This document shows positions 1 through 64,000 of a DNA stretch of 64,000 nucleotides, piece by piece. This DNA comes from Phytohabitans maris (lineage in GTDB: Bacteria; Actinomycetota; Actinomycetes; Mycobacteriales; Micromonosporaceae). The stretch is from assembly GCF_031085175.1 (NCBI RefSeq), contig NZ_JAVHUY010000027.1:62001-126000 (forward strand), given 5' to 3'. Numbering within the stretch: the first letter of the stretch is position 1; every line of letters starts with the position of its first letter. Made by a program: the position numbers and the translations under genes. The notes beneath the pieces were generated by a model, which was not told the origin of the DNA, made no database searches, and was given only the letters and a program-made list of their open reading frames with translations.

Positions 1-212
1 TGCCGGGCGAACCGCTCGGCCAGCAGGGGCAGGAAGTTCGGCACCGTGCTGTACGTGGCGAACTGGTCGTAGCTGGAGTGCAGGAAGCGCTCGATCGTCT
101 CGGTGCCGAACACCCCGACGAACTCCTCGCCGAGCCGGGCGGCGGCGGTGCGGAGCGCGAGCCGCTGGTCGACGGAGAGGTCGTCACGGCGGTAGCTGGT
201 CAGGTCAGTCAT
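1..212 (-). CDS. ArsC-type arsenate reductase / low-MW phosphatase, N-terminal part (truncated by window edge)
   Basis: Only the first 70 codons lie in the window. They read MTDLTSYRRDDLSVDQRL and continue through an IERFLHSSYDQFA segment to TVPNFLPLLAERFA. This matches, from memory, the helical bundle that precedes the low-molecular-weight phosphatase domain in many actinobacterial arsenate reductases. The catalytic domain would lie beyond base 1. The ATG overlaps the TGA of the upstream ArsR-phosphatase fusion by ATGA (209-212), so the two are probably translationally coupled. The operon context (ArsR, aquaporin, second phosphatase domain) supports arsenate reduction. The assignment rests on the N-terminal domain and the neighbours only; the catalytic cysteine is not visible. 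Confidence 0.72.
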   Translation of the reverse strand, partial: MTDLTSYRRDDLSVDQRLALRTAAARLGEEFVGVFGTETIERFLHSSYDQFATYSTVPNFLPLLAERFAR

Positions 213-910
213 TCTTCGACTCCCTCGTGAGGTGGCGTCCGGTCCAGGACCGGCGCGAGCCGCCCGATCCGGGACTCGATCTCGGTGTAGGCGGCCTCGA
301 ACGCGGCGTCGGTGTCGTGCGGCGCCGGATCCGGCACCGACCAGTGCAGCCGAGGCCGGGAGCCGTCGGGGAGGTGCTCGTGGGCGTTGTCACAGACCGC
401 GATCACCAGGTCGTCGCCGCGCACCACGTCGGAGACGTGCGCCGTCCGCCGCGGATCCAGGTGCAGCCCGTGCGCCTTGGCCACCCGCACCGCGCGGGGA
501 TGCACCCGCGTGGCCGGCTCGGTGCCCGCCGACGCCGCCGGGATCCGGCTGCGCCGCTGCCACAGCGCGGCGGCCAGCTGGGAACGTGCCGAATTCTGCG
601 TGCAGACGAACACCACCCGCTCGGGCACCGGCACGGCCGGGGTGGCGATCGCCGCGAGGGCCTGCGGCACCAGGCGCAGGTAGGTGCGGCGGCGATCCCC
701 CTCGGACCGGGTCCGCACGACCAGACCGGCCTCGGTCAGCACCTTGAGGTGGTGGGCGACCAGGTTGGTCGGCATGTCCAGCGCCTCGCCCACCTCGCCC
801 GGGGACGCGTCGCCCAGGGTGAGCGTGTCGACGATCGCCAGCCGGGACGGGTCGCCGAGCGCGGCGTGCACCCGCGCCCGCACGGCCAGCAGATTAGACT
901 CAGCGTTCAT
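209..910 (-). CDS. ArsR-family repressor fused to low-molecular-weight phosphatase (arsenate reductase-like) domain
   Basis: The 233-aa protein has two parts. Residues 1-90 are a winged helix of the ArsR type (ALGDPSRLAIVDTL, then a recognition segment around NLVAHHLKVLTEAGLV). Residues 97-225 are a low-MW protein tyrosine phosphatase/ArsC fold with the P-loop CTQNSARS (Cys103, Arg109) and a DPAPHD segment (Asp194) at the place of the general acid. No clear metal-binding cysteine pair is seen in the winged helix, so sensing may depend on the fused enzyme domain or on scattered residues. The gene sits between decayed genes upstream and a second ArsC downstream, which it overlaps by ATGA. The ATG at 910 lies inside a dyad and about 8 bases after a -10-like element, which suggests a leaderless, self-regulated transcript. 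Confidence 0.85.
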   Translation of the reverse strand: MNAESNLLAVRARVHAALGDPSRLAIVDTLTLGDASPGEVGEALDMPTNLVAHHLKVLTEAGLVVRTRSEGDRRRTYLRLVPQALAAIATPAVPVPERVVFVCTQNSARSQLAAALWQRRSRIPAASAGTEPATRVHPRAVRVAKAHGLHLDPRRTAHVSDVVRGDDLVIAVCDNAHEHLPDGSRPRLHWSVPDPAPHDTDAAFEAAYTEIESRIGRLAPVLDRTPPHEGVEE

Positions 911-947
911 TGACTCAATGATTGCTGAACTAATCGCGAGGTGTCAA
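908..947 (-). promoter_or_regulatory. Leaderless promoter and ArsR-type dyad overlapping the start codon
   Basis: On the minus strand a perfect TTGACA (947-942) is followed after 17-18 bases by AATCAT (923-918). The ATG begins at 910, about where transcription should start, so no room is left for a Shine-Dalgarno site. The dyad CATTGA-N-TCAATG (908-920) covers the -10 region and the start codon. Binding there would block both RNA polymerase and initiation. The dyad and hexamers are read directly; the regulator identity is inferred from the ArsR domain of the gene it precedes. Confidence 0.55.
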
Positions 948-1265
948 GCGGCCGTAGCCGATCGTCTCCTCCCGCCCCGGCGGGCCGGTCACGGTGACCG
1001 TCCGCGACGCCGGGTCGATGCTCCGGACGGTGGTGTCCAGGCGCAGGTCGAGGCCGGCGGCCGCGAGGTCGTCGCGGGTGCGGTGGGCCAGGTCGCGCCA
1101 GTCCGGCACGTCGCCGGAGACGTGGTACGGGATGCCGCAGATCGAGAAGTTCGGGTACGCGTCCGCGACCACCAGCAGCGGCTCCACAGCCGGGTCCACC
1201 TGGCGGGCCCGCAGTCCGGCGCTGATGCCGGCGTCGCTGCCGCCGACGATCACCAGGCGGGTCAC
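930..1265 (-). pseudogene. Truncated FAD-dependent pyridine nucleotide-disulfide oxidoreductase (N-terminal remnant)
   Basis: The frame codes for 111 aa that match only the beginning of an oxidoreductase of the CoA-disulfide reductase/NADH oxidase type: a Rossmann start (VIVGGSDAGISA, residues 5-16) and the SICGIPY active-site segment (Cys43). Family members run to about 450-550 aa, so some three quarters are missing. The frame stops in sequence that also forms the TTGACA promoter of the next gene, as expected for a deletion that joined the remnant to the downstream promoter. Related genes are often found in actinobacterial ars operons. It could still yield a short peptide but not a working reductase. 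Confidence 0.75.
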
Positions 1266-1339
1266 CCGGCGGCCCTCCGCGACCGGCCCGCGTTGTGCAC
1301 GCGGACGAACGGCACCGTCGGCTTCTCGCCCACCCTCAT
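1262..1339 (-). pseudogene. Remnant of an arsC-type phosphatase gene (25 codons)
   Basis: A short frame starts at an ATG that overlaps the aquaporin stop by ATGA and reads MRVGEKPTVPFVRVHNAGRS, then stops after RRAAG. Intact ArsC proteins of this class begin with a P-loop of the form FVCVHNAGRSQ. Here the catalytic cysteine is replaced by arginine and the frame ends about eight residues later. The stop overlaps the ATG of the oxidoreductase remnant. The position directly after the aquaporin is where arsC would be expected. The likeness is short (about 20 residues) but covers the diagnostic loop; it is too short to be a working enzyme. Confidence 0.65.
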
Positions 1340-2067
1340 CGCCCCTCCGACAGCTGTGGCACCACGACCTGCTCTACCCCTACGCCCGCGCGCGGGTACA
1401 GCATCGCCAGCGCGCCGAGCCCGACAACCAGACCGACGAGTTGGGCGCCGACGAAACCCGGCACCGACCCGGGCGCGATACCGGCGAACGTGTCGGTGAA
1501 GGCCCGCCCCACCGTCACCGCCGGGTTCGCGAAAGACGTGGACGACGTGAACCAGTACGCCGCCCCGATGTATCCGCCGACCGCCGCCGGCGCGACCGCG
1601 GCCCGCCCGGACCGGGCGAGCGCGAAGATCAGCAGCACCAGGCCGGCGGTCGCGACCACCTCGCCCAGCCAGAGCCGCGACGTGGCCCGGTCGGTCCCGG
1701 ACCAGTCCACGGCCGCCAGGTCGAACATCAGGTTGGCCAGCACCGACCCGGCGATCGCCCCCGCCACCTGCGCCGGCACGTAGACGGCCAGGTCGCGCGC
1801 GGTCAGACCGGTGCCGGCGCGGCGACCCAACCACCAGTCCGCGACGGAGACCACCGGGTTGAGGTGCGCGCCAGACACCGGGCCGACCATCAAGATGATC
1901 ACCGCCAGGCCGAACGCGGTCGTGGTCGAGTTCTCCAGCAACCGCAGGCCCACGTCACCCGGTGACAGCCGGGCCGCCATGATCCCGGAGCCGACCACGA
2001 CGGCGACCAGCAACGCGGTCCCGACGAACTCGGCGGCGGCCCGCCGCGACAGCGCCACGGCGTCCAT
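1336..2067 (-). CDS. Aquaporin/aquaglyceroporin (MIP family), arsenic operon type
   Basis: The 243-aa membrane protein has the two half-helix signatures of the MIP family in modified form: HLNPVVS (Asn70) in the first half and SFANPAVTVGRAF (Asn181, with the filter arginine at 188) in the second. Six hydrophobic spans can be traced. In ars operons such channels let trivalent arsenic leave the cell after ArsC has reduced arsenate; that role is taken from the family and context. The start chosen at 2067 overlaps the stop of the upstream ArsR gene by one base (TGATG); a longer reading would add about 70 proline/arginine-rich residues with no family likeness. The 3' end overlaps the arsC remnant. 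Confidence 0.88.
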   Translation of the reverse strand: MDAVALSRRAAAEFVGTALLVAVVVGSGIMAARLSPGDVGLRLLENSTTTAFGLAVIILMVGPVSGAHLNPVVSVADWWLGRRAGTGLTARDLAVYVPAQVAGAIAGSVLANLMFDLAAVDWSGTDRATSRLWLGEVVATAGLVLLIFALARSGRAAVAPAAVGGYIGAAYWFTSSTSFANPAVTVGRAFTDTFAGIAPGSVPGFVGAQLVGLVVGLGALAMLYPRAGVGVEQVVVPQLSEGR

Positions 2068-2372
2068 CAGCACTCCCGCCGGACGTCGCCGCTGGCCCGG
2101 GCCCGCTCGGCGAGCGCCGCCAGGTGCCGGGCGGCGCCGTCGAGGACCTCCGGCCGCAGGCGGTAGAACGTGTACCGGCCGCGCGGCTCCGGCACGACCA
2201 CGCCGGCCTGCCGCAGCGCCCGCAGGTGGTTCGAGACGTTCGGCTGGGTCGCCCCGGTGTCTTCGACCAGGTGGCAGGTGCACGCCGCGCCCTCGGCGAG
2301 CAACTCCACGATCCGAGCGCGGAGCGGGTCGGCGAGCAGGCGGATCACATCATGGTCGGCTGATATCAGCAC
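2067..2372 (-). CDS. arsR: ArsR/SmtB-family metalloid-responsive repressor
   Basis: With the GTG at 2372 the protein has 101 aa, the usual ArsR size. It begins VLISADHDVIRLLADPLRAR and carries the metal-box-like segment GAACTCHLVE in the first helices of the winged helix, followed by QPNVSNHLRALRQAGVV as recognition helix and wing. The two cysteines of CTC are candidate As(III)/Sb(III) ligands. The reading frame stays open upstream, but the added residues show no family likeness, and a promoter (TTGACA-18-TTTGAT) places the transcription start at the chosen GTG. It is the first gene of the minus-strand ars operon. A GTG 18 bases further in is an alternative start. Confidence 0.82.
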   Translation of the reverse strand: MLISADHDVIRLLADPLRARIVELLAEGAACTCHLVEDTGATQPNVSNHLRALRQAGVVVPEPRGRYTFYRLRPEVLDGAARHLAALAERARASGDVRREC

Positions 2373-2408
2373 ACCGTGATCAAACGCGAGGACACCCTCC
2401 GCTGTCAA
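2359..2408 (-). promoter_or_regulatory. Leaderless promoter and 12-bp palindrome at the arsR start
   Basis: On the minus strand TTGACA (2408-2403) is followed after 18 bases by TTTGAT (2384-2379), and the GTG start at 2372 lies 7 bases on. A perfect palindrome, GCTGATATCAGC (2359-2370), begins right after the start codon. The layout (TTGACA, -10, start codon without leader, palindrome at the start) is the same as at 908-947, although the palindromes differ. Autoregulation by ArsR is inferred. Confidence 0.5.
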
Positions 2409-2568
2409 CAGCCGCTGCTGCCGGGTCCGCCCGAACCTCGCGGTGTCCGGACCTGCTTCGCGGGTGATCTGTCGACGGCGTGGTGAACAGCTTCGATACG
2501 CTGCGCTTTCCGGGCGTTCGCGAAGTCCTGGCCCTGGTGGCGTTCTTGTTATCCAAGGAGGCGGTGCG

Positions 2569-2934
2569 ATGCGCACCTACGAGCGCTTCGGCGAGGCTGT
2601 CCGCGTGACCCTCGGCACCGCGGCCGTCGCGGGCTTGGTTTGTTTCCTGCTGGCAGGCGGGGGACCGCGTCCGCTCGCCTGGATATTCCTCTGGGTGTCA
2701 CTGGTCGCGGCCGCCTCCTGGTTCTACGTGGCAGACCGCAATCGGTGGCGGGTCGGCGTAAAGATCGCCGGGCAGTTCGGGATGGTCATCGTCGGCCTGG
2801 CCGCGAGCTTGTCCCTGGTTGTCGGCAGCGGTTGGATGCTGCTGGGCGGTCTGGTGCTGGCTGGCCTCGTCACCGCCCTGTGCCTGTGGATGGACGACGG
2901 GCTCGGCAGTGATCTCGGCGGCCCAGTTGACTGA
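2569..2934 (+). CDS. Small membrane protein of unknown function
   Basis: The 121-aa protein has a short charged N-terminus (MRTYERFGEAVRV) and four hydrophobic stretches, at roughly residues 15-30, 36-51, 65-84 and 88-107, with an acidic end. The ATG at 2569 has a perfect AAGGAGG seven bases upstream (2555-2561), which decides the start. I do not recognise the family. It is transcribed away from the ars operon and ends 17 bases before the convergent site-2 protease gene. It may be a simple integral membrane protein of the kind common in actinomycetes. Confidence 0.7.
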   Translation: MRTYERFGEAVRVTLGTAAVAGLVCFLLAGGGPRPLAWIFLWVSLVAAASWFYVADRNRWRVGVKIAGQFGMVIVGLAASLSLVVGSGWMLLGGLVLAGLVTALCLWMDDGLGSDLGGPVD

Positions 2935-2951
2935 TCGCCGATCTCGACGGC

Positions 2952-4079
2952 TCACGGGGCACGGCGCTGGATCGTGCGGCTGATGTCGCGGGACGAGACG
3001 ATCCCGACCAGGTGACCGTCGCTCATGACCAGGGCACGCCCTTCCGCACACCCGTTCAGCCGGGGCAGCAGGTCGCTCACCGGCTCGTCCGGGGTCGTGA
3101 AGGTGAACTGGTCCCGCGGGCAGGCCACCTGTCGCATGGTGGTGTCGCCGCGCCGTTCGGGCGGGACCTGCCGTACCCGGTCCAGCGTCACCAGCGCGAC
3201 CGGCTGGCCGTCCTCGGTGAGCGGAAACGCGTTGTGCCCGCGGCGGATGACGTAGTGGTCGAGGAAGTCGGCGACGGACGCGTCCGGCGGTACCGTCTGC
3301 GGCTGCGCGGTCATCACCTCGCGCACCGGCACCTCGGAGAGCGTCTCGAGGGCGTTGGTGCGGTACTCCTCGGTGCTCGCCGCGGCCAGCATGAACCAGC
3401 CGAGCAGCGCCAGCCACACCGCCCCGAGACCCGACCCCCGCACGAGCGCGACCAGGCCGAGCGCGATCACCGCCGTACCCAGCCCGCGGCCGACCCAGGC
3501 GACCGTGAGGTTGGCCTGGGTGCGGTCGCCGCGCCACCGCCACAGGGCCGCGCGCAGGATCCGACCGCCGTCCAGGGGCGCCGCCGGCAGCAGGTTGAGC
3601 GCCGCGATCGCCAGGTGGACAACGGCGAGCCAGGTCAGTACGCCGGTCACCAGCCCGGTCAGCCCGGCCAGCGCCAGGACGGCCGCGACACCGCCGACGA
3701 ACGCGCCCACCAGCAGGCTCACCAGCGGGCCGACGGCGAAGATCCGGGCCTCGGCGCCAGGACCGGGCGAGACACCGCGAACGTCCGCCACGCCACCGAG
3801 CATCCACAAGGTGATCCGGCGGACCTCGAAGCCGTTGCGGTTGGCCACGATCGCGTGCGACAGCTCGTGCGCCACCAGGCCGACCAGGAAGATCACCGCG
3901 GCGAGGACGCCCGTGAGGTCGTACGCCCAGTTCGGGTAGCCCGGATAGGTGTCCGGCAGCGTACCCTCGGACAGCGCCCCGGCGATGAGCAGGGCCAGGA
4001 CCAGGACGCTCCAGTTGACGCCGATCGGGACGCCGGCGATCCTTCCCAGTCCCGCGCCGGCGATCAAGGATCTTCGCAT
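2952..4079 (-). CDS. Site-2 protease (M50 family) with C-terminal CBS domains
   Basis: The 375-aa membrane protein carries the M50 zinc motif HELSH (residues 71-75) in a hydrophobic helix and the second signature LNLLPAAPLDGGR (Asn162, Asp170) in a later one. Six hydrophobic spans are followed by a soluble part (about 250-375) that reads as a CBS pair: VREVMTAQPQTV, then DQFTFTTPDEPVSDLLPRL. The layout is that of actinobacterial Rip3-type proteases, which cut membrane-bound substrates such as anti-sigma factors; CBS domains usually bind adenine nucleotides. The ATG at 4079 is preceded by GGGGGAG. No anti-sigma factor gene is adjacent, so the substrate is unknown. Confidence 0.92.
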   Translation of the reverse strand: MRRSLIAGAGLGRIAGVPIGVNWSVLVLALLIAGALSEGTLPDTYPGYPNWAYDLTGVLAAVIFLVGLVAHELSHAIVANRNGFEVRRITLWMLGGVADVRGVSPGPGAEARIFAVGPLVSLLVGAFVGGVAAVLALAGLTGLVTGVLTWLAVVHLAIAALNLLPAAPLDGGRILRAALWRWRGDRTQANLTVAWVGRGLGTAVIALGLVALVRGSGLGAVWLALLGWFMLAAASTEEYRTNALETLSEVPVREVMTAQPQTVPPDASVADFLDHYVIRRGHNAFPLTEDGQPVALVTLDRVRQVPPERRGDTTMRQVACPRDQFTFTTPDEPVSDLLPRLNGCAEGRALVMSDGHLVGIVSSRDISRTIQRRAP

Positions 4080-4552
4080 CTCGTCTCCCCCGTCGGCCGC
4101 TGGCTACCCCCTTGGCAACGCGTCAAACCCGACCGGCCGAGCCCGCGGCCCCACCCTCCGCGTTCGGCGACCGCAAGCCACCCGGCCCCGCGGGACCGCG
4201 AGGTGGGGTATCCAGGTGCCCTCAGAGGGCCACCGAAAACCACGATCACCAGCTGAAGTCGGGCCACCGTGCCGGGCACCGCACCTGGGGCTTGTCCCCG
4301 CGGAGCCGGCAGCGGAGGCCGGGGAACTCGGCGAGCGCCAGCTCGCCGCCGGCCGCAGCGGTGCCCGCGGAAAGACACCCCAAGAAGACGCTCCGCTGCG
4401 CTCCACGTTTCCCCCGGGACCCCGCGCAAACGGTCCACAGCAGACGCGGACCGGGGCCAAATCCGGTCTGGAAAACACCGGATGCCCGACCGCGCCGACG
4501 ACCCCGAAAGCTCTCTAGACTGAAGCCCCCGGGCGATATGGAAGGGCTGACG
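4080..4552. other. 473-bp divergent intergenic region
   Basis: This stretch separates the site-2 protease gene (minus) from the methyltransferase gene (plus) and should hold both promoters. I see no convincing hexamer pair, RNA gene, or repeat. Open frames on both strands are rich in arginine and proline and look like GC-driven noise. A TAGACT at 4516-4521 could be a -10 element for the methyltransferase but has no good partner. Confidence 0.4.
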
Positions 4553-5362
4553 ATGGCTGACGAACCCGCCGTAGACCAGAAGATCCGGCCGCACGTGCCG
4601 CACACGGCCCGGATCTGGAACTACTGGCTCGGCGGTAAGGACAACTACGCGGCCGACCGCGAGGTCGGTGACCGGGTTCGCGAGATCTTTCCCGTGGTGA
4701 TCGAGCTGGCTCGGGCCGACCGGCTGTTTCTGGGGCGGGCCGTGCGCTACCTGGCCGCCGAGGTGGGGATCCGCCAGTTCCTCGACATCGGCACCGGGCT
4801 GCCCACCCAGGACAACACCCACCAGGTCGCGCAGCGGGTGGCCCCGGAGGCACGGATCGTCTACGTCGACAACGACCCGCTGGTGCTGGTGCACGCGCGT
4901 GCCCTGCTGACCAGCTCGCCGCAGGGCGCCACCGACTACATCGACGCCGACCTGCACGACCCGGACACCATCTTGGGTACGGCCGCGAAGACGCTCGACT
5001 TCACCCAGCCCGTGGCGATCATGCTGCTCGGCGTCATGCACTTCATCCAGGACGACGACGAGTTGCAGCGGATCGTCGACCGGCTGCTGGGCGCGGTTCC
5101 GTCCGGGAGCTACGTCGCCGTGGCCAACACCACCACGGCGGTCAACGGCGAGGCCACCGCCGAGGCCGTCCGGGTGTGGAACATCGACGCGCAGCCGAAG
5201 CTGAAGCTGCGGACGCCCGAGCGGATCGCGGAGTTCTTCACCGGCCTCGAGGTCGTCGAGCCGGGCTGGGTCTCCTGCTCACGGTGGCGCCCCGAGCCGC
5301 GCGACGACGGCAGCCTGCCGGTCGAGGTCGACCAGTGGTGCGGGATCGTCCGCAAGCCCTGA
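4553..5362 (+). CDS. S-adenosyl-methionine methyltransferase, PF04672 (DUF574) family
   Basis: The 269-aa protein has the features of the actinobacterial PF04672 family: an N-terminal HTARIWNYWLGGKDNYAADR segment, the SAM-binding motif FLDIGTGLPTQDNTHQVA, an acidic VDNDPLVL strand end, and a C-terminal W-C-G segment (VDQWCGIVRKP). These proteins are abundant in Streptomyces and Micromonosporaceae, often as many paralogues, and their substrates are largely unknown. The ATG at 4553 has GGAAGG at 4540-4545; an ATG at 4538 is also in frame but has no ribosome site. The stop is followed after four bases by an ECF sigma factor, which suggests one transcript. Confidence 0.9.
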   Translation: MADEPAVDQKIRPHVPHTARIWNYWLGGKDNYAADREVGDRVREIFPVVIELARADRLFLGRAVRYLAAEVGIRQFLDIGTGLPTQDNTHQVAQRVAPEARIVYVDNDPLVLVHARALLTSSPQGATDYIDADLHDPDTILGTAAKTLDFTQPVAIMLLGVMHFIQDDDELQRIVDRLLGAVPSGSYVAVANTTTAVNGEATAEAVRVWNIDAQPKLKLRTPERIAEFFTGLEVVEPGWVSCSRWRPEPRDDGSLPVEVDQWCGIVRKP

Positions 5363-5366
5363 CCGC

Positions 5367-6512
5367 GTGGACGAGTCGCTGCTGCGGGAGCTCGTACCCG
5401 CGGTGATCGGTCTCCTCGTCCGGCGCGGAGCCGACTTCGCCTCGGCCGAGGACGCCGTGCAGGAGGCCCTGATCCGGGCGCTGGAGACCTGGCCGGACGA
5501 TCCGCCGCGCGATCCGAAGGCCTGGCTCGTCACGGCCGCCTGGCACAGGTTCCTGGACGCCGCCCGCGCCGAGACGTCGCGGCGGGGGCGGGAGCTGGCC
5601 GTACGGGTCGAGCCACCCGCCGGCCCGGTGCCCGCCACCGACGACACGCTGCGGCTCTACTTCCTCTGCGCGCACCCCACCCTGCCGCGGTCCTCGGCCG
5701 TCGCCTTGACGCTGCGCGCCGTCGGTGGCCTGACCACCCGGCAGATCGCGACGGCGTACCTCGTCCCCGAGACGACCATGGCGCAGCGGATCAGCCGGGC
5801 CAAGCGGCGGATCGCCGGGCTGCCGCTCGACCAGCCCGGTGATCTCGCGACCGTGCTGCGCGTGCTCTACCTCGTCTTCAACGAGGGGTACGGCGGAGAC
5901 CTCGACCTGGCGGCCGAAGCGATCCGGCTCAGCCGCCAGCTCGTCGCCCTGACCGACGAACCCGAGGTCGCCGGGCTGCTCGCGCTCATGCTGCTGCACC
6001 ACGCCCGCCGCGCGTCCCGCACCGGTCCGGGAGGGCGCCTGGTCCCCCTCGACGAGCAGGACCGGTCACGCTGGGACACCGGCCTGATCACCGAGGGGGT
6101 GGCGATCCTGCGGGCCGCGCTGGAGCGCGACCGGCTGGGCGAGTACCAGGCGCAGGCCGCGATCGCCGCCCTGCACGCCGACGCCCGGTGCGCCGCCGAG
6201 ACGGACTGGGCACAGATCGTCGAGTGGTACGACGAGCTGCTGCTCCTCAACGACAGCCCGATCGTGCGGCTCAACCGCGCGGTGGCGGTCGGCGAGGCCG
6301 ACGGAGCGCGGGCCGGCCTGGCCGCGCTGGCCGAGCTGAGCCCCGACCTGCCCCGCTACGCCGCGGTCTCGGCGCACCTGCACGAGCGCGCCGGCGACCT
6401 CGGGCCCGCCGCCGACCTGTACGCCGAGGCCTCCCGCGCCGCCACCAGCGTGCCGGAGCGCGACCACCTCACCCGGCAGGCCGCGCGGGTACGGCAGCTG
6501 CTGGGCCGGTAA
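5367..6512 (+). CDS. RNA polymerase sigma factor, ECF42 group (C-terminal extension of TPR type)
   Basis: The 381-aa protein combines sigma region 2 (GADFASAEDAVQEALIRALETWP), region 4 (VGGLTTRQIATAYLVPETTMAQRISRAKRRI) and a C-terminal extension of some 200 residues with VFNEGYGG, LLHHARRASR and LNRAVAVGEADGARAGL segments. This is the ECF42 layout, in which the extension contains helical repeats and is needed for activity. ECF42 genes normally sit beside a DGPF/YCII-domain gene; none is seen here. Instead the GTG start lies four bases after the SAM methyltransferase stop. A hairpin at 6581-6598 follows. No anti-sigma factor is encoded nearby, in line with the group. Confidence 0.93.
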   Translation: MDESLLRELVPAVIGLLVRRGADFASAEDAVQEALIRALETWPDDPPRDPKAWLVTAAWHRFLDAARAETSRRGRELAVRVEPPAGPVPATDDTLRLYFLCAHPTLPRSSAVALTLRAVGGLTTRQIATAYLVPETTMAQRISRAKRRIAGLPLDQPGDLATVLRVLYLVFNEGYGGDLDLAAEAIRLSRQLVALTDEPEVAGLLALMLLHHARRASRTGPGGRLVPLDEQDRSRWDTGLITEGVAILRAALERDRLGEYQAQAAIAALHADARCAAETDWAQIVEWYDELLLLNDSPIVRLNRAVAVGEADGARAGLAALAELSPDLPRYAAVSAHLHERAGDLGPAADLYAEASRAATSVPERDHLTRQAARVRQLLGR

Positions 6513-6580
6513 GCGCGGCGGATCGGCGTCCCCGGCCGGTGTTTCATCCGGGTCGCTACGGGGGAACCGCAGTCACCCAG

Positions 6581-6598
6581 CCGGGCGGGCGCGCCCGG
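6581..6598. terminator. Short GC-rich hairpin between sigma factor and hydrolase
   Basis: CCGGGCG (6581-6587) and CGCCCGG (6592-6598) form a perfect 7-bp stem with a 4-base loop, 69 bases after the ECF42 stop and 22 bases before the next ATG. There is no U-tract. It could be a weak terminator or part of the leader of the hydrolase mRNA. Confidence 0.35.
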
Positions 6599-6620
6599 TC
6601 ACGGAGAAACGGGGGTAGCA

Positions 6621-7442
6621 ATGGCGTTCATCACCGCGAGGGACGGCACCGAGATCTACTTCAAGGACTGGGGTTCCGGTCCGGTCGTCACGTTCTCGCA
6701 CGGGTGGCCGTTGAGCGCGGACGCGTGGGACGGTCAGCTGCTGTTCCTGGCGCGGAACGGATTTCGGGTCGTCGCCCACGACCGGCGCGGGCACGGCCGG
6801 TCGGGTCAGGCCATGGACGGCAACGACATGAACGGGTACGCGGACGACCTGGCGGCGGTGATCGAGGCGCTCGACCTCACCGACGCCACCCTGGTCGGGC
6901 ACTCGACCGGCGGCGGCGAGGTCGCCCGCTACATCGGGCGGTACGGGACCGACCGGGTGGCCAAGGCGGTGCTGATCTCCGCCGTACCACCGATCATGGT
7001 GCAGACTCCGGACAACCCGGAGGGCTTGCCGATCAAGGTCTTCGACGATCTGCGGGCGCAGCTCTTCGCCGACCGGTCGCAGTTCTACCAGGACCTGGCG
7101 CAGATGTTCTACGGGGCCAACCGGCCCGGGGCCACGGTCTCCAAGGGCATCCTGGACCAGTTCTGGCTGTGGAGCATGCAGGCCGGGCTGAAGAACGCGT
7201 ACGAGAGCATCAAAGCGTTCTCGGAGACCGACTTCCGCGACGACCTGGCGAAGTTCGACGTGCCCACGCTGGTCATGCACGGCGAGGACGACCAGATCGT
7301 CCCGGTCAAGGACTCCGCGCACAAGACGGCGCAGCTGGTCGCGAACGCCCAGGAGATCTACTACCCGGGCGCGCCGCACGGGATGACCGCCACGCTCCAG
7401 GACCAGGTCAACAACGACCTGCTCGCCTTCCTGAAGAGCTGA
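6621..7442 (+). CDS. Alpha/beta hydrolase, non-haem chloroperoxidase-like
   Basis: The 273-aa protein opens with [20 protein letters not shown] and contains the oxyanion motif SHGWPL, the nucleophile elbow GHSTGGGE (Ser95), the acid in HGEDDQIVP (Asp223/224) and the histidine in APHG (His253). This is the signature of cofactor-free haloperoxidases/esterases. The natural reaction is probably ester or perester hydrolysis; the exact substrate cannot be read. A close paralogue is encoded at 40024-40854. The gene lies between an ECF42 sigma factor and an antiporter gene that starts 21 bases after its stop. The ATG is preceded by GGGGG. Confidence 0.93.
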
Positions 7443-7463
7443 CCCGACCGGACGCGGTCTGCG

Positions 7464-9044
7464 GTGGAGGCGTTGCTGCTCGTCGCGGTCCTGGGGGCGA
7501 CCGTGCTGGTCGGCACCACGATCGGCGGGCGGTACAGCGTCGCGCCGCCGGTGCTGCTGATCGTCGGCGGGGCGCTGCTGGCGCTGATCCCGCGGCTGTC
7601 GCACGTCACGCTGCCGCCCGAGCTGGTGCTGCTGCTGTTCCTGCCGCCGATCCTGTACTACGAGAGCCTCAACATCAGCCTTCGCGAGATCCGGGCGAAC
7701 CTGGGGATCATCCTGCTCCAGGCGGTGGTACTGGTGATCGCGACGATGGTCGCGATCTCGTTCGCATTGCAGGCGGTCGGGGTGCCCTCGGACGCGGCGT
7801 GGGTCCTCGGCGCGGTGCTGGCCCCGACCGACGCGGCGGCCGTCGCGGGTCTGGCGAAGCGGATGCCGCGGCGAACGCTCACCAGGTTGCGGGCCGAGAG
7901 CCTGATCAACGACGGTACGGCCCTGGTGCTGTTCGCCGTCGCGGTCGGCGCGGTGGGCGGCGAGTCCACGCCCGGTCCGCCGCTGCTGGCCGGCGAGTTC
8001 GTCTGGTCGTTCGTCGGCGGTGTCCTATCCGGGCTGGGCACCGGCCGCGTGGTCGTGCTGATCCGCCGCCACGTCGACGACCCGCTGCGGGAGGGCGGGC
8101 TGAGCATGCTCACCCCGTTCGTCGCGTTCCTGCTCGGCGAGCTCGTCCACGCCAGCGGCGTGGTCGCCGTCGTGGTGTCCGGCCTGGTGCTGTCGTACGC
8201 CAGCCCGCGGGTGATCCGGGCCCGGTCGCGGTTCTGGGCGTTCGCGTTCTGGGACCTCTCCACGTTCATGATCAACGGCAGCCTGTTCGTGCTGGTCGGG
8301 ATGCAGATACCGCGGGCGGTCCGGGACATCGACGGGCGCACGCTCGGGCACGCGCTGCTGGTCGCGTTCACGGCCAGCGCGGTCGCGATCCTCCTCCGGC
8401 TGAGCTGGGTGCACGTGTCGGCGTGGGTGATCCGGCTGGTGGACCGGCGGGAGGCGCAGCGGGCCCGGCGGGTGGACTGGCGGGTCCGTACCGCCGAGGG
8501 CTGGGCCGGCTTCCGCGGCGCCGTGTCGCTCGCGGCGGCGCTGGCGGTGCCCGCGACGCTGGCGAACGGCACCCCGTACGGGGACCGGGACCTGATCGTC
8601 TTCACGACGGTGACCGTCATCGTCGTGACCATCCTGCTGCAGGGGCTGACCCTGCCGTACGTGCTGCGCTGGGCCGGGCTGGAAGGCGACGAGGCGCGCG
8701 AGGACGAGACGCAGAGGGCCAGCCTGAAGGCCACCCAGGCGGCCCTCGACGCGTTGCCGGACATCGCCCGGACGCTGGACGTCCCGCCCGAGCTGGAGGA
8801 CCGGGTCCGGGCCGACTACGAGGAGCACCTGGAGGAGCTGCGCAGCGAGGGCGAGGAGGAGCAGCAGGCGGTCCACTACGAGCGGGTGGAACACCGGCTA
8901 CGGTTGGCGATCCTGCAACGCAAGCGGCAGACGATCACCGCACTGCGCGACGCCAACAAGATCGACGACTACGTGCTGCGTGACCTGCAGGCGGGCATGG
9001 ACATCGAGGAGATCCGGCTACTGGGCCCCACGCCGCTGGAGTGA
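7464..9044 (+). CDS. Na+/H+ antiporter, CPA1 (NhaP/NHE) family
   Basis: The 526-aa protein has about twelve hydrophobic spans and the CPA1 motifs LAPTDAAAVAGL and AESLINDGTALVLF, which contain the acidic residues of the ion-binding site. A hydrophilic C-terminal tail (about 420-526) is rich in Glu and Arg and probably helical (ELEDRVRADYEEHLEEL), as in regulatory tails of this family. It should exchange cytoplasmic sodium for external protons or the reverse. The start is a GTG 21 bases after the hydrolase stop, so the two may share a transcript. The last 27 bases overlap the convergent membrane protein gene at 9018-10211. Confidence 0.92.
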   Translation: MEALLLVAVLGATVLVGTTIGGRYSVAPPVLLIVGGALLALIPRLSHVTLPPELVLLLFLPPILYYESLNISLREIRANLGIILLQAVVLVIATMVAISFALQAVGVPSDAAWVLGAVLAPTDAAAVAGLAKRMPRRTLTRLRAESLINDGTALVLFAVAVGAVGGESTPGPPLLAGEFVWSFVGGVLSGLGTGRVVVLIRRHVDDPLREGGLSMLTPFVAFLLGELVHASGVVAVVVSGLVLSYASPRVIRARSRFWAFAFWDLSTFMINGSLFVLVGMQIPRAVRDIDGRTLGHALLVAFTASAVAILLRLSWVHVSAWVIRLVDRREAQRARRVDWRVRTAEGWAGFRGAVSLAAALAVPATLANGTPYGDRDLIVFTTVTVIVVTILLQGLTLPYVLRWAGLEGDEAREDETQRASLKATQAALDALPDIARTLDVPPELEDRVRADYEEHLEELRSEGEEEQQAVHYERVEHRLRLAILQRKRQTITALRDANKIDDYVLRDLQAGMDIEEIRLLGPTPLE

Positions 9045-10211
9045 ACCCCCGCGGTGGAGCGCTCCGGCGGTGGCACCCATGGCCGCGAACGGGAATCCGA
9101 GCACCGCAGTGACCGCGAGGACCAGGATGGCGCCGCCGACCTGGAACCCGGCGGTGGTGGCGTCGCCGGCGAAGGTCCACCCGCCGTCGACCGCGTACGC
9201 GCGTGCGGCTGCCAGCAGCCCCAGCGCGCAGCCGAGTGGCATGACCGTGATCGCGGTCCAGATGCCGGCCTCCACCCCGGCGGCGAACGATCGGCGGGCC
9301 GCCGCGGCGGCGAACGCGGGACCGCCGAAGGCGAACGCCGGCCCGAAGAGCAGCAGGAAGAGCGCGGCCCCGCCAAGGCCGGCGAGGGCGGCCACCATCT
9401 GCCCGGCGGCGAGGAGGACGGCGGCGCCGGCGCCCAGGTACGCCGCGAGGCGGCCGCCGCTCGACCGGCGTGCCGGCGCCACGGCCAGCCGGAGGCAGCC
9501 GGCGAGCACGACGGCGAGGAAGATCGCCCGGGCCGGCGTCAGCCCTTCGGGCGCGGCCGGATGCCGGGCCAGAAACGCCGCGGCGGCGACGACGGCACCG
9601 GCGACGGCGGCGGTCACCAGCGCGGTCGCCAGCGGCGCCGGCGGGCGCCCGGACCGGGCGCGGCCGACCGCCAGGACCGCCACGGCGACCGCAAGGGCGG
9701 CGAAGGTGGCCGCGAACAAGGCGAACCCGGGCAGCACCGCGCCGACCGCCAGGTGAGCGGCCGCCGCGACGACGGCACCGGCGGCGACCGCGAGCCCGAG
9801 CCGGCCGGCGGGCAGCAGCAGGGACACCGCCGCCCGGGCGGAGCTGAGCGCGAACCGCCAGCGTGCCCACCCGCCGCGCACCTCGACCATCTCGCCGAGC
9901 ATCGCCTGGCCCCAGCGCCGCCGGGGCTCGGGCAGCGTGGCCACCGCCACGGCCAGAAACCGCCCCGGCGCGTCCATCGTGGACAGACGGGCGCCGTCCG
10001 CCGCCCACCAGTGGTGGACCAGCAGCCAGGACGTAAACAGCCAGAGCAGCGCCGGCATCGCGAACGGCACGAGCAGCCAGAGCATCAGGTCCGGCGAGGA
10101 CGGCCCGGCGGACCGCACGACCCACGCGTAGAGGGCCGCGAACACCACGACGACCGGGGTGGCGGCGGCCATCTCGTACCGCCGGCGGATCCGGCTCACG
10201 CTCCCTGCCAT
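9018..10211 (-). CDS. Multi-spanning membrane protein co-encoded with a PadR regulator
   Basis: The 397-aa protein has a soluble N-terminal part containing EPRRRWGQAMLGEMVEV and eight or more alanine/leucine-rich membrane spans from about residue 120 on. It matches the pattern of actinobacterial permease-like proteins that are encoded right after PadR-type regulators; the function of these is unknown to me. The ATG at 10211 overlaps the PadR gene by 16 bases, which argues for one operon and translational coupling. The 3' end overlaps the antiporter gene on the other strand by 27 bases. The frame stays open further upstream, but only into the PadR gene. Confidence 0.75.
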   Translation of the reverse strand: MAGSVSRIRRRYEMAAATPVVVVFAALYAWVVRSAGPSSPDLMLWLLVPFAMPALLWLFTSWLLVHHWWAADGARLSTMDAPGRFLAVAVATLPEPRRRWGQAMLGEMVEVRGGWARWRFALSSARAAVSLLLPAGRLGLAVAAGAVVAAAAHLAVGAVLPGFALFAATFAALAVAVAVLAVGRARSGRPPAPLATALVTAAVAGAVVAAAAFLARHPAAPEGLTPARAIFLAVVLAGCLRLAVAPARRSSGGRLAAYLGAGAAVLLAAGQMVAALAGLGGAALFLLLFGPAFAFGGPAFAAAAARRSFAAGVEAGIWTAITVMPLGCALGLLAAARAYAVDGGWTFAGDATTAGFQVGGAILVLAVTAVLGFPFAAMGATAGALHRGGSLQRRGAQ

Positions 10212-10519
10212 CTCGGCTCCGATCGTCGGGGGACGGCGGCCGGCCGCGGCGGCGCCGGTGCGAGCTCGGCCGCGAGCGCCCGGCCGGAGCCGGTCAGCCG
10301 GTAGAGGTGTCGCGGTGGGCGGCCGGCGGGAGGGTCGGTCTCCCACGCCGTCTCCAGCAGTCCCCGGTCGGCCAGCCGCACGAGGATCGGGTACAGCGAG
10401 CCGGGGCGGAGGTCGAGCTGCTTGCACAGCTCGTAGCCGTATCGCCAGGTGGTGGGGGCGTCCGCGAGCGCGGAGAGCACCGCGATGGTCTGCGCCGACG
10501 GGCGGCGGGCTCTGGTCAC
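10196..10519 (-). CDS. PadR-family transcriptional regulator
   Basis: The 107-aa protein has a PadR winged helix: TIAVLSALADAPTTWRYGYELCKQLDLRPGSLY, then a PILVRLADRGLLETAWE segment, a PPAGRPPRHLYRLTGSGRAL wing, and a short proline-rich tail in place of the longer dimer helix of some members. It is expected to repress its own operon, which includes the overlapping membrane protein gene. The GTG start at 10519 is six bases from an inverted repeat (10526-10545) that is a good candidate operator. The inducer is unknown. Confidence 0.88.
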   Translation of the reverse strand: MTRARRPSAQTIAVLSALADAPTTWRYGYELCKQLDLRPGSLYPILVRLADRGLLETAWETDPPAGRPPRHLYRLTGSGRALAAELAPAPPRPAAVPRRSEPRWQGA

Positions 10520-10525
10520 GGCAAT

Positions 10526-10545
10526 AACTCTACATAGTCAGAGTT
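10526..10545. promoter_or_regulatory. Candidate PadR operator (AACTCT-N8-AGAGTT)
   Basis: A perfect 6-bp inverted repeat with an 8-base, AT-rich centre (ACATAGTC) stands directly before the PadR start codon, in an otherwise GC-rich neighbourhood. PadR proteins typically bind AT-rich dyads overlapping their own promoters. The dyad is seen; the binding is inferred. Confidence 0.55.
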
Positions 10546-10627
10546 TTGCCGGCAAGGCTTCGAGCCTCGCTCTTACCGTGGCGGCGTCGGGCGTGGCCGT
10601 GCCATCGCCGTGGCCGTGCTGCCCGAA

Positions 10628-10664
10628 CCTCGCCAGGGATCGCGACCGTGGAGCCCCGGCGAGG
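10628..10664 (-). terminator. Probable terminator of the ROK/creatininase operon
   Basis: Arms CCTCGCC (10628-10634) and GGCGAGG (10658-10664) extend inward by GGG/CCC after one mismatch, enclosing a 15-base loop. The hairpin lies 15 bases past the stop of the last gene of the minus-strand operon. No U-tract, as usual for actinomycetes. Confidence 0.5.
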
Positions 10665-10678
10665 TCCTTTGTGGCGGG

Positions 10679-11563
10679 TCAGGCCTGCGCGGCGAGGGTG
10701 AGCGAGCCGAGCAGCGCGGCGTCCTGCGCGAAGCCGGAGAGGACGACCTCGGGCCGGTACGGCAGGGCCCGGGAGAGGCGTTCGGTCAGCAGCTCGCGGA
10801 CCAGCTCGTCACGGGCGACACCGCCGACGAGCACCAGGCGCTGCGGGTCGACGAGCAGGCAGCAGGTGACGACGTGGCGGGCCAGCTCGTCGACGCGGGC
10901 GACCAGCGCGTCCCGCGCCGGGCCGGGAGAGCGGGCCGCGGCGCAGAGGCCGGCCGCGCCGCCGGACAGGCTGAGCCGCTCGGCGAGCTCGTCGAGGGCC
11001 CGGCCGGAGAAGTCGGCCTCCAGCCGCGGCTCTGCCGAGGTGGGCCAGCCCGGGCCGGTGACGGCGTACGCGATCTCGCCGGCCGCGCCGTGGCGCCCGG
11101 GTACCACCGTGCCGTTGACGGTGATGGCGGCCGCGACGCCGGTACCCAGCCCGATCACCACGCCCGGGTCGGCGTCCCGCAGCGCGCCGCGGTGCAGTTC
11201 GGCGAGGGCGGCCGCGTTGAGGTCGTTGGCGACCCGTACCCGGGAGATGCCGAGGTGGTCGCGGACCGCCTCGGCCAGGCGCAGCTCCTCCCAGCCGGGG
11301 ACGTTCGGCGCGAGGTCGATGCCGTCGTCGCGGACCAGGCCCGGTGAGGCGATGCCGGCGGCGTACAGGGTGCCGCCGGTGTCGGTGACGAGCTTCTGCG
11401 CCAGGTCCAGCGCGCGGGCCAGGGCCTGCCGCGCGCCGCGGGAAGCGAGCGTCGGCACCCGCTCGGAGATCAGGAGGCGCCCGTCGGCGTCGCCGATCCC
11501 GATCGCCATCTTGGTGCCGCCGAAGTCGATGCCCAGGAGCCGCCGGTCGGGCTGGAGGTTCAC
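10679..11563 (-). CDS. ROK-family sugar kinase
   Basis: The 294-aa protein starts VNLQPDRRLLGIDFGGTKMA, with the phosphate-binding DFGGTK motif, and contains ASPGLV, the catalytic-type VANDLNAAALAE segment (Asn-Asp), VIGLGTGVAAAI, and a GRHGAAGEIAY segment. The CxCGxxGCxE zinc motif of many ROK kinases is absent. It should transfer phosphate from ATP to a hexose or amino sugar. It is the last gene of the ABC/creatininase/lyase operon and its GTG overlaps the lyase stop (GTGA, 11560-11563), so it probably acts on the sugar released by the earlier steps. It has no DNA-binding domain, unlike the ROK regulator at the head of the locus. Confidence 0.9.
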   Translation of the reverse strand: MNLQPDRRLLGIDFGGTKMAIGIGDADGRLLISERVPTLASRGARQALARALDLAQKLVTDTGGTLYAAGIASPGLVRDDGIDLAPNVPGWEELRLAEAVRDHLGISRVRVANDLNAAALAELHRGALRDADPGVVIGLGTGVAAAITVNGTVVPGRHGAAGEIAYAVTGPGWPTSAEPRLEADFSGRALDELAERLSLSGGAAGLCAAARSPGPARDALVARVDELARHVVTCCLLVDPQRLVLVGGVARDELVRELLTERLSRALPYRPEVVLSGFAQDAALLGSLTLAAQA

Positions 11564-13020
11564 CGGGCGGACCTTTCCGCGACCGCGGCCGCGAGCATGG
11601 TGTCGGCGTCGTGCAGGCGCTTGCGCAGCCCGGTGGCGTGCGCGACCGCCTCGTCCAATGTGGAGCGGATCCGGCCGACCTGTACGCGTACCGCGGCCTC
11701 GCCCGGTCCGTCCTTCTGCGCGCGGCGCAGGACGAGCTCGGGCTGGAGCGCGGCGGCGACGAGGTCGTGGACGGCCGCGTCGGTGAGCGCGCCGACGCCG
11801 GCGGCCCGCGCCACCTCGCGTACGCCCGCGTCGGTCCAGGTGGCGGGCGCGCCGGCGCGGACGAGCCGGCCGACGACCGAGTGCGCGGCGCGGAACGGTA
11901 CGCCGTGCCGGGTCAGCGCGTCGGCGGCGGCGGTCGTCGTCGCGCCGGTCGCCACGATCGCCTCGCCGGTCGGCGGGCGCAACGGCTCCAGCCGCTGGAA
12001 CAAGCCGCCGAGCAAGGCGAAGAAGCGGTACGCGCGGTCGTTGCTCTCCCAGAGCCGCACCTGCACGTCGGTGGTCGCGTTGTTGGAGTCTTCCCACCAG
12101 GCGGCGCCGACGTTGTTGAAGACGGAGGCGGCGTCGGCCGCCGCGGCGCCGGCCATCGAGACCAGGTGCTCCAGGACGACCGGGTTGCGCTTCTGCGGCA
12201 TGATCGTGCTGCCCTGGGTGAACTCCTCCGGCGTGCGCACCCATTCCCAGCTGAGCCAGTCCATGAGCGTACGGGCCAGCCGGGCGCCGGTGGCCAGCGA
12301 CTGCGCGTTGAGCGCCCCGGTCCGCATGAGGTGGTCGGCGCCGGCGACCGCCTCGTACGAGTTGACCACCAGCTCCTCGAAGCCGAGCAGCTCGGCGACC
12401 CGCTCAGGGTCGATGTCGAGGTCGGTGCCGGCGAAGGCGCACGAGCCGAGCGGGGAACGGTTGACCTCGGCGAGCAGGCTCGCGTAGGCGGCGGCCTCCC
12501 CGGCCAGCGCCTCGGCGTACCCGGCGAGCACGTGCCCGAGGCTGGTGGGCTGGGCCGGGCGCCGGTGCGTGTACCCGACGACGACCACGTCGGCGTAGTG
12601 GTCGGCGCGGTCCAGCAGCTCGGCGCCCGCGTCCGCGATCGCGGCCAGCACGCGGAGCAGCTGGTCGCGCAATATCATCCGGAACACGCCGGCATCCAGG
12701 TCGTTGCGGCTCCGGGCGAGCTGCACGTTGAGCTCGCCGGTCGGGATGCCGCACGCGGCGGCAAGCCGTTTCTCCAGCGTGTAGTAGACGTCTTCGACGG
12801 TCCCGTCGTAGGTGAACGTCTCCGGCCGGTCCGCGCGGAGCGTGACCAGCCCGCGCAGCATCGACGCGGCCGACCCGGCGGGGATCAGGCCCCGCTCGGC
12901 GAGCATCACGACGTGCGCCTCGCTCGCCTTCACCATCGGCTGGTAGAGGTACCCGGCGTGGTGCTCGAACGTGACCCGGAGATGGTGCTGCTGGTAGGTG
13001 GTGAGCGGCGGCTGCGTCAC
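11560..13020 (-). CDS. Argininosuccinate lyase-like enzyme (fumarase/aspartase superfamily), substrate unknown
   Basis: The 486-aa protein has the three conserved regions of the superfamily: ARSRNDLDAG (about 102-111), GYTHRRPAQPTS with the likely catalytic His152, and the signature GSTIMPQKRNP (270-280) with catalytic Ser271. The nearest known relatives by motif are argininosuccinate lyases, but length and context differ: no other arg gene is present and the gene is embedded in an ABC importer/creatininase/ROK operon. Relatives outside arginine biosynthesis, such as EDDS lyase, split C-N bonds of N-succinyl-type compounds to give fumarate and an amine. A similar elimination is likely here. 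The GTG start overlaps the creatininase stop (GTGA, 13017-13020). Confidence 0.85.
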   Translation of the reverse strand: MTQPPLTTYQQHHLRVTFEHHAGYLYQPMVKASEAHVVMLAERGLIPAGSAASMLRGLVTLRADRPETFTYDGTVEDVYYTLEKRLAAACGIPTGELNVQLARSRNDLDAGVFRMILRDQLLRVLAAIADAGAELLDRADHYADVVVVGYTHRRPAQPTSLGHVLAGYAEALAGEAAAYASLLAEVNRSPLGSCAFAGTDLDIDPERVAELLGFEELVVNSYEAVAGADHLMRTGALNAQSLATGARLARTLMDWLSWEWVRTPEEFTQGSTIMPQKRNPVVLEHLVSMAGAAAADAASVFNNVGAAWWEDSNNATTDVQVRLWESNDRAYRFFALLGGLFQRLEPLRPPTGEAIVATGATTTAAADALTRHGVPFRAAHSVVGRLVRAGAPATWTDAGVREVARAAGVGALTDAAVHDLVAAALQPELVLRRAQKDGPGEAAVRVQVGRIRSTLDEAVAHATGLRKRLHDADTMLAAAVAERSAR

Positions 13021-13850
13021 GGCGTTTCCCCCGGTTGTGGTTGCGATACAGGATCCGTGCCCGGCGGGCCCGGCAGCGGCGCGGCCGCCCAGGCCCGGAG
13101 GATCTCGCCGAGCCGGGCGGCGGCCAGCTCCCGTACCCGCCGGCCCGCGGGCTCGCTGGCCAGCGAGATGTGCCCGCTCCACCCCTGCCACGGCTCGGGC
13201 CGGGACTCGACCAGCACGTACGGGTGGGGCGTCGGGAGCTTGGGGCGGGGTGGCAGGTCGGTGGCGGCGCCCCGGTGTACGGCCTCGGGGTCGAAGCCGA
13301 GCACGGCCGACGTCTCGTACGCGCCGCCGTGGCCGCGCGAGGTCAGCTCGCCGAAGAGCTCGCGGGTCTCGTCCGGGCCGACCAGCTGAAACCAGTTCAC
13401 GAGCATGAGGCTCGCCTGCCGCCGGCCGGAGACCCACTCCATCGCGGCGCGGGCGACCGACATGTTGGCGTCGTGGCCGTTGACGACGAGCACCCGCGAG
13501 AAGCCGGCGGCCACGATGCCGTCGAGCACGTCACACGCGTACGCGACGGCGGTCTCCGGGCGCACCGCGACCGTTCCGGGCCAGGGCCGGGTCTGGCCGG
13601 GGCAGGCGGTGTAGGCGACCGCGGGGAACGAGACGGCCCACACGCCGGCACTCTCCACTTCGGACGCGAAGCCCTCGGCGAGGATGAGGTCGGTGCCGAG
13701 CGGCAGGTGCGGCCCGTGCCATTCGACCGCGCCGACCGGGAGCACGGCCAGGTCGGCCGCCTCGGCGACCCGGGTGAGGGCGTGCCCCGGTACCCGGCTG
13801 ACCGGCAGCAGCCCGCCCCGGGCCCGCCAGGTGTCGATCAGTTCGTCCAC
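13017..13850 (-). CDS. Creatininase-family amidohydrolase
   Basis: The 277-aa protein carries the metal-binding signature of the family: AVEWHGPHLPLGTD (Glu43, His45, Asp54), NGHDAN further on, and HGGAYETS with a conserved glutamate. Members hydrolyse cyclic amides or formamides (creatinine, FAPy, pterin and sugar lactam-like rings) with two metal ions; others modify the mycofactocin peptide. There is no mycofactocin gene nearby, and the position between an ABC permease and an argininosuccinate-lyase-like enzyme favours a catabolic ring or amide opening. The GTG start lies 13 bases inside the permease gene; the stop overlaps the lyase start. Confidence 0.87.
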   Translation of the reverse strand: MDELIDTWRARGGLLPVSRVPGHALTRVAEAADLAVLPVGAVEWHGPHLPLGTDLILAEGFASEVESAGVWAVSFPAVAYTACPGQTRPWPGTVAVRPETAVAYACDVLDGIVAAGFSRVLVVNGHDANMSVARAAMEWVSGRRQASLMLVNWFQLVGPDETRELFGELTSRGHGGAYETSAVLGFDPEAVHRGAATDLPPRPKLPTPHPYVLVESRPEPWQGWSGHISLASEPAGRRVRELAAARLGEILRAWAAAPLPGPPGTDPVSQPQPGETP

Positions 13851-15589
13851 TGTTCCGCCTGTCGTGACGCGGCCCGGCCGCCGCGTTCCAGCCGCCCGGA
13901 GAACCACATCACCACGAAGATGAGGACGACCTGGAGCATGCCGTACGCGGCGGCGGTGCCGATTTCGAACGAGTACATCCGGTTGTTGATCGCCACCGAG
14001 ATCGGGACGGTGGACGAGGTGTAGATGAGCACCGAGGCGACGAACTCCCCCACCCCGTGCACGAAGGCGAGCAGCGCGCCGACGATGACGCCCGGCAGCA
14101 TGAGCCGCACCGTAACGCTGAGGAACGCCCGCCACCAGGACGCGCCGAGGTTGCGGGCGGCCTCTTCGAGCGACGGGTCGATCAGCGCGAGCGACGCCGA
14201 GCTGGCCCGGAAGACCAGCGGCAGGAAGCGCACGAAGTAGGCGAGCGGCAGGATCCAGAACGTGCCGATCAGCGCCTGGCCGAAGCTGAACCCGTTGCCG
14301 GTGCTGAACGCCGAGATGAGGTTGATGGCCACGACGGTGCCGGGCAGCGCCCAGGCGATCATGACGCCGACGTCGAGCAGGCTCCGGCCGACGAAGCGCA
14401 GCCGCCGCACCGCGTACGCGATGAGCACGCCGACCGCGACGCAGGCGGCGGTGGCGAGCAGGCTCATCCGCAGCGAGTTGAGGATCGGCTCGAACGCCCG
14501 CGGCTCGGTCAGGATCGTGACGAAGTTCTCGACCGTGTACGCGGAGGGGATGACCTCGGTGGTCCACGACCCGTCCGCGGAGAACGCCACCAGCGCGATC
14601 GTCGCGACCGGGGCGAGCAGCACGATCGTCGCCAGCACCGAGGCGACCGGCGCGAGCCAGCGCCCGATCGGGTTGGCGATCTCCCGCCGGTGCGCCGCGA
14701 CGCCCTTGGACTGCGACAGGTAGCTGCGCCGCCCCTCGTACCAGCGCATGGCCAGCAGGAAGGCGATCGACACCAGGCCCAGCACGGAGGCGTACGTCGA
14801 GGCCATCGGCAGGTCGCCGTTGGTGCGGTTGATGTAGATCTGCATGGTCATGGTCTGGTCGACGCCGAACAGCAGCGGCGCGGTGTACGAGGCCAGCGAG
14901 GTCATGAAGACCAGCAGCGAGGCCGAGACCAGGGCCGGCGTGAGCATCGGCAGCAGGACGGTGCGCCACACCCGGATCCGGCCGGCGCCGAGGTTGTAGG
15001 CGGCCTCCTCGATCGAGGAGTCCATGCCGGCCAGCGCGGCCGAGGCGGCGAGGTAGAAGAACGGGTACATGGTGAAGGTGTGCACGACGAGCACACCGGC
15101 GATCCCGTCGAACGCCAGTACCGGCCGCTCGGTGCCGAAGAGCTGCTGCAACGCCCGGGGCAGGATGCCGATCTCGCTGTAGAGCAGTTGGAAGGCGACC
15201 GCCCCGATCAGCGGCGGCAGCGCGGCGGGCACCAGGATGAACGCCTCGACCAGACCCCGGCCGCGAAACGTGAAGCGCTTGAGCAGGAACGCCATCGCCA
15301 CGCCGACGGTCCCGCAGAGCAGCACGCTCGCCGCCGAGATCACCAGCGACGTGACGAGCGAGGTGCGGGCGACGCCGGACGAGGTGAAGAACTGCGTGTA
15401 GTTGGCCGTGCCGTCCTCGCTGACGCTCTCCGCGAACGTGGCGAGCATCGGCTGCACCACGTAGCCCCAGAGGATCAGGGCGAGCGGGGCGACCAGCAGG
15501 TACGGGAACCACGGCGCGCTCGCCCCGCCGCCGAGCCGCCGGGTGAGCTGCGCCCGCCGGGACGCGCGCGGGGAGGCGACCGCGGTCAC
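13838..15589 (-). CDS. ABC importer permease, two fused transmembrane domains (iron/polyamine type)
   Basis: The 583-aa protein is a tandem of two binding-protein-dependent permease domains with about twelve spans. Each half has the EAA loop that docks to the ATPase: SSIEEAAYNLGAGRIRVWRT in the first half and SLEEAARNLGASWWRAFLSV in the second. This fused form is typical of the ferric iron (FbpB/SfuB) branch, which also contains importers of thiamine, 2-aminoethylphosphonate and similar compounds. The GTG overlaps the ATPase stop (GTGA, 15586-15589). Together with the downstream enzymes, import of an organic compound, rather than free iron, is more likely. Confidence 0.92.
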   Translation of the reverse strand: MTAVASPRASRRAQLTRRLGGGASAPWFPYLLVAPLALILWGYVVQPMLATFAESVSEDGTANYTQFFTSSGVARTSLVTSLVISAASVLLCGTVGVAMAFLLKRFTFRGRGLVEAFILVPAALPPLIGAVAFQLLYSEIGILPRALQQLFGTERPVLAFDGIAGVLVVHTFTMYPFFYLAASAALAGMDSSIEEAAYNLGAGRIRVWRTVLLPMLTPALVSASLLVFMTSLASYTAPLLFGVDQTMTMQIYINRTNGDLPMASTYASVLGLVSIAFLLAMRWYEGRRSYLSQSKGVAAHRREIANPIGRWLAPVASVLATIVLLAPVATIALVAFSADGSWTTEVIPSAYTVENFVTILTEPRAFEPILNSLRMSLLATAACVAVGVLIAYAVRRLRFVGRSLLDVGVMIAWALPGTVVAINLISAFSTGNGFSFGQALIGTFWILPLAYFVRFLPLVFRASSASLALIDPSLEEAARNLGASWWRAFLSVTVRLMLPGVIVGALLAFVHGVGEFVASVLIYTSSTVPISVAINNRMYSFEIGTAAAYGMLQVVLIFVVMWFSGRLERGGRAASRQAEQWTN

Positions 15590-16671
15590 GGCCGGACCAC
15601 CCAGAGCCGGTCGGCGGAGAGCCGCAGCCCGATCCGGTCGCCGATCCCGACGCGCTCCGGCGCGTCCACGGTCGCGACGGTCACCTCGGTGTCGGTACCG
15701 CCGATGTCGACCTGGACGGTCAGGTGCGTGGTCATGCCGGTGAACTCGATCGCGGTGACCCGCCCGCCGATCGCGCCGGGGTCGGTGGGGCCGGTGACCG
15801 CGATGTACTCGGGGCGGGCCGAGACCAGCGCGGTGTCGCCGGTACCCAGCCCGTGCCCATCGGGCGCGCCGGACCAGACCCGCGCCCCGCCGGGGAGCAC
15901 GACCTCGACCCGGGTCGCCTCGGCGGCGGCGACCGGCAGCGACAGTACGTTGCTGCGGCCGATGAAGCGGGCCACGAACTCGTTGGCCGGCTGGTGGTAG
16001 ACCTCGCGCGGGCTGCCGACCTGCTGTACCCGGCCGGACCGCATCACCGCGATCCGGTCGGACATCGCCATCGCCTCGGCCTGGTCGTGGGTGACGTAGA
16101 TCGAGGTGGTGCCGGACTCCCGCTGGATGCGGCGGATCTCGGTGCGGGTCTCCTCGCGCAGCTTGGCGTCCAGGTTGGACAGTGGTTCGTCGAGCAGCAG
16201 CATGCGCGGGCGGATCACCAGCGCGCGGGCGAGCGCGACCCGCTGCTGCTGGCCGCCGGAGAGCTCGTCGATGCGGCGCGCGCCGTACCCGTCGAGGTGC
16301 ACCTCGGCCAGCGCCTCGGCCACCCGCCGGGCCGCCTCGGCCCGCCCCACGCGGCGCACCTTGAGGCCGTAGGCGACGTTCTGCGCGACGGTCAGGTGCG
16401 GGAAGAGCGCGTAGTTCTGGAACACCATGCCGGTGTCGCGCTTGTTCGGGGCCAGGCGGGTGACGTCCTGGCCGCCGAAGCGGATGTGGCCCTCGCTGGG
16501 GAAGTAGAAGCCCGCCACCATGCGCAGCGTGGTCGTCTTCCCGCATCCGCTCGGCCCGAGCAGCGTGAAGAACTCGCCCGCCCCGATGGTGAGGGTGACG
16601 TCGTCGACCGCGGCGGCGGCGTCGGAACGGGCGAAGCGCTTGCTCACCGATTCCAGTTCGACGTCGATCAT
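15586..16671 (-). CDS. ABC importer ATPase with C-terminal TOBE domain
   Basis: The 361-aa protein has Walker A GPSGCGKTT, Q-loop VFQNYALFPH, the LSGGQQQRVALARAL signature, Walker B MLLLDEPLSNLD and the switch histidine THDQAEAM, followed by a TOBE-type domain from about residue 240 (ALVSARPEYIAV). This is the PotA/FbpC/MalK class of importer ATPases. The ATG at 16671 has GGAGG at the right distance. It follows the binding-protein gene after 67 bases that contain a hairpin, and overlaps the permease gene. Confidence 0.94.
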   Translation of the reverse strand: MIDVELESVSKRFARSDAAAAVDDVTLTIGAGEFFTLLGPSGCGKTTTLRMVAGFYFPSEGHIRFGGQDVTRLAPNKRDTGMVFQNYALFPHLTVAQNVAYGLKVRRVGRAEAARRVAEALAEVHLDGYGARRIDELSGGQQQRVALARALVIRPRMLLLDEPLSNLDAKLREETRTEIRRIQRESGTTSIYVTHDQAEAMAMSDRIAVMRSGRVQQVGSPREVYHQPANEFVARFIGRSNVLSLPVAAAEATRVEVVLPGGARVWSGAPDGHGLGTGDTALVSARPEYIAVTGPTDPGAIGGRVTAIEFTGMTTHLTVQVDIGGTDTEVTVATVDAPERVGIGDRIGLRLSADRLWVVRP

Positions 16672-16694
16672 CTGTCCTCCAGCCGTGCTGCCGG

Positions 16695-16729
16695 CCGGCC
16701 GGACCGCCGCGGTGCGACGGCCCGGCCGG
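16695..16729 (-). other. Intercistronic hairpin between binding protein and ATPase genes
   Basis: Two copies of the self-complementary CCGGCCGG (16695-16702 and 16722-16729) can form an 8-bp stem around a loop that contains a second short dyad (ACCGCCGCGGT). It lies about 10 bases after the binding-protein stop. Such hairpins often raise the yield of binding protein over membrane components by partial termination or mRNA protection; that role is inferred. Confidence 0.35.
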
Positions 16730-16738
16730 TGAGAGCGG

Positions 16739-17788
16739 TCAGCCCTTGTTCTTGATCTCGGCGTTCCAATGGTTGATCCACTCGGTTTCGTGCGCGGCGA
16801 TGACGGCCCAGTCGACGTCCATCGGCTTGAGGTCGAGGTTGGCCAGCCACTCCGGCTGCTCGGAGATCGGCACGGCGGGGATCTGGAAGAAGTCCTTGGC
16901 CAGGTTGGCCCGGAGCGCCCCGTCGAAGAGGAACTCGATGAAGGTCTTGGCCCCCGCGGTGTTGCCACCCTTGATCACGGCGACGCCGTCGACCAGGACC
17001 GGTGCGCCGGAGGCGGGCATCACGTACCCGAACGGCATCTTGGACTGCTCGGACTGGAGCAGGATGTCCTGGAGGTTCCAGGCGCTGAGCACGCCCTGCT
17101 GGCGGGACATCTTGACGTACATGTCGGTGGGGTTGGCGGCGTACTCGACGGTATTGGCGTCGAGCTTGCGCAGCCAGTCGTACCCGGGCTGGGGGTTGCT
17201 GCCGTCGGGTGAGAGCCGCTGGATCATCGAGGCGTAGATCGAGCGCATCGTGCCCGACGCGGGGACGTCCCGGATGATGACCTTGTCTTTCCACTTCGGG
17301 TCGACGAGGTCGTCCCAGTCCTTCGGCGCCTGGTCGGCCGGGATCGCCTTGTTGTTGTACATGATGACCTCGGGCAGCAGGATCTCGCCGAACCAGCGGC
17401 CCTCGGCGTCCTTGTACCGGGCGTCCATCTGCGCGGCGAACGACGGCTGCCACGCTTCGAGCAGGCCGTCCGTGGCGCCGGACGACAGGCCCTGCTGCGT
17501 GCCGCCCCACCAGACCGAGCCCTGCGGGTTGGCCTTCTCGGCGCGGGTACGCTCCAGCACCTCCTGCGCGCCCATGTTGAGCACCTCGACCTTGCCTTCG
17601 TACTCGGGGTACTTGGCGACGAACCGCTCGACGACGAAGTCGGTGACCTTCTTGTCCCGGGCGCTGTAGACCACGATCCGCTCGGCCGTGGTGCCCGCGG
17701 TCTCGGTCTCCTCGCTGTCGCCGCCGCAGGCGGCAAGGCTGGCCACCATCGCGCCGAGCGCGACGGTGAGAGCCAGGCGACGTCTCAT
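16739..17788 (-). CDS. ABC importer solute-binding lipoprotein (iron/polyamine-type, family 1/13)
   Basis: The 349-aa protein has a lipoprotein signal peptide, MRRRLALTVALGAMVASLAAC, with lipobox LAAC and Cys21 as the lipidated residue. The mature part begins with VVYSARDKKVTDFVVERFVAKYP, typical of ferric-iron and related binding proteins, and contains LLPEVIMYNNKAIPADQAPKDW and KGGNTAGAKTFIEFLF segments of that class. The row of tyrosines used by FbpA-type proteins to bind iron is not evident, so the ligand is more likely organic. RBS GGAGG precedes the ATG. The gene follows the ROK regulator by 44 bases and leads the importer genes. Confidence 0.92.
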   Translation of the reverse strand: MRRRLALTVALGAMVASLAACGGDSEETETAGTTAERIVVYSARDKKVTDFVVERFVAKYPEYEGKVEVLNMGAQEVLERTRAEKANPQGSVWWGGTQQGLSSGATDGLLEAWQPSFAAQMDARYKDAEGRWFGEILLPEVIMYNNKAIPADQAPKDWDDLVDPKWKDKVIIRDVPASGTMRSIYASMIQRLSPDGSNPQPGYDWLRKLDANTVEYAANPTDMYVKMSRQQGVLSAWNLQDILLQSEQSKMPFGYVMPASGAPVLVDGVAVIKGGNTAGAKTFIEFLFDGALRANLAKDFFQIPAVPISEQPEWLANLDLKPMDVDWAVIAAHETEWINHWNAEIKNKG

Positions 17789-17832
17789 GGTTGTACCTCC
17801 GCTTTTCACAGGAACGGGAACTAGGTGAGTTG

Positions 17833-18987
17833 TCAGGAAAGGGCGGGGAGGCGTACCGCGGCCGACAGGGCGTAGCTGATCGCGCCATGCAGCACCGCCT
17901 GGTCTCCGAGCACCGCCCGCCGTACCTCCGTCGCGGCGGGTGCCTCGGCGGAGACCAGGTGTTGGATCTGTGCCAGCGCCGCGTCGTCGAGCTGTGCCGC
18001 CGCGCCGCTGAGCAGTACCCGGCCCGGGTCGACGACACAGGCGCAGGAGACGATGAGCCGGGCCCATGCCTGGAGCACCTCGTCGAGGTACGCCCGGGCC
18101 GCGGCTGAGGTGTTGGCGAGCTCGATCAGCTCGCTGACCGGCGCCTCGGGGCGGCGGCCGGGGTGCAGCGCGACGACCCGCTCCGCGATCGCGTTGGCCG
18201 ACCAGCGCGCCTCGAAGGGGCCGACCCCGCCGTACGCGCGGGCCGGCCCGGGGTCGAGCGGCAGGAAGCCGACCTCGCCGGCCGCGCCGCTCGCGCCGCG
18301 GCGCACCTTGCCGTCCAGGACGAGACCGGCGCCGATGCCGTCGGCGACATGCAGCAGCAACAGGTCGTCGACGTCCTTGCCGGCGCCGGCGACCCGCTCC
18401 CCCGCGGCCATGAGATTCACGTCGTTGTCGACCACGACGGGCACGCCGAGGGCGCTGCGCACCGACTGGCCGATCGGCTGCGCCTCGACCAGGCCGACCG
18501 AGGGGGCGAGCCGCACCGCGCCGTCCGACGAGACGCCGGGCACCGCGATCGCGACGCCGCAGAGCGCCGGCCGGTTGTCGGCGACCAGCTCGGCCACGAA
18601 CTGGCAGACCGTCTCGACCATGTCGCCGCTGAGCCGGGACGTGCGGTGGGCGATCACCGCGCCGTTGCTGTCGGCGATCTCGCAGGTGATGCGGGGCGGC
18701 TCCAGGGAGACCGCCGCGACGAGCTCGGCGCGCGGGTTGAACTCGAGCATCGCCCGCGGCCGCCCGGTCGTCTGGGCGGCGGTGCCCCGCTCGATCAGGT
18801 ACCCCTCCGCGATGAGCTCGCGCACCAGCGCGGTGAGCGTCGCGGGTGGGAGCCCGGTCCGCTCGGCGAGGTCGGCCCGGGACAGCAGGCGGGCCTGGCG
18901 GGCCGCCGAGATCACCGACTGGCGCTTGATCTCGCGCGACCGCTCCCGGCTGACCGGGCTGGTCGGGGTCTTCCCTTCGGTGATCAC
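17833..18987 (-). CDS. ROK-family transcriptional repressor (NagC/XylR type)
   Basis: The 384-aa protein joins an N-terminal winged helix (about 18-75; LLSRADLAERTGLPPATLTALVRELIAEGYL) to a ROK sugar-binding domain (GVAIAVPGV, VDNDVNLMAAGE, HVADGIGAGLVLDG, GAAGEVGFLP). The cysteine-rich zinc motif seen in many ROK proteins is not present. It probably represses the importer/creatininase/lyase/kinase genes that follow it and the divergent deacetylase gene, and is released by a sugar or sugar phosphate. The start is a GTG at 18987 with a dyad right in front of it (18990-19010), consistent with autoregulation. An excess of ROK proteins in one locus (regulator and kinase) fits an amino-sugar-like substrate. 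Confidence 0.93.
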   Translation of the reverse strand: MITEGKTPTSPVSRERSREIKRQSVISAARQARLLSRADLAERTGLPPATLTALVRELIAEGYLIERGTAAQTTGRPRAMLEFNPRAELVAAVSLEPPRITCEIADSNGAVIAHRTSRLSGDMVETVCQFVAELVADNRPALCGVAIAVPGVSSDGAVRLAPSVGLVEAQPIGQSVRSALGVPVVVDNDVNLMAAGERVAGAGKDVDDLLLLHVADGIGAGLVLDGKVRRGASGAAGEVGFLPLDPGPARAYGGVGPFEARWSANAIAERVVALHPGRRPEAPVSELIELANTSAAARAYLDEVLQAWARLIVSCACVVDPGRVLLSGAAAQLDDAALAQIQHLVSAEAPAATEVRRAVLGDQAVLHGAISYALSAAVRLPALS

Positions 18988-18989
18988 CG

Positions 18990-19010
18990 TTTCTTACTAG
19001 TGCGAAGAAA
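18990..19010. promoter_or_regulatory. Candidate ROK operator in front of the regulator gene
   Basis: TTTCTT (18990-18995) and AAGAAA (19005-19010) form a perfect inverted repeat around ACTAGTGCG. The 14 bases from 18997 (CTAGTGCGAAGAAA) match the consensus of the tandem repeats at 19305-19350 in 11 of 14 positions and in the same orientation. Location immediately upstream of the GTG of the ROK gene suggests autoregulation. Confidence 0.55.
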
Positions 19011-19304
19011 GTGGGTAGGTCAAGTCACGAAATGATCTCGCCCGACCACTGGAGGCGGTGACCAGAAGGGCATTATCCCGGCATATATGGATCTTACTGG
19101 CTATCGACCAGCGTTCATTCTTTCCATCGCGAAAAAACTGGACGACCGGGTATTGACGGCGCTTCAAGGTGATCTTTAGCGTTACCGCTCGAAGGTCCTT
19201 CCAGCGGTTACGGGCACGTCCCGGAGCGCTGCGACCGGCCGCGCCGGCGCCGCGGCGCGGATCGTGCACGCGGGATCGACACCGCCTGCGCACCTCAATC
19301 TTTT

Positions 19305-19350
19305 CTAGTCCGAATTAACTAGTTCGAATCAACTAGTCCGAATCAACTGG
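19305..19350 (+). repeat. Three and a half tandem 14-bp repeats (consensus CTAGTCCGAATCAA), probable operator array
   Basis: Copies begin at 19305 (CTAGTCCGAATTAA), 19319 (CTAGTTCGAATCAA) and 19333 (CTAGTCCGAATCAA), with a degenerate half copy from 19347. The period is exactly 14 bp. The array lies 78-123 bases upstream of the deacetylase ATG. A further diverged copy is found at 18997 before the ROK regulator gene. The spacing puts neighbouring sites on different faces of the helix, so cooperative binding would need a wrapped or bent complex. Confidence 0.75.
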
Positions 19351-19427
19351 CGAGTCGCGACCGGATACCCGCGACATCCCCTGGGCCACCGATACCCCCT
19401 GCCCACCACACGAAGAGGTATGTCCAC

Positions 19428-22115
19428 ATGAGATGGCACGCCAAAGCGGTGATCGCCGCCTGCGGTCTACTGCTGACGGGCCTGGCCAGCCCCGCGCAAG
19501 CGAAACCGAGCCAGCCGATCGACCTCGACATCATGTTCATCGGCGCCCATCCTGACGACGAGGCCGGACAGCTGGGCATGTTCGGCTACTGGAACGAGAC
19601 CCACGACATGAAGGCGGGCGTCATCACGATGACCCGCGGCGAGGGCGGCGGCAACGCGGTCGGCCTGGAGGAAGGGCCGGCGCTCGGCATCCTGCGCGAG
19701 GCCGAGGAGCGGCGCGCGGTCGGCTGGGCCGGCGTCGAGAACGTCTACAACCTCGACGCGCTCGACTTCTACTACACCGCGAGCGCGCCGCTGTCCGAAC
19801 AGATCTGGGGATACCAGAACTCGCTGTCCCGCATCGTCCGGACCATCCGGGCCACCAAGCCCGAGGTCATCGTCACGATGAACCCGTCGGCGACCCAGGG
19901 CAACCACGGCAACCACCAGGAAGCCGCGATGCTGGCGGTCGAGGCGTTCTACGCCGCCGCCGACCCCAAGGCGTTCCCGGAGCAGATCCGGAAGGAAGGG
20001 CTCGAGCCGTTTCGGGTCGCCCGCCTCTTCCAGGCCGGCGGCAGCGGCTCCGGCGCGAACGGGCCGGCCTGCGAGACGGCGTTCACCCCGGCCCAGCCGA
20101 CCAACGTCGTCTTCGGCACCTGGCAGGGGTACGAGTCGGCCCGCCACGACGGCACCCGGTGGAACCAGGTCAACGTCTGGGCCCGCCGCGAGTACGCCTC
20201 GCAGGGCTGGGCCAACACCGGGGACGCGGCCACCGACCCGGCGGCCATCGGCTGCAACCGGATCACGATGATCGACAGCCGGACCCCGTACCCGGACCCG
20301 CGGGTCGGCGGCACCGCCGCGCTACAGGGCACCAGCATCCGCGCGCGGGGCGGCCTCCCGCTCGGCACCGAGCTGCACGTCCGCCCGGAGAGCTGGGAGG
20401 TGCTGGCCGGGCAGCCGTTCGTGGTCAAGACCCACGTGCGGGCCACCAAGGCCGTCCCGGGCGCGCGGGTGATCCTCGAAGCGCCGCCGGGCTGGACCGT
20501 CAAGGGCAACGGCGACATCGGCGCCGTCACGCCCGAGAAGGAGTCGGTCGCCCGGTTCACGGTCACGCCGCCAACCAACCTGGTGGCCGGCGAACGGTTC
20601 CGGCTCAAGGCGACGATGACCACCAAGAAGGACGGCTGGGGCAGCAACACCACGCTGGTACAGGCGACCGCGCCGGTCCGGGGCACGCTGGAGCCGCTGC
20701 CCGAGGTGGGCGACTTCCGCGAGTGGACCGAGCGCAACGGCGTGCAGTCGCTCGACGCGCTGATCGACTCGATGCTGAGCATCCCGAGCGGCGGTACCCG
20801 GCCGGTCCGGGTCGACCTGACCAACCACGGCGACCAGGTGCAGTCCGGCACGGTGAAGCTCAGCGTCCCCACCGGTTTCGCCGTGGCCGAGGCGGAGCAG
20901 GGCTACAGCGGCCTGCGGCCCGGTGCCCGCGGCTCGGTCACGTTCACGGTGACGAACACCGACGCGTCGCTGCCGACCGCCAACCGCGCGCCCAACGACG
21001 GCCGCTACCCGGTGCGGATCGAGACGAGCTACACCGGCGGCAGCGCGGCCGAGCCCGGCGTCCTCAACATCGTGCCGGTCACGACGATCCCCAAGGCCGC
21101 GACGGCACCGGTGGTCGACGGCACGGCGGGCCCGGGCGAGTACACCGGTGAGGTCGTCGACATCTCCACCCGCTGGGAGGGGAGCGCGGCCCCGGCCGCC
21201 GACATCTCCGGCACGGCCCGGCTGGCGTACACCGACGACGCGGTCTACGCGCTCTTCGACATCACCGACGACGTGCTCGGTACGGTGCTGCCGCCGGAGG
21301 ACTGCAAGCGGCCGCGGCGCAACGACAACATCGAGTTCGGCATCGACCCGCGCGGCGGCTCGCCGAACACGTCGACGGTGTTCAACGTGGCGCTCTTCCC
21401 GGCCACCGACGACCCGGCCCGCGGCAACCCGCCGTGCTACGCCCGGGAGCGGGACAACCACCAGGGTCCGGGCCCGCAGACCGCCCCCGGCATGTCGGTG
21501 GCGTCGGTCGTGACCGACAACCCCTACACCGGGTACCGGATCGAGGTGAAGGTGCCGTTCAGCGTCCTGCCGGACAATGTGGACGCCGCGACGATGGGCA
21601 TGAACATCCTCGTGAACGACTCCGACACGCAGGACCTGTCGGCGCAGACCCGGGTCGGCTGGTCGACCTGGAGCGGCGTACGGGCCGACCCGTGGCGGTG
21701 GGGCGTGGCGCGCCTCGACGGCCACGCGACCCAGCCGTCGTCGCCGAACGAGCCGATCATCCCGGACACGGCGGCGCTGAGCGTCAACTCGCCGCAGACG
21801 ATCCTCCAGTCCAGCAAGGACAAGGTCGCGCCGGGCGGCTGGACCGCACTGCCGGACGGCACGGTCCGGATCGGCGACGTGACCAAGCGGCGCGACGGCG
21901 TCGGGTTCGCGCTGAAGGCGGGCAAGCCGGGTACGGCCCGGGCCTTCGTCTGGGACGGCGACTCGGTGCTGGCGCAGACGACCGTCCAGTTTGGCCGGCG
22001 CGGCGAGACCGACGTGTGGCTCCCGCTGGGCGGCCCGCTCCCGAGCGGCACCACCCTGCTCGTCTCGTACCAGTCCGGTGACGCCACCACGGGTGTCGCG
22101 CGGCGGCTGCGCTGA
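19428..22115 (+). CDS. Secreted PIG-L-family deacetylase with NEW3-like and CBM9-like domains
   Basis: The 895-aa protein has a Sec signal peptide ending ASPAQA (cleavage near residue 25). Residues 33-290 are a PIG-L/LmbE domain with the zinc motif AHPDDE (40-45) and a later GNHGNHQEA segment (His160/His163) for the third ligand. PIG-L enzymes remove acetyl groups from N-acetylglucosaminyl conjugates. The middle (about 310-550) shows immunoglobulin-like stretches including a NEW3-type VDLTNHGDQVQSGTVKLSVP, and about 560-740 reads as a CBM9-like carbohydrate-binding domain (AYTDDAVYALFDITDD). It is transcribed divergently from the ROK/ABC operon behind the 14-bp repeats and ends in a strong terminator. 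An extracellular deacetylation that prepares the substrate for import is a reasonable inference. Confidence 0.88.
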   Translation: MRWHAKAVIAACGLLLTGLASPAQAKPSQPIDLDIMFIGAHPDDEAGQLGMFGYWNETHDMKAGVITMTRGEGGGNAVGLEEGPALGILREAEERRAVGWAGVENVYNLDALDFYYTASAPLSEQIWGYQNSLSRIVRTIRATKPEVIVTMNPSATQGNHGNHQEAAMLAVEAFYAAADPKAFPEQIRKEGLEPFRVARLFQAGGSGSGANGPACETAFTPAQPTNVVFGTWQGYESARHDGTRWNQVNVWARREYASQGWANTGDAATDPAAIGCNRITMIDSRTPYPDPRVGGTAALQGTSIRARGGLPLGTELHVRPESWEVLAGQPFVVKTHVRATKAVPGARVILEAPPGWTVKGNGDIGAVTPEKESVARFTVTPPTNLVAGERFRLKATMTTKKDGWGSNTTLVQATAPVRGTLEPLPEVGDFREWTERNGVQSLDALIDSMLSIPSGGTRPVRVDLTNHGDQVQSGTVKLSVPTGFAVAEAEQGYSGLRPGARGSVTFTVTNTDASLPTANRAPNDGRYPVRIETSYTGGSAAEPGVLNIVPVTTIPKAATAPVVDGTAGPGEYTGEVVDISTRWEGSAAPAADISGTARLAYTDDAVYALFDITDDVLGTVLPPEDCKRPRRNDNIEFGIDPRGGSPNTSTVFNVALFPATDDPARGNPPCYARERDNHQGPGPQTAPGMSVASVVTDNPYTGYRIEVKVPFSVLPDNVDAATMGMNILVNDSDTQDLSAQTRVGWSTWSGVRADPWRWGVARLDGHATQPSSPNEPIIPDTAALSVNSPQTILQSSKDKVAPGGWTALPDGTVRIGDVTKRRDGVGFALKAGKPGTARAFVWDGDSVLAQTTVQFGRRGETDVWLPLGGPLPSGTTLLVSYQSGDATTGVARRLR

Positions 22116-22139
22116 GCGACGCGGTTTCACATCGCGGGT

Positions 22140-22172
22140 CGGGAGGGGCCGGCATCGCGCCGGCCCCTCCCG
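22140..22172. terminator. Strong perfect hairpin terminator
   Basis: Arms at 22140-22153 and 22159-22172 are perfectly complementary over 14 bp (CGGGAGGGGCCGGC) around the loop ATCGC. It lies 24 bases after the deacetylase stop and 19 bases before the next ATG. It should insulate the DUF4132 pair from the catabolic locus. Confidence 0.88.
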
Positions 22173-22191
22173 CTGCACTAGCTTGTCGGCC

Positions 22192-22560
22192 ATGCCGACG
22201 GTGACGTTTGTGGACGAGACCCTCGCCGGTGCCCGCTCCGATGGCTGGGAGCTGGAGATCTTCGAGGAGCGGCTGCGCCTCGACGAGCTGATCCGGCGCC
22301 GGATCTACCAGGAGGTGGCTGAGCACAACGCCCGGCCGGCCGGCGACTTCCGCGGCCTGGTACGGCCCGCCGGCGGCCCGTCCGCACCGCGCCGCGTCGA
22401 GTGGGAGGCGCAGTACGAGCGGGCGCTGGAAGCCTTCCAGCGCAACGGGTTCGTGGTGCTGGTGGGCGATCGCCAGGTCACCGAGCTCGACCACGAGGTG
22501 GAGCTCTCCGCGCGCACCGAGGTGACGTTCCTCAAGCTGGTCCCGCTGGTGGGTGGCTGA
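22192..22560 (+). CDS. Small partner of the DUF4132 protein, function unknown
   Basis: The 122-aa soluble protein (MPTVTFVDETLAGARSDGWE) has no motif I recognise. It is rich in Glu, Arg and Leu and looks mixed alpha/beta, ending in VTFLKLVPLVGG. Its stop overlaps the ATG of the DUF4132 gene (TGATG), so the two products are made together and may interact. The ATG at 22192 follows the terminator hairpin closely; no good ribosome site is visible, which hints that transcription starts at or just before it. Confidence 0.75.
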   Translation: MPTVTFVDETLAGARSDGWELEIFEERLRLDELIRRRIYQEVAEHNARPAGDFRGLVRPAGGPSAPRRVEWEAQYERALEAFQRNGFVVLVGDRQVTELDHEVELSARTEVTFLKLVPLVGG

Positions 22561-25250
22561 TGGGGAGCCGACAGGACGCCGAGACCATCGTGCGCGGGAT
22601 CACCCGCCGCTTCGGTTCATCGCCGAGCTGGCGGGAGTGGCTGGTCACCGAGATGTGCCGCAAGCGGGTCGAGGTCACCCAGGCCGTCCGGGACCTGCTG
22701 GTGGAGCAGCCCGGCGAGTACGCGTCGACTCCCGACGAGCGCGCCACGCTCGCCTGGGTCGCCGAGCGCCTGGACGAGTACCTGCCGCGGCGGTACGCGA
22801 TCCGGGACGGCCTGCCCGCCGCCGAGCTGGCCGAGCGGGTGCTCGCGATGCTCGCCTCCCTGGGGCCCGACTCCTCGTACTGGCAGAGCTCGGCCTGCAA
22901 GGAGATCGGTGACCTGCTGGTCGCCCAGGCCCCCGAGGCGCGGGTGGTGCTCTCCCGCGAGCTCGTGCGGGACCTCGACGCGCGCCACACCGCGGGCGTC
23001 GACACCCTGCTCGGCCGGCTCGTCGAGGCCGGCGCGGTCGACGTACCCGCGGTCCTGGGGTGGGCCGGCGGCGGCGAGACGATCGGCGTGCCGGGCGTCG
23101 ACAAGCTGCTGGTCGCGGAGTCCGCCGCCGGCCGCGCATGGCCGCTCGCCCTGGCCGCGGCCCGCCGGCAGGCGGCCGCGTACGGCTGGGACGACCTGCC
23201 AGCGCTGCGGGCCGCCGAGCCGCTGTGGCCGCCGGTCAACGCCGGCGAGGCGTGGGCCGACCGGCTCATCGCGGATGTGGCGGCCATGCCCGAGCCGGGG
23301 CGCGATGCCTGGCGGGCCCTGCTCGCGCACGCCGCCGGTGCGCAGCAGGCCCGCCCCTCCGACCGGTGGCGCCGCACCGGGGCGGAACTCGCCGCGCGGG
23401 TCGACTTCTTCGCGTGTACGACCGGGTGGCTGGCGCTGGTCGGGCAGCCGCGCACCGCACGGCTGCGCGGGGGGCCGTTCGACGGGAGCGACCCCAACGA
23501 GGGCTTCGACCCGCACAACGCGACCGTGCTCCGCGGGCTGCTGTGGCTGCTGGCCGAATGCCCGCCGGAGCCGGCGCTCGTCCGCCTCTTCGGCGCGACG
23601 GTGGAGACCGCGCTGCGCAAGGTACCGGGCATCGGCCCGCGCAGCCCGAAGCTGGCCAACGCCGCCGTGTACGCACTGTCCCGGTTGGACGATCCGGCCG
23701 CCGTCGGTGAGCTCGCCCGCCTGTCCGTGCGGGTCACGCACAAAGGCAGCCAGAAGGAGCTCGACAAGGCGCTCAACGCGCGGGCGGCGGCGCTCGGCGT
23801 ACCCCGCCAGGAGATCGACGAGCTGGCGATCCCCACGTACGGGCTGGAGGAGGTGGGCCACCGCGCCGAGAAGCTGGGCGCGACGGTCGCCGAGGTGCGC
23901 GTCACCGGCAACGAGGCCGTCCTGCGGTGGCGGAACGCCGCCGGCCGCCCGGTCAAGGCGCCGCCGGCCGAGGTGCGCCGCGACCACGGCGAGGCCCTCG
24001 CCGAGCTGAAGGCGTCGGTCAAGGAGATCGACAAGATGCTGGCCGCCCAGCGGGACCGGCTGGATCGGATGATCCTGTCCCGGCGGGAGTGGCCGTTCGA
24101 CGCGTGGCGCGAGCGATACCTCGACCATCCGCTGGTCGGCACGCTGGCCCGGCGTCTGATCTGGACGGTCGGCGGCACGGCGTGCTGCTGGGCCGACAGC
24201 GCTCTGCGCACAGTGGACGATGCCGTGCTGGAGCCCGCCACCGGCGCGACGGTGGCGCTCTGGCACCCGATCGGCCAGCCGGTCGAGACCGTCCTGGCCT
24301 GGCGCGACTTTCTCGAACGGCACACCGTCACGCAACCGTTCAAGCAGGCGCACCGCGAGGTGTACGTGCTCACCGACGCCGAACGCGCCACCGCCACGTA
24401 CTCCAACCGCTTCGCCGCCCACATCGTGCGCCAGCACCAGTTCCACGCGCTGGCGGCCGTGCGCGGCTGGCGCGACGTGCTGCGCATGATGGTCGACGAC
24501 GAGTACCCGCCGCCCACCCGGCAGCTGCCCGAGTGGGGGCTGCGCGCGGAGTTCTGGGTGGAGGGCGCCGGCGACGAGTACGGCCGCGACACCACCGAGT
24601 CCGGCGCCTACCTACGGCTCGCCACCGACCAGGTGCGGTTCTATCCCATCGAGGCGCCGACGCATCACGCGCACGCCAACGGCGGCGGGTACCAGCAGTG
24701 GCTCGACGCCGACCAGCGCCCGACCGAACCGGTGCCGCTACGCGGCGTCCCGCCGCTCGTGCTCAGCGAGGTCATGCGGGACATCGACCTGTTCATCGGC
24801 GTCGCCAGCGTCGGCAACGACCCGACCTGGTCCGACGGCGGCCCGGAAGGCCGGTTCCGCGAGTACTGGACAGGCTACAGCTTCGGCGAGCTTTCCCAGA
24901 CCGCCCGGACCCGCCGGGACCTGCTCACCCGGCTGCTGCCCAGGCTCGCCATCGCCGCCCGGTGCGAGATCGCCGGCCGGTTCCTGCGGGTCCGCGGCGA
25001 CCTGTGCACATACAAGATCCACCTGGGCTCCGGCAACATCCTGATGGAACCGCACGACGAGTACCTGTGCATCGTGCCGGACCGGTCGGCACCGGCCGGC
25101 ACCGACCAGCTGTTCCTGCCGTTCGAGGGCGACCGGACACTCGCGCTGGTGCTGAGCAAGGCGTTCCTCCTCGCCGACGACCGCAGGATCACCGATCCGA
25201 CGATCCGCGGCCAACTCCACCGCGCCGCGGCCAGCGGCCGATCCACCTGA
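22560..25250 (+). CDS. DUF4132 domain protein
   Basis: The 896-aa protein is largely helical and soluble. The N-terminal half reads as short helical repeats; around residues 440-470 lies KLGATVAEVRVTGNEAVLRW and from about 480 a helical stretch (ELKASVKEIDKMLAAQRDRL) leads into the DUF4132 region with LIWTVGG, HPIGQPVETVLAWRDFL and QHQFHALAAVRGWRD. The family is related to the poorly understood MolR-type proteins; no enzymatic role is established to my knowledge. It is translationally coupled to the small gene in front. It ends 38 bases before a convergent gene. GC content and codon use look like the neighbours. Confidence 0.8.
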   Translation: MGSRQDAETIVRGITRRFGSSPSWREWLVTEMCRKRVEVTQAVRDLLVEQPGEYASTPDERATLAWVAERLDEYLPRRYAIRDGLPAAELAERVLAMLASLGPDSSYWQSSACKEIGDLLVAQAPEARVVLSRELVRDLDARHTAGVDTLLGRLVEAGAVDVPAVLGWAGGGETIGVPGVDKLLVAESAAGRAWPLALAAARRQAAAYGWDDLPALRAAEPLWPPVNAGEAWADRLIADVAAMPEPGRDAWRALLAHAAGAQQARPSDRWRRTGAELAARVDFFACTTGWLALVGQPRTARLRGGPFDGSDPNEGFDPHNATVLRGLLWLLAECPPEPALVRLFGATVETALRKVPGIGPRSPKLANAAVYALSRLDDPAAVGELARLSVRVTHKGSQKELDKALNARAAALGVPRQEIDELAIPTYGLEEVGHRAEKLGATVAEVRVTGNEAVLRWRNAAGRPVKAPPAEVRRDHGEALAELKASVKEIDKMLAAQRDRLDRMILSRREWPFDAWRERYLDHPLVGTLARRLIWTVGGTACCWADSALRTVDDAVLEPATGATVALWHPIGQPVETVLAWRDFLERHTVTQPFKQAHREVYVLTDAERATATYSNRFAAHIVRQHQFHALAAVRGWRDVLRMMVDDEYPPPTRQLPEWGLRAEFWVEGAGDEYGRDTTESGAYLRLATDQVRFYPIEAPTHHAHANGGGYQQWLDADQRPTEPVPLRGVPPLVLSEVMRDIDLFIGVASVGNDPTWSDGGPEGRFREYWTGYSFGELSQTARTRRDLLTRLLPRLAIAARCEIAGRFLRVRGDLCTYKIHLGSGNILMEPHDEYLCIVPDRSAPAGTDQLFLPFEGDRTLALVLSKAFLLADDRRITDPTIRGQLHRAAASGRST

Positions 25251-25288
25251 GGCCGGCACCGACCGGGAGTCGGGGAGGGCGGGGTTGC

Positions 25289-25690
25289 TCAGAGGGCGCC
25301 CGCGCCCGCCTCGGCGACGGTCTGGTCCTGCTCGCCGGTGCCGCCGCTGACGCCGACCGCACCGACCACCTCGCCGCCGCGGCGCAACGGGATGCCGCCC
25401 GCGAAGATCATCACACGGCCGTGGTTGCTGGCGTGGATGCCGTAGAACTGCTGCCCCGGCTGGGAGTTCGCGCCGAGGTCCTGGGTCGCGATGTCGAACG
25501 CCCGCGACGTCCACGCCTTGTTGACGCTGATGTCGACGCTCCCCATCCAGGCGCCGTCCATCCGCACGTGGGCGACGAGGTTGCCGCCGGCGTCGACCAC
25601 CGCGATGTTCATCGGCTGGCCGATCTCGGCGGCCCGCGCCTCGGCGGCCTCGATGATCCGGCGGGCGTCGGCGAGGTTGACGGTCGCCAT
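25289..25690 (-). CDS. GlcG/HbpS-family haem-binding-like protein
   Basis: The 133-aa protein fits the GlcG/HbpS family (Haem_degrading, PF03928): MATVNLADARRIIEAAEARA, then MNIAVVDAGGNLVAHVRMDGA, a KAWTSRAFDIAT helix and GGIPLRRGGEVVGAVGVSGGT. Members bind haem or small organic acids and often accompany oxidoreductases. It has no signal peptide, so it should be cytoplasmic. It is 45 bases downstream of the formaldehyde dehydrogenase gene on the same strand and is probably co-transcribed with it. Confidence 0.9.
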   Translation of the reverse strand: MATVNLADARRIIEAAEARAAEIGQPMNIAVVDAGGNLVAHVRMDGAWMGSVDISVNKAWTSRAFDIATQDLGANSQPGQQFYGIHASNHGRVMIFAGGIPLRRGGEVVGAVGVSGGTGEQDQTVAEAGAGAL

Positions 25691-25735
25691 GCGTACTCCT
25701 TGCGGGGTGAGCGGGTGGTTGGGTGGCGTGCCGGC

Positions 25736-26872
<1,137 letters not shown>

Positions 26873-26978
26873 GACCCGGCCCCGCCGCGGGCGGTGCTCA
26901 GCGCGATGCTCATGCCGAGCACGCTAGGTGGCGGGCATCCGCAACACGCCCGAAATGCAGGAATGCGGCACATTTGCG

Positions 26979-27004
26979 CTCCGCCGGCCGCGGCCGGCCC
27001 GGAG
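26979..27004 (-). terminator. Probable terminator of the methyltransferase gene
   Basis: Arms GCCGGCC (26983-26989) and GGCCGGC (26992-26998) pair around GC, and after a two-base bulge CTCC pairs with GGAG. It lies 20 bases beyond the methyltransferase stop, between two minus-strand genes. Confidence 0.5.
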
Positions 27005-27024
27005 ATCGCCCCCCGCGCGCCGGA

Positions 27025-27747
27025 TCAGCGCGGGTCGGCCGGTTTGCGGGCGAGGACGAGCCGGCACCGCGGGCTGCCGTCCCGGCGCCGGCCCAGGGCG
27101 GGCAGGGCGGGGGCCGTCGTGGTGAAGCCGGCCGCCGCCAGGTCGTCGCGGAGCGCGGCCAGCGGGGTCGTGCGGTAGTACATGACGAACGGCGGCCGCC
27201 AGACCGCGTTGCGGACCCGCATGGCCAGGTCGAACCCGACCGCGGCCCAGTACGGCACCGAGGTGGGCGGCGGTGGCGCACCGAGCGGGAAGGCGAAGAG
27301 CCCGCCGGGTCGCAGCGCGCGGTACACCCCGGCGAAGAGGGCCGGCCGCTCGGCGGGGAGGAAGTGCCCGAGCGCGCCGAACGTGACGGCGAGGTCGAAG
27401 TGCCCGGCGAAGGGCAGGGCCCGGACGTCGGCCCGCACCCACGTGGCGTCCGGATGCGCGGCGCGCGCCTGCGCGAGCATGCCGGCGCTGAAGTCGACGC
27501 CCGTGATCAGCTCCGGGCAGCGGGGGCGGAGGACCGACATGCCCGCACCGGTACCGCAGCACACGTCCAGCCCCTTGCTGAACGGCCCGAGCTCGGCGAG
27601 CGCCTCGGTGGTCGCGGTGAGGACGCTCCGCGGGGTACGGAACGGGGTGTGGTCGAACTTCGGCGCCAGCAGGTCGTAGCCCCGCTCGACCGAGGAGAGC
27701 GCCTGAACGGCGAGTTCACGCAGCGACGGCCCGTGAGGCGAGAACAC
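27025..27747 (-). CDS. Class I SAM-dependent methyltransferase
   Basis: The 240-aa protein has the Rossmann methyltransferase motifs: motif I GLDVCCGTGAGMSVL, an acidic loop ITGVDFSAGMLAQA, motif DVRALPF, FDLAVTFGALGHF and the RALRPGG turn that follows. The N-terminal YDLLAPKFDHTPFRTP resembles ubiquinone/menaquinone-type or small-molecule methyltransferases. Substrate unknown. The start is taken at the GTG 27747, just before which the frame becomes arginine-rich. It is transcribed divergently from ileS, 86 bases away. Confidence 0.85.
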   Translation of the reverse strand: MFSPHGPSLRELAVQALSSVERGYDLLAPKFDHTPFRTPRSVLTATTEALAELGPFSKGLDVCCGTGAGMSVLRPRCPELITGVDFSAGMLAQARAAHPDATWVRADVRALPFAGHFDLAVTFGALGHFLPAERPALFAGVYRALRPGGLFAFPLGAPPPPTSVPYWAAVGFDLAMRVRNAVWRPPFVMYYRTTPLAALRDDLAAAGFTTTAPALPALGRRRDGSPRCRLVLARKPADPR

Positions 27748-27833
27748 CGGCCGAGAGTACCCGCCGAGCCGGTGCCGTACCGCTCGCCGGTAGGGTACCT
27801 GCGGTACGATCCCGCCGACGGAGGACCGACCCG

Positions 27834-30800
27834 ATGTACCGGCCCGTGCCCGCGCAGGTTGACCTGCCCGCACTCGACCACGAGGTGCTGCGTTTCTGGC
27901 ACGCGGAGCGCGTCTTCGCCCGCAGCCTGGAGGAGGCCGAGGGGCGGCCCGACTGGATCTTCTACGAGGGGCCGCCGACCGCCAACGGCATGCCCGGCAC
28001 CCACCACATCGAGGCCCGGGTCTTCAAGGACGTCTTCCCGCGCTACAAGACGATGAAGGGCTTCCGCGTCCCCCGCAAGGCCGGGTGGGACTGCCACGGC
28101 CTGCCGGTCGAGCTGGCCGTGGAAAAGGAGCTGGGCTTCACCGGCAAGCAGGACATCGAGGCGTACGGGATCGCCGAGTTCAACGCCCGGTGCCGCGAGT
28201 CGGTGACCCGGCACGCGGACGCGTTCGCCGAGCTGACCGAGCGCATGGGCTACTGGGTCGACATGGACGTCGCCTACCGCACCATGGACCCGGAGTACGT
28301 CGAGTCCGTGTGGTGGTCGCTCAAGCAGATCTTCGACAAGGGGCTGCTGGTCGAGGACTTCCGGGTCGCGCCGTGGTGCCCGCGCGACCAGACCGCGCTC
28401 TCCGACCACGAGCTGGCGCAGGGCTACGAAAACGACACCGACCCCTCCGTGTACGTGCGCTTCCCGCTCGTCTCCGGCCCGCTGGCCGGCCAGGCGTCGC
28501 TGCTGCTGTGGACGACGACCCCCTGGACCCTGGTGTCCAACACGGCCGTGGCGGTGCACCCCGAGGTCACGTACGTGGTGGCCACCGACGGCACCGAGCG
28601 GCTCGTGGTCGCCGAGGCGCTGGTGGAGCAGGCGCTCGGTGAGGGCTGGACGGTCACCGGGCAGAGCTTCGCCGGCAAGGAGCTGGAAAACTGGCGGTAC
28701 ACGCGGCCGTTCGACCTGGTCGACATCCCGGACGCGCACATCGTCATCCTCGCCGGGTACGTCACGGTCGACAGCGGCACGGGGCTGGTGCACCAGGCGC
28801 CCGCGTTCGGCGCCGACGACCTGGCCAGCTGCCGGGCGTACGGGCTGCCGATGGTCAACCCGGTGCGCCCGGACGGCACGTTCGCGCCGGAGGTCACACT
28901 CGTCGGCGGGAGGTTCTTCAAGGACGCCGACGCGCTGCTCGTCACCGACCTGCGCGAGCGCGGCCTGCTGTTTCGCGAGCGGCCGTACGAGCACAGCTAC
29001 CCGCACTGCTGGCGCTGCCACACGCCGCTGATCTACTACGTGCAGCCGTCGTGGTACGTGCGGACGACCGAGATCCGCGACCAGCTGCTGCGGGAGAACG
29101 AGCGCACCAACTGGCAGCCCGAGACGATCAAGCACGGCAGGTACGGCGACTGGCTGACCAACAACGTCGACTGGGCGCTGTCGCGCTCGCGGTACTGGGG
29201 CACCCCGCTGCCCATCTGGCGCTGCCCGGCCGGGCACCTCACCTGTGTCGGCTCGCTCGCCGAGCTGGGTGAGCTGGCCGGCCGCGACCTGTCCAGCCTC
29301 GACCCGCACCGCCCGTTCGTCGACGACGTCACGCTGACCTGCGGCTGCGGCGCGACGGCCACCCGGGTCCCGGAGGTCGTCGACGCCTGGTACGACTCCG
29401 GCGCCATGCCGTTCGCCCAGTTCGGCTACCCGCACCGCGACCGGGAACGGTTCGAGGGCAGCTACCCGGCGCAGTTCATCTGCGAGGCGATCGACCAGAC
29501 CCGGGGCTGGTTCTACACCCTGATGACGGTCGGCACGCTGGTGTTCGGCCGCTCGGCGTACGAGAACGTGGTCTGTCTCGGACACATCCTGGCCGAAGAC
29601 GGCCGCAAGATGTCCAAGCACCTGGGCAACATCCTGGAGCCGATCCCGCTGCTGGAGCAGCACGGCGCCGACGCGGTCCGCTGGTTCATGGCGGCGGCCG
29701 GCTCCCCGTGGGCGGCCCGCCGGGTGGGGCACACCACGCTGCAGGAGGTCGTCCGCAAGACGCTGCTGACCTACTGGAACACGGTCGCCTTCCAGGCGCT
29801 CTACGGCCGTACCGCGGACTGGAAGCCGTCGGCCGCGGACCCGGCGCCGGCCGACCGGCCCGTCCTGGACCGGTGGGTGCTCTCCGAGCTCAACCTCCTG
29901 GTGCGCCGCGTCGACGCGGCGATGTCCACATTCGACACCCAGGAGGCCGGCAAGCTGCTCGCCGGGTTCGTCGACGACCTCTCCAACTGGTACGTGCGCC
30001 GCGGCCGCCGCCGCTTCTGGCGCGGCGACCCGGCCGCCCTGGCGACCCTGCACGACGCCCTGCGCACGGTGACGCTGCTGCTCGCGCCGATCGTCCCGTT
30101 CATCACCGAACGGGTCTGGCAGGACCTGGTCGTCGCCGTCGAGCCGGCGGCGGCCACGTCGGTGCACCTCGCCGCCTACCCCGAGGTCGACGAGTCCCTG
30201 ATCGACCCGGACCTGGGCGCGCAGGTCGAGCTGACCCGGCGGCTGGTCGAGCTCGGCCGCACCGCGCGGGCCGGGTCCGGCGTCAAGACCCGCCAGCCGC
30301 TGTCCCGCTCGCTCGCCTCGGCACCGGGCTTCCCGGCGCTCGACCCCGAACTGGTCGCGCAGGTCGCGGCGGAGCTCAACGTCGCCGAGGTGCTGCCGGT
30401 CAGCGCCTCCGAGACGTCCCTTGTGGACACCACCGCCAAGGCGAACTTCCGGACCCTCGGCAAGCGGTTCGGCAAACGGGTACAGGCGGTGGCGAAGGCG
30501 ATCGCCGCCGCGGACGCCGCCGCCCTCAAGCGCGACCTGGCCGCCGGCTCCGCCACCGTGACCGCCGACGGCGAGGAGATCACCCTCGGCCCCGACGAGG
30601 TCGTCGTCACCGAGACCCCGCGCGAGGGTTGGGCGGTCGCCTCGGACGCCGGCGCCAGCCTGGCGCTCGACCTGCACCTGACGCCGCAGCTGCGCCGGGC
30701 AGGGACGGCCCGCGAGGTGATCCGGCTGGTCCAGGAGGCCCGCAAGTCCAGCGGGCTCGAAGTCACCGACCGGATCCAGCTGCGCTACGAGGCCACGGAC

Positions 30801-30953
30801 GGCGAGGTGGCGGCCGCGCTCGCCGAGCACCGCGACCTCGTGGCCGACGAGGTGCTCGCGACGAGCTTCGCCCCGGGTACCCCGGACTGGCCGGCCCCGG
30901 CACACCAGGACGCCAGCCTCGGCCTCACCTTCTGGCTCCGCAAGACGCGGTAG
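27834..30953 (+). CDS. ileS: Isoleucyl-tRNA synthetase, type 2 (eukaryote-like), with GxHH signature
   Basis: The 1039-aa protein has a class I catalytic core with EGPPTANGMPGTHH in the HIGH position (GTHH, residues 55-58), the connective editing domain (LLLWTTTPWTLVSNTAVAVHP), the second signature KMSKH (592-596), and a long C-terminal anticodon-binding part with LNVAEVLPV typical of type 2 enzymes. It charges tRNA-Ile with isoleucine. The length and C-terminus fit IleRS2, the mupirocin-tolerant branch. The first signature is not HxGH but GxHH, a change reported for hyper-resistant IleRS2. No T-box consensus is seen in the 86-bp leader region. The ATG has GGAGG at 27820-27824. No second ileS is in the window. 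Confidence 0.96.
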   Translation: MYRPVPAQVDLPALDHEVLRFWHAERVFARSLEEAEGRPDWIFYEGPPTANGMPGTHHIEARVFKDVFPRYKTMKGFRVPRKAGWDCHGLPVELAVEKELGFTGKQDIEAYGIAEFNARCRESVTRHADAFAELTERMGYWVDMDVAYRTMDPEYVESVWWSLKQIFDKGLLVEDFRVAPWCPRDQTALSDHELAQGYENDTDPSVYVRFPLVSGPLAGQASLLLWTTTPWTLVSNTAVAVHPEVTYVVATDGTERLVVAEALVEQALGEGWTVTGQSFAGKELENWRYTRPFDLVDIPDAHIVILAGYVTVDSGTGLVHQAPAFGADDLASCRAYGLPMVNPVRPDGTFAPEVTLVGGRFFKDADALLVTDLRERGLLFRERPYEHSYPHCWRCHTPLIYYVQPSWYVRTTEIRDQLLRENERTNWQPETIKHGRYGDWLTNNVDWALSRSRYWGTPLPIWRCPAGHLTCVGSLAELGELAGRDLSSLDPHRPFVDDVTLTCGCGATATRVPEVVDAWYDSGAMPFAQFGYPHRDRERFEGSYPAQFICEAIDQTRGWFYTLMTVGTLVFGRSAYENVVCLGHILAEDGRKMSKHLGNILEPIPLLEQHGADAVRWFMAAAGSPWAARRVGHTTLQEVVRKTLLTYWNTVAFQALYGRTADWKPSAADPAPADRPVLDRWVLSELNLLVRRVDAAMSTFDTQEAGKLLAGFVDDLSNWYVRRGRRRFWRGDPAALATLHDALRTVTLLLAPIVPFITERVWQDLVVAVEPAAATSVHLAAYPEVDESLIDPDLGAQVELTRRLVELGRTARAGSGVKTRQPLSRSLASAPGFPALDPELVAQVAAELNVAEVLPVSASETSLVDTTAKANFRTLGKRFGKRVQAVAKAIAAADAAALKRDLAAGSATVTADGEEITLGPDEVVVTETPREGWAVASDAGASLALDLHLTPQLRRAGTAREVIRLVQEARKSSGLEVTDRIQLRYEATDGEVAAALAEHRDLVADEVLATSFAPGTPDWPAPAHQDASLGLTFWLRKTR

Positions 30954-30981
30954 ACGGCTCCCGTTCAAGGGCTGCCGGGGA

Positions 30982-33378
30982 TTACAGGCCGGCGAGGCGC
31001 TCCTCGACGGCGCGGGTGTCGGGATGGTCGGCGCCGTGCACCCGCCGGTACGACTCCAGGGCGGCGGTCAGCTCGGCCACGGCCTCGCCGCGCAGTCCGC
31101 GCAGGCGCAGGATCTCGGCGAGGTTGATCCGTACGGCGAGCGTGGCGGGATGGTCCTCCCCCATCGTGCGCAGGCGTTCGGCGAGGGTGGCCCGGTGGTC
31201 GGCGTCGAGGGTGGCGAGCACCGCGGGGTCGGTGTCCTGGTCGACGACCACGCCCTGGCCGGACGCGATCTGGTCGAGCCACTCCAGGTAGCCGGGCGGG
31301 TCGTCCTCGCCCATCCGCGGCAGCACCGCGAGGTACGCCGGTGAGCGCAGCGCCGGTCCCGCCGCGCGGACGAGCTCGGCCGCCCGGGCGAAGTCGACGT
31401 CGACGAGGACGTTGAGCAGGACGTTGGCGCACTTGGCCTGTTCCACCAGGATCGCCTCGTCGGTGCCGCCGTCCGCCTCGGCGAGCGCCGCCACGTCCTC
31501 GTACGCCGCCGTCGCCAGGTCGAGCCGGCCGTTGCGCAGGTGACAGCGGATGGCGTTGAAGGCGGCCATGACCCGCGCGTCCCGCAACACCTCGGCGGCC
31601 GGGTACCGGGTGGTCAGCGCGGTGAGGGCGCGGTGCGCGGCGGCGACGTTCGCCGGGTCGTCGCGCGCGCCGTAGGCCCGGATGGCGCCGAACCCGATGA
31701 ACGCGAGGCTGTCCAGGATCCGGGCCTCGGCGCGGTGGCCGGGAAACGACGTGAGGACCGAGACGCCGAACCGCAGGACGTCGTCGCCGAGTTCGGCGAG
31801 CCGGTCGCCCTCCTCGGCGAGGACGAACAGCCGCCCGGTCATGTGTACCGCGGCGAACACCTGGTCGGTCTGGTCCGGCCGGTAGAGCGGGATCAGGTGC
31901 TCGACGGCGTCCCGTTCGGCGGCGAACGCCTCGGCTCCGCGGCCGGCCCGCCCCAGCCGGATCGACTGCGTGTGCGCCGCCACGACCCGGTCCAGGTCGT
32001 GTGCCGCGGTCTGCACCGCCTCGGCCGCGTCGGCGAGCGCCGCCTCGACGTCCGCCGCCCGCTCGCGGATCCGGCTGCGGGCCATCAGCGCCCGCTGGAG
32101 CGGCAGCCGGCCCACCTCGCCGAACCTCTCGATCAGCGCCTGGGCGCTCTCCACCGCCGCCGCGGCGGCGAGTGCGGCCTCCGCCGGCCGGTCGTCGGCA
32201 AGCCACGCGAGGCCGAGGTCGACCTGCGCGTCCACGGCCGCGACGAACGGGTCGGGGTCCTCCCCGGACATGCTCTTGACCAGCCCCGCCAGGTACGCCG
32301 CACCGGACCGGACCTCGTCGAGCCGCCGCCGTACGCCGGCGTCCTCCAGCACCTGGAGCGCCGCCGCCATGAGGTACGGCAGGACGAGCGGAGCGGCGGC
32401 CGCGGCGCCGTCGGGGTCGCCGCGCACCGCGCTGGCGAGGCAGCGCGCGGTGGCGAGGACGGCCTTGGCGTGGGCGAGGCCGTACGCGTCCGGAGCCTGG
32501 GCCGCCCGCTCCCGCAGCATGCCCAGGGCGCGGACGGCGGCCGGCAGCGCCTCGGCGGGGCGTTTCAGGTCGTCGAGGACCTGCGCCCGCCCGAGCAGCG
32601 CGAGCGCCAGCCCGTAGTAGAGCTCGCCGACCTCTTCGGGCGGGACGGCCGGCACGGTACGGCCCGGTGGCACGGCCGCCGCCGGCGCGCCGGTCAGCGC
32701 GCCGTACGCGACCGCCGCCCGGTCGAAGGCGGCCAGCGCCCGATCGCTCAGGCCCGCGCGGAGCAGCCGCTCACCCAGCGCGTACCAGGCGGCGGCGCCG
32801 GCGGCGAGGCCGTCGAGGCGCAACTGGGTGAGCAGGCCGACCGACTGCTCCGCGAGGTGGATCGCCTCGTCGTGGTCGCCGGCCACCGACAGGCAGGCGG
32901 ACAGCACCCGCGCGGCGTGCAGCAGCACGTGTGGATGGTCGGCGGCCAGCGGCCGGGCCAGGGCGAGCGCCTCCCGGGCCATCCGGACCGCCCGGTCGAG
33001 GTCGCCGGTCTCCAGCAGGCGCTCGGCGTGCTCGGCGGCGAGGCCGACGCCCTCCGGCGTACCGGCGACCGCCCCGCGCTCCAGCAGCATCCCGGTGATC
33101 AGGGCGGCGGTCGACTGCAACGCGCTTGTGTACGGCGGGATCCGCGCCCGCGCCGCCACGAGGACCTCGGTAGGCAGGTCGACCTCGCCGAGGAGCACGT
33201 CGACCACGCGGGGCATCGGGTGGCCGGTCTCCACGCCGACCTGGATCGCCGGCCCGAGCAGCCCGGCCGGGTCGGCGAGCAGCGCCCGGTGGATCCACTC
33301 GCCGACGTCCTGTTCCCGCTGCGCGAGCCGGGTCAGCACCGTCAGCGCGTTGACGGCCTGCCGTTCATCGAACGGCAC
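30982..33378 (-). CDS. Tetratricopeptide-rich protein, probably the C-terminal part of a split STAND NTPase
   Basis: From the GTG at 33378 the frame gives 798 aa, almost all helical and alanine/leucine-rich, with TPR-like pairs such as AIHLAEQSVGLLTQL, VGELYYGLALALLGRAQVL and, at the end, ATLAVRINLAEILRLRGLRGEAVAELTAAL. TPR arrays like this are the usual sensor end of actinobacterial STAND ATPases. The gene begins inside the end of the NTPase gene (14-base overlap) and its first residues, DERQAVNALTVLTRLAQ, continue the NTPase reading if one base is removed near 33369. So it is either translated by coupling, by frameshifting, or is the product of a broken gene. The stop is TAA, 28 bases from the ileS stop (convergent). 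Confidence 0.75.
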   Translation of the reverse strand: MPFDERQAVNALTVLTRLAQREQDVGEWIHRALLADPAGLLGPAIQVGVETGHPMPRVVDVLLGEVDLPTEVLVAARARIPPYTSALQSTAALITGMLLERGAVAGTPEGVGLAAEHAERLLETGDLDRAVRMAREALALARPLAADHPHVLLHAARVLSACLSVAGDHDEAIHLAEQSVGLLTQLRLDGLAAGAAAWYALGERLLRAGLSDRALAAFDRAAVAYGALTGAPAAAVPPGRTVPAVPPEEVGELYYGLALALLGRAQVLDDLKRPAEALPAAVRALGMLRERAAQAPDAYGLAHAKAVLATARCLASAVRGDPDGAAAAAPLVLPYLMAAALQVLEDAGVRRRLDEVRSGAAYLAGLVKSMSGEDPDPFVAAVDAQVDLGLAWLADDRPAEAALAAAAAVESAQALIERFGEVGRLPLQRALMARSRIRERAADVEAALADAAEAVQTAAHDLDRVVAAHTQSIRLGRAGRGAEAFAAERDAVEHLIPLYRPDQTDQVFAAVHMTGRLFVLAEEGDRLAELGDDVLRFGVSVLTSFPGHRAEARILDSLAFIGFGAIRAYGARDDPANVAAAHRALTALTTRYPAAEVLRDARVMAAFNAIRCHLRNGRLDLATAAYEDVAALAEADGGTDEAILVEQAKCANVLLNVLVDVDFARAAELVRAAGPALRSPAYLAVLPRMGEDDPPGYLEWLDQIASGQGVVVDQDTDPAVLATLDADHRATLAERLRTMGEDHPATLAVRINLAEILRLRGLRGEAVAELTAALESYRRVHGADHPDTRAVEERLAGL

Positions 33379-34972
33379 CGAAGGCCCCGAGCAGCAACGG
33401 GTCGTCGTCGATCGTGGCCGCGACGAGGTGCTCCCCCAGCAGGTCGGGCTGGACGCCGGCGAGCCAGGCGTCGGCCGGGTACAGCCCGTGCAGCACCGTC
33501 GCGACCCGGGCGAGCACGGCCTGCGGCTGGTCGGCGAGCAGCGGCGCCTGGCGCAGCAGCTCGATCGCCTGCCCGAGCGAGGTGGCGCCGCCGGCCATCG
33601 TGGCCAGCGCGGCGGCCTGCCGGATCGGCTGCCCGGCGAGCCCGGCCAGGCCGGCGGCGTGCAGGCCACCGTCGAGATAGGACTGTTCGCGCCGCAGGGC
33701 GAAGTCGAGCAGTGCCCCCTCGGTGGCCGCCGGGTCGCCCAGGACGAGGGCGAGGGCCCGCAGGTGGATGAAGAGCACCCGGTCGAACAGCGGCCCGCCC
33801 AACCCGTCGGCGAGCCCGTCCGGTGTGGCCAGGCCGAGTACCCCGGCGAAGGCGGCCGCGGCCCGGCGGTGGGTCTCGCTCCGGGCCGCCGGGTCGACCG
33901 CCAGCGGGTCGATCTCCCGCCGCGCGACGGCCGGCCCGTTGACGAAGTCGCCGACCGGACCCGAGCTGTGCCGCAGCTCCAACCACCAGTCGCCGGCGGA
34001 GCGGGCGAGCAGCACGAGACGCACCCGGACGTGGGCTCGCAGCGCCGCCTGGATCAGGCTCGCGGTCGCCGGCCGCCGGGTCTCCGCGTAGTCGACGACC
34101 ACCAGTACGCCCCGGCTGCCGGTCGCGAGCAGCTCCAGCTGGTCGGTCGACACGGCCTGGACGGACGGGTGCAGGAACCCCGCCCGCCACGACGCGTTTC
34201 GGGCCCGGGCGCACAACTCGATCGACAGCCGGGTCTTGCCCATGCCGCCGGAGCCGGTCAGCGCGGTCAGGGCGGTCATCGGACCGGTCGAGAGCCAGCC
34301 GAGCAGCTCGTCGAGCGCCCGCTCACGGCCGTGGAACGGCACGATGCCGTACTGCGCCCGGAGCAGCGCGCTCGGCGGGTACTGGTCCTGCCACCACGGC
34401 CAGGTCGCCTCGGTCAGGATCGCGCCGGCCCGCATCACGTCCAGCGTGTGGCGCAGCTCGTCCGAGGCCTCCCGCTGATCCGCCAGCCGGCTCAGCAGTG
34501 CCCGCTGGAACTCCCGCTCGAGGTCGGGCAGCTCGCCGCCGGCTTCGACCAGCGCCCGTACCGTCGCGTCGAGCCCCAGCCCGCAGAGGCGGCGGTCGGC
34601 CTCGTCCAGATCGGCGAGCGGGCCGGCCGCGCGGGCCGTCACGAGCGCGACCGCGCGGTCGGCGTCCAGGTTTACCGCGACGAGGTCGGCCGCCGTCAGC
34701 GGGTGCGCCGCCAGCACGTCGGAGACGGCGCCGAGCGCCCGCCCCACCGCGTCCTGGTCGAGGTGCTCGGCCGCCGCGAACCGGGCCAGCGCCTCCTCGA
34801 CCGCACCCGTGATCCGCTTCAGCTGCTGCCGCGAACGCCCGTCCGAGGCACCGAACGCGAACTCGATCGCCTGGGCGCCGGCCTCCTGCAAACCGCCCGG
34901 TACCCCGCCGAACAGACCCGCGAGCGCGACCTTCGCGACGGCCGCGCCGAGCTGCCGGGCATCCCGGGCCAT
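33365..34972 (-). CDS. STAND-type P-loop NTPase (NACHT/NB-ARC-like) with helical N-terminal domain
   Basis: The 535-aa protein has a helical N-terminal domain (1-165; VAKVALAGLFGGVPGGL, later LPDLEREFQRALLSRL) that resembles NACHT-associated helical domains, a HGRERALDELLGWL lead-in, Walker A TGSGGMGKT (239-247) and Walker B GVLVVVDYAE (288-297), then winged-helix-like and helical parts. Such NTPases usually oligomerise when a C-terminal sensor (here the TPR part in the overlapping next frame) detects a ligand, and pass a signal through the N-terminal domain. Homologues act in regulation, cell death or phage defence; which applies here is open. It is divergent from a DUF3800 gene, 178 bases away. 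Confidence 0.82.
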   Translation of the reverse strand: MARDARQLGAAVAKVALAGLFGGVPGGLQEAGAQAIEFAFGASDGRSRQQLKRITGAVEEALARFAAAEHLDQDAVGRALGAVSDVLAAHPLTAADLVAVNLDADRAVALVTARAAGPLADLDEADRRLCGLGLDATVRALVEAGGELPDLEREFQRALLSRLADQREASDELRHTLDVMRAGAILTEATWPWWQDQYPPSALLRAQYGIVPFHGRERALDELLGWLSTGPMTALTALTGSGGMGKTRLSIELCARARNASWRAGFLHPSVQAVSTDQLELLATGSRGVLVVVDYAETRRPATASLIQAALRAHVRVRLVLLARSAGDWWLELRHSSGPVGDFVNGPAVARREIDPLAVDPAARSETHRRAAAAFAGVLGLATPDGLADGLGGPLFDRVLFIHLRALALVLGDPAATEGALLDFALRREQSYLDGGLHAAGLAGLAGQPIRQAAALATMAGGATSLGQAIELLRQAPLLADQPQAVLARVATVLHGLYPADAWLAGVQPDLLGEHLVAATIDDDPLLLGAFGAVR

Positions 34973-35150
34973 CCTGCCTCCGTCACGACGAGTTGCCGCA
35001 GTATCGCACGCTGGCCGCGGGCTCGACCGTCGCCTTTCTTACTCACGCCGTCGACGTACCCGGCAGTGGGCCGCGCTCCTCGCCCGCGCAATTCGCTGGT
35101 CCGATCGGGGTCGGGCGAGCGAGCATGGTCGGCATGGTGGGGGATCGAGG

Positions 35151-36140
35151 GTGAGGCTGCCGCTTCAGGGCGGGCTGCCGCCGGCCGATACGGTGGCCGG
35201 CCCCGTCGTGGAGATCGCCTGTGACGAGTCCGGGTTTTCCGGCACCAACCTGCTCCACCCGGCCACCCCGGTGATCACGCACGCGAGTGTCGACCTGGGC
35301 GTCGGCGAGGCGGTCGGCGTGATCGCGACCCTGCGTTCCGGGTACCGGTTCTCCCCGCACGAGTTCAAGTCCGGGCAGTTCCTGCGCAGCCCGAAGGCGG
35401 GCGAGGCGCTGGACTCGTTCCTCACCGCGCTGGCCGGGCGGGCGCACGTCCATCTGGTCGACAAGGAGTTCTTCCTGGCCACCCGGATCGTCGACCTGCT
35501 CCTGGCGAAGCCGTCGTACGCGGCCGGTACCCGGCTGACCCGGGACCAGCGTCCGGCCGCCCTCGCGCTGTACCGGGCCGGGCGCGCCGCCGGCCCCGAC
35601 TGGCGCGACTTCCTCACGGCCTTCGTCGACCTGGTCCGGATCAAGCGCCGGCACCGGCCGGACCGCCAGGCCCTGGAGCGGTTCTTCCAGGCGCGGGACG
35701 CGCTGGCCCGGAACGACGGGCTCGACCCGGCGGCCGGAGATGTCCTCGACGCGCTCAGCCGCACCCGGGTGTGGGCCGTGCTGAACCGGCTCAGCGACGA
35801 CGACCAGTCGATCCCGCCGCCGCTGGAGCCGATGCTGCCGGCGCTCGCCGAGACCGTCCTGTTCTGGAGCCGCCGGCAGCGGCAGGTGCTGGTGATCCAC
35901 GACGAGCAGAGCGCCCTCACCGCCGGCCGGCTGAGCCGCCTGCGGAAGGTGCTGGCCGGTGCTTCGCCGGCCGGGGTCTCGCCGCTGGCCGGGCTGGTGA
36001 TGGTCGACTCCCGGGACGATCCGCGGGTCCAGGTCGCCGACCTCCTCGCCGGCGTGGCCCGGCGGCTGCCCGGCATCGCCGACGGCGGTCCACTCCGGCC
36101 GTTCCTCTCCCCGACCTCGCTGCACGACCCCGAGCGCTGA
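35151..36140 (+). CDS. DUF3800 domain protein (predicted RNase H-like fold)
   Basis: The 329-aa protein starts with a GTG and shows the DUF3800 pattern: an N-terminal strand ending in EIACDESGFSG (Asp25, Glu26), a lysine-bearing HLVDKEFFLATRIVD segment, QVLVIHDEQSAL, and the C-terminal DSRDDPRVQVADLLAGVARR with conserved Asp and Gln. The carboxylates suggest a metal-dependent nuclease-like fold, but no activity is established to my knowledge. DUF3800 genes are often found near mobile or defence genes. Here the gene is divergent from a STAND NTPase. An AGG five bases ahead of the GTG is a modest ribosome site. It ends 21 bases before the convergent AraC gene. Confidence 0.78.
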   Translation: MRLPLQGGLPPADTVAGPVVEIACDESGFSGTNLLHPATPVITHASVDLGVGEAVGVIATLRSGYRFSPHEFKSGQFLRSPKAGEALDSFLTALAGRAHVHLVDKEFFLATRIVDLLLAKPSYAAGTRLTRDQRPAALALYRAGRAAGPDWRDFLTAFVDLVRIKRRHRPDRQALERFFQARDALARNDGLDPAAGDVLDALSRTRVWAVLNRLSDDDQSIPPPLEPMLPALAETVLFWSRRQRQVLVIHDEQSALTAGRLSRLRKVLAGASPAGVSPLAGLVMVDSRDDPRVQVADLLAGVARRLPGIADGGPLRPFLSPTSLHDPER

Positions 36141-36161
36141 GAGCGGCGCCCACTTCGCGGT

Positions 36162-37118
36162 TTACCGCCGGAACGCCAGGCGGCGGTACTCGCTCGGCGT
36201 CAGGCCGTACGTGTCGCGGAAGCGGCGGGTGAAGTGCGTCGGGTCGCTGAAGCCCCAGCGGCGGGCGACGGTCGCGATCGTACGGCCGCGGCTCTCCGGC
36301 CTCAGCAGCTCCTCGCGGGCGCCCCGCAGCCGCTCGCCGATGATCCACTGTTCGAGGCTGAAGTCGGCCTGGGCACAGACCTTGTAGAGGTAGCGGAGCG
36401 AGACGTTGTGCGCCGCCGCGATCGTGGCCGGGCGCAGGTCGGGGTCGGCGAGGTGCTGGCGGACGTACGCGCGGACCTGGGTCGGCAGCGTCTCGGCGAG
36501 CACGGCGCGGGTGTGCGGCTCGGCGCCGGCCGCAGAGGCGAGCAGGGCGCGGACCAGCTCGATGCTGGCCCGGCCGAGCACGTCGGCGGCCGGGTCGGCG
36601 CTGAGCCGCTCGGCGTCCTGGACGAGCTGGGCGACGTGGTTGGTGACCAGGCCGTAGAGCGGGCTGGTGCGCAGGTTGACCGCCGCCCGCCGGATCAGGT
36701 CGACCGGGAGGCCGACCTGGTCGATGGGTACCTGGACGCAGCCGGCCGCGCCCTCGCCCGACCAGGAGAAGTCGTACGGCGCGGAGAGGTCGACCATCAG
36801 CAGCTCGCCGGGGGCCACGACCTGCCGGAATCCCAACTGCTCGTGGCGGCCGTCGCCGGCCCGCTGCAGGGAGAGCGCGATGACCGGGGCGGCGTCCTGC
36901 TTCGCCTGCTTCGGCGTACGCAGCAGGCGGATGCCGGTGGACCGGGCGGTGAACACGTTGGCCGCGCCGAGGTCCCACACCTCCAGGCGGGTCCGCACGC
37001 CACCGCGGGGATCCTCGTGGATCACATAGGACGGAACGGACGCCGCCACCATCGCCGCGTACACCGCCTCGACGCGCTCGCCGGGCGGAATGTCCGCCGT
37101 ATCCAACACGAACCCCAT
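36162..37118 (-). CDS. AraC-family transcriptional regulator (AraC_binding_2 type)
   Basis: The 318-aa protein has an N-terminal cupin-like sensor domain ([20 protein letters not shown], then [23 protein letters not shown]) and a C-terminal double HTH (about 215-318; [20 protein letters not shown] and [31 protein letters not shown]). It belongs to the actinobacterial group with a 14-3-3-like or AraC_binding_2 sensor. It is divergent from the LuxR/hydrolase operon, 108 bases away, and is a candidate activator of it. The ligand is unknown. The ATG at 37118 is chosen because the family starts at a comparable place; in-frame GTG codons exist upstream. Confidence 0.9.
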
Positions 37119-37226
37119 CTGCGCCGCCCTGGTGTGCACGGTGAGCCGAGAACGGTGCACGCACAGCCCCGACGCCGGCGCGCTCCGCTCACTAGGTTCC
37201 CACGCAGGTGGTGCGAGGGGGGCGCC

Positions 37227-39980
37227 GTGCTCAGGGGGCGGGTCAAGGAACGCGAACGCCTGGAGGAGCTGGTCGCGTCGGTCCGCGACGGACTGAGCGG
37301 TGTGCTCGTGCTCCAGGGCGACGCCGGCATCGGCAAGACGGCGCTGCTGGACCACACCGCCGCGGCCGCCGGCGACCTGCGGGTGCTCCGGGTCGCGGGC
37401 GTCGAGGCCGAGGCGGACTTCCCGTTCGCCGCGCTGCACCGGCTGCTGATCCCGTACCTGAAGGTGCCGCGCGGCCTGCCCCCGGCGCAGGACCGGGCCC
37501 TGCGCGTGGCGTGCGGCCTGGTCGGCGGTGCGCCGGCCGACCGGTTCCTGGTCGGGCTGGCGGCCTTGACGCTGCTGGCCGAGGTGGCCGCGGAGAGCCC
37601 GGTGCTGTGCTGCGTGGACGACGCGCAGTGGCTCGACGGCGAGTCCCTGGCGGTGCTGGCCTTCGTCGGGCGGCGGCTGCACGCCGACCGGGTCGGGCTG
37701 GTCTTCGCCACCCGCGGCGGCTTCACCGGCCTCGCCGGGCTGCCGGTCATGGAGATCGGCGGCCTGGAGGAGCCGGAGGCTCTGGAGCTGCTCCGCTCGG
37801 TCGTGGCCGGGTCGCTCGACGGCCGGGTCGGCGCCCGCATCGTGGCCGCGACCGGCGGCAACCCGCTCGCCCTCACCGACCTCGGCCAGGAGCTCTCCGC
37901 CGACCAGCTCGCCGGTGGCCTGTCACTGCCCGACCCGCTGCCGGTCGGCGGCCGGCTGGAGGAACACTACCTGCGGCAGGTACGCGAGCTGCCCGGGGCG
38001 ACCCGTACCTGGCTGTTGCTGGCCGCCGCCGAGCCGGGTGGCGACCTGGGGTACGTGCGGGACGCGGCCGCCCGGCTCGGCGTCGGCCCGGACGCGACCG
38101 GTCCGGCCGAGGCGGCCCGACTGCTGGCACTGCGGGCCACCGTCGAGTTCCGGCACCCCCTCGTCCGTTCCGCGGTGTACGGCGGCGCGACCAGCGTCGA
38201 GCGGCGGCACGCGCACACCGCGCTGGCGGCGGCGACCACCCGCCCGGCGGACGCCGACCGGCGGGCCTGGCACCTGGCCGCGGCGAGCGTCGGCCCGGAC
38301 GCCGCGGTCGCCGCCGAGCTGGAACGCTCCGCGGACCGGGCCGGTGCCCGCGGCGGGTACGCGGCCCGCGCCTCCTTCCTCACCCGGGCCGCCGAGCTGA
38401 CCCCGGACGGCCCGGACCGCACCGAGCGGCTGCTCGCGGCGGCCGAGGCGGCGTTCCTGGCGGGCGCGCCGTTGCAGGCCCAGGCCTTGGTCGAAGCGGT
38501 CGGCGAGGCGGGCGGGGACGGCGTGGTGCGGGGCCGGGCGCTGATGGTCCGGGCCAGCGCGCTCATCACGCTGGGCACCGAGGGCGCGTTCGCCCGGGCG
38601 CCGTCGCTCACGCTGGAGGCGGCGGTGTCGTTCGGGTCGGCCGCGCCCGAGCGGGCCCGCAAGGCGCTGCTGATGACCGTCGACCACACGCTCACGGCGG
38701 AGGGGCGCACCACCACGCCACCCGTCGACGTGGCCCACGCGATCCGGCGGATGGTCGGCGACACCCCGCCCGCCACCGGCCCCGACCTGCTCATGGACGC
38801 GTTCAGCCGGCTCGGCCTGGACGGCTACGAGCGGGCCGTGCCACACATGCGCCGCGCCTGCCAGGCGATGCTCGATCCGCGCACCGCCGAGGAGGAGTAC
38901 GTGCGCGGCTACGTGCCGGCGGTCTGGCTGAGCATGATGCTGTGGGACGAGCCGCTGCACACCGCGGTGATCCGGCGGGCCGTGGAGGTCACCCGGCGGG
39001 CCGGTGCGCTCCGGCAGCTGGACTCCGCCCTGTACTGCGCGGTGATGAACGAGACCAACCTCGGGCACCTCGCCGCCGCGGACGAGCCGCTGGTCGACGG
39101 CCATCAGATCCGGGCGGCGATGGGCGCCACCGACGAGGTCTGGGCGATCTACCGCCACCCCGAGCTGCTCGCCTGGCGGGCCGACCGCGACGACATCGAG
39201 CCCGCTCTCGACGGCGCCATGGCGGCGGCGACCTGGCTCGGCAACGGCGCGGTCGAGTCGATCGCGCGGATCGGGCGGGTGATCCTCGCCCTCGGCCAGG
39301 GCGACTACACGCGGGCCCGGGCCGAAGGCCACCACCTGATCGCCGGGGACGCGCTCGGCGTGCACTCACGGATCATGCCGCACCTGATCGAGGCGGCCGT
39401 GCGCAGCGGCGACCGGGTCCTGGCCAACGCCACGCTCGCCACCCTCACCTCCCGGGCGACCGCCGCCGGCGGACCGTGGGCGCTCGGCCTGCTGGCCCGC
39501 TGCCAGGCCCTGCTCGCCCCCGCCGGGCGGGCCGAACCGCTGTACCGCGAGGCGATCGCGCGGCTCGCCGGGACCCGGGCGCGCATCGACCTGGCCCGCG
39601 CGCACCTGCTCTACGGCGAGTGGCTGCGCCGCCAGAAACGCCGCCGGGACGCCCGCGACCAGCTGCGGACCGCGCTGGCGCGGTTCGAGGAGATGGGTAC
39701 CACCGGGTTCGCCGCCCGGGCGGCACAGGAGCTGGCCGCCACCGGCGAGACCGCCCGCCGCCGTTCGGAGCGGACCGCGACCGGCCTCACCCCGCAGGAG
39801 CTCGCGGTCGCCCGGCTCGCCGCCACCGGGGCCACCAACGCGGAGATCGCCGCCCAGCTGTTCATCAGCGCCAGCACCGTCGACTACCACCTGCGCAAGG
39901 TCTTCCGGAAGCTGGAGGTCACCTCCCGCCGCCAGCTCGCCGCCGCGACTACGCGTTTCACGGGATTCGAGGAGAGTTAG
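37227..39980 (+). CDS. LAL-type LuxR regulator (AAA ATPase plus C-terminal HTH)
   Basis: The 917-aa protein has an N-terminal ATPase with Walker [11 protein letters not shown] (31-40) and Walker [17 protein letters not shown], a long helical middle part with TPR-like character, and a C-terminal LuxR HTH ([20 protein letters not shown], then [20 protein letters not shown]). Size and layout are those of the MalT/LAL family of ATP-dependent activators common in actinomycetes. It precedes four hydrolase-type genes on the same strand, the first only 43 bases away, and may activate its own operon. The GTG at 37227 is chosen because the ATPase domain starts there; the frame is open far upstream but only as a shadow of the AraC gene. 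Confidence 0.93.
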
Positions 39981-40023
39981 CCGCGGCCGACGATCGGGGC
40001 ACCTTCGTGGACGGGAGCGCGCC

Positions 40024-40854
40024 ATGCCGTTCGTCACCACCGCCGATGGCACCGAGATCTTCTACAAGGACTGGGGTGAGGGGCGGCCGGTCGTACTCAG
40101 CCACGGCTGGCCCCTCAACTCCGACAGCTGGGAGGCCCAGCAGCTCTTCCTGGCCGAGCACGGGTACCGGGCGATCGCGCACGACCGCCGGGGCCACGGC
40201 CGCTCCACCCAGTCGTGGGGCGGCAACGAGATGGACACGTACGCGGACGACCTGGCCGCCGTCGTCGAGGCCCTCGACCTGCGCGACGTCACGCTGGTCG
40301 GCTTCTCCACCGGCGGCGGCGAGGTGGCCCGGTACATCGGCCGGCACGGCACCGCCCGGGTCGCCCAGGCGGTACTGGTCTCGGCCGTACCGCCGCTGAT
40401 GCTCGAGACCGGCGACAACCCCGGCGGCCTGCCGATCGAGGTCTTCGACGCGATCCGGGCCGGCTCGCTCGCCGACCGCTCGCAGCTGTACCGCGACCTC
40501 GCCGACGGCCCGTTCTTCGGCCTGAACCGCCCGGGGGCGAGCGTGTCCCAGGGCGTGCGGGACGCGTTCTGGCGGCAGGGCCTGCAGGCCGGGCACCGCA
40601 ACGCGTACGAGTCGATCGCCGCGTTCTCGGCCACCGACTTCCGCGCCGACCTGGACGCCTTCGACGTGCCCACGCTCGTCATCCACGGCGACGACGACCA
40701 GGTCGTCCCCTTCGAGGTCGGCGGAAAGGCCTCCGCCGCGCGCATCGAGGGTGCGACGCTCACCGTGTACGCGGGCGCGCCGCACGGCATCACCGACACC
40801 CACAAGCAGCAGCTGTCCGAAGATTTGCTCGCCTTTGTAAGGAGCCTGCCATGA
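40024..40854 (+). CDS. Alpha/beta hydrolase, non-haem chloroperoxidase-like (paralogue of 6621-7442)
   Basis: The 276-aa protein opens [20 protein letters not shown] and has SHGWPL, the nucleophile elbow GFSTGGGE, the acid loop HGDDDQVVP and the APHG histidine. The sequence is very similar over its whole length to the hydrolase at 6621-7442 (identical runs include [18 protein letters not shown] and [11 protein letters not shown]), so the two are paralogues. Expected chemistry is esterase or perhydrolase. The stop overlaps the ATG of the next hydrolase (ATGA, 40851-40854). It is the first enzyme gene after the LuxR regulator. Confidence 0.93.
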
Positions 40855-41648
40855 CCACGCCCGACACGATCGTTCTCGTCCACGGCTTCTGGGTGACCCC
40901 GCGCAGCTGGGAGCAGTGGATCGCGCACTACGAGGCTCGCGGTTTCCGGGTGATCGCGCCCGGCTATCCCGGCTTCGAGGTGGAGGTCGAGGCGCTGCGG
41001 GAAAACCCGCAGATCATCGTCGACGTCACCGTGCCCGCGATCATCGAGAAGATCGAGGGGATCATCCGGGAGCTGGACAAGCAACCGATCATCATGGGCC
41101 ACTCGGCCGGCGGAGCGTTCACCCAGATCCTGCTCGACCACGGCTTCGGCGCCGCCGGCGTCGCGCTCAACTCGGCGCCCACCGAGGGGGTCCGGGTCGT
41201 GCCGCTCTCCCAGGTGAAGTCGACGTTTCCGGTGCTGAAGAGCCCGGCCAACCGGCACAAGGCGATCGGGCTCTCCTTCGAGGAGTGGACGTACGCGTTC
41301 ACCAACACCTTCACCGAGGAGGAGTCACGCGCCCTCTACGAGCGCTACCACGTCCCGGCCAACGGCGGCATCCTGTGGGGCAGCGTGCTGGCCAACTTCC
41401 AGCCCGGCCACCAGGACACCTGGGTGGACTACCACAACGACGACCGGGCGCCGCTGCTGTTCATCTCCGGCAGCGAAGACCACATCATGCCGCCGGCCAT
41501 CCAGAAGTCGAACGCCAAGCACTACAAGTCCAGCACCGTCACCGAGGTCCGGGAGTACGAGGGGTACGCGCACCTGCTGCCGGCCCAGAAGGGCTGGGAG
41601 GAGATCGCCGACTACGCGCTCGAGTGGGCGCTGTCCCATGCCCGCTGA
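40851..41648 (+). CDS. Alpha/beta hydrolase
   Basis: The 265-aa protein begins [20 protein letters not shown] and has the elbow [10 protein letters not shown] (nucleophile serine), a [10 protein letters not shown] acid loop and a C-terminal [14 protein letters not shown] with the catalytic histidine. Two long insertions around the lid region ([20 protein letters not shown]) set it apart from the two chloroperoxidase-like enzymes. Substrate unknown. It overlaps its neighbours on both sides, ATGA upstream and 11 bases downstream, so it is part of a tightly coupled operon. Confidence 0.92.
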
Positions 41649-42432
41649 CGTCCGCCTCACCCACGTCGGCGGCCCCACCGTGCTGATCGAGGTGGCCGGG
41701 TGGCGGCTGCTGACCGACCCGACGTTCGACCCGGCCGGGCGCAGGTACGCGTTCGGCTGGGGCACCTCCTCCCGCAAGCTCGCCGGCCCGGCCGTGCCGG
41801 CGGAGGCGCTCGGACCGGTCGACGCGGTGCTGCTGACCCACGACCACCACGGCGACAACCTCGACGACGCCGGCCGCAAGCTGCTCCCCGGAGCCGGCAC
41901 CGTGGTCACCACCGTCTCCGGCGCGGGCCGGCTCGGTGGTGGCGCGCGTGGGCTGGCGCCCTGGGCATCGACCACATTGGACAGTCCCGGACGGCCCTCC
42001 ATCGAGGTGACCGCCACGCCCTGCCGCCACGGCCCGCCGCTGAGCCGGCCGATCGTCGGCGACGTGGTCGGTTTCGCGCTGCGCTGGGAGGGGCAGCGGC
42101 ACGGTGCCCTGTGGATCTCCGGTGACACCGTCCTCTATGGCGGAGTCCGCCAGGTCGCCGGCCGCGTGCCGGTCGGGCTGGCGCTGCTCCACCTCGGCGG
42201 CGTGCGCTTTCCGGTGACCGGACCGCTGCGCTACACGATGACCGCCCGTGACGCGGTCACCCTGCTGGCCGAGGTGCGCCCGCACACCGCCGTACCCGTC
42301 CACTACGAGGGCTGGAAGCACTTCCAGCAGCCCCGCCCGGTCATCGAGGCCGAGTTCGCGGCCGCGCCGCCCGACGTGCGCGACCGCGTCCGCTGGCTGA
42401 CGATCGGCACCCCCACCGACCTGGAGACCTGA
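41638..42432 (+). CDS. Metallo-beta-lactamase-fold hydrolase (UlaG-like)
   Basis: The 264-aa protein has the metal motif THDHHGDN (HxHxxD type, residues 67-74), then TPCRHGPP, SGDTVLYGG and VPVHYEGWKHF, which give the remaining histidine and aspartate ligands. The layout resembles the UlaG/ComA-like branch that acts on lactones, phosphodiesters or acylated compounds. In an operon with three alpha/beta hydrolases, lactone or ester opening is plausible, but the substrate cannot be read. The ATG lies 11 bases inside the preceding gene. Confidence 0.9.
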   Translation: MPADVRLTHVGGPTVLIEVAGWRLLTDPTFDPAGRRYAFGWGTSSRKLAGPAVPAEALGPVDAVLLTHDHHGDNLDDAGRKLLPGAGTVVTTVSGAGRLGGGARGLAPWASTTLDSPGRPSIEVTATPCRHGPPLSRPIVGDVVGFALRWEGQRHGALWISGDTVLYGGVRQVAGRVPVGLALLHLGGVRFPVTGPLRYTMTARDAVTLLAEVRPHTAVPVHYEGWKHFQQPRPVIEAEFAAAPPDVRDRVRWLTIGTPTDLET

Positions 42433-42433
42433 C

Positions 42434-43222
42434 ATGAGAAGACTTCTGACCGCGCTCGTGCTCGTGCTGGCCGCGGCCGGGCTGCTCGCCACGCCGGCGG
42501 CGTCCGCGGCGTCCCGCTCGCACGGGCCCAAGCCCACCGTCGTGCTCGTACACGGCGCCTTCGCGGACGCCTCCGGCTGGAACGACGTCATCAAGCGCCT
42601 GCACCGTAAGGGCTACCCGGTGCTCGCGCCAGCCAACCCGCTGCGCGGCGTCGCCTCGGACTCCGCGTACATCGCGAGCGTGCTCGCCACCGTCAGCGGG
42701 CCGATCGTCCTGGTTGGACACTCGTACGGCGGCATCGTCATCACCAATGCCGCCACCGGCAACCCCAGCGTCAAGGCTCTCGTGTACGTCGCGGCGTTCG
42801 CGCCCGACGACGGCGAGCCGCTCGTCGCGCTCCAGACGAAGTTCCCCGGCAGCCGGCTCGGTGAGGAGGCGCTCGACATCCGGCCGACCGGCCCGAGCAC
42901 CTTCGACGGCTACATCAAGACGAGCGTCTTCCGGGAGATCTTCGCCGCCGACCTTCCGGCCAGCACCACCGCGCTCATGGCCGCCACCCAGCGCCCCGGC
43001 GACCTGGCCACCCTGCAACAGCCCTCCGGTGCACCGGCCTGGAAGGCCATCCCCTCCTGGTACCTCGTCGCCAAGCAGGACCGGGTGATCCCGGCCGCCG
43101 CCCAGCGCTTCATGGCCCAGCGCGCCGGCGCCCGTACCAGGGAGGTCAACGCCTCGCACGTGGCGATGATGTCCCGTCCGGACGCCGCGGCCGACCTCAT
43201 CGTCTCGGCCGCGATGTCGTAA
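42434..43222 (+). CDS. Secreted alpha/beta hydrolase
   Basis: The 262-aa protein has a Sec signal peptide (MRRLLTALVLVLAAAGLLAT, cleavage near PAASA) and a compact hydrolase fold: VVLVHGAFADASGW, the elbow GHSYGGIVI (serine nucleophile), VAKQDRVIP (acid) and NASHVAMM (histidine). It resembles the esterase/salicylate-esterase-like branch. It is the only exported member of the operon and starts one base after the preceding stop. The gene is followed by a long inverted repeat that should end transcription. Confidence 0.92.
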   Translation: MRRLLTALVLVLAAAGLLATPAASAASRSHGPKPTVVLVHGAFADASGWNDVIKRLHRKGYPVLAPANPLRGVASDSAYIASVLATVSGPIVLVGHSYGGIVITNAATGNPSVKALVYVAAFAPDDGEPLVALQTKFPGSRLGEEALDIRPTGPSTFDGYIKTSVFREIFAADLPASTTALMAATQRPGDLATLQQPSGAPAWKAIPSWYLVAKQDRVIPAAAQRFMAQRAGARTREVNASHVAMMSRPDAAADLIVSAAMS

Positions 43223-43235
43223 CCGCCCCACCGCT

Positions 43236-43293
43236 CCGTGATCGAAGCTCCCCTCATGTCGCTAGAACGGCGTGGCGGGAGCTTCGATCACGG
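43236..43293. repeat. 17-bp perfect inverted repeat with 24-base spacer, bidirectional terminator or REP-like element
   Basis: CCGTGATCGAAGCTCCC (43236-43252) is matched by its exact reverse complement at 43277-43293, with 24 bases between. It sits between two convergent genes. The stop codon of the minus-strand dehydrogenase gene (43288-43290) is inside the right arm. The stem is far longer than an ordinary terminator needs and the spacer is well defined, which is the look of a repeated intergenic element. Confidence 0.75.
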
Positions 43294-44382
43294 GGGTGGC
43301 TGGCGCTCGCGGACCCGTTCGGCGATGGCGTGCCCGAGCTCCGCCGTGGTGCCGGTGCCGTGCAGGTCGGGGGTGAGCGGCGCCTCCCCCGGGCCCCGCG
43401 CCAGGACGTCTTCGACGGCGCCGAGCAGGTGCGCGGCCGCCTCGGGGTGGCCGAGGTGCTCCAGCATCATCGAGCCGCACCAGATCTGGCCGACCGGGTT
43501 GGCGATGCCCTTGCCGGCGATGTCCGGGGCGGAGCCGTGCACCGGCTCGAAGAGGCTGGGGTGTTCGCGCTCGGGGTTGATGTTGGCGCTCGGGGCGATG
43601 CCGAGCGTGCCGGTGCAGGCCGGGCCGAGGTCGGAGAGGATGTCGCCGAAGAGGTTGCTGGCGACGACCACGTCGAACCAGTCGGGCTGGAGCACGAACC
43701 GGGCGACCAGCGCGTCGATGTGAAACCTGTCGAGCCGGACGCCGGGAAACCGCTCGGCCATGGCGGCCACCCGCTCGTCCCAGTACGGCATGGTGATGGA
43801 GATGCCGTTGCTCTTGGTGGCGGACGTCAGATGCCGTTTCGGGCGGCGATCCGCCAGCTCGAAGGCGAAGCGGAGCACGCGGTCGACGCCGACCCGGGTC
43901 ATGACCGTCTCCTGGAGCACGGTCTCCCGTTCGGTGCCCTCGAAGACGCGCCCGCCCACGCTGGAGTACTCGCCCTCGGTGTTCTCCCGGACGACGACGA
44001 AGTCGATGTCGCCGGGTGCCCGGCCGGCGAGCGGGCTGCGGACGCCGGGCATGAGCCGGCAGGGGCGCAGGTTCACGTACTGGTCGAAGACCCGCCGGAA
44101 CCGCAGCAGGCTGCCCCAGAGGGAGACGTGGTCCGGCACCACCGAGGGCCAGCCGACCGCCCCGAAGTAGATGGCGTCGTAGGCGCGCAGCGTCTCCTCC
44201 CAGTCAGCGGGCAGCATCGTCCCGTGCGCCTGCCAGTAGTCGGCGCTGGCGAAGTCGAACCGCTGGAACTCCAGCCGCAGCCCGAAGCGGTCGGCGGTGG
44301 CGCGCAGCGCGTCGAGCCCGGCCGGGACGACCTCCTTGCCGATGCCGTCACCGGGAATGACGGCGATGCGGTGCGACGTCAC
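43288..44382 (-). CDS. Tartrate/D-malate-type dehydrogenase (isopropylmalate dehydrogenase family)
   Basis: The 364-aa protein has an ATP-grasp-unrelated beta-decarboxylating dehydrogenase fold: IPGDGIGKEVVPAGL at the N-terminus, VVRENTEGEYSSVGG, SATKSNGISITMPYW, DALVARFVLQPDWFDVVV, the signature NLFGDILSDLG and the NAD-type HGSAPDIAGKGIANP. Features such as ADYWQAHGTMLP and AIYFGAVGWPSVVPDHVSLW fit tartrate dehydrogenase/D-malate dehydrogenase rather than leucine biosynthesis. It would oxidise and decarboxylate a 2-hydroxy diacid with NAD. The GTG overlaps the stop of the GntR regulator (GTGA, 44379-44382). Confidence 0.9.
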   Translation of the reverse strand: MTSHRIAVIPGDGIGKEVVPAGLDALRATADRFGLRLEFQRFDFASADYWQAHGTMLPADWEETLRAYDAIYFGAVGWPSVVPDHVSLWGSLLRFRRVFDQYVNLRPCRLMPGVRSPLAGRAPGDIDFVVVRENTEGEYSSVGGRVFEGTERETVLQETVMTRVGVDRVLRFAFELADRRPKRHLTSATKSNGISITMPYWDERVAAMAERFPGVRLDRFHIDALVARFVLQPDWFDVVVASNLFGDILSDLGPACTGTLGIAPSANINPEREHPSLFEPVHGSAPDIAGKGIANPVGQIWCGSMMLEHLGHPEAAAHLLGAVEDVLARGPGEAPLTPDLHGTGTTAELGHAIAERVRERQPPP

Positions 44383-45068
44383 GATCCCTCCCTCAGCGCC
44401 GCGAGGCCGCCCTGCGAGTCCTCGATCGCGATGCGTTCGGCGGCGGCGGAGTCGCCGGCGCGGAGCGCGCGGACCAGGGCGCGGTGGCTGGTGTACCGCT
44501 CCAGGCCGAACGTATCGTCCTGCGCCACCCGCCGCAGCAGCAGCTCCCGGCGCCGCGGGCGGGAGAAGACCCGGCTCTGCTCCAGCATCCGGACCAGGAC
44601 CGGGTTGTGGGCGCAGGCGTTCACGGCGTCGTTGAACTCCTGCATCGCGTCGAGCAGCGCGGTGAGGTGCCGGTCGGTCGGCTGCCCCTGCCGCCGGCGC
44701 TCCTTGACCAGGATCAGCAGGTCGTCGGCGCGGTCGAGGATCTCGTCCAGAGCGTCGAGCTGGTCGGCGCTGGCGTGCCGGGCGGCGAACCGCGCGACGA
44801 GGCCCCGCAGGCCGACCTCCACCTCGGCGAGGTCGTCGATGGCGGCGTCGCGGATCGCGGCGACCAGCACCGTCCGCGGCCCGATCCGCTCGATGAGCCC
44901 GTCGAGCTCCAACCGGCGCAGCGCCTCGCGGACCGGGGTCGGGCTGATCGCGAGCCGCTCGGCCATGCCGCGCTCGGTCACCTTCTCCCCCGAGGCGAGC
45001 TCGCCGGTGGCGATGGCGGTGCGGATCTGGCGGTACGCCTGATCGGCGAGCGTCTCCGTGACCGGCAT
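44379..45068 (-). CDS. GntR-family regulator, FadR subfamily (FCD domain)
   Basis: The 229-aa protein has an N-terminal winged helix (LADQAYRQIRTAIATGELAS, then VTERGMAERLAISPTPVREALRRLE) and an all-helical FCD domain (about 80-220) with the metal/acid-binding pattern (DDLAEVEVGLRG, FNDAVNACAHN, SHRALVRALRAGD). FadR-type regulators of this kind respond to organic acids. It is coupled to the tartrate/malate-type dehydrogenase gene and divergent from the transporter operon, with several dyads in the 106-bp spacer that may be its operators. Confidence 0.93.
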   Translation of the reverse strand: MPVTETLADQAYRQIRTAIATGELASGEKVTERGMAERLAISPTPVREALRRLELDGLIERIGPRTVLVAAIRDAAIDDLAEVEVGLRGLVARFAARHASADQLDALDEILDRADDLLILVKERRRQGQPTDRHLTALLDAMQEFNDAVNACAHNPVLVRMLEQSRVFSRPRRRELLLRRVAQDDTFGLERYTSHRALVRALRAGDSAAAERIAIEDSQGGLAALREGS

Positions 45069-45079
45069 GCCCGCACCCT

Positions 45080-45141
45080 ATCGCATGCGATGGTCAAATT
45101 TGGATGCAACTGTTGACTCGTTTGCTACAGCAAAATAGCGT
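45080..45141 (+). promoter_or_regulatory. Divergent control region with dyads and a promoter for the transporter operon
   Basis: TTGACT (45113-45118) and TAGCGT (45136-45141) are separated by 17 bases and lie 34 bases upstream of the MFS start. The spacer between the hexamers contains the dyad TTTGCT-AC-AGCAAA (45121-45134), well placed for repression. A second dyad, the perfect palindrome ATCGCATGCGAT (45080-45091), lies near the GntR start codon. Which one GntR binds is not clear. Confidence 0.5.
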
Positions 45142-45174
45142 GACGCGGGACACAGCGTGCGAGGAGGCGTGAGC

Positions 45175-46422
45175 ATGGCCGGCACCCGGAGGATCACGTT
45201 CCTCGTCGCCCTGGCGATCTTCGCGCAGGAGTCGGCCTGGAACTTCTACGACAACCAGGTGCCCGTCCTGCTCCGCGAGCAGGTGGGCAGCGCGGGGCTG
45301 GTCGGCCTGCTGATGGGGATGGACAACCTGCTGGGCATCTTCGTCCAGCCCTGGATCGGCAACCGCTCGGACAACACCCGGACCCGGTGGGGACGGCGCA
45401 TGCCGTACCTCGCGGTGGGCATGCCGCTGGCCGCGGTGATCTTCGTCTTCCTGCCCTGGGCCACGTCGCTGGCCGCGCTGGTCGGGGTGATGTTCCTCTA
45501 CGCGCTGCTGGCCAACACCACCCGGCCGCTGACCGAGTCGATGGTGCCGGACTTCGTCGCGCCGGCGCGGCGGAGCCGGGCGAACGCGATCGTGAAGATC
45601 GCCACCTCGCTGACCATCATCGTGGCGTCGCTGATCAGCCTGCTCGTCGTCGACCAGCACCCGCGCGGCGCGTTCGTGATCCCGTCGGTGATCCTGCTGC
45701 TCACCACCGCGGTGCTGATCGCCACGGTGCGCGACAACCGGTCGCCGGCCTACCAGGCCGCGCTCGCCGAGGAGGCGGCCGCCGGTCCCGCCGGGGCGCG
45801 GGTACCGTTCCGGCGGGTGCTCGCCGAGCTGGTCGAGGACCCGGACCGCCGCCGGCTCCTGCTGCTCCTCGCCGTCCTGCTCTTCGGCGGGGCGTGGTTC
45901 GCCTCCCGCGCCCTCGTCACGCCGTACGGCATGGAGGCGCTCGGCCTCACCCGCGGCGAGGCGGGCGGGCTCACCCTGCCCAGCGGCGTCGCCTACCTGC
46001 TCGCCGCCTACCCGGCCGCGCTCTGCGCCGAACGCTTCGGGCGGTTGCGGACGATGGGCGTGGGCATGGCCCTCTTCGCCGCCGCGCTGGCCGCCGGCAC
46101 GCTCGCGCAGACCGCCACCGGAACGGTCGTCGCGTTCTGCCTCGCCGCGGTCGGTGCCGCCGCCTTCACGATCAACGCGGTGGTCGCGCTCTGGAACCTG
46201 GCCCCCTCCGGTCGGGTGCTCGGCACCTACACCGGCCTGTACGCGGTCACCTGGTACCTCGGCGGCTTCGGCGGACCCGCGCTGATCGGTGCCGTGGTCG
46301 ACCTCACCGGCTGGGCCGGCATGCTGCTCGACGTCGCGGTGCTCGCCACGCTCGCCGTCCTCGTCGTCGTACGGCTCGGGCACCTGCAACGGCGAGGCGC
46401 GCCGGCACCGGCCATCTCCTGA
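45175..46422 (+). CDS. MFS transporter
   Basis: The 415-aa protein has twelve hydrophobic spans, a central cytoplasmic loop, and MFS-type loop signatures (WIGNRSDNTRTRWGRRMPYL after span 2; ALCAERFGRLRTMGVGM in the second half). The R-T-R-W-G-R-R loop is of the GPH/SLC45-like type that carries sugars and related polar compounds. With the enzymes that follow, uptake of a hydroxy acid or its precursor is likely. The ATG at 45175 has GAGGAGG at 45161-45167; an upstream GTG is disfavoured because it lies before this ribosome site. Confidence 0.9.
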   Translation: MAGTRRITFLVALAIFAQESAWNFYDNQVPVLLREQVGSAGLVGLLMGMDNLLGIFVQPWIGNRSDNTRTRWGRRMPYLAVGMPLAAVIFVFLPWATSLAALVGVMFLYALLANTTRPLTESMVPDFVAPARRSRANAIVKIATSLTIIVASLISLLVVDQHPRGAFVIPSVILLLTTAVLIATVRDNRSPAYQAALAEEAAAGPAGARVPFRRVLAELVEDPDRRRLLLLLAVLLFGGAWFASRALVTPYGMEALGLTRGEAGGLTLPSGVAYLLAAYPAALCAERFGRLRTMGVGMALFAAALAAGTLAQTATGTVVAFCLAAVGAAAFTINAVVALWNLAPSGRVLGTYTGLYAVTWYLGGFGGPALIGAVVDLTGWAGMLLDVAVLATLAVLVVVRLGHLQRRGAPAPAIS

Positions 46423-46440
46423 CTCCCCGGAAGAGAGCGA

Positions 46441-47418
46441 ATGACGACCATCCTCATCACGACCGACTACCTCACCCCGGGCGACGAGGTGGACAGGTAC
46501 CTCACCGGCCTGGGCTTCACCACCCGGTACGACCCGATGCGCGGCACCCGCCGGCCGGCGGAGCTGGTCGCCGCACTCTCCGGTGTGGACGGTGCGCTGA
46601 TCGCCAACGAGCCGATGTCGGAACGGGTACTGCGGCAGGCGCCGAGGCTGCGCGCCATCGTGCGCACCGGCGTGGGCTACGACTCCGTCGACGTGCCGGC
46701 CGCCACCCGGCTCGGCATCAGCGTCAGCAACCTGCCCGGGGTCAACGCGAACGCGGTCGCCGAGTACACCATCGCGCTGCTGCTCGCCGTGGCCCGGCGG
46801 CTGGTGCCGATGGCCGCCGGGGTCGCCGCCGGCCGCTGGCCCCGCGAGGACGGTCACGAGCTGCGCGGCAAGACGCTCGGCCTGATCGGCTGGGGCGCGG
46901 CCGCCCGGCGGGTGGCACCGCTGGCCGCCGCGTTCGGCATGACGGTGCTCTGCGCCAGCGGCGTGCCCGAGGCGTCGCGCGTCGGAGCGCCGGCCCGCTT
47001 CGTCCCGCTCGACGATCTGCTGCGCGCGGCCGACTTCGTCTCCGTCCACACCGCGCTGACCGACCGTACCCGGCATCTGGTCGACGCCGCCGCGCTCGCC
47101 CGGATGAAGCCGGGCGCGTACCTGGTGAACACCGCACGCGGCCCGATCGTCGACGAGGCCGCACTCGCCGCGGCGGTCCGCACCGGCCGGATCGCCGGCG
47201 CGGCCCTCGACGTCGTGGACGTCGAGCCGCTGCCGGCCGGCAGCGTCCTGCGCGGCGTCGACGGCATCACCGTCTTCTCGCACATGGCCGGACAGACCGC
47301 CGAGGCCCGCCGCGGCGCCGGACTGGACGGCGCCAAGGAGCTGGTCGCCGCCCTCGCCGGCCACCCCGCGTCCTCCGTCAACGCCCACCTGATCACCGAG
47401 CCACGGGAGACCGCGTGA
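46441..47418 (+). CDS. D-2-hydroxyacid dehydrogenase (NAD-dependent)
   Basis: The 325-aa protein belongs to the D-isomer-specific 2-hydroxyacid dehydrogenases: VRTGVGYDSVDVPAATRLGI, the nucleotide-binding segment LGLIGWGAAARRVAPLAAAF, NTARGPIVDEAAL with the catalytic Arg, ALDVVDVEPLP with the Glu and VFSHMAGQT with the His. The dinucleotide motif is GWGAAA instead of the usual GxGxxG, an atypical third glycine. It should interconvert a D-2-hydroxy acid and the 2-oxo acid. It follows the transporter by 18 bases and precedes the AtuA-like gene in one operon. Confidence 0.92.
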   Translation: MTTILITTDYLTPGDEVDRYLTGLGFTTRYDPMRGTRRPAELVAALSGVDGALIANEPMSERVLRQAPRLRAIVRTGVGYDSVDVPAATRLGISVSNLPGVNANAVAEYTIALLLAVARRLVPMAAGVAAGRWPREDGHELRGKTLGLIGWGAAARRVAPLAAAFGMTVLCASGVPEASRVGAPARFVPLDDLLRAADFVSVHTALTDRTRHLVDAAALARMKPGAYLVNTARGPIVDEAALAAAVRTGRIAGAALDVVDVEPLPAGSVLRGVDGITVFSHMAGQTAEARRGAGLDGAKELVAALAGHPASSVNAHLITEPRETA

Positions 47419-47435
47419 CCGAGACTGGGAGACCC

Positions 47436-48812
47436 ATGACCCGCGACTCCGTACGGATCCTCGTGCCGACCGGCATGCTCGGCGGCGGGTTCCCGCCCGA
47501 GACCGTGGCCCGCGGGCTGGACCTCGGCGCCGACGTCATCGCCGTGGACGGCGGCTCCACCGACTCCGGCCCGTACTACCTCGGCTCCGGCACCGCCAAG
47601 ACCGCCGCCGCGGCCGTGGCCAGGGACCTGCGGGTACTGCTGCGCGCGGCGGCCGCCGCCGGCATCCCGCTGATCGTCGGCTCCTGCGGCACCAGCGGCA
47701 CCGACTCCGGCGTCGACTGGGTCGCCGGCATCACCCGCGACGTCCTCGCCGAGGAGGGGCTGGCCCTGCGGGTGGCGACCGTCTACAGCGAGCAGCGGGC
47801 CGCCGACCTCGAGGAGTACCTCGACCGGGGCCGGGTGCACCCGCTGCCGCCGGCCGGTGATCTCGACCCGGCGACGCTGGAGAGCTGCCGGCACATCGTG
47901 GCGATGATGGGCCACGAACCGATCGAGGCGGCGCTGGCCGGCGGAGCCGACGTGGTGCTCGCCGGGCGCGCCACCGACACCGCCGTCGCCGCCGCGTACC
48001 CGCTCATGGTGGGCATGCCGGCCGGCCCCACCTGGCACGCCGCCAAGATCGTCGAGTGCGGCGGGCAGTGCACCACGAACCCGCGCGCCGGCGGGGTGCT
48101 GGCCACCGTCGACGCCACCGGCTTCACCGTCGAACCGCTCGACCCGGCCGTCGCCTGCACGCCCACCTCGGTCGCCGCGCACATGCTGTACGAGACGGCC
48201 AACCCGTTCGCCATGCGCGAGCCGGCCGGCACCATCATGGTCGCCGGGGCCACCTACCGGGCGCTGGACGACCGGCGCGTACGGGTCGAGGGTTCCCGCT
48301 TCGAGCCCGCCGCGCAGTACACGGTCAAGCTCGAAGGCGCCCGGATCACCGGCTACGAGACGATGTCGTTCACCGCCATCCGCGACCCGCACATCCTCGG
48401 CCAGATCACCACGTGGGCCGCCCTCCTGCGCAAGATGATCACCGAGTGGGTGGCCCAGACCCTCGGGCTGGAGCCCGGCGAGTACGCCTTCGACATCCGC
48501 CTCTACGGCCACGACGCCGTCCTCGGCGACCTCGACCCGGAGACCCGACCGCCCCGTGAGGTCGGCGTGATGCTCCTGGTCAACGCCGCGGACCAGCGGA
48601 CCGCCACGGCCATCGCCAAGATCGCCAACCCGCTGATGCTGCATCTGCCCACGCCGGACATGGACCACCTGCCCAGCCTGGCGTTCGCCACCTCACCGGC
48701 GGAGACCGAGCGCGGCGCGGCGTACGAGTTCGTCCTCAACCACGCCGTCGACGTGGACTCCCCCACCGCCCTGTTCCGCATCCACCTACCGGAGCAGAGC
48801 GATGTCCGGTAA
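47436..48812 (+). CDS. AtuA-like protein (DUF1446 / acyclic terpene utilisation family)
   Basis: The 458-aa protein has the DUF1446/AtuA features: RILVPTGMLGGGFPPETV, the glycine-rich DVIAVDGGSTDSGPYYLGSG, SCGTSGTDSGVDW, AGRATDTAVAAAYPL, ECGGQCTTNPRAGG and TPTSVAAHMLYETANP. The family is named after a terpene-degradation gene, but most members sit in operons for organic-acid catabolism next to a DUF4387 gene, as here. The reaction is not established to my knowledge. ATG at 47436 has GGGAG upstream; a GTG at 47415 that overlaps the preceding stop (GTGA) would add seven residues. Its end overlaps the DUF4387 gene by 11 bases. Confidence 0.88.
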   Translation: MTRDSVRILVPTGMLGGGFPPETVARGLDLGADVIAVDGGSTDSGPYYLGSGTAKTAAAAVARDLRVLLRAAAAAGIPLIVGSCGTSGTDSGVDWVAGITRDVLAEEGLALRVATVYSEQRAADLEEYLDRGRVHPLPPAGDLDPATLESCRHIVAMMGHEPIEAALAGGADVVLAGRATDTAVAAAYPLMVGMPAGPTWHAAKIVECGGQCTTNPRAGGVLATVDATGFTVEPLDPAVACTPTSVAAHMLYETANPFAMREPAGTIMVAGATYRALDDRRVRVEGSRFEPAAQYTVKLEGARITGYETMSFTAIRDPHILGQITTWAALLRKMITEWVAQTLGLEPGEYAFDIRLYGHDAVLGDLDPETRPPREVGVMLLVNAADQRTATAIAKIANPLMLHLPTPDMDHLPSLAFATSPAETERGAAYEFVLNHAVDVDSPTALFRIHLPEQSDVR

Positions 48813-49128
48813 GACCGTCGCCGACCTCGCGCTGGAGGTCCGGTCGAAGAACGCCGGCCCGTTCTGGGTGACGATGGAGCTGTTCATGCGCGACGCCGCC
48901 GGCTACGCGGTCGTGGCCGACCCCGGCTTCCTCGACGAGCCGGTGATCGCCCGCCTCTACGGCGTCGCGGCCGACACGATCCAGATCTTCCGGCTCCCCG
49001 AGCTGAACGTCGTCAAGATCTCGTTTCCGCGCCCGGTGGTGCAGGGCAGCCTGCACGACCGCGACATCCACGCCGGCCAGCACCACGTACCCCTGGCCCT
49101 GCTCCCGCTGCCGGATCGCGGGCCGTAG
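48802..49128 (+). CDS. DUF4387 protein, partner of the AtuA-like protein
   Basis: The 108-aa protein matches the DUF4387 pattern: VADLALEVRSKNAGPFWVTM, then FMRDAAGYAVV, ARLYGVAADTIQIFRLP and VVKISFPRPVVQGSLHDRDIHAGQHH. DUF4387 and AtuA domains are found fused in some proteins or encoded side by side, so they probably form one enzyme; here the genes overlap by 11 bases. Function unknown. Confidence 0.9.
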   Translation: MSGKTVADLALEVRSKNAGPFWVTMELFMRDAAGYAVVADPGFLDEPVIARLYGVAADTIQIFRLPELNVVKISFPRPVVQGSLHDRDIHAGQHHVPLALLPLPDRGP

Positions 49129-49133
49129 CGAGC

Positions 49134-49901
49134 TCACACCTCTTCGGGGGCGTCCACGCCGGGCAGCAGCCGCCGCAGCTCGCGGTCGAGCGTGGCCTCG
49201 TCGGTCACCCGGACCCGAAACGGCAGTCGCACGTCGTGGTGCCGGTGCGCGCTCTCCGCCCGCAGGGTCAGCCCGTCGGCGTCGACGGCCACCGGCACCA
49301 GCCGGGCGCCGGTGGCGGTCAGGTCCGGATCCACCAGCGCGGCGAACCCGTGCGCGGCGTGGCCGTGCCGGACCAAGCGGGCCAGGTGCGCCGCCTCCAC
49401 GGTGGCGACCGGGTCGGGACGCGCCGCGCGGTAGGCCGCGACCGGCACGTCGACGGTGGCTCCGCGCCGTTCGAGGCGCACGCTGTCGGGCTCGACCGCC
49501 CACAGAGCCACCGGCGGCAGGGCGAGCAGCGCCTGGACGGCCTCGTCGTCGCAGGAGTCGAGGGCGGCCGGGTCGAACCGGCGGACCCTGCCGGTCACCG
49601 TCACCCGCGCCCGCACCCGGGCCCGCACGGGCACCGGCACCAGGTGCGTGACGTCGAGCCGGACCGCGCCATCCGCTCCACGGGCGGCGACGAGCAGCCC
49701 GCCGAGCGGGGTCATCGCGTCGACGGCGACGACGAACGTGCCGTCGGGAAGGAGGGCGTGCGCGTCGATCAGGTCGGCGGCGGTGCCGGCCACCGCCAGC
49801 CGCAGCGAGGTGCAGGTCGCGAGCGCGGAGCGGACCCCCACCGCGTCGGCCGGCGGCCGCCCGTCGGCGAGCGCCGGCGACCGTCTGGCTTCGGACGCCA
49901 C
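49134..49901 (-). CDS. DUF2470 domain protein (HugZ-like split barrel), iron-box controlled
   Basis: The 255-aa protein has an N-terminal FMN-binding split-barrel-like part (ALATCTSLRLAVAGTAADLIDAHALLPDG) and a C-terminal DUF2470 domain (about 160-250) with HLARLVRHGHAAHGFAALVD and VRLPFRVRVTDEATLDREL. Related proteins bind haem or take part in haem and iron handling in actinomycetes. The GTG start has GGAGG upstream. An IdeR/DmdR-type iron box lies 46-64 bases ahead of it, which supports expression under iron limitation. It is convergent with the DUF4387 gene. Confidence 0.82.
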   Translation of the reverse strand: MASEARRSPALADGRPPADAVGVRSALATCTSLRLAVAGTAADLIDAHALLPDGTFVVAVDAMTPLGGLLVAARGADGAVRLDVTHLVPVPVRARVRARVTVTGRVRRFDPAALDSCDDEAVQALLALPPVALWAVEPDSVRLERRGATVDVPVAAYRAARPDPVATVEAAHLARLVRHGHAAHGFAALVDPDLTATGARLVPVAVDADGLTLRAESAHRHHDVRLPFRVRVTDEATLDRELRRLLPGVDAPEEV

Positions 49902-49946
49902 ACCGGCCTCCCTCCACCGCGGTCGACTTGAGGCGAACCCACCCTA

Positions 49947-49965
49947 GTAGGCAAGGCTTACCTTA
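49947..49965 (-). promoter_or_regulatory. IdeR/DmdR-type iron box
   Basis: The 19 bases GTAGGCAAGGCTTACCTTA match the IdeR/DmdR consensus TTAGGTTAGGCTAACCTAA in 14 of 19 positions by my alignment. The site lies upstream of the DUF2470 gene, whose family is linked to haem and iron. It is in the spacer to the DUF1540 gene, which is on the same strand. Confidence 0.72.
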
Positions 49966-50018
49966 TTCAAGCGGACCACGGTGCGGGGAGGCCGGTGACC
50001 TCTACCGCTCCGGGCGGC

Positions 50019-50315
50019 TCAGGCCGGCTGGTAGGTCAGGCAGTCGCTGGCCGTGACACCGGAGCCGACCTGGATGGACTCCGCCGTGCAGGCCAGGTTG
50101 GCGTTGTGGACGCAGTCGGTGCGGGCGCAGGCGCCGACCGTGCCGGTGATCTCCGCGATGCCCCCGCGCACCGACGACTCGACGAACGTCGCGCAGGACG
50201 CGGCCCCGCCGGCCGCCGCGACGGTCACCGCCGGGGCGTGACAGCCACCGTCGTTGAAGCTGCACGCGACCGCCGTACATTCGCGCACGGCAGGCATCTG
50301 CAAAAGTGTCTTCAT
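50019..50315 (-). CDS. DUF1540 cysteine-rich small protein
   Basis: The 98-aa protein MKTLLQMPAVRECTAVACSF contains two copies of a Cys-rich unit: Cys13, 18, 25, 41 and Cys63, 68, 76, 92, with the conserved pattern C-x4-C-x-(F/H)-N around NDGGCHAPAVTV and NANLACTAESIQV. DUF1540 units are thought to bind a metal ion through four cysteines; which metal is not known. RBS GGAGGAG precedes the ATG. It lies in the iron-box region between the DUF2470 gene and a divergent AraC gene. Confidence 0.88.
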   Translation of the reverse strand: MKTLLQMPAVRECTAVACSFNDGGCHAPAVTVAAAGGAASCATFVESSVRGGIAEITGTVGACARTDCVHNANLACTAESIQVGSGVTASDCLTYQPA

Positions 50316-50653
50316 GGCTCCTCCGCTCACTGTTTCCACCTTGAACGATCGAGGGGCGATCACATCCAAGATTAGCCAGGAAATCGTCTGGCAGCACGTC
50401 TTCCCGGATCGTACAAGACGAGTGGCGGCGGCATAGTGGCTGCTCAAACACGCGACACGGATTGCAGTGAAATTATCTGGAATTCGTGCCGGCGTGCCGA
50501 ACCAGAGGTAAGGCTATGCTCTTCTCGCCTTCCGAAAAGGCAAGGCTACCCTTTGTTCACTCTATTCGGGAGTGACCCTGAAATGGGAATCCCGGCCGGT
50601 GGCGATCAACGCGGTGGGCCTGGGCGGTACGGTCGTGCGGGAGGGTCGACGGG
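50316..50653. other. 338-bp divergent region between DUF1540 and AraC genes
   Basis: Less GC-rich than the surroundings, especially 50330-50480. It contains two iron-box-like sites (listed separately) on the AraC side. No convincing coding frame; several frames cross it but lack coding character. Promoters for both genes must lie here. Confidence 0.55.
50504..50554 (+). promoter_or_regulatory. Two tandem iron-box-like sites upstream of the AraC gene
   Basis: AGAGGTAAGGCTATGCTCT (50504-50522) and AAAGGCAAGGCTACCCTTT (50536-50554) each match the IdeR/DmdR consensus in 12 of 19 positions and share the core AGG(T/C)AAGGCTA, 32 bp apart. The second also has AAAGG/CCTTT arms. They lie 100-150 bases before the AraC start. 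Weaker than the site at 49947. Confidence 0.5.
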
Positions 50654-51532
50654 ATGGACTTCACGTTCGTGTCGCGGCGGCCGGCACCGCCCCTGGGCCG
50701 GTTCGCCGAGTCGGTCTGGTATGCGCGTGGGCGGATCGACTACCCGTCCGAGCGGATCGCCCCGACCGGCTCGACGGTCGCCGTGGTGGTGCTCGGGTCG
50801 CCGATCCTGGAGACGCCGGCGGACGGTGCCGGTGAGCCGTTCCTCGCGACCACCGGTTTCCTGATCGGCCCGCACGACCGGCCGGTCGTCAACGCGCCCA
50901 CGGCCGAGACGTTCTGCGTGGGGATCGTGTCGACGCCCATCGGCTGCCAGGCTTTGTTCGGCGTCGCGCCGGCGCCGTTGCGTGGCCGGGTGGTCGATCT
51001 GGCGACGGCCTGGCCGCCCGCCGCCACGCTGCGGCGCGGTCTGGCGCGGGCGCCGCGCCTGCGCCCGGAGCGGATGCTCGACCGGGTCGAGGCGGCCCTG
51101 TTGGCGGGCCTGGGTTCCGGCTCGGATGCGGTCGACCGCTGCGAAGCCGCCGTACGGGCGCTGGAGGCTGACCCCACCCGGAGCATCGGCGACGTGGCCG
51201 CGGCGGTGGGTGTGTCACACGGGCACCTGGACCGGGAGTTCATGGCCGTCGTCGGGCTGAGCCCGCGCGCCCTGTCCCGGATCCTGCGGCTGCGCATGCT
51301 GCTGGCCGGGCTGGACGTGTACGCGCCGGTGGCGTGGACCGCCCTCGCCACGCGGTTCGGCTGGTTCGACCAGAGCCACTTCATCCGCGACTTCAAGCGC
51401 TACACCGGGGTGACACCGTCGCGGTACGTCGCCGCTCAGCGAGGTGTCTTCACCCCGGCACAGGCCGCCCCGGGCTTCGTCCCCGATGTGAAATCTGTGC
51501 AAGACGACAATGCTGGGCCGCCGTTACCGTGA
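50654..51532 (+). CDS. AraC-family transcriptional regulator
   Basis: The 292-aa protein has an N-terminal sensor region (MDFTFVSRRPAPPLGRFAES, later FLIGPHDRPVVNAPTAET) of the type found in DUF6597-containing regulators and a C-terminal AraC double HTH (about 165-275; SIGDVAAAVGVSHGHLDREF and TALATRFGWFDQSHFIRDFK). It may control the adjacent SRPBCC gene or the divergent DUF1540 gene; iron-box-like sites upstream suggest that its own expression could follow iron supply. Ligand unknown. Confidence 0.9.
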   Translation: MDFTFVSRRPAPPLGRFAESVWYARGRIDYPSERIAPTGSTVAVVVLGSPILETPADGAGEPFLATTGFLIGPHDRPVVNAPTAETFCVGIVSTPIGCQALFGVAPAPLRGRVVDLATAWPPAATLRRGLARAPRLRPERMLDRVEAALLAGLGSGSDAVDRCEAAVRALEADPTRSIGDVAAAVGVSHGHLDREFMAVVGLSPRALSRILRLRMLLAGLDVYAPVAWTALATRFGWFDQSHFIRDFKRYTGVTPSRYVAAQRGVFTPAQAAPGFVPDVKSVQDDNAGPPLP

Positions 51533-51569
51533 CGCCGATGCCGGATCGCCGATCTTGGGAGGCGCCAAC

Positions 51570-51986
51570 GTGGCCGAGGTGTTTGCCGTCGAAACGACGA
51601 TCGAGCGTCCGGTGGAGCAGGTGTGGGCCCAGTTGACCGACTGGCCCGGCGCCGCGCGGTGGATGCCGGGGGTGGAGTCGGTACGGGTCGACGGCAACGT
51701 CCTCACCGTGCACTCGCGTGGCCGCGACCGCACGAGCCGGATCACCGCCTACGAGCCCGGCCGGTCGGTCGCGCTCACCTCGGAGCGGGGCGGGGTGCGC
51801 GCGACCTACGTCTACACCTGTGAAGCGACCGGCGCCGGGACGCGGGTGTCGCTGCGCGCCGACTGCGTGTTCTCCGGACCGTGGAAGCTCGCCGGCGCGA
51901 TGATCAGGGGCGCGATCCGCCGGGCCGACAGCGGCCAGCTCCAGTCGTTCAAGCGGGTCGTCGAGACGGTACCCAGCGACACCTGA
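51570..51986 (+). CDS. SRPBCC-family protein (polyketide cyclase/START-like)
   Basis: The 138-aa protein begins VAEVFAVETTIERPVEQVWA and continues LTDWPGAARWMPGVESVRVD, the usual start of a START/SRPBCC ligand-binding barrel, ending in a long helix (ADSGQLQSFKRVVETV). Such proteins bind lipids or other hydrophobic molecules, or act as small cyclases or hydrolases. The GTG at 51570 has GGGAGG seven bases before it. It ends 4 bases before the convergent FAD oxidoreductase. Confidence 0.9.
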   Translation: MAEVFAVETTIERPVEQVWAQLTDWPGAARWMPGVESVRVDGNVLTVHSRGRDRTSRITAYEPGRSVALTSERGGVRATYVYTCEATGAGTRVSLRADCVFSGPWKLAGAMIRGAIRRADSGQLQSFKRVVETVPSDT

Positions 51987-51990
51987 GGGT

Positions 51991-53331
51991 CTACTGTGGC
52001 CGGACGTTGTGGTTGCCGGCGAAGAGGTTCGCGGGGTCGTAGCGGCGCTTGACGGCCGCGAGCCGGGCGTAGGTCGGCGCGGGATAGATCGCGGCGACGT
52101 CCTCCTGGCTCGCCGAGGAGAGGAAGTTCGCGTAGGCGCCCTCGACGTGCGGTGCGAGTCGCCGCCAGGTCGCGTCCAGCGCGGGCCGGGCGGCCTCCAC
52201 GACCGGCGCCGGGCCCGCGACGGTCGTCACCACCATCAGCTCCGCCGGCCGGTACGCGTAGGCGGTGGCGCCGTCGGGGACGCGGGACACCGCACCGCCG
52301 ACGCTCCGGATCGCGATGAACGGCGGCCGCTGCGCGGTACCGACCTCGGCGAGGACGCGCAGGACCTCGGGCACCGACCCCGCGCCGACGAACGCGCTCC
52401 GGGTCACCAGCCGGAAGCCCGGCGGCAGGGTCAGGCCGTCGACGAGCGTGTCCGCGTAGGGCTTCGGCGCCACGTCGTCGTCGATCACCGTGCCGAGCCG
52501 GCGGAGCGGGTCGAGCGCCCGCGCCGCGCGGTCCGGGTCGTCGCCGTCGAAGGTGACGTGGATCTCGACCGGGGCCGCCGGTCCGCCGGCGAGGGGGTTG
52601 GCGATGTTCGCGACGGAGGTGAGCTCGTCGGGCGCGGTGCGCAGGAGGTCCGCCCACGCCGGCAGCACGCTGGCCACCTCCGCCGCCGGGAAGGTGATCC
52701 GGCCGTGGAAGACGTCGGTCGTCGGGTGCGCCACGAACTCGAAGGCGGTCACGATCCCGAAGTTTCCGCCGCCACCGCGGATCGCCCAGAACAGCTCCGG
52801 GTTTTCCGCCGCGCTCGCCCGCACCACCTCCCCGCCGGCGGTGACCAGCTCCGCGGCGGCCAGGCTGTCCAGGGCGAGGCCGTACTTCCTGACCTTCCAG
52901 CCGATGCCACCGGTCAGCGTCAGCCCGCCGACGCCGACGCCCCTCGTGTCACCCGAGGAGATCGCCAGGCCGTACGGGGCCAGGGCGGCCGCGACCTGAC
53001 CCCAGGTGGCACCGCCGCCGATCCGCACGAGGTGGCGTTCCTTGTCGACGACCTCCACGCCCGCGAGCCCGCTCAGGTCGATCACCACGCCGCCGTCGTT
53101 GGTGCCGAAACCCGGAAAACCGTGACCACCACCGCGTACGGAGAGGGGAAGCCCCGCCGCGGCGGCGAACCCGACACCGGCTCGCACGTCCTCGACACTC
53201 CCGGGCCGCAGGACGTAGGCCGGACTGCCCATGGCCAGCACCGAGCGGCTGGCTGACCCGTACTCCGCCGCGCCCGGCTCGACGATGTCGCCGGCGAAGT
53301 CCTGGCGGAGGGTGTCGATCGCTGTACTCAT
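51991..53331 (-). CDS. FAD-linked oxidoreductase, BBE/vanillyl-alcohol-oxidase family, probable ECF41 target
   Basis: The 446-aa protein has the PCMH FAD-binding domain with RGGGHGFPGFGTNDGGVVID (the His of GGGHG is the usual covalent FAD site), GVGVGGLTLTGGIGWKVRKY, RGGGGNFGIVTAFEF, and a C-terminal BBE segment (AAVKRRYDPANLFAGNHNV). The cysteine that gives the second covalent link in bicovalent members is replaced here: the segment reads SSGDTRGVGVGG. It should be a one-link flavoprotein oxidising an alcohol, sugar or alkaloid-like substrate. It is divergent from the ECF41 sigma factor and has an ECF41-like promoter, so it is the probable regulated partner enzyme. Confidence 0.92.
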   Translation of the reverse strand: MSTAIDTLRQDFAGDIVEPGAAEYGSASRSVLAMGSPAYVLRPGSVEDVRAGVGFAAAAGLPLSVRGGGHGFPGFGTNDGGVVIDLSGLAGVEVVDKERHLVRIGGGATWGQVAAALAPYGLAISSGDTRGVGVGGLTLTGGIGWKVRKYGLALDSLAAAELVTAGGEVVRASAAENPELFWAIRGGGGNFGIVTAFEFVAHPTTDVFHGRITFPAAEVASVLPAWADLLRTAPDELTSVANIANPLAGGPAAPVEIHVTFDGDDPDRAARALDPLRRLGTVIDDDVAPKPYADTLVDGLTLPPGFRLVTRSAFVGAGSVPEVLRVLAEVGTAQRPPFIAIRSVGGAVSRVPDGATAYAYRPAELMVVTTVAGPAPVVEAARPALDATWRRLAPHVEGAYANFLSSASQEDVAAIYPAPTYARLAAVKRRYDPANLFAGNHNVRPQ

Positions 53332-53372
53332 GACGTTCCTTTCGGCGCTGTGCGGCACGTGACGCACATGGA

Positions 53373-53399
53373 GATGCCGTCGGCGCGAGCCGCGTGACA
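53373..53399 (-). promoter_or_regulatory. ECF41-type promoter for the FAD oxidoreductase
   Basis: On the minus strand TGTCACG (53399-53393) and CATC (53376-53373) are separated by 16 bases. The published ECF41 promoter form, as I recall it, is TGTCACA-N16-CGTC; two differences in eleven positions. The gene start is 42 bases downstream. Confidence 0.7.
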
Positions 53400-53433
53400 C
53401 CGCGACGCCGTGACGCGAGCCACCGCCCGCGAA

Positions 53434-53460
53434 TGTCACAAAGCCGCGGGTACCGGCGTC
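53434..53460 (+). promoter_or_regulatory. ECF41-type promoter for the sigma factor gene (autoregulation)
   Basis: TGTCACA (53434-53440), 16 bases, CGTC (53457-53460): an exact match to the ECF41 form TGTCACA-N16-CGTC. The sigma factor ATG is 46 bases downstream. Confidence 0.8.
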
Positions 53461-53505
53461 GGGTGTGTGGATACGGTCGACAGCGAACAAGGCGGGAGTC
53501 CGACG

Positions 53506-54393
53506 ATGAGCTCACCTGGCGGGCGGATGGACGGCGCCACCGACGTGTTCGTCGCCCACCGCGACCTGCTCTTCACGGTCGCGTACGAGATGCTCGGTTC
53601 GGCCGCCGACGCCGAGGACGTACTGCAGGAGACCTGGCTGCGCTGGGTGGGCGTCGACCTCGACACGGTACGGGAGCCGCGCGCGTACCTGGTCCGGATC
53701 ACCACCCGCCAGGCGCTCACCCGGCTGCGTACGCTCCGCCGGCGCAAGGAGTCCTACGTCGGCCCCTGGCTGCCCGAGCCGCTGCTGACCTCACCCGACG
53801 TGGCGGAGGACGTCGAGCTGGCCGAGAGCGTGTCGATGGCGATGCTGCTGGTACTGGAGACGCTCACGCCGACCGAGCGGGCGGTGTTCGTGCTGCGCGA
53901 GGTGTTCGACCTGGAGTACGGCGAGATCGCGGAGGCCGTCGACAAGAGCCCGGCCGCGGTCCGCCAGATCGCCCACCGGGCCCGGGCACACGTGGCGGCG
54001 CGGCGGCCGCGCGGGGTCGTCTCTGCGGACGAGGCCCGGGACGCGCTCGCGGCGTTCCAGCGGGCGGTGGAAACCGGCGACCTGCGCGGCCTGCTCGACA
54101 TCCTCGCGCCCGACGTCGTCCTGGTCGGCGACGGCGGCGGCGTCGTGCCGGCCGCCCTGGCGCCGCTCGTCGGCGCCCCCGGGGTGGCCGACGTCCTCCG
54201 CAAGATCGACGCGACGGTGTCGATGCGGCCGGCACAGGTCAACGGCTACCCGGCGCTGATCTTCCGGCGCGCCGGCAGGATCGACACCGTCATCGCGGTG
54301 CGCATCGACGACGGCCTGGTCACCGGCCTCTACGCCGTGCGCAACCCGGAGAAGCTGTCGCATCTGGAGCGGGAGACCGCCCTGCGCCGCTGA
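53506..54393 (+). CDS. RNA polymerase sigma factor, ECF41 group
   Basis: The 295-aa protein has sigma region 2 (LLFTVAYEMLGSAADAEDVLQETWLRW), the ECF41 linker motif YVGPWLPEPLL, region 4 (LTPTERAVFVLREVFDLEYG, then KSPAAVRQIAHRARAHV) and a C-terminal SnoaL-like domain (about 190-295) ending in the group motif VRNPEKLSHLE. In ECF41 proteins this extension replaces an anti-sigma factor and tunes activity. The group normally drives its own gene and a neighbouring oxidoreductase/epimerase-type enzyme gene; here that is the divergent FAD oxidoreductase. The ATG at 53506 has GGGAG upstream. Confidence 0.95.
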   Translation: MSSPGGRMDGATDVFVAHRDLLFTVAYEMLGSAADAEDVLQETWLRWVGVDLDTVREPRAYLVRITTRQALTRLRTLRRRKESYVGPWLPEPLLTSPDVAEDVELAESVSMAMLLVLETLTPTERAVFVLREVFDLEYGEIAEAVDKSPAAVRQIAHRARAHVAARRPRGVVSADEARDALAAFQRAVETGDLRGLLDILAPDVVLVGDGGGVVPAALAPLVGAPGVADVLRKIDATVSMRPAQVNGYPALIFRRAGRIDTVIAVRIDDGLVTGLYAVRNPEKLSHLERETALRR

Positions 54394-54420
54394 ACCGCGC
54401 CGCGCCACCCGGTGCCGGGC

Positions 54421-55533
54421 TCATCGGGCCGCCGCCTGGGCCGCTACGGCCAGGTCGCTGGCCCGCCGGTCGGGCTCCACTGTGGAGTGGATGCGGTTCA
54501 TCACGTAGCCGAACGCCAGCCCGCTGGCCGGGTCGGCGAAGCCCAGCGATCCGCCGTGGCCGGCGTGGCCGAACAGCGTCGGGGTGAACCACGGCACGTC
54601 CGGGGTGGGCAGGCCGAAGCCGAGCGCCCACCGGGTCGGTGTCCCCAGGATCCGGTCGACGCCAGCGGCCTGCTCGGCGGTCGCGGCGGCGAGGGTTGCC
54701 GGGTCGAGGATCCGGCGGCCGTCGACCGGGCCGGCGAGGGCGGCGTAGAACCGCGCGAGCGCGTGGGCCGTACACGCCGCGTTGACCGCCGGGATCTCGG
54801 CGGCGCGCAGGTCCGGCCGGTTCAGGTCCAGCGGCTCGTCGGTGGAGAGCAACGCCCGGACCACCAGCGAGGAACGGTCGAGGCCGGACAGGTCCAGCGG
54901 CGGCGCCACGATCCGGCTGGCCCGGTGCTGTTCGTCGTCGGGCAGCCCGATCCAGACGTCGAGGCCGAACGGGTCGGCGATCTCCTCCCGGAGGAAGGTG
55001 CCGATGCCCCGGCCGGAGACCCGCCGGACCAGTTCGCCGACGATCCAGCCGTACGTGAACGCGTGGTAGCCGTGTGCGGTGCCCGGCTCCCAGGCCGGTG
55101 CCTGCGCGGCGACGGCCTTCGTGACGGGATCCCACGCGGTCACCTCGGCGCTCGACAGTGGACGGTCGAGGGCCGCCACTCCGGACCGGTGCGAGAGCAC
55201 CCACCGCACCGGGATCCGGTCCTTGCCGGCGGCGGCGAACTCCGGCCAGTACCGCGCGACCGGCGCGTCCAGGTCCAGGTCGCCGCGCTGGACGAGCAGG
55301 TGCGCGCACGCCGCGACCACGCCCTTCGTGGCCGAGAAGACGACCTGCGGGGTGTCGCGTCGCCAGGGGCGTCCGGCGTCCGGGTCGGCCATGCCGGCCC
55401 AGAGGTCCACGACCGGGCGGCCGTGGTAGTAGACGCAGACCGCGGCACCGATCTCTCCGTACCGGTCGATGTTTCCCGCGAACGCCTCCCGGACGGCGGT
55501 GAAGCGGGGCTCGGCGAAACCGTGGATCTCCAC
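54421..55533 (-). CDS. Serine hydrolase, beta-lactamase/EstB (class C-like) family
   Basis: The 370-aa protein has the serine hydrolase motifs of the family: SATK (Ser67, Lys70), HGYHAFTYG as the Tyr motif, and GHAGHGGSLG in place of the KTG box, which marks the esterase-like EstB/LACTB branch rather than true beta-lactamases. No signal peptide is visible with the chosen GTG at 55533, which has AGGAG upstream; the frame runs further but without a ribosome site. Likely an esterase or peptidase. It is convergent with the ECF41 gene (27 bases apart). Confidence 0.9.
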   Translation of the reverse strand: MEIHGFAEPRFTAVREAFAGNIDRYGEIGAAVCVYYHGRPVVDLWAGMADPDAGRPWRRDTPQVVFSATKGVVAACAHLLVQRGDLDLDAPVARYWPEFAAAGKDRIPVRWVLSHRSGVAALDRPLSSAEVTAWDPVTKAVAAQAPAWEPGTAHGYHAFTYGWIVGELVRRVSGRGIGTFLREEIADPFGLDVWIGLPDDEQHRASRIVAPPLDLSGLDRSSLVVRALLSTDEPLDLNRPDLRAAEIPAVNAACTAHALARFYAALAGPVDGRRILDPATLAAATAEQAAGVDRILGTPTRWALGFGLPTPDVPWFTPTLFGHAGHGGSLGFADPASGLAFGYVMNRIHSTVEPDRRASDLAVAAQAAAR

Positions 55534-55640
55534 TCGTTCTCCTCTGGCATGGGGGACGCGAGTCAGGCTATGACGACACCATCCGTTAGACAACCCGTAC
55601 TATATTTGTCAGGAACTCATGACACCTCTAGGATGTGGGC

Positions 55641-56177
55641 GTGCACATCGCGCTGGACGACCTACCCGGACACTCCGGCTCGACCGTCGAGCGGCTGCCC
55701 GACGGCTCGCTCGCCGAGACCGACCCGAGCCGCGGCGAGGGCGCCGGCGGCGGCCGGCATCCCTCGGCGGTCGCGGTGCTCGCGCGCTGCTCGTGCGGCT
55801 GGACCGGCCCGACCGAGCACCACCCCGACGAAGCGGGCCGGATGTCCGCCGTCTCGGACTGGATCGCCCACATGCGACCGCTGTGGGCGGCCGCACCGCC
55901 GGCGTGGCTGCTCAACCGATCCGACTCGCTCCGCGAGAGCGTCACCGAGCTCACCGGCACGTGGCCGTTGCAGGCCTTGGGACTCCTCGCCCACGTGGAG
56001 CGCTGGCAGCGCACCGCCACCGAGCAGGCCGTCGCCCGGGCCCGCGACGCGGGCAGTTCCTGGGCCGACATCGGCGCGGTGCTCGGCATCACCCGCCAGT
56101 CCGCACACGAGCGGTTCGGCCCGGCCCGCACCACCGGCAAAGCCCCCCGCGGCGGCCGCCGCCTCACCCAGCCATGA
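55641..56177 (+). CDS. Hypothetical protein with C-terminal helix-turn-helix
   Basis: The 178-aa protein (VHIALDDLPGHSGSTVERLP) has a middle part with LARCSCGWTGPTEHHPDEA, which resembles a small Cys/His segment, and a C-terminal HTH (RARDAGSSWADIGAVLGITRQSAHERFG) of a kind often seen in short actinobacterial regulators. The GTG at 55641 or the in-frame GTG at 55635 could be the start; neither has a strong ribosome site. The AT-richer 5' region (around 55595-55615) contains GACAA and TTGTC arms 12 bases apart. The function is unknown; DNA binding is inferred. Confidence 0.7.
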   Translation: MHIALDDLPGHSGSTVERLPDGSLAETDPSRGEGAGGGRHPSAVAVLARCSCGWTGPTEHHPDEAGRMSAVSDWIAHMRPLWAAAPPAWLLNRSDSLRESVTELTGTWPLQALGLLAHVERWQRTATEQAVARARDAGSSWADIGAVLGITRQSAHERFGPARTTGKAPRGGRRLTQP

Positions 56178-56213
56178 CCCGCCGACCGAGGCGTCGGTCC
56201 ACGCGCTGGGAGT

Positions 56214-57509
56214 TCAGGGCCGGAGGTTTCGCTTCACGGCGCGGAGTGTGTGCGAGTAGCCGACCTTCTCGTGCCCGACGACCTCGACGACGCAGGAGAG
56301 CGACACCAGCGCGATCACCGTGACCAGCGCGGCGAGGTTCGCGCCGTCGGCGAGGTGGATGGGGGTGTGCGGGTCGACGACGGCGGCGATGACGACCGCG
56401 GCGGCGATGGGGACGAGCGTGCCGACGAACAGCGGCAGGTGGGTCAGATCGAAGGAGCGCACCAGCAGGCTCCAGAGCAGGAAGACCAGGACGATGACGA
56501 TCGCGACCGGTACGGCCAGGGCGAGCGTGATCTGCAGCAGGGAGAGCACCTCGTGCTCCACGCCGTCCGCGGCCACGCGAAGGCCGGCGCCGACGGCGGC
56601 GACCGCGCCGAACAGCGGCAGGTGCGCGTGCCGCCACGGGAACGTCCGGGTGGGCCACCGGGTCAGGATCGTGCGCGCCGGAACCAGGTAGTACGCCCAC
56701 CACAGACCGGCGGCGATGACCAGTCCCGACGCGGCGATCACCACGGCGGCGACGGACCATCCGGTGTCGCGTACCAGCACGCCGACGGCCGCGACCGTGG
56801 CCGCGACCACCTCGCCGAGGGTGATGAGGGTGAGCAGGCCGAACCGTTCGGCGATGTGGCCCGGGTCCCAGGGCGCGCGGCCGAACCGGCGCTCGATGAC
56901 GACCGGTGCGACAAGCTCGGCGGCGGCCAGCAGTACGAGGGCCGCGATCGTGGCGCCCGTGGGCAGGCCGGGCAGCGTCGTGAGCACCCATCCGACCTGG
57001 GCGACGCTGATCGTCACGGCGTAGGCGGTCGAGGTGCGCCGGTGCTCGGGGTCTTCCCGCGCCGCCCGCAGCCACAGCACCACGAGCGGCACCCGCATGA
57101 TGACGTACCCCACCACCAGGAGCGCGTTGTTGGGGCTCCCGCCGTGCGCGGTGTCGGCGAAGCTCACCGGCAGCCCGAAGGAGAAGATGACGACGCCGAC
57201 CATCTGCACGACCGTCGCCACGCGAAAGAGCGCGTCGTCGTTGCCGTAGGCCGAGCTGAACCAGGTGAAGTTCAGCCAGGCCCAGGTCACACCGAAGATC
57301 GCGAAGGCGTACGCGCCCAGGCCCGCGCCGACCTCGCCCTCGGTGATCGCGTGCGCGAGCTCGTCCGCCGCCACCGCGAAGGCGATCACGTAGGTGAGGT
57401 CGTAGAACAGCTCGAGCGGGGTGACCGAGCCGGGAACCCGACCTGACATCGGTCGCAGCCGATGCCGCAGGTCGTCCCGCAAACGCGATGCCAACTCCGG
57501 TTCCGTCAT
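56214..57509 (-). CDS. Low temperature requirement protein A (LtrA) family membrane protein
   Basis: The 431-aa protein has the LtrA start VTPLELFYDLTYVIAFAVAADEL and the conserved HIAERFGLLTLITLGEVV segment, with about twelve membrane spans. The family was named from a Listeria mutant with poor growth in the cold, but its biochemical role is unknown. It is convergent with the HTH protein (37 bases apart). A second LtrA-type gene is present at 58761-59957. Confidence 0.92.
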   Translation of the reverse strand: MTEPELASRLRDDLRHRLRPMSGRVPGSVTPLELFYDLTYVIAFAVAADELAHAITEGEVGAGLGAYAFAIFGVTWAWLNFTWFSSAYGNDDALFRVATVVQMVGVVIFSFGLPVSFADTAHGGSPNNALLVVGYVIMRVPLVVLWLRAAREDPEHRRTSTAYAVTISVAQVGWVLTTLPGLPTGATIAALVLLAAAELVAPVVIERRFGRAPWDPGHIAERFGLLTLITLGEVVAATVAAVGVLVRDTGWSVAAVVIAASGLVIAAGLWWAYYLVPARTILTRWPTRTFPWRHAHLPLFGAVAAVGAGLRVAADGVEHEVLSLLQITLALAVPVAIVIVLVFLLWSLLVRSFDLTHLPLFVGTLVPIAAAVVIAAVVDPHTPIHLADGANLAALVTVIALVSLSCVVEVVGHEKVGYSHTLRAVKRNLRP

Positions 57510-57576
57510 GCGTTCATCTTCTGTGGCGCGTGTCCGGCTGTCAGCCGGCTCCGCACGCGGGCCGGGCTCGGCGGGC

Positions 57577-57590
57577 GGGTCTTGAGACCC
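57577..57590. promoter_or_regulatory. Short dyad GGGTCT-TG-AGACCC between LtrA and CPBP genes
   Basis: A perfect 6-bp inverted repeat with a two-base centre in the 212-bp divergent spacer. It may be an operator or part of a hairpin; there is no further support. Confidence 0.3.
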
Positions 57591-57721
57591 TCAGGACCAG
57601 GGCGTTTGGCGGTGCGCGGCCAGGCGGACCCCGGCGCAAGATCAAGGTAGCGACGTGATCTCCGGTCGACGGCCCGCGGTCACCGTCGCCGGGCGTTGCC
57701 GTGTGGAAGGGAGGCAAGGGT

Positions 57722-58567
57722 ATGACGTCGTCGCGGGTACGACCTCGACCAGCGCCGAGTGGCCCGACCCGGCTGGAGATGAGCCCGCGCGGCGTGTGGC
57801 TGTTCTTCGCGCTCGCGTTCGGCATCGGATGGGGCATCGGGTTCCTGATGGTCCTCTTCGCCGACCAGGTCGAGGCGCTCTTCGGCGAGATCGGCTACAC
57901 CAACCCGGTGTTCATCCTGCTCGTCTACTCGCCGGCCATCGCCGGCATCGCCCTGGTGTGGCGGCACTACGGGATACGGGGCGTGGGCAGCCTCCTGCGC
58001 CGCGCCACCCTCTGGCGGATGCCCGCCGCCTGGTGGATCTTCCTGATCCTCGGCATCCCCGCCGTCAAGTACGCCGGCGCGGCGATCAACGGCACCCTCA
58101 CCGACGTCGAGTTCACACCCTGGTACGGCGTCTTCGGCGCCCTGCTCGCCGCCCTGCTGATCGGGCCGGTCGAGGAGATCGGCTGGCGCGGCGTGGCGCT
58201 GCCACTGCTGCAACGGCGGTACACCCCCTTGTGGGCCAGCCTGATCCTGGGCGGGTTCTGGGCGGTCTGGCACCTGCCGTCCTTCTTCCTCAGCGACACC
58301 CCGCAGAGCGCCTGGTCGTTCGGCCCGTTCGTGATCGGCGTACTGGCGCTGTCGGTGCTGCTGACCCCGATGTTCAACGCCGCGGGCGGCAGCATCCTGG
58401 TCGCCGCCCTGTTCCACTTCCAGATGAACGGCCCGACCTGGCCCGATGCCCAGCCGTGGGAGAACTACCTGTTCGCGGCCGCCGCCGTCGTCGCCGTACT
58501 CCTCAACCGCACCGCGATGCTGCACCGCGACCGCGCCGTCACCGAGGTGCTGGCGCCCTCGTCGTGA
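57722..58567 (+). CDS. CPBP-family intramembrane metalloprotease
   Basis: The 281-aa membrane protein has the CPBP/Abi motifs: GPVEEIGWRG (Glu151, Glu152, Arg156), FWAVWHLPSFF (His184) and ALFHFQMNG (third motif). These residues form the active site of intramembrane proteases of the Rce1 type. Eight hydrophobic spans are visible. In bacteria members process peptides or protect against bacteriocins; the substrate here is unknown. The ATG at 57722 has GGGAGG upstream; a GTG at 57701 is an alternative but lies before this site. Confidence 0.92.
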   Translation: MTSSRVRPRPAPSGPTRLEMSPRGVWLFFALAFGIGWGIGFLMVLFADQVEALFGEIGYTNPVFILLVYSPAIAGIALVWRHYGIRGVGSLLRRATLWRMPAAWWIFLILGIPAVKYAGAAINGTLTDVEFTPWYGVFGALLAALLIGPVEEIGWRGVALPLLQRRYTPLWASLILGGFWAVWHLPSFFLSDTPQSAWSFGPFVIGVLALSVLLTPMFNAAGGSILVAALFHFQMNGPTWPDAQPWENYLFAAAAVVAVLLNRTAMLHRDRAVTEVLAPSS

Positions 58568-58760
58568 CCGGTACCGCCGAGACGGGTCACCCGCGGCCCG
58601 GCTGAACGCGGCGGCCCGGATCTTCCGGCGTGACACTACGCCGTCGATACCACCGCGAGGAGGATCAGACCAAGGTCGACAAACCGATCCGGATCGGTGG
58701 CGCCACGGGCGTGGTACTACTGCCCAGACAAGGGCAGGACCAGCGGAAACGGGCGAGCTG

Positions 58761-59957
58761 ATGGCGGCGAGCAAGGCGGAAACGCTGCTCCGGAAACCGG
58801 GGCAACCGCCAGGCGTCAGCTATCTGGAGCTCTTCTTCGACCTGGTGTTCGTCTTCGCGTTGACCCAGCTCTCCCAATGGCTCCTCGAAGACATCACGTC
58901 CCGGTGGCAAATCGTCAAGGCGGCCCAGGCGCTGCTGCTGCTGTTGGCACTGTTGATGCTCTGGTTCGTGGTGGCATGGGTCACCGACGTGTACGACCCG
59001 CAGCAGCCGGAAGTCCAGCTGGTGGTCGCGGGAGCCATGTTCGGCATCCTGGTGATGGCGGTCGCGCTGCCCGAGGCGTTCGGCTCCCGGGGGTTGGTCT
59101 TCGCCGGTGCGTACGTCGCGATCCACCTCGGCCGCGGCCTCGTCCTCGTGCCCGCCCTGCGCGGCCACAAGGCCCAGCGCCGGTCGGCGGGCGGGATGCT
59201 GTGGTTCGCGGTGTCCGCCGTGCCGTGGATCGTCGGGGCGACCGCCGCCGGGGGTTCGGCGCGTGCGGCGTGGTGGGCCCTGGCCATCGCCATCGAGTAC
59301 ACGGGGGCGATGCTCTTCTTCCCCGCGCCGTGGTTTCGCCGGCCGACCGCGACGGGGTGGCCCGTCGTGCCCGAGCACTTCGGCGAGCGCTACCGGCAGT
59401 TCGTCACCATCGCCATCGCCGAGCTGATCGCGGTCACCGGAGTCGCCGGCGGCATGCACCTGACGAGCCGTACCACCGTGGCCGCGTTCTTCGTGTCGTT
59501 CACGACCACCGTGCTGCTGTGGCGGACATATCTCTATCAGGCCGCGTCGTTGCTACCCGCCGCCATCGCGGCGGCCACCACGCCAGCCCGCCTCGTCCGC
59601 CGGGCACTGCTCACCCACGTGATCATGGTGGCCGGCATCCTCGCCACCGACGCCGGCTTCCAACTGGTCATCGGGCGGCCGCTCGGGCACACCAGTCCGG
59701 GCTGGGTCGGCGTCATCATCGGCGGGCCCGTCCTGTACCTGGCCGGACGCGTCCTGTTCGGGCACACGATATACGGCCGGGTGTCGCACTCCCGGGCGAT
59801 CGGCGCACTACTGCTCGCCGGCGTCTCGCCGGCGATGGTCCTCCTGCCGCCGTTGGCCGTCGCCATCACCCCCACTCTCGTCCTGGCCGGCATCGTGATC
59901 TCGGACGCCGTCCTCGCCAGGGGCCGCCCCCGCAAACCGCCGTCACCCCCCAGCTGA
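58761..59957 (+). CDS. LtrA-family membrane protein, second copy
   Basis: The 398-aa protein shows the LtrA pattern VSYLELFFDLVFVFALTQLSQWL at the N-terminus and EHFGERYRQFVTIAIAELIAVTG in the middle, with eleven to twelve spans. It is clearly in the same family as the gene at 56214-57509 but quite diverged in sequence. The ATG at 58761 follows a weak GGGCGAG. A 193-bp gap separates it from the CPBP gene, in which I see nothing more than possible promoter sequence. Confidence 0.9.
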   Translation: MAASKAETLLRKPGQPPGVSYLELFFDLVFVFALTQLSQWLLEDITSRWQIVKAAQALLLLLALLMLWFVVAWVTDVYDPQQPEVQLVVAGAMFGILVMAVALPEAFGSRGLVFAGAYVAIHLGRGLVLVPALRGHKAQRRSAGGMLWFAVSAVPWIVGATAAGGSARAAWWALAIAIEYTGAMLFFPAPWFRRPTATGWPVVPEHFGERYRQFVTIAIAELIAVTGVAGGMHLTSRTTVAAFFVSFTTTVLLWRTYLYQAASLLPAAIAAATTPARLVRRALLTHVIMVAGILATDAGFQLVIGRPLGHTSPGWVGVIIGGPVLYLAGRVLFGHTIYGRVSHSRAIGALLLAGVSPAMVLLPPLAVAITPTLVLAGIVISDAVLARGRPRKPPSPPS

Positions 59958-60038
59958 CCGCCATCGCGGAAAGGCGCGACGGCGGTTCAATCCCGCCGCC
60001 GCGGGTACCCCCGGTTGCCCAGCGGCGGAAGGAGAGGC

Positions 60039-60701
60039 ATGTCCCGGTCCCGGCACGCGGCGCTGCTGTTCGCCGCCCTCGGCACGGTTCACGTGGGCGC
60101 CACCGCCGCGCACAACCAGTGGCTGGACGCGGCGACCAAGCCGCTGCTGCTACCGGCATTGGCGCTCTACGCGATCGCCGCCTACCGGGAACGTGGCGCG
60201 CGGGTGAGCCGCCGCCTGCTGCTCTCGCTCGCCCTGGCCTGCGCCGGCGGCGTCGCCCTGCGGGCGGACGGGCGGGCCGGGTTGATCGTCGGGATGGTCT
60301 TCTTCCTCGCCGCGTACGCGATCTACGCCGCCGAGTTCATCCGGTCCGGCGCGGTCGGGCGCCTGCGGCGCTGGCCTCGGTGGCTCGTCCCGCTCGGCTA
60401 CGGCACCGCCGTGACGGCCGCGATGGCGTGGCTGTGGTACGGCCTCAGCGACCGCGGCGTCGCGCTGCCGATGGCCGGCTACGCCGCGCTGATGGCGCTG
60501 ATGGCGGCGACCGCCACCACGTGGGGCTGGCGCGTCGGCCTGGGCGCCGGCCTGCTGGTCGCGTCGGACGCCCTGATCGGCATCGGCCTGGCCGAGGTCG
60601 CCGAGGTACCCGGCCGGCCGGCGCTGGTGATGGCGACGTACCTGCTGGGTCTGGCCCTCGTGGTCGACGGCTGGACCGGACGCGCGCTTCGGCCGGGCTG
60701 A
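60039..60701 (+). CDS. YhhN/TMEM86-like membrane protein (lysoplasmalogenase family)
   Basis: The 220-aa protein has about eight spans and the family's TKPLLLPALALYAI segment near the start, a GMVFFLAAYAIYAAEFI helix and GLLVASDALIGIGLAE with a conserved Ser-Asp near the end. Mammalian TMEM86B hydrolyses the vinyl-ether bond of lysoplasmalogens; the bacterial role is not established. The ATG has GGAAGGAG upstream. It stands 81 bases after the LtrA gene and may be co-transcribed. Confidence 0.82.
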   Translation: MSRSRHAALLFAALGTVHVGATAAHNQWLDAATKPLLLPALALYAIAAYRERGARVSRRLLLSLALACAGGVALRADGRAGLIVGMVFFLAAYAIYAAEFIRSGAVGRLRRWPRWLVPLGYGTAVTAAMAWLWYGLSDRGVALPMAGYAALMALMAATATTWGWRVGLGAGLLVASDALIGIGLAEVAEVPGRPALVMATYLLGLALVVDGWTGRALRPG

Positions 60702-60802
60702 CCCACCACACCGCGACGGCCGACCCCCGCGGAGCGAGCGCGCGGGTGACCTCGCGGTACGGTAACCGACACACGGGCGTAACACCTGACACCTAGCGTC
60801 CT

Positions 60803-60818
60803 GATGATCATGATCATC
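60803..60818. promoter_or_regulatory. 16-bp perfect palindrome upstream of the amidase gene
   Basis: GATGATCATGATCATC reads the same on both strands. It ends 17 bases before the amidase ATG and stands out in this GC-rich DNA. A dimeric repressor site is the natural reading; no regulator gene is adjacent. Confidence 0.6.
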
Positions 60819-60835
60819 GGGAAGGCGGGTGCGTA

Positions 60836-62440
60836 ATGGGGACGATCGATCGACGGCGGTTCATCGGAGCGGTCGGGGCGGCCGGTGGCCTGGGTGTCGT
60901 GGCGGGGCTGCCCGAGGCCGCGTCGGCGCACGGGTCGGCGGGTCGGCGGCCCGGGAAGGGGCGGTTCGAGCTGATCGAGGCGACCGTCGCCGGCATCCAC
61001 GAGGCGTACCGGCGCGGGCAGCTCACCTGCCGCGAGCTGGTCCGGCAGTACCTCGACCGGATCGCCGCGTACGACAAGCGGGGCCCGGCACTGCGCTCCG
61101 TGATCACCGTCAACCCGCGGGCCCTGGAGATCGCCGACGAGCTGGACCGGCGGTACCGGCGCTCCGGGCGGCTGACCGGCCCGCTGCACGGCATCCCGGT
61201 CATCCTCAAGGACAACTTCGACACGGTCGACATGCCGACCACCGGCGGCAACCTCGCGATGCGCGAGTCCCGGCCGAGCCGCGACGCGTTCACGGTGGCG
61301 AAGATGCGCGCGGCCGGGGCGATCATCCTGGCCAAGTCCAACCTCCAGGAGTTCGCCCGGGGCGGCAACTCGGTCAGCTCGCTCGGCGGCCAGGTGCTCA
61401 ACCCGTACGACCTGAGCCGTACGCCGGGCGGCTCCAGCGGCGGCACCGGCGCCGCCATCGCCGCCAACTTCGGCGTACTCGGCACCGGCAGCGACACCGG
61501 CCAGTCGATCCGCTCCCCCGCCTCGGCCAACAGCCTGGTCGGCGTCCGCCCCACCCGGGGGCTGGTCAGCCGCGCCGGCGTGATCCCGAACAGCCTCACC
61601 CAGGACGAGATCGGCCCGATCACCCGTACCGTCGAGGACGCCGCCCGGCTGCTCGACGTCATGGTCGGCTTCGACCCCGCCGACCCGATCACCGCCTTCG
61701 GCGTGGGGCGCACGCCCCGCAGCTACCTCGACCGGCTCGACAAGAACGCGCTGCGTGGCGCCCGGATCGGCGCCATCAAGAACCTCTACGGCACCGAGGA
61801 ACGCCACCAGCAGGTCAACCGGGTCATGGCCAAGGTGGCCGCGACGATGCGGGCCAAGGGCGCCACGGTCGTGGAGTTCGACCTGCCCGCGTACACCGAG
61901 CTCGCCGGCGCGGTCGCCACCTCGCAGTGGGAGGCGCGCACGATGATGGACCGCTACTTCGACTCGCTCCCGCCGACCGCGCCGGTCCAGACGTTCGAGC
62001 AGCTCGTCGCGAGCCACACCGCCGTACCGGACGTGCAGGCCTCGCTCGAAGCCGAGCTCGCGGTCGAAGACGGGCTGAACAACCCGACGTACAAGGACCG
62101 CACCCTCAACCGCGACAAGCTGCGCCAGGCGGTCGCCGCGAAGATGGCCGAGCTCGACCTGGACGCCATCCTGTACCCGCTGCAGAAGGTGCTCGTCGCC
62201 GAGGTCGGCACGGCGCAGCTGGAGCGAAACGGCACCCTCTCCAACGGCACCGGCTTTCCGGGCGTCTGCTTCCCCGGCGGCTTCTCCGCGCCCACGCCGA
62301 CCGCCCCGCTCGGCGTACCGGTCGGGGCCGAGCTGCTCGGCCGCGACTACAGCGAGCCGCTGCTGCTCGCCCTCGCCTACGCCTACGAGCAGGCCGCGCA
62401 CCCCCGCAAGGCCCCGGCCAGCACCCCACCCCTGCGCTGA
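60836..62440 (+). CDS. Amidase signature family enzyme, Tat-exported
   Basis: The 534-aa protein has a twin-arginine signal (DRRRFIGAVGAAGGLGVVAG, cleavage near EAASA) and the amidase signature triad: Lys125 in PVILKDNFDT, the cis-serine in TPGGSSGGTGAA, and the nucleophile Ser224 in GSDTGQSIRSPAS. The glycine usually before the nucleophile is Gln here (TGQS instead of TGGS). It should hydrolyse an amide outside the cell. A 16-bp palindrome lies just upstream and a perfect hairpin ends the gene. Confidence 0.92.
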   Translation: MGTIDRRRFIGAVGAAGGLGVVAGLPEAASAHGSAGRRPGKGRFELIEATVAGIHEAYRRGQLTCRELVRQYLDRIAAYDKRGPALRSVITVNPRALEIADELDRRYRRSGRLTGPLHGIPVILKDNFDTVDMPTTGGNLAMRESRPSRDAFTVAKMRAAGAIILAKSNLQEFARGGNSVSSLGGQVLNPYDLSRTPGGSSGGTGAAIAANFGVLGTGSDTGQSIRSPASANSLVGVRPTRGLVSRAGVIPNSLTQDEIGPITRTVEDAARLLDVMVGFDPADPITAFGVGRTPRSYLDRLDKNALRGARIGAIKNLYGTEERHQQVNRVMAKVAATMRAKGATVVEFDLPAYTELAGAVATSQWEARTMMDRYFDSLPPTAPVQTFEQLVASHTAVPDVQASLEAELAVEDGLNNPTYKDRTLNRDKLRQAVAAKMAELDLDAILYPLQKVLVAEVGTAQLERNGTLSNGTGFPGVCFPGGFSAPTPTAPLGVPVGAELLGRDYSEPLLLALAYAYEQAAHPRKAPASTPPLR

Positions 62441-62451
62441 CCACACCTCGC

Positions 62452-62480
62452 CGGCGGACGTCCACTGTGGACGTCCGCCG
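62452..62480. terminator. Bidirectional terminator between amidase and malate synthase
   Basis: A perfect 12-bp stem (arms 62452-62463 and 62469-62480, CGGCGGACGTCC) with the 5-base loop ACTGT lies 11 bases after the amidase stop and 8 bases from the malate synthase stop on the other strand. It can serve both convergent genes. Confidence 0.82.
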
Positions 62481-62488
62481 CGCGTGCG

Positions 62489-64000
62489 TCAGCTCACCGG
62501 CGACGCCGGTCCGGCGAGGTGCCGGGCGTAGGCATCGGTGGTGAAGAAGGCGGGGAGCTCCTCGCCGAGCGCGTCGTCGACGAAGATGCCGGCGGCTCTG
62601 GCGAGCCGGTCGTCGTCGGCCGGGGAACGGTCCTGGCGGAGGGCGGCGAGCTCTTCGTCCATCATGGACCGAACCAGGTCGGCGGTGACGTACCCGCCGC
62701 CGGCCAGCGGCGTGCCGTGGTGTATCCACTGCCAGATCTGGCAACGGGCGATCTCGGCGGTGGCCGCGTCCTCCATCAGGTCGAAGATGGCGACCGCGCC
62801 GGTGCCGGCCAGCCAGGCGTCCAGGTACCGCAGCGCGACGGCGACGTTGTTGCGCACGCCGTGGTACGTGACCTGGCCCGGGGTCCGGTCGACGGCGAGC
62901 AGGTCGTCGGCGGTGACGGTGACCTCCTCGCGCCGGCGGTCGACCTGGTTGGGCCACTCGCCGAGCACCGCGTCGAAGGCCGCCCGGCACACCGGCACCA
63001 GGCCCGGGTGGGCCACCCAGGAGCCGTCGAACCCGTCGCCGGCCTCCCGCTCCTTGTCGGCGCGGACCTTCTCCAGCGCGGCCCGGTTGGCGGCCGGTTC
63101 CTTGCTGGGGATGAAGGCCGCCATGCCGCCGATCGCGTGCGCGCCGCGCCGGTGGCAGGTCCGCACGAGCGACTCGGTGTACGCCCGCATGAACGGCACG
63201 GTCATGGTGACCGCCGCCCGGTCGGGCAGTACGAAGTCGTCGCGGTTGCCGAAGTTCTTGATGACGCTGAAGATGTAGTCCCAGCGGCCGGCGTTGAGTC
63301 CCGCCGAGTGCTCCCGCAGCTCGTACAGGATCTCCTCCATCTCGAACGCGGCCGTGATGGTCTCGATCAGCGTCGTGGCGCGGATGGTCCCCCGCGGGAT
63401 GCCCACGTAGTTCTGAGCGAACCGGAAGACGTCGTTCCACAGCCGGGCTTCCAGGTGGCTTTCCAGCTTCGGCAGGTAGAAGTACGGCCCGCGGCCGGCG
63501 TCGATGAGCCGCTGCGCGCAGTGGTAGAAGTAGAGTCCAAAGTCGACCAGGCTGGCCGAGATCGGGCGGCCGTCGACCACGATGTGCTTTTCCGCGAGGT
63601 GCCAGCCGCGCGGCCGCACGACGATCGTCGCCGTCTCCTCGCCGAGGGCGTAGCGCTTGCCGCTCGGCGCGGTGAAGTCGATCCGGCGGTCGATCGCGTC
63701 GATCAGGTTGAGCTGGCCGGTGACGATGTTGTGCCAGGTGGGCGACGTGGCGTCCTCGAAGTCGGCGAGCCAGACCTTGGCGCCGGAGTTGAGGGCGTTC
63801 ACGGTCATCTTGCGGTCCGTCGGTCCGGTGATCTCGACCCGCCGGTCGAGCAGGCCCGGCGCCGGCGGCGCGACGCGCCACGACGGGTCCTCGCGGATCG
63901 CCCGGGTCTCGGGCAGAAAGCCGGGCAGCTGGCCCTCCGCGTAGCGGGCCCGGCGGGCGCGGCGGGTGTCGAGCACCTGGACCCGCCGGGTGGCGAACTC
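62489..64000 (-). CDS. aceB: Malate synthase A (5' end beyond the window)
   Basis: The frame is open through base 64000, so the start lies outside; 503 codons are visible. It shows the malate synthase A features: [39 protein letters not shown] with the catalytic Arg, [46 protein letters not shown] (signature region), and [20 protein letters not shown] with the catalytic Asp. It condenses glyoxylate and acetyl-CoA to malate in the glyoxylate cycle. Isocitrate lyase is not in the window and may lie to the right. A terminator hairpin lies 8 bases after the stop. Confidence 0.95.

Follow-up and report, generated by a model that had tools for sequence, protein, structure and literature searches.

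We analysed a 64,000-nt stretch of DNA from the soil actinomycete Phytohabitans maris (hereafter, the window), with gene frames and overlaps read off the sequence. Seven minus-strand genes encode a ROK repressor, a binding protein, an ATPase, a fused permease, a creatininase-family hydrolase, a lyase, and a ROK kinase, and a gene for a secreted PIG-L protein is divergent from this set. The features are as follows.

10627–10665, minus strand: GC hairpin 3′ of the kinase gene (operon end); 15-nt arms, 87% complementary; z -2.2; no U-tract
10679–11563, minus strand: ROK-family sugar kinase, 294 aa (PF00480, E 1.8e-32); putative glucosamine kinase
11560–13020, minus strand: fumarase/aspartase-superfamily lyase, 486 aa (PF00206); proposed to split off fumarate
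13017–13850, minus strand: creatininase-family hydrolase, 277 aa (PF02633, E 1.3e-45); proposed cyclic-amide opener
13838–15589, minus strand: fused double permease, 583 aa (PF00528, two stretches)
15586–16671, minus strand: importer ATPase, 361 aa (PF00005 and TOBE_2)
16739–17788, minus strand: lipoprotein-like binding protein, 349 aa (PF13343)
17833–18987, minus strand: ROK-family repressor with an N-terminal HTH, 384 aa (PF00480 and HTH_24)
18990–19010, strand not assigned: ROK-operator-like palindrome TTTCTT-N9-AAGAAA, just before the repressor start
19428–22115, plus strand: secreted PIG-L amidohydrolase with NEW3 and CBM9-like domains, 895 aa (PF02585, PF10633, PF06452)
22140–22172, plus strand: GC hairpin 3′ of the PIG-L gene; 14-nt arms, 100% complementary; z -4.1; no U-tract

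Three of the gene junctions are GTGA overlaps (11560–11563, 13017–13020, and 15586–15589), and the permease and creatininase-family genes share 13 bases (13838–13850). This layout, with the divergent PIG-L gene, had been described in an earlier sequence-only reading and was confirmed on the sequence; Pfam backed the named family in all eight genes. A terminator had also been proposed at each end: GC hairpins were indeed present at both, but neither had a U-tract, and a pattern scan for sigma-70 promoters and intrinsic terminators found none, as did a tRNA scan. The palindrome was the sole match in the 64 kb, even when one mismatch was allowed. Of 56 stretches, counting the window, 24 had a palindrome of its class upstream of the repressor, where 200 mononucleotide shuffles gave 0.01 on average; the pattern had been picked after looking at the sequence. 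The best NCBIfam match of the repressor was NagC, with a score far under its cut-off.

A close lyase was encoded in 14 of 151 genomes (its own included), with 52–88% identity in the others, and the creatininase-family gene (E 1e-20) occurred in exactly the same 14. The order of the seven genes was kept in the 13 other genomes, although in seven of these an additional amidohydrolase gene is inserted within the run. This arrangement is far above chance. Among 58 loci found via the lyase, the importer was present at 56, a sugar kinase at 56, and the repressor at 55; the set is kept together in relatives, as the idea of one system implied. The sugar kinase was of the ROK type at 38 of the 58 loci (one of them, L113, in a rearranged place) and of the PfkB type at 18, never both at one locus, and at eight loci the lyase and the PfkB kinase lay in one reading frame, a fusion confirmed by Pfam in Brachybacterium (L102). 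The creatininase-family enzyme, encoded at 37 of the 58 loci, is a lineage-specific addition, and a PF04909 amidohydrolase occurred at 32. PIG-L was absent in 22 of the 58 stretches, some of them incomplete, and was encoded elsewhere in the genome in one case (G041). Independent versions of the module, with a carbohydrate-type (CUT1) importer, were found in Deinococcus and Alphaproteobacteria. Four of the seven Deinococcus records viewed had ROK, lyase, kinase, a PIG-L, and a CUT1 importer, and three had the secreted PIG-L. The alphaproteobacterial sample comprised 12 viewed records, part of those found, with lyases about 54% or more identical to that of Aminobacter; here, the CUT1 importer adjoined the lyase in 12/12, a sugar kinase and ROK regulator were present in 9/12, and PIG-L in 7/12, gene absences being soft on plasmids with incomplete gene tables. 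Six distant lyase relatives were also viewed: the five annotated ones (L118, L120, L166, L167, and L168) were without the PIG-L, ROK, and kinase set, and the sixth (L117) carried no annotation.

The best NCBIfam family of the window lyase was argH (230.8 bits, under the equivalog cut-off of 279.5), and the Aminobacter-type lyase cleared that cut-off (312.7 bits), which counts in favour of a diverged ArgH and against the catabolic reading given below. A search for the PRK06705 family in the own genome and 14 controls gave nothing above cut-off. The window lyase retains the SRND, TH, and GSxxMPQKxNP motifs and carries a WWEDSNNATTDVQ loop; the fumarate-side motifs (SRND, TH, GSxxMPxKxN) were invariant in a 23-row alignment, as in the fumarate-releasing branch of the superfamily. 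In the system lyases, the arginine-side loop of argininosuccinate lyase (ASL; Y[ND]RD[LM]xED-K), which we take to face the arginine half of the substrate, is replaced by W(W/Y)EDSNNATTDVQ, of which D-x-N-[ND]-x3-[DE]-x-Q is common to the Deinococcus and Aminobacter-type lyases too, and the EDVH of ArgH is changed to ED-x-[YF]-[YF]. A phylogenetic tree was constructed with 68 system rows, 12 of them hand-picked (several duplicating named loci) and the rest from the 58 named loci with one stop-free lyase stretch of more than 1100 bases, which left out L091 and L111. The system lyases formed a clade (100/100) split from ASL by a 100/97 branch, with long-branch warnings; the Deinococcus and Aminobacter-type lyases fell on the system side, away from ASL and EDDS lyase, and EDDS lyase lay beyond that branch, itself at the end of a very long one (3.09). 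Two other ArgH-like genes are present in the genome. Both results bear out the earlier view that the lyase is not the biosynthetic ArgH. Among solved structures, the EDDS lyase of Chelativorans (6g3d and 6rx8) ranked first both by structure and by sequence, with 29–30% identity over the fold match in a Foldseek comparison against the PDB.

NCBIfam assigned the importer to the iron/polyamine/phosphonate group, and the sequence-only reading had called it “iron/polyamine-type”. As a guide to the ligand, this label was not supported: by profile, the solved structures closest to the binding protein are AfuA and P5PA (E 1e-30 and 2e-34), whose ligands are hexose phosphates and pyridoxal phosphate, and a carbohydrate importer takes its place in other phyla. 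The ferric-binding protein FbpA uses paired tyrosines as iron ligands, and a Tyr-Tyr pair occurs nowhere in the binding protein. The His205, Asp206, and Glu229 of AfuA-type sugar-phosphate binders (PMC4546632) correspond, mapped by hand, to Gln240, Asp241, and Leu265; because His205, Glu229, and Ser37 of AfuA are not kept, these homologs do not fix the ligand. The creatininase-family enzyme scored 82.8 bits against the creatininase equivalog, under the cut-off of 235. Metal ligands in this family (PF02633) are Glu, His, Asp, His, and Glu, and E43, H45, D54, H126, and E179 of the enzyme were conserved at at least 98% in 39 rows. We infer that it opens a lactam.

As anticipated, the window PIG-L protein combines a Sec-type N-terminus with carbohydrate-binding features (NEW3 and CBM9-like domains by Pfam), and its metal ligands in AHPDDE and HxxH (H41, D43, D44, H160, and H163) were kept at at least 98% in 37 rows. 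Polysaccharide-type accessory domains of this kind would be odd for a small thiol substrate. The Sec-type N-terminus was shared by near relatives, and Tat-like ones occurred in other lineages: among the 19 of 36 PIG-L loci with a readable N-terminus, 14 passed the hydrophobicity threshold; the other five (L102, L104, L106, L107, and L109) had a twin-arginine-like motif, read by eye. None of the seven alphaproteobacterial PIG-L proteins examined had a secretion signal, so a fixed role for the extracellular deacetylation first proposed was not supported. The window PIG-L scored 37.9 bits against BshB1 (cut-off 182.5) and 34.1 against Mca (cut-off 277.15), and a second, cytosolic Deinococcus PIG-L was nearest MshB (147 bits, cut-off 224) and Mca. 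Only two weak matches of the window PIG-L were found among solved structures, which we take, partly from a further search, to be of the chitobiose-deacetylase type. According to excerpts of a review, the substrates cut by the PIG-L/LmbE enzymes described up to then have an N-acetyl- or N-acylglucosamine core; GlcNAc-malate, for BshB, and bacillithiol conjugates, for Bca, are among them (PMC4101496).

The window ROK kinase reached no NCBIfam cut-off. A GlcN-6-P deaminase-type gene lay within the cluster at only nine viewed loci, in two phyla. The cluster nagB genes of Loktanella (250.9 bits) and Paroceanicella (242.1 bits) were above the cut-off of 236.9, and a nagB-like gene in an Arthrobacter MAG, just under it (220.3 bits), shares 4 bases with the gene before it. 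For the SIS genes of Roseomonas and five Pseudonocardiaceae loci, NagB-II was the best family in 6/6 (177–313 bits, cut-off 430), the five actinobacterial proteins scoring little less (140–180 bits) against the isomerase part of GlmS. Canonical NagB was not found in the window's own genome (best 23.8 bits), which has only a NagB-II-like SIS gene, outside the cluster.

The kinase exchange and fusion, the carbohydrate importers, and the deaminase genes suggest that the route most likely ends in GlcN-6-P and fumarate, and an amino-sugar conjugate route of this general kind is probable. The same features sharpen the earlier proposal of one catabolic unit with import, splitting, and phosphorylation, which was supported. 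A succinyl- or guanidino-like part had been suggested for the conjugate; a C4-dicarboxylate, which is succinyl-like, stands, and nothing points to a guanidino group. Iron uptake and guanidino compounds were considered as the role of the system and rejected. Chitin oligomers were likewise rejected, the set having no glycosidase and the lyase being left unexplained, and so, by reasoning, was muramic acid, whose lactyl ether lacks the second carboxylate that would acidify the proton to be removed.

To our knowledge, bacillithiol is the sole natural compound that fits. A catabolic operon for an N-acylglucosamine with an ether- or amine-linked C4-dicarboxylate, most likely bacillithiol, whether free, oxidised, or conjugated, or else its GlcN-malate core, seems to us close to evenly balanced; scavenging of bacillithiol or GlcN-malate is the best reading, adopted tentatively; and a previously undescribed bacillithiol-eating pathway over three phyla, in which PIG-L takes off the cysteine, a new lyase family annotated as ArgH releases the malate as fumarate, a new activity (glucosaminyl-malate lyase), and glucosamine passes to glycolysis, is possible but more speculative still. 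The reactions and the substrate given here are proposals, built on families, a gene set, kinase exchange and fusion, deaminase genes, and export signals that come from sequence. In the first step, the PIG-L metal amidase would take off the N-acyl group, either cysteine or acetyl, working extracellularly in Actinomycetota and Deinococcus and intracellularly in Alphaproteobacteria, and the anionic glucosaminide would enter via the ABC importer. A cyclic form may then be undone by the creatininase-family enzyme of Micromonosporaceae and a few other groups, together with the PF04909 amidohydrolase where present; free GlcN-O-malate, for example, could close into a six-membered lactam. By the chemistry typical of its superfamily, the lyase would expel glucosamine from the C4 unit to give fumarate; the ROK or PfkB kinase would form glucosamine-6-phosphate before or after this step; and NagB or a NagB-II-like SIS deaminase would yield fructose-6-phosphate, all presumably under control of the ROK repressor.

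According to excerpts of PMC4360819, bacillithiol is Cys-GlcN-malate and is made by Deinococcus radiodurans; any Deinococcus with this pathway would therefore have to regulate it tightly. No bacillithiol-synthesis genes were noticed in the annotated neighbourhoods viewed. A PIG-L relative at one locus (L147) occurs with CUT1, PfkB, and GH4 genes and without the lyase, which counts against this explanation, as do the patchy occurrence of PIG-L, the creatininase-family enzyme, and the PF04909 enzyme, the small number of loci with a deaminase gene in the cluster, and the lack of NagB in the window's own genome. Cysteine-desulfurase-like PLP genes, all far below cut-offs, lie close to the clusters of Aminobacter and Loktanella and next to a PIG-L in L145; a gene annotated as cysteine dioxygenase, with no Pfam or NCBIfam match, lies near the Roseinatronobacter cluster; and EamA-family transporters abut PIG-L in three alphaproteobacteria. 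These neighbours would weakly fit cysteine release and are not specific to it.

The alternative that survives best, though unlikely, is that the lyase splits the C-N bond of a hexosamine-aspartate conjugate, either an N-(1,2-dicarboxyethyl) amino sugar or an N-glycosyl aspartate, into fumarate and an amino sugar that is then phosphorylated. ArgH, PurB, and EDDS lyase, the last being the nearest solved structure, all split C-N bonds, and the GlcN-6-P endpoint fits equally; an N-linked C4 unit on the 2-amine would, however, leave PIG-L without an N-acyl group, and we know of no abundant natural compound of this kind. An Amadori- or opine-type route, with a fructosyl-aspartate-like compound imported and split and the kinase giving a fructosamine phosphate, is improbable: the weak scores of the PfkB kinases with fructoselysine 6-kinase and of the SIS proteins with deglycase, none reaching a cut-off, are below ribokinase-type and far below NagB-II scores for the same proteins, nagB is above cut-off in two clusters, and PIG-L would have no role. 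Catabolism of a chelator, in which an EDDS- or aminopolycarboxylate-like metal complex undergoes iron-type import and EDDS-lyase-like splitting, would suit the top structural match and the importer group, but we regard it as slightly more improbable again given the kinase-lyase fusion, PIG-L, GlcN-6-P deaminase, the CUT1 importer in other phyla, and the position of EDDS lyase outside the system clade, albeit on a long branch. A diverged biosynthetic ArgH beside unrelated transport genes, suggested by the argH scores, is already contradicted by the two other ArgH-like genes, the separate monophyletic clade, the changed leaving-group loop, and the conserved operon, and is very improbable.

Excerpts of PMC6282198 state a proposal that, of the small thiols of bacteria, bacillithiol and its derivatives are the most widely distributed. 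Among the literature matches listed, as titles and abstract openings, we found no breakdown route for the bacillithiol core, no removal of malate from it, and no described pathway with this gene set. If bacillithiol scavenging is correct, the operon would account for the fate of some bacillithiol carbon, nitrogen, and sulfur in soil, a family labelled “argininosuccinate lyase” in databases would gain a defined activity, and the binding protein, lyase, and amidase would be testable reagents for a thiol used by many Firmicutes. Even with another aglycone, the module suggests a rule by which PIG-L, a fumarate-type lyase, a sugar kinase, and a GlcN-6-P deaminase go together.

Compared with known systems, the binding protein belongs to the same subgroup as AfuA and P5PA and keeps the equivalents of Thr60, the Ser-Gly-Thr anion loop, and Asp206, whereas those of Ser37, His205, and Glu229 are changed and an invariant Arg182 stands beside the loop. 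The system lyases share the fold and fumarate-side motifs of ArgH but differ from it in clade, arginine-side loop, and EDVH motif. EDDS lyase has the same fold, is the nearest solved lyase, and is a C-N lyase giving fumarate; however, it is separate in the tree and lacks the shared D-x-N loop, and we know of no link between it and sugar genes. NagC/NagB-type GlcNAc catabolism has the ROK regulator, ROK kinase, and GlcN-6-P deaminase end step in common with the present system, in which a PIG-L amidase and a dicarboxylate lyase take the place of NagA and glycosidases. In the BshA-BshB-BshC and Bca systems, the PIG-L enzymes have GlcNAc-malate and the Cys-GlcN amide of that core as substrates, according to excerpts of PMC4101496 and PMC4360819. 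Those enzymes build or recycle the thiol intracellularly, whereas the PIG-L of the present system is exported in Actinomycetota and comes together with an importer, lyase, kinase, and deaminase.

The gene set occupies positions 10627–22172 of the window, in a source genome of 9.87 Mb, and comprises eight genes, seven on the minus strand and, divergent from them, the PIG-L gene on the plus strand. The seven are transcribed in the order ROK repressor, binding protein, ATPase, double permease, creatininase-family enzyme, lyase (11560–13020), and ROK kinase. The last five, from the ATPase to the kinase, are coupled by three GTGA overlaps and one 13-base overlap, and both ends of the set carry a strong GC hairpin that lacks a U-tract. 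The family of each of the eight proteins was backed by Pfam; among the matches listed (the best 25 for the ATPase and permease), none of the eight reached an NCBIfam cut-off. One putative regulatory site was found next to the repressor gene:

18990–19010, ROK-operator-like palindrome, the sole such site in 64 kb, two bases ahead of the start of the repressor gene

At least two copies of the palindrome were present in 11 of 37 intergenic stretches between PIG-L and repressor genes. No copy was found beside the window's PIG-L gene, whose joint control by the ROK repressor would therefore be a candidate at most. Upstream of the PIG-L gene, at 19311–19350, three 12-base near-repeats (CGAATYAACTRG) with a 14-base period differ from the repressor-side palindrome and may be the site of a second regulator.

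When 151 related genomes were compared, at most 16 candidates being scored in each, a close lyase was found in 14 (the source genome included; the copy in genome G003 is split between frames). A creatininase-family gene was present in exactly the same 14 genomes and in none of the other 137 at E 1e−20. All seven genes occurred in the same order in each of the 13 other lyase genomes, seven of which had an extra gene between the creatininase and lyase genes, a PF04909 amidohydrolase wherever scored (by Pfam in locus L046, by tblastn in the others). PIG-L orthologues (E 1e−100) were detected in 9 of the 14 lyase genomes and in four genomes without the lyase. A non-exhaustive scan with two short peptide patterns, in which each species was represented by one genome, yielded 58 loci, all from Actinomycetota by title or lineage. 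By tblastn, these contained the lyase (58, by construction), importer genes (56), the repressor (55), a ROK kinase (38, rearranged in L113) or a PfkB kinase (18), the creatininase-family gene (37, in every case with a ROK kinase), the PF04909 amidohydrolase (32), and PIG-L (36); the two kinases never occurred together, and L091 and L100 had neither. Among 396 genomes drawn evenly from the phylum, two had a match at 1e−90, one of them the window's own genome, and the system is therefore uncommon. L091 and L113 are lyase loci without importer genes, and the L113 kinase lies on the other strand, ahead of the regulator. In L049 and L111 (Phytohabitans suffuscus), three genes (those for the repressor, the lyase, and PIG-L) are each broken across frames, owing either to errors in sequencing or to decay of the operon.

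Searching annotated plasmids for PIG-L revealed similar clusters in other phyla. The Deinococcus cluster contains a ROK gene, an annotated “argininosuccinate lyase,” a secreted PIG-L/NEW3 protein, a CUT1 importer, a second PIG-L, and a carbohydrate kinase, and the Aminobacter cluster contains PfkB, UgpC, “argH,” a CUT1 importer, ROK, and PIG-L. Four of seven Deinococcus records had the ROK gene, lyase, importer, a PIG-L, and kinase, three of these with the secreted PIG-L too; the other three listed only the lyase and importer. In twelve alphaproteobacterial records, sampled for lyases with roughly 54% or higher identity to that of Aminobacter, the lyase, CUT1 importer, and ATPase were always present, together with a ROK regulator and sugar kinase in nine and PIG-L in seven. 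Three further alphaproteobacterial records, with distant lyases (L118, L167, and L168), did not display the gene set. Across these phyla the enzymes thus remain constant while the importer varies in family, the second family being the carbohydrate one.

The predicted lyase structure (mean pLDDT 88.5) matched EDDS lyase best, followed by ArgH structures, at 20–30% identity, and the fumarate-side motifs were invariant in the 23 rows of the lyase alignment. The lyase segment W(W/Y)EDSNNATTDVQ (W308–Q320) aligned with the ArgH loop that faces arginine; its motif D-x-N-[ND]-x3-[DE]-x-Q recurred in the Deinococcus and Aminobacter-group lyases and was absent from the ArgH, EDDS lyase, and other relatives compared. 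In a maximum-likelihood tree (85 rows), the lyases of Actinomycetota formed one clade (100/100) and lay, together with the Deinococcus and Aminobacter lyases, to one side of a branch supported at 100/97; ArgH (including the source genome's own two ArgH-like genes), EDDS lyase, and two other groups were on the opposite side. The sequence-only reading had staked its proposal on the lyase not clustering firmly with ArgH, and this branch separates the two. EDDS lyase, the best fold match, lies across that branch and lacks the D-x-N loop; its exact relation to the system lyase is less sure. The tree program warned of long branches (EDDS lyase, 3.09, and the meeting of Deinococcus with Aminobacter) and of odd composition in five rows; the branch that decides the split is short (0.12), and the root was placed at the midpoint. 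Loci L050–L055, from Micromonosporaceae and relatives, form a further ArgH-like clade (100/100) apart from both ArgH and the system.

In Saccharopolyspora, Actinomadura, and Arthrobacter loci, a PfkB kinase takes the place of the ROK kinase (Pfam E 6.9e−54 in L092). In eight loci (L102, L104–L109, and L114) from Brachybacterium, Actinotalea, Tessaracoccus, Galactobacter, Helcobacillus, and a Propionibacteriaceae MAG, the lyase and PfkB follow one another in a single frame of 796–836 aa (764 aa in L104, cut by a contig end), a fusion confirmed by Pfam in L102. Swap and fusion alike point to phosphorylation of a sugar hydroxyl beside the lyase step. The strongest evidence that the route would end at glucosamine-6-phosphate is the addition of deaminase-type genes for this compound, from two unrelated families, in nine loci of two phyla. 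Two clusters include a nagB that exceeds the cut-off of 236.9 bits (Loktanella, 250.9; Paroceanicella, 242.1), and the SIS gene of the Roseomonas cluster scored 313 bits for NagB-II (cut-off 430). In L101, an Arthrobacter MAG locus, the amidohydrolase gene shares four bases with a nagB-like gene (220.3 bits); the corresponding position in five Pseudonocardiaceae loci is taken by a SIS gene that scored best with NagB-II (177–195 bits, under the cut-off), with the GlmS isomerase part second (140–180 bits). The source genome has only a NagB-II-like SIS gene outside the cluster (219.7 bits). We consider a glucosamine-6-phosphate end point, with a sugar-linked, non-ArgH lyase, to be probable.

The PIG-L protein retains its metal ligands. 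Its N-terminus appears Sec-type in Micromonosporaceae and, by eye, Tat-like in Jiangella and in the Brachybacterium group. Of three Deinococcus proteins tested, two appeared to be exported and the third was read from an incomplete start; none of seven alphaproteobacterial proteins had any signal. Acyl removal is therefore possible on either side of the membrane, and this side may be the reason for the differing importers. In L152, L169, and L173, all alphaproteobacterial, the PIG-L gene lies directly against a gene for an EamA-family transporter, which might export the freed amino acid or conjugate. Relatives of the secreted PIG-L also stand beside a CUT1 importer without the lyase in L146, L147 (G027, same family; 8433–17149), and L148, with a PfkB-type kinase in L147 and, weakly, L148, and a GH4 glycosidase in L147. 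These loci perhaps represent a sister route for another N-acylglucosaminide (possibly the mycothiol core), with GH4 taking off the aglycone.

In a profile search, the closest solved relatives of the binding protein were P5PA (pyridoxal phosphate), VcA0625, and AfuA (hexose phosphates); ferric-binding proteins ranked lower. A fold search with one good model of five (mean pLDDT 79.8) was likewise led by P5PA and AfuA, and its top four also included the iron protein FutA1. The AfuA residues, taken from passages of PMC4546632 and PMC8427247, were placed by hand onto the profile alignment: Thr60, the Ser148-Gly149-Thr150 loop, and Asp206 are kept, whereas Ser37, His205, and Glu229 are replaced by Ala, Gln, and Leu, respectively. 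Arg182 of the binding protein is invariant in 15 rows. An anionic sugar derivative would fit as the ligand; a specific one cannot be named.

In the proposed route, PIG-L would handle an N-acylglucosamine, a C4-dicarboxylate would depart as fumarate through the lyase, and glucosamine-6-phosphate would be reached through the kinase and a deaminase. Should the 2-amine carry an acyl group, the C4 unit would have to sit on oxygen, as a malyl ether. To our knowledge, bacillithiol, together with its precursor GlcNAc-malate, is the sole natural compound of this make-up. A passage of PMC4360819 gives its composition as Cys-GlcN-malate, and one of PMC6282198 its origin from UDP-GlcNAc, malic acid, and cysteine; a 2014 review (PMC4101496) includes the statement that the LmbE-like enzymes then known act on N-acetyl- or N-acylglucosamine cores. 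We tentatively propose bacillithiol or GlcN-malate as the substrate, at slightly less than even chances. Among the matches listed from the open-licence literature (titles and abstract starts), there was no description of the pathway or gene set, which older or subscription work may hold. On chemical reasoning, the free amine of GlcN-O-malate and its near carboxyl could close to a six-membered lactam comparable to muramic lactam, and opening it would be a natural job, at a guess, for the creatininase-family cyclic amidase.
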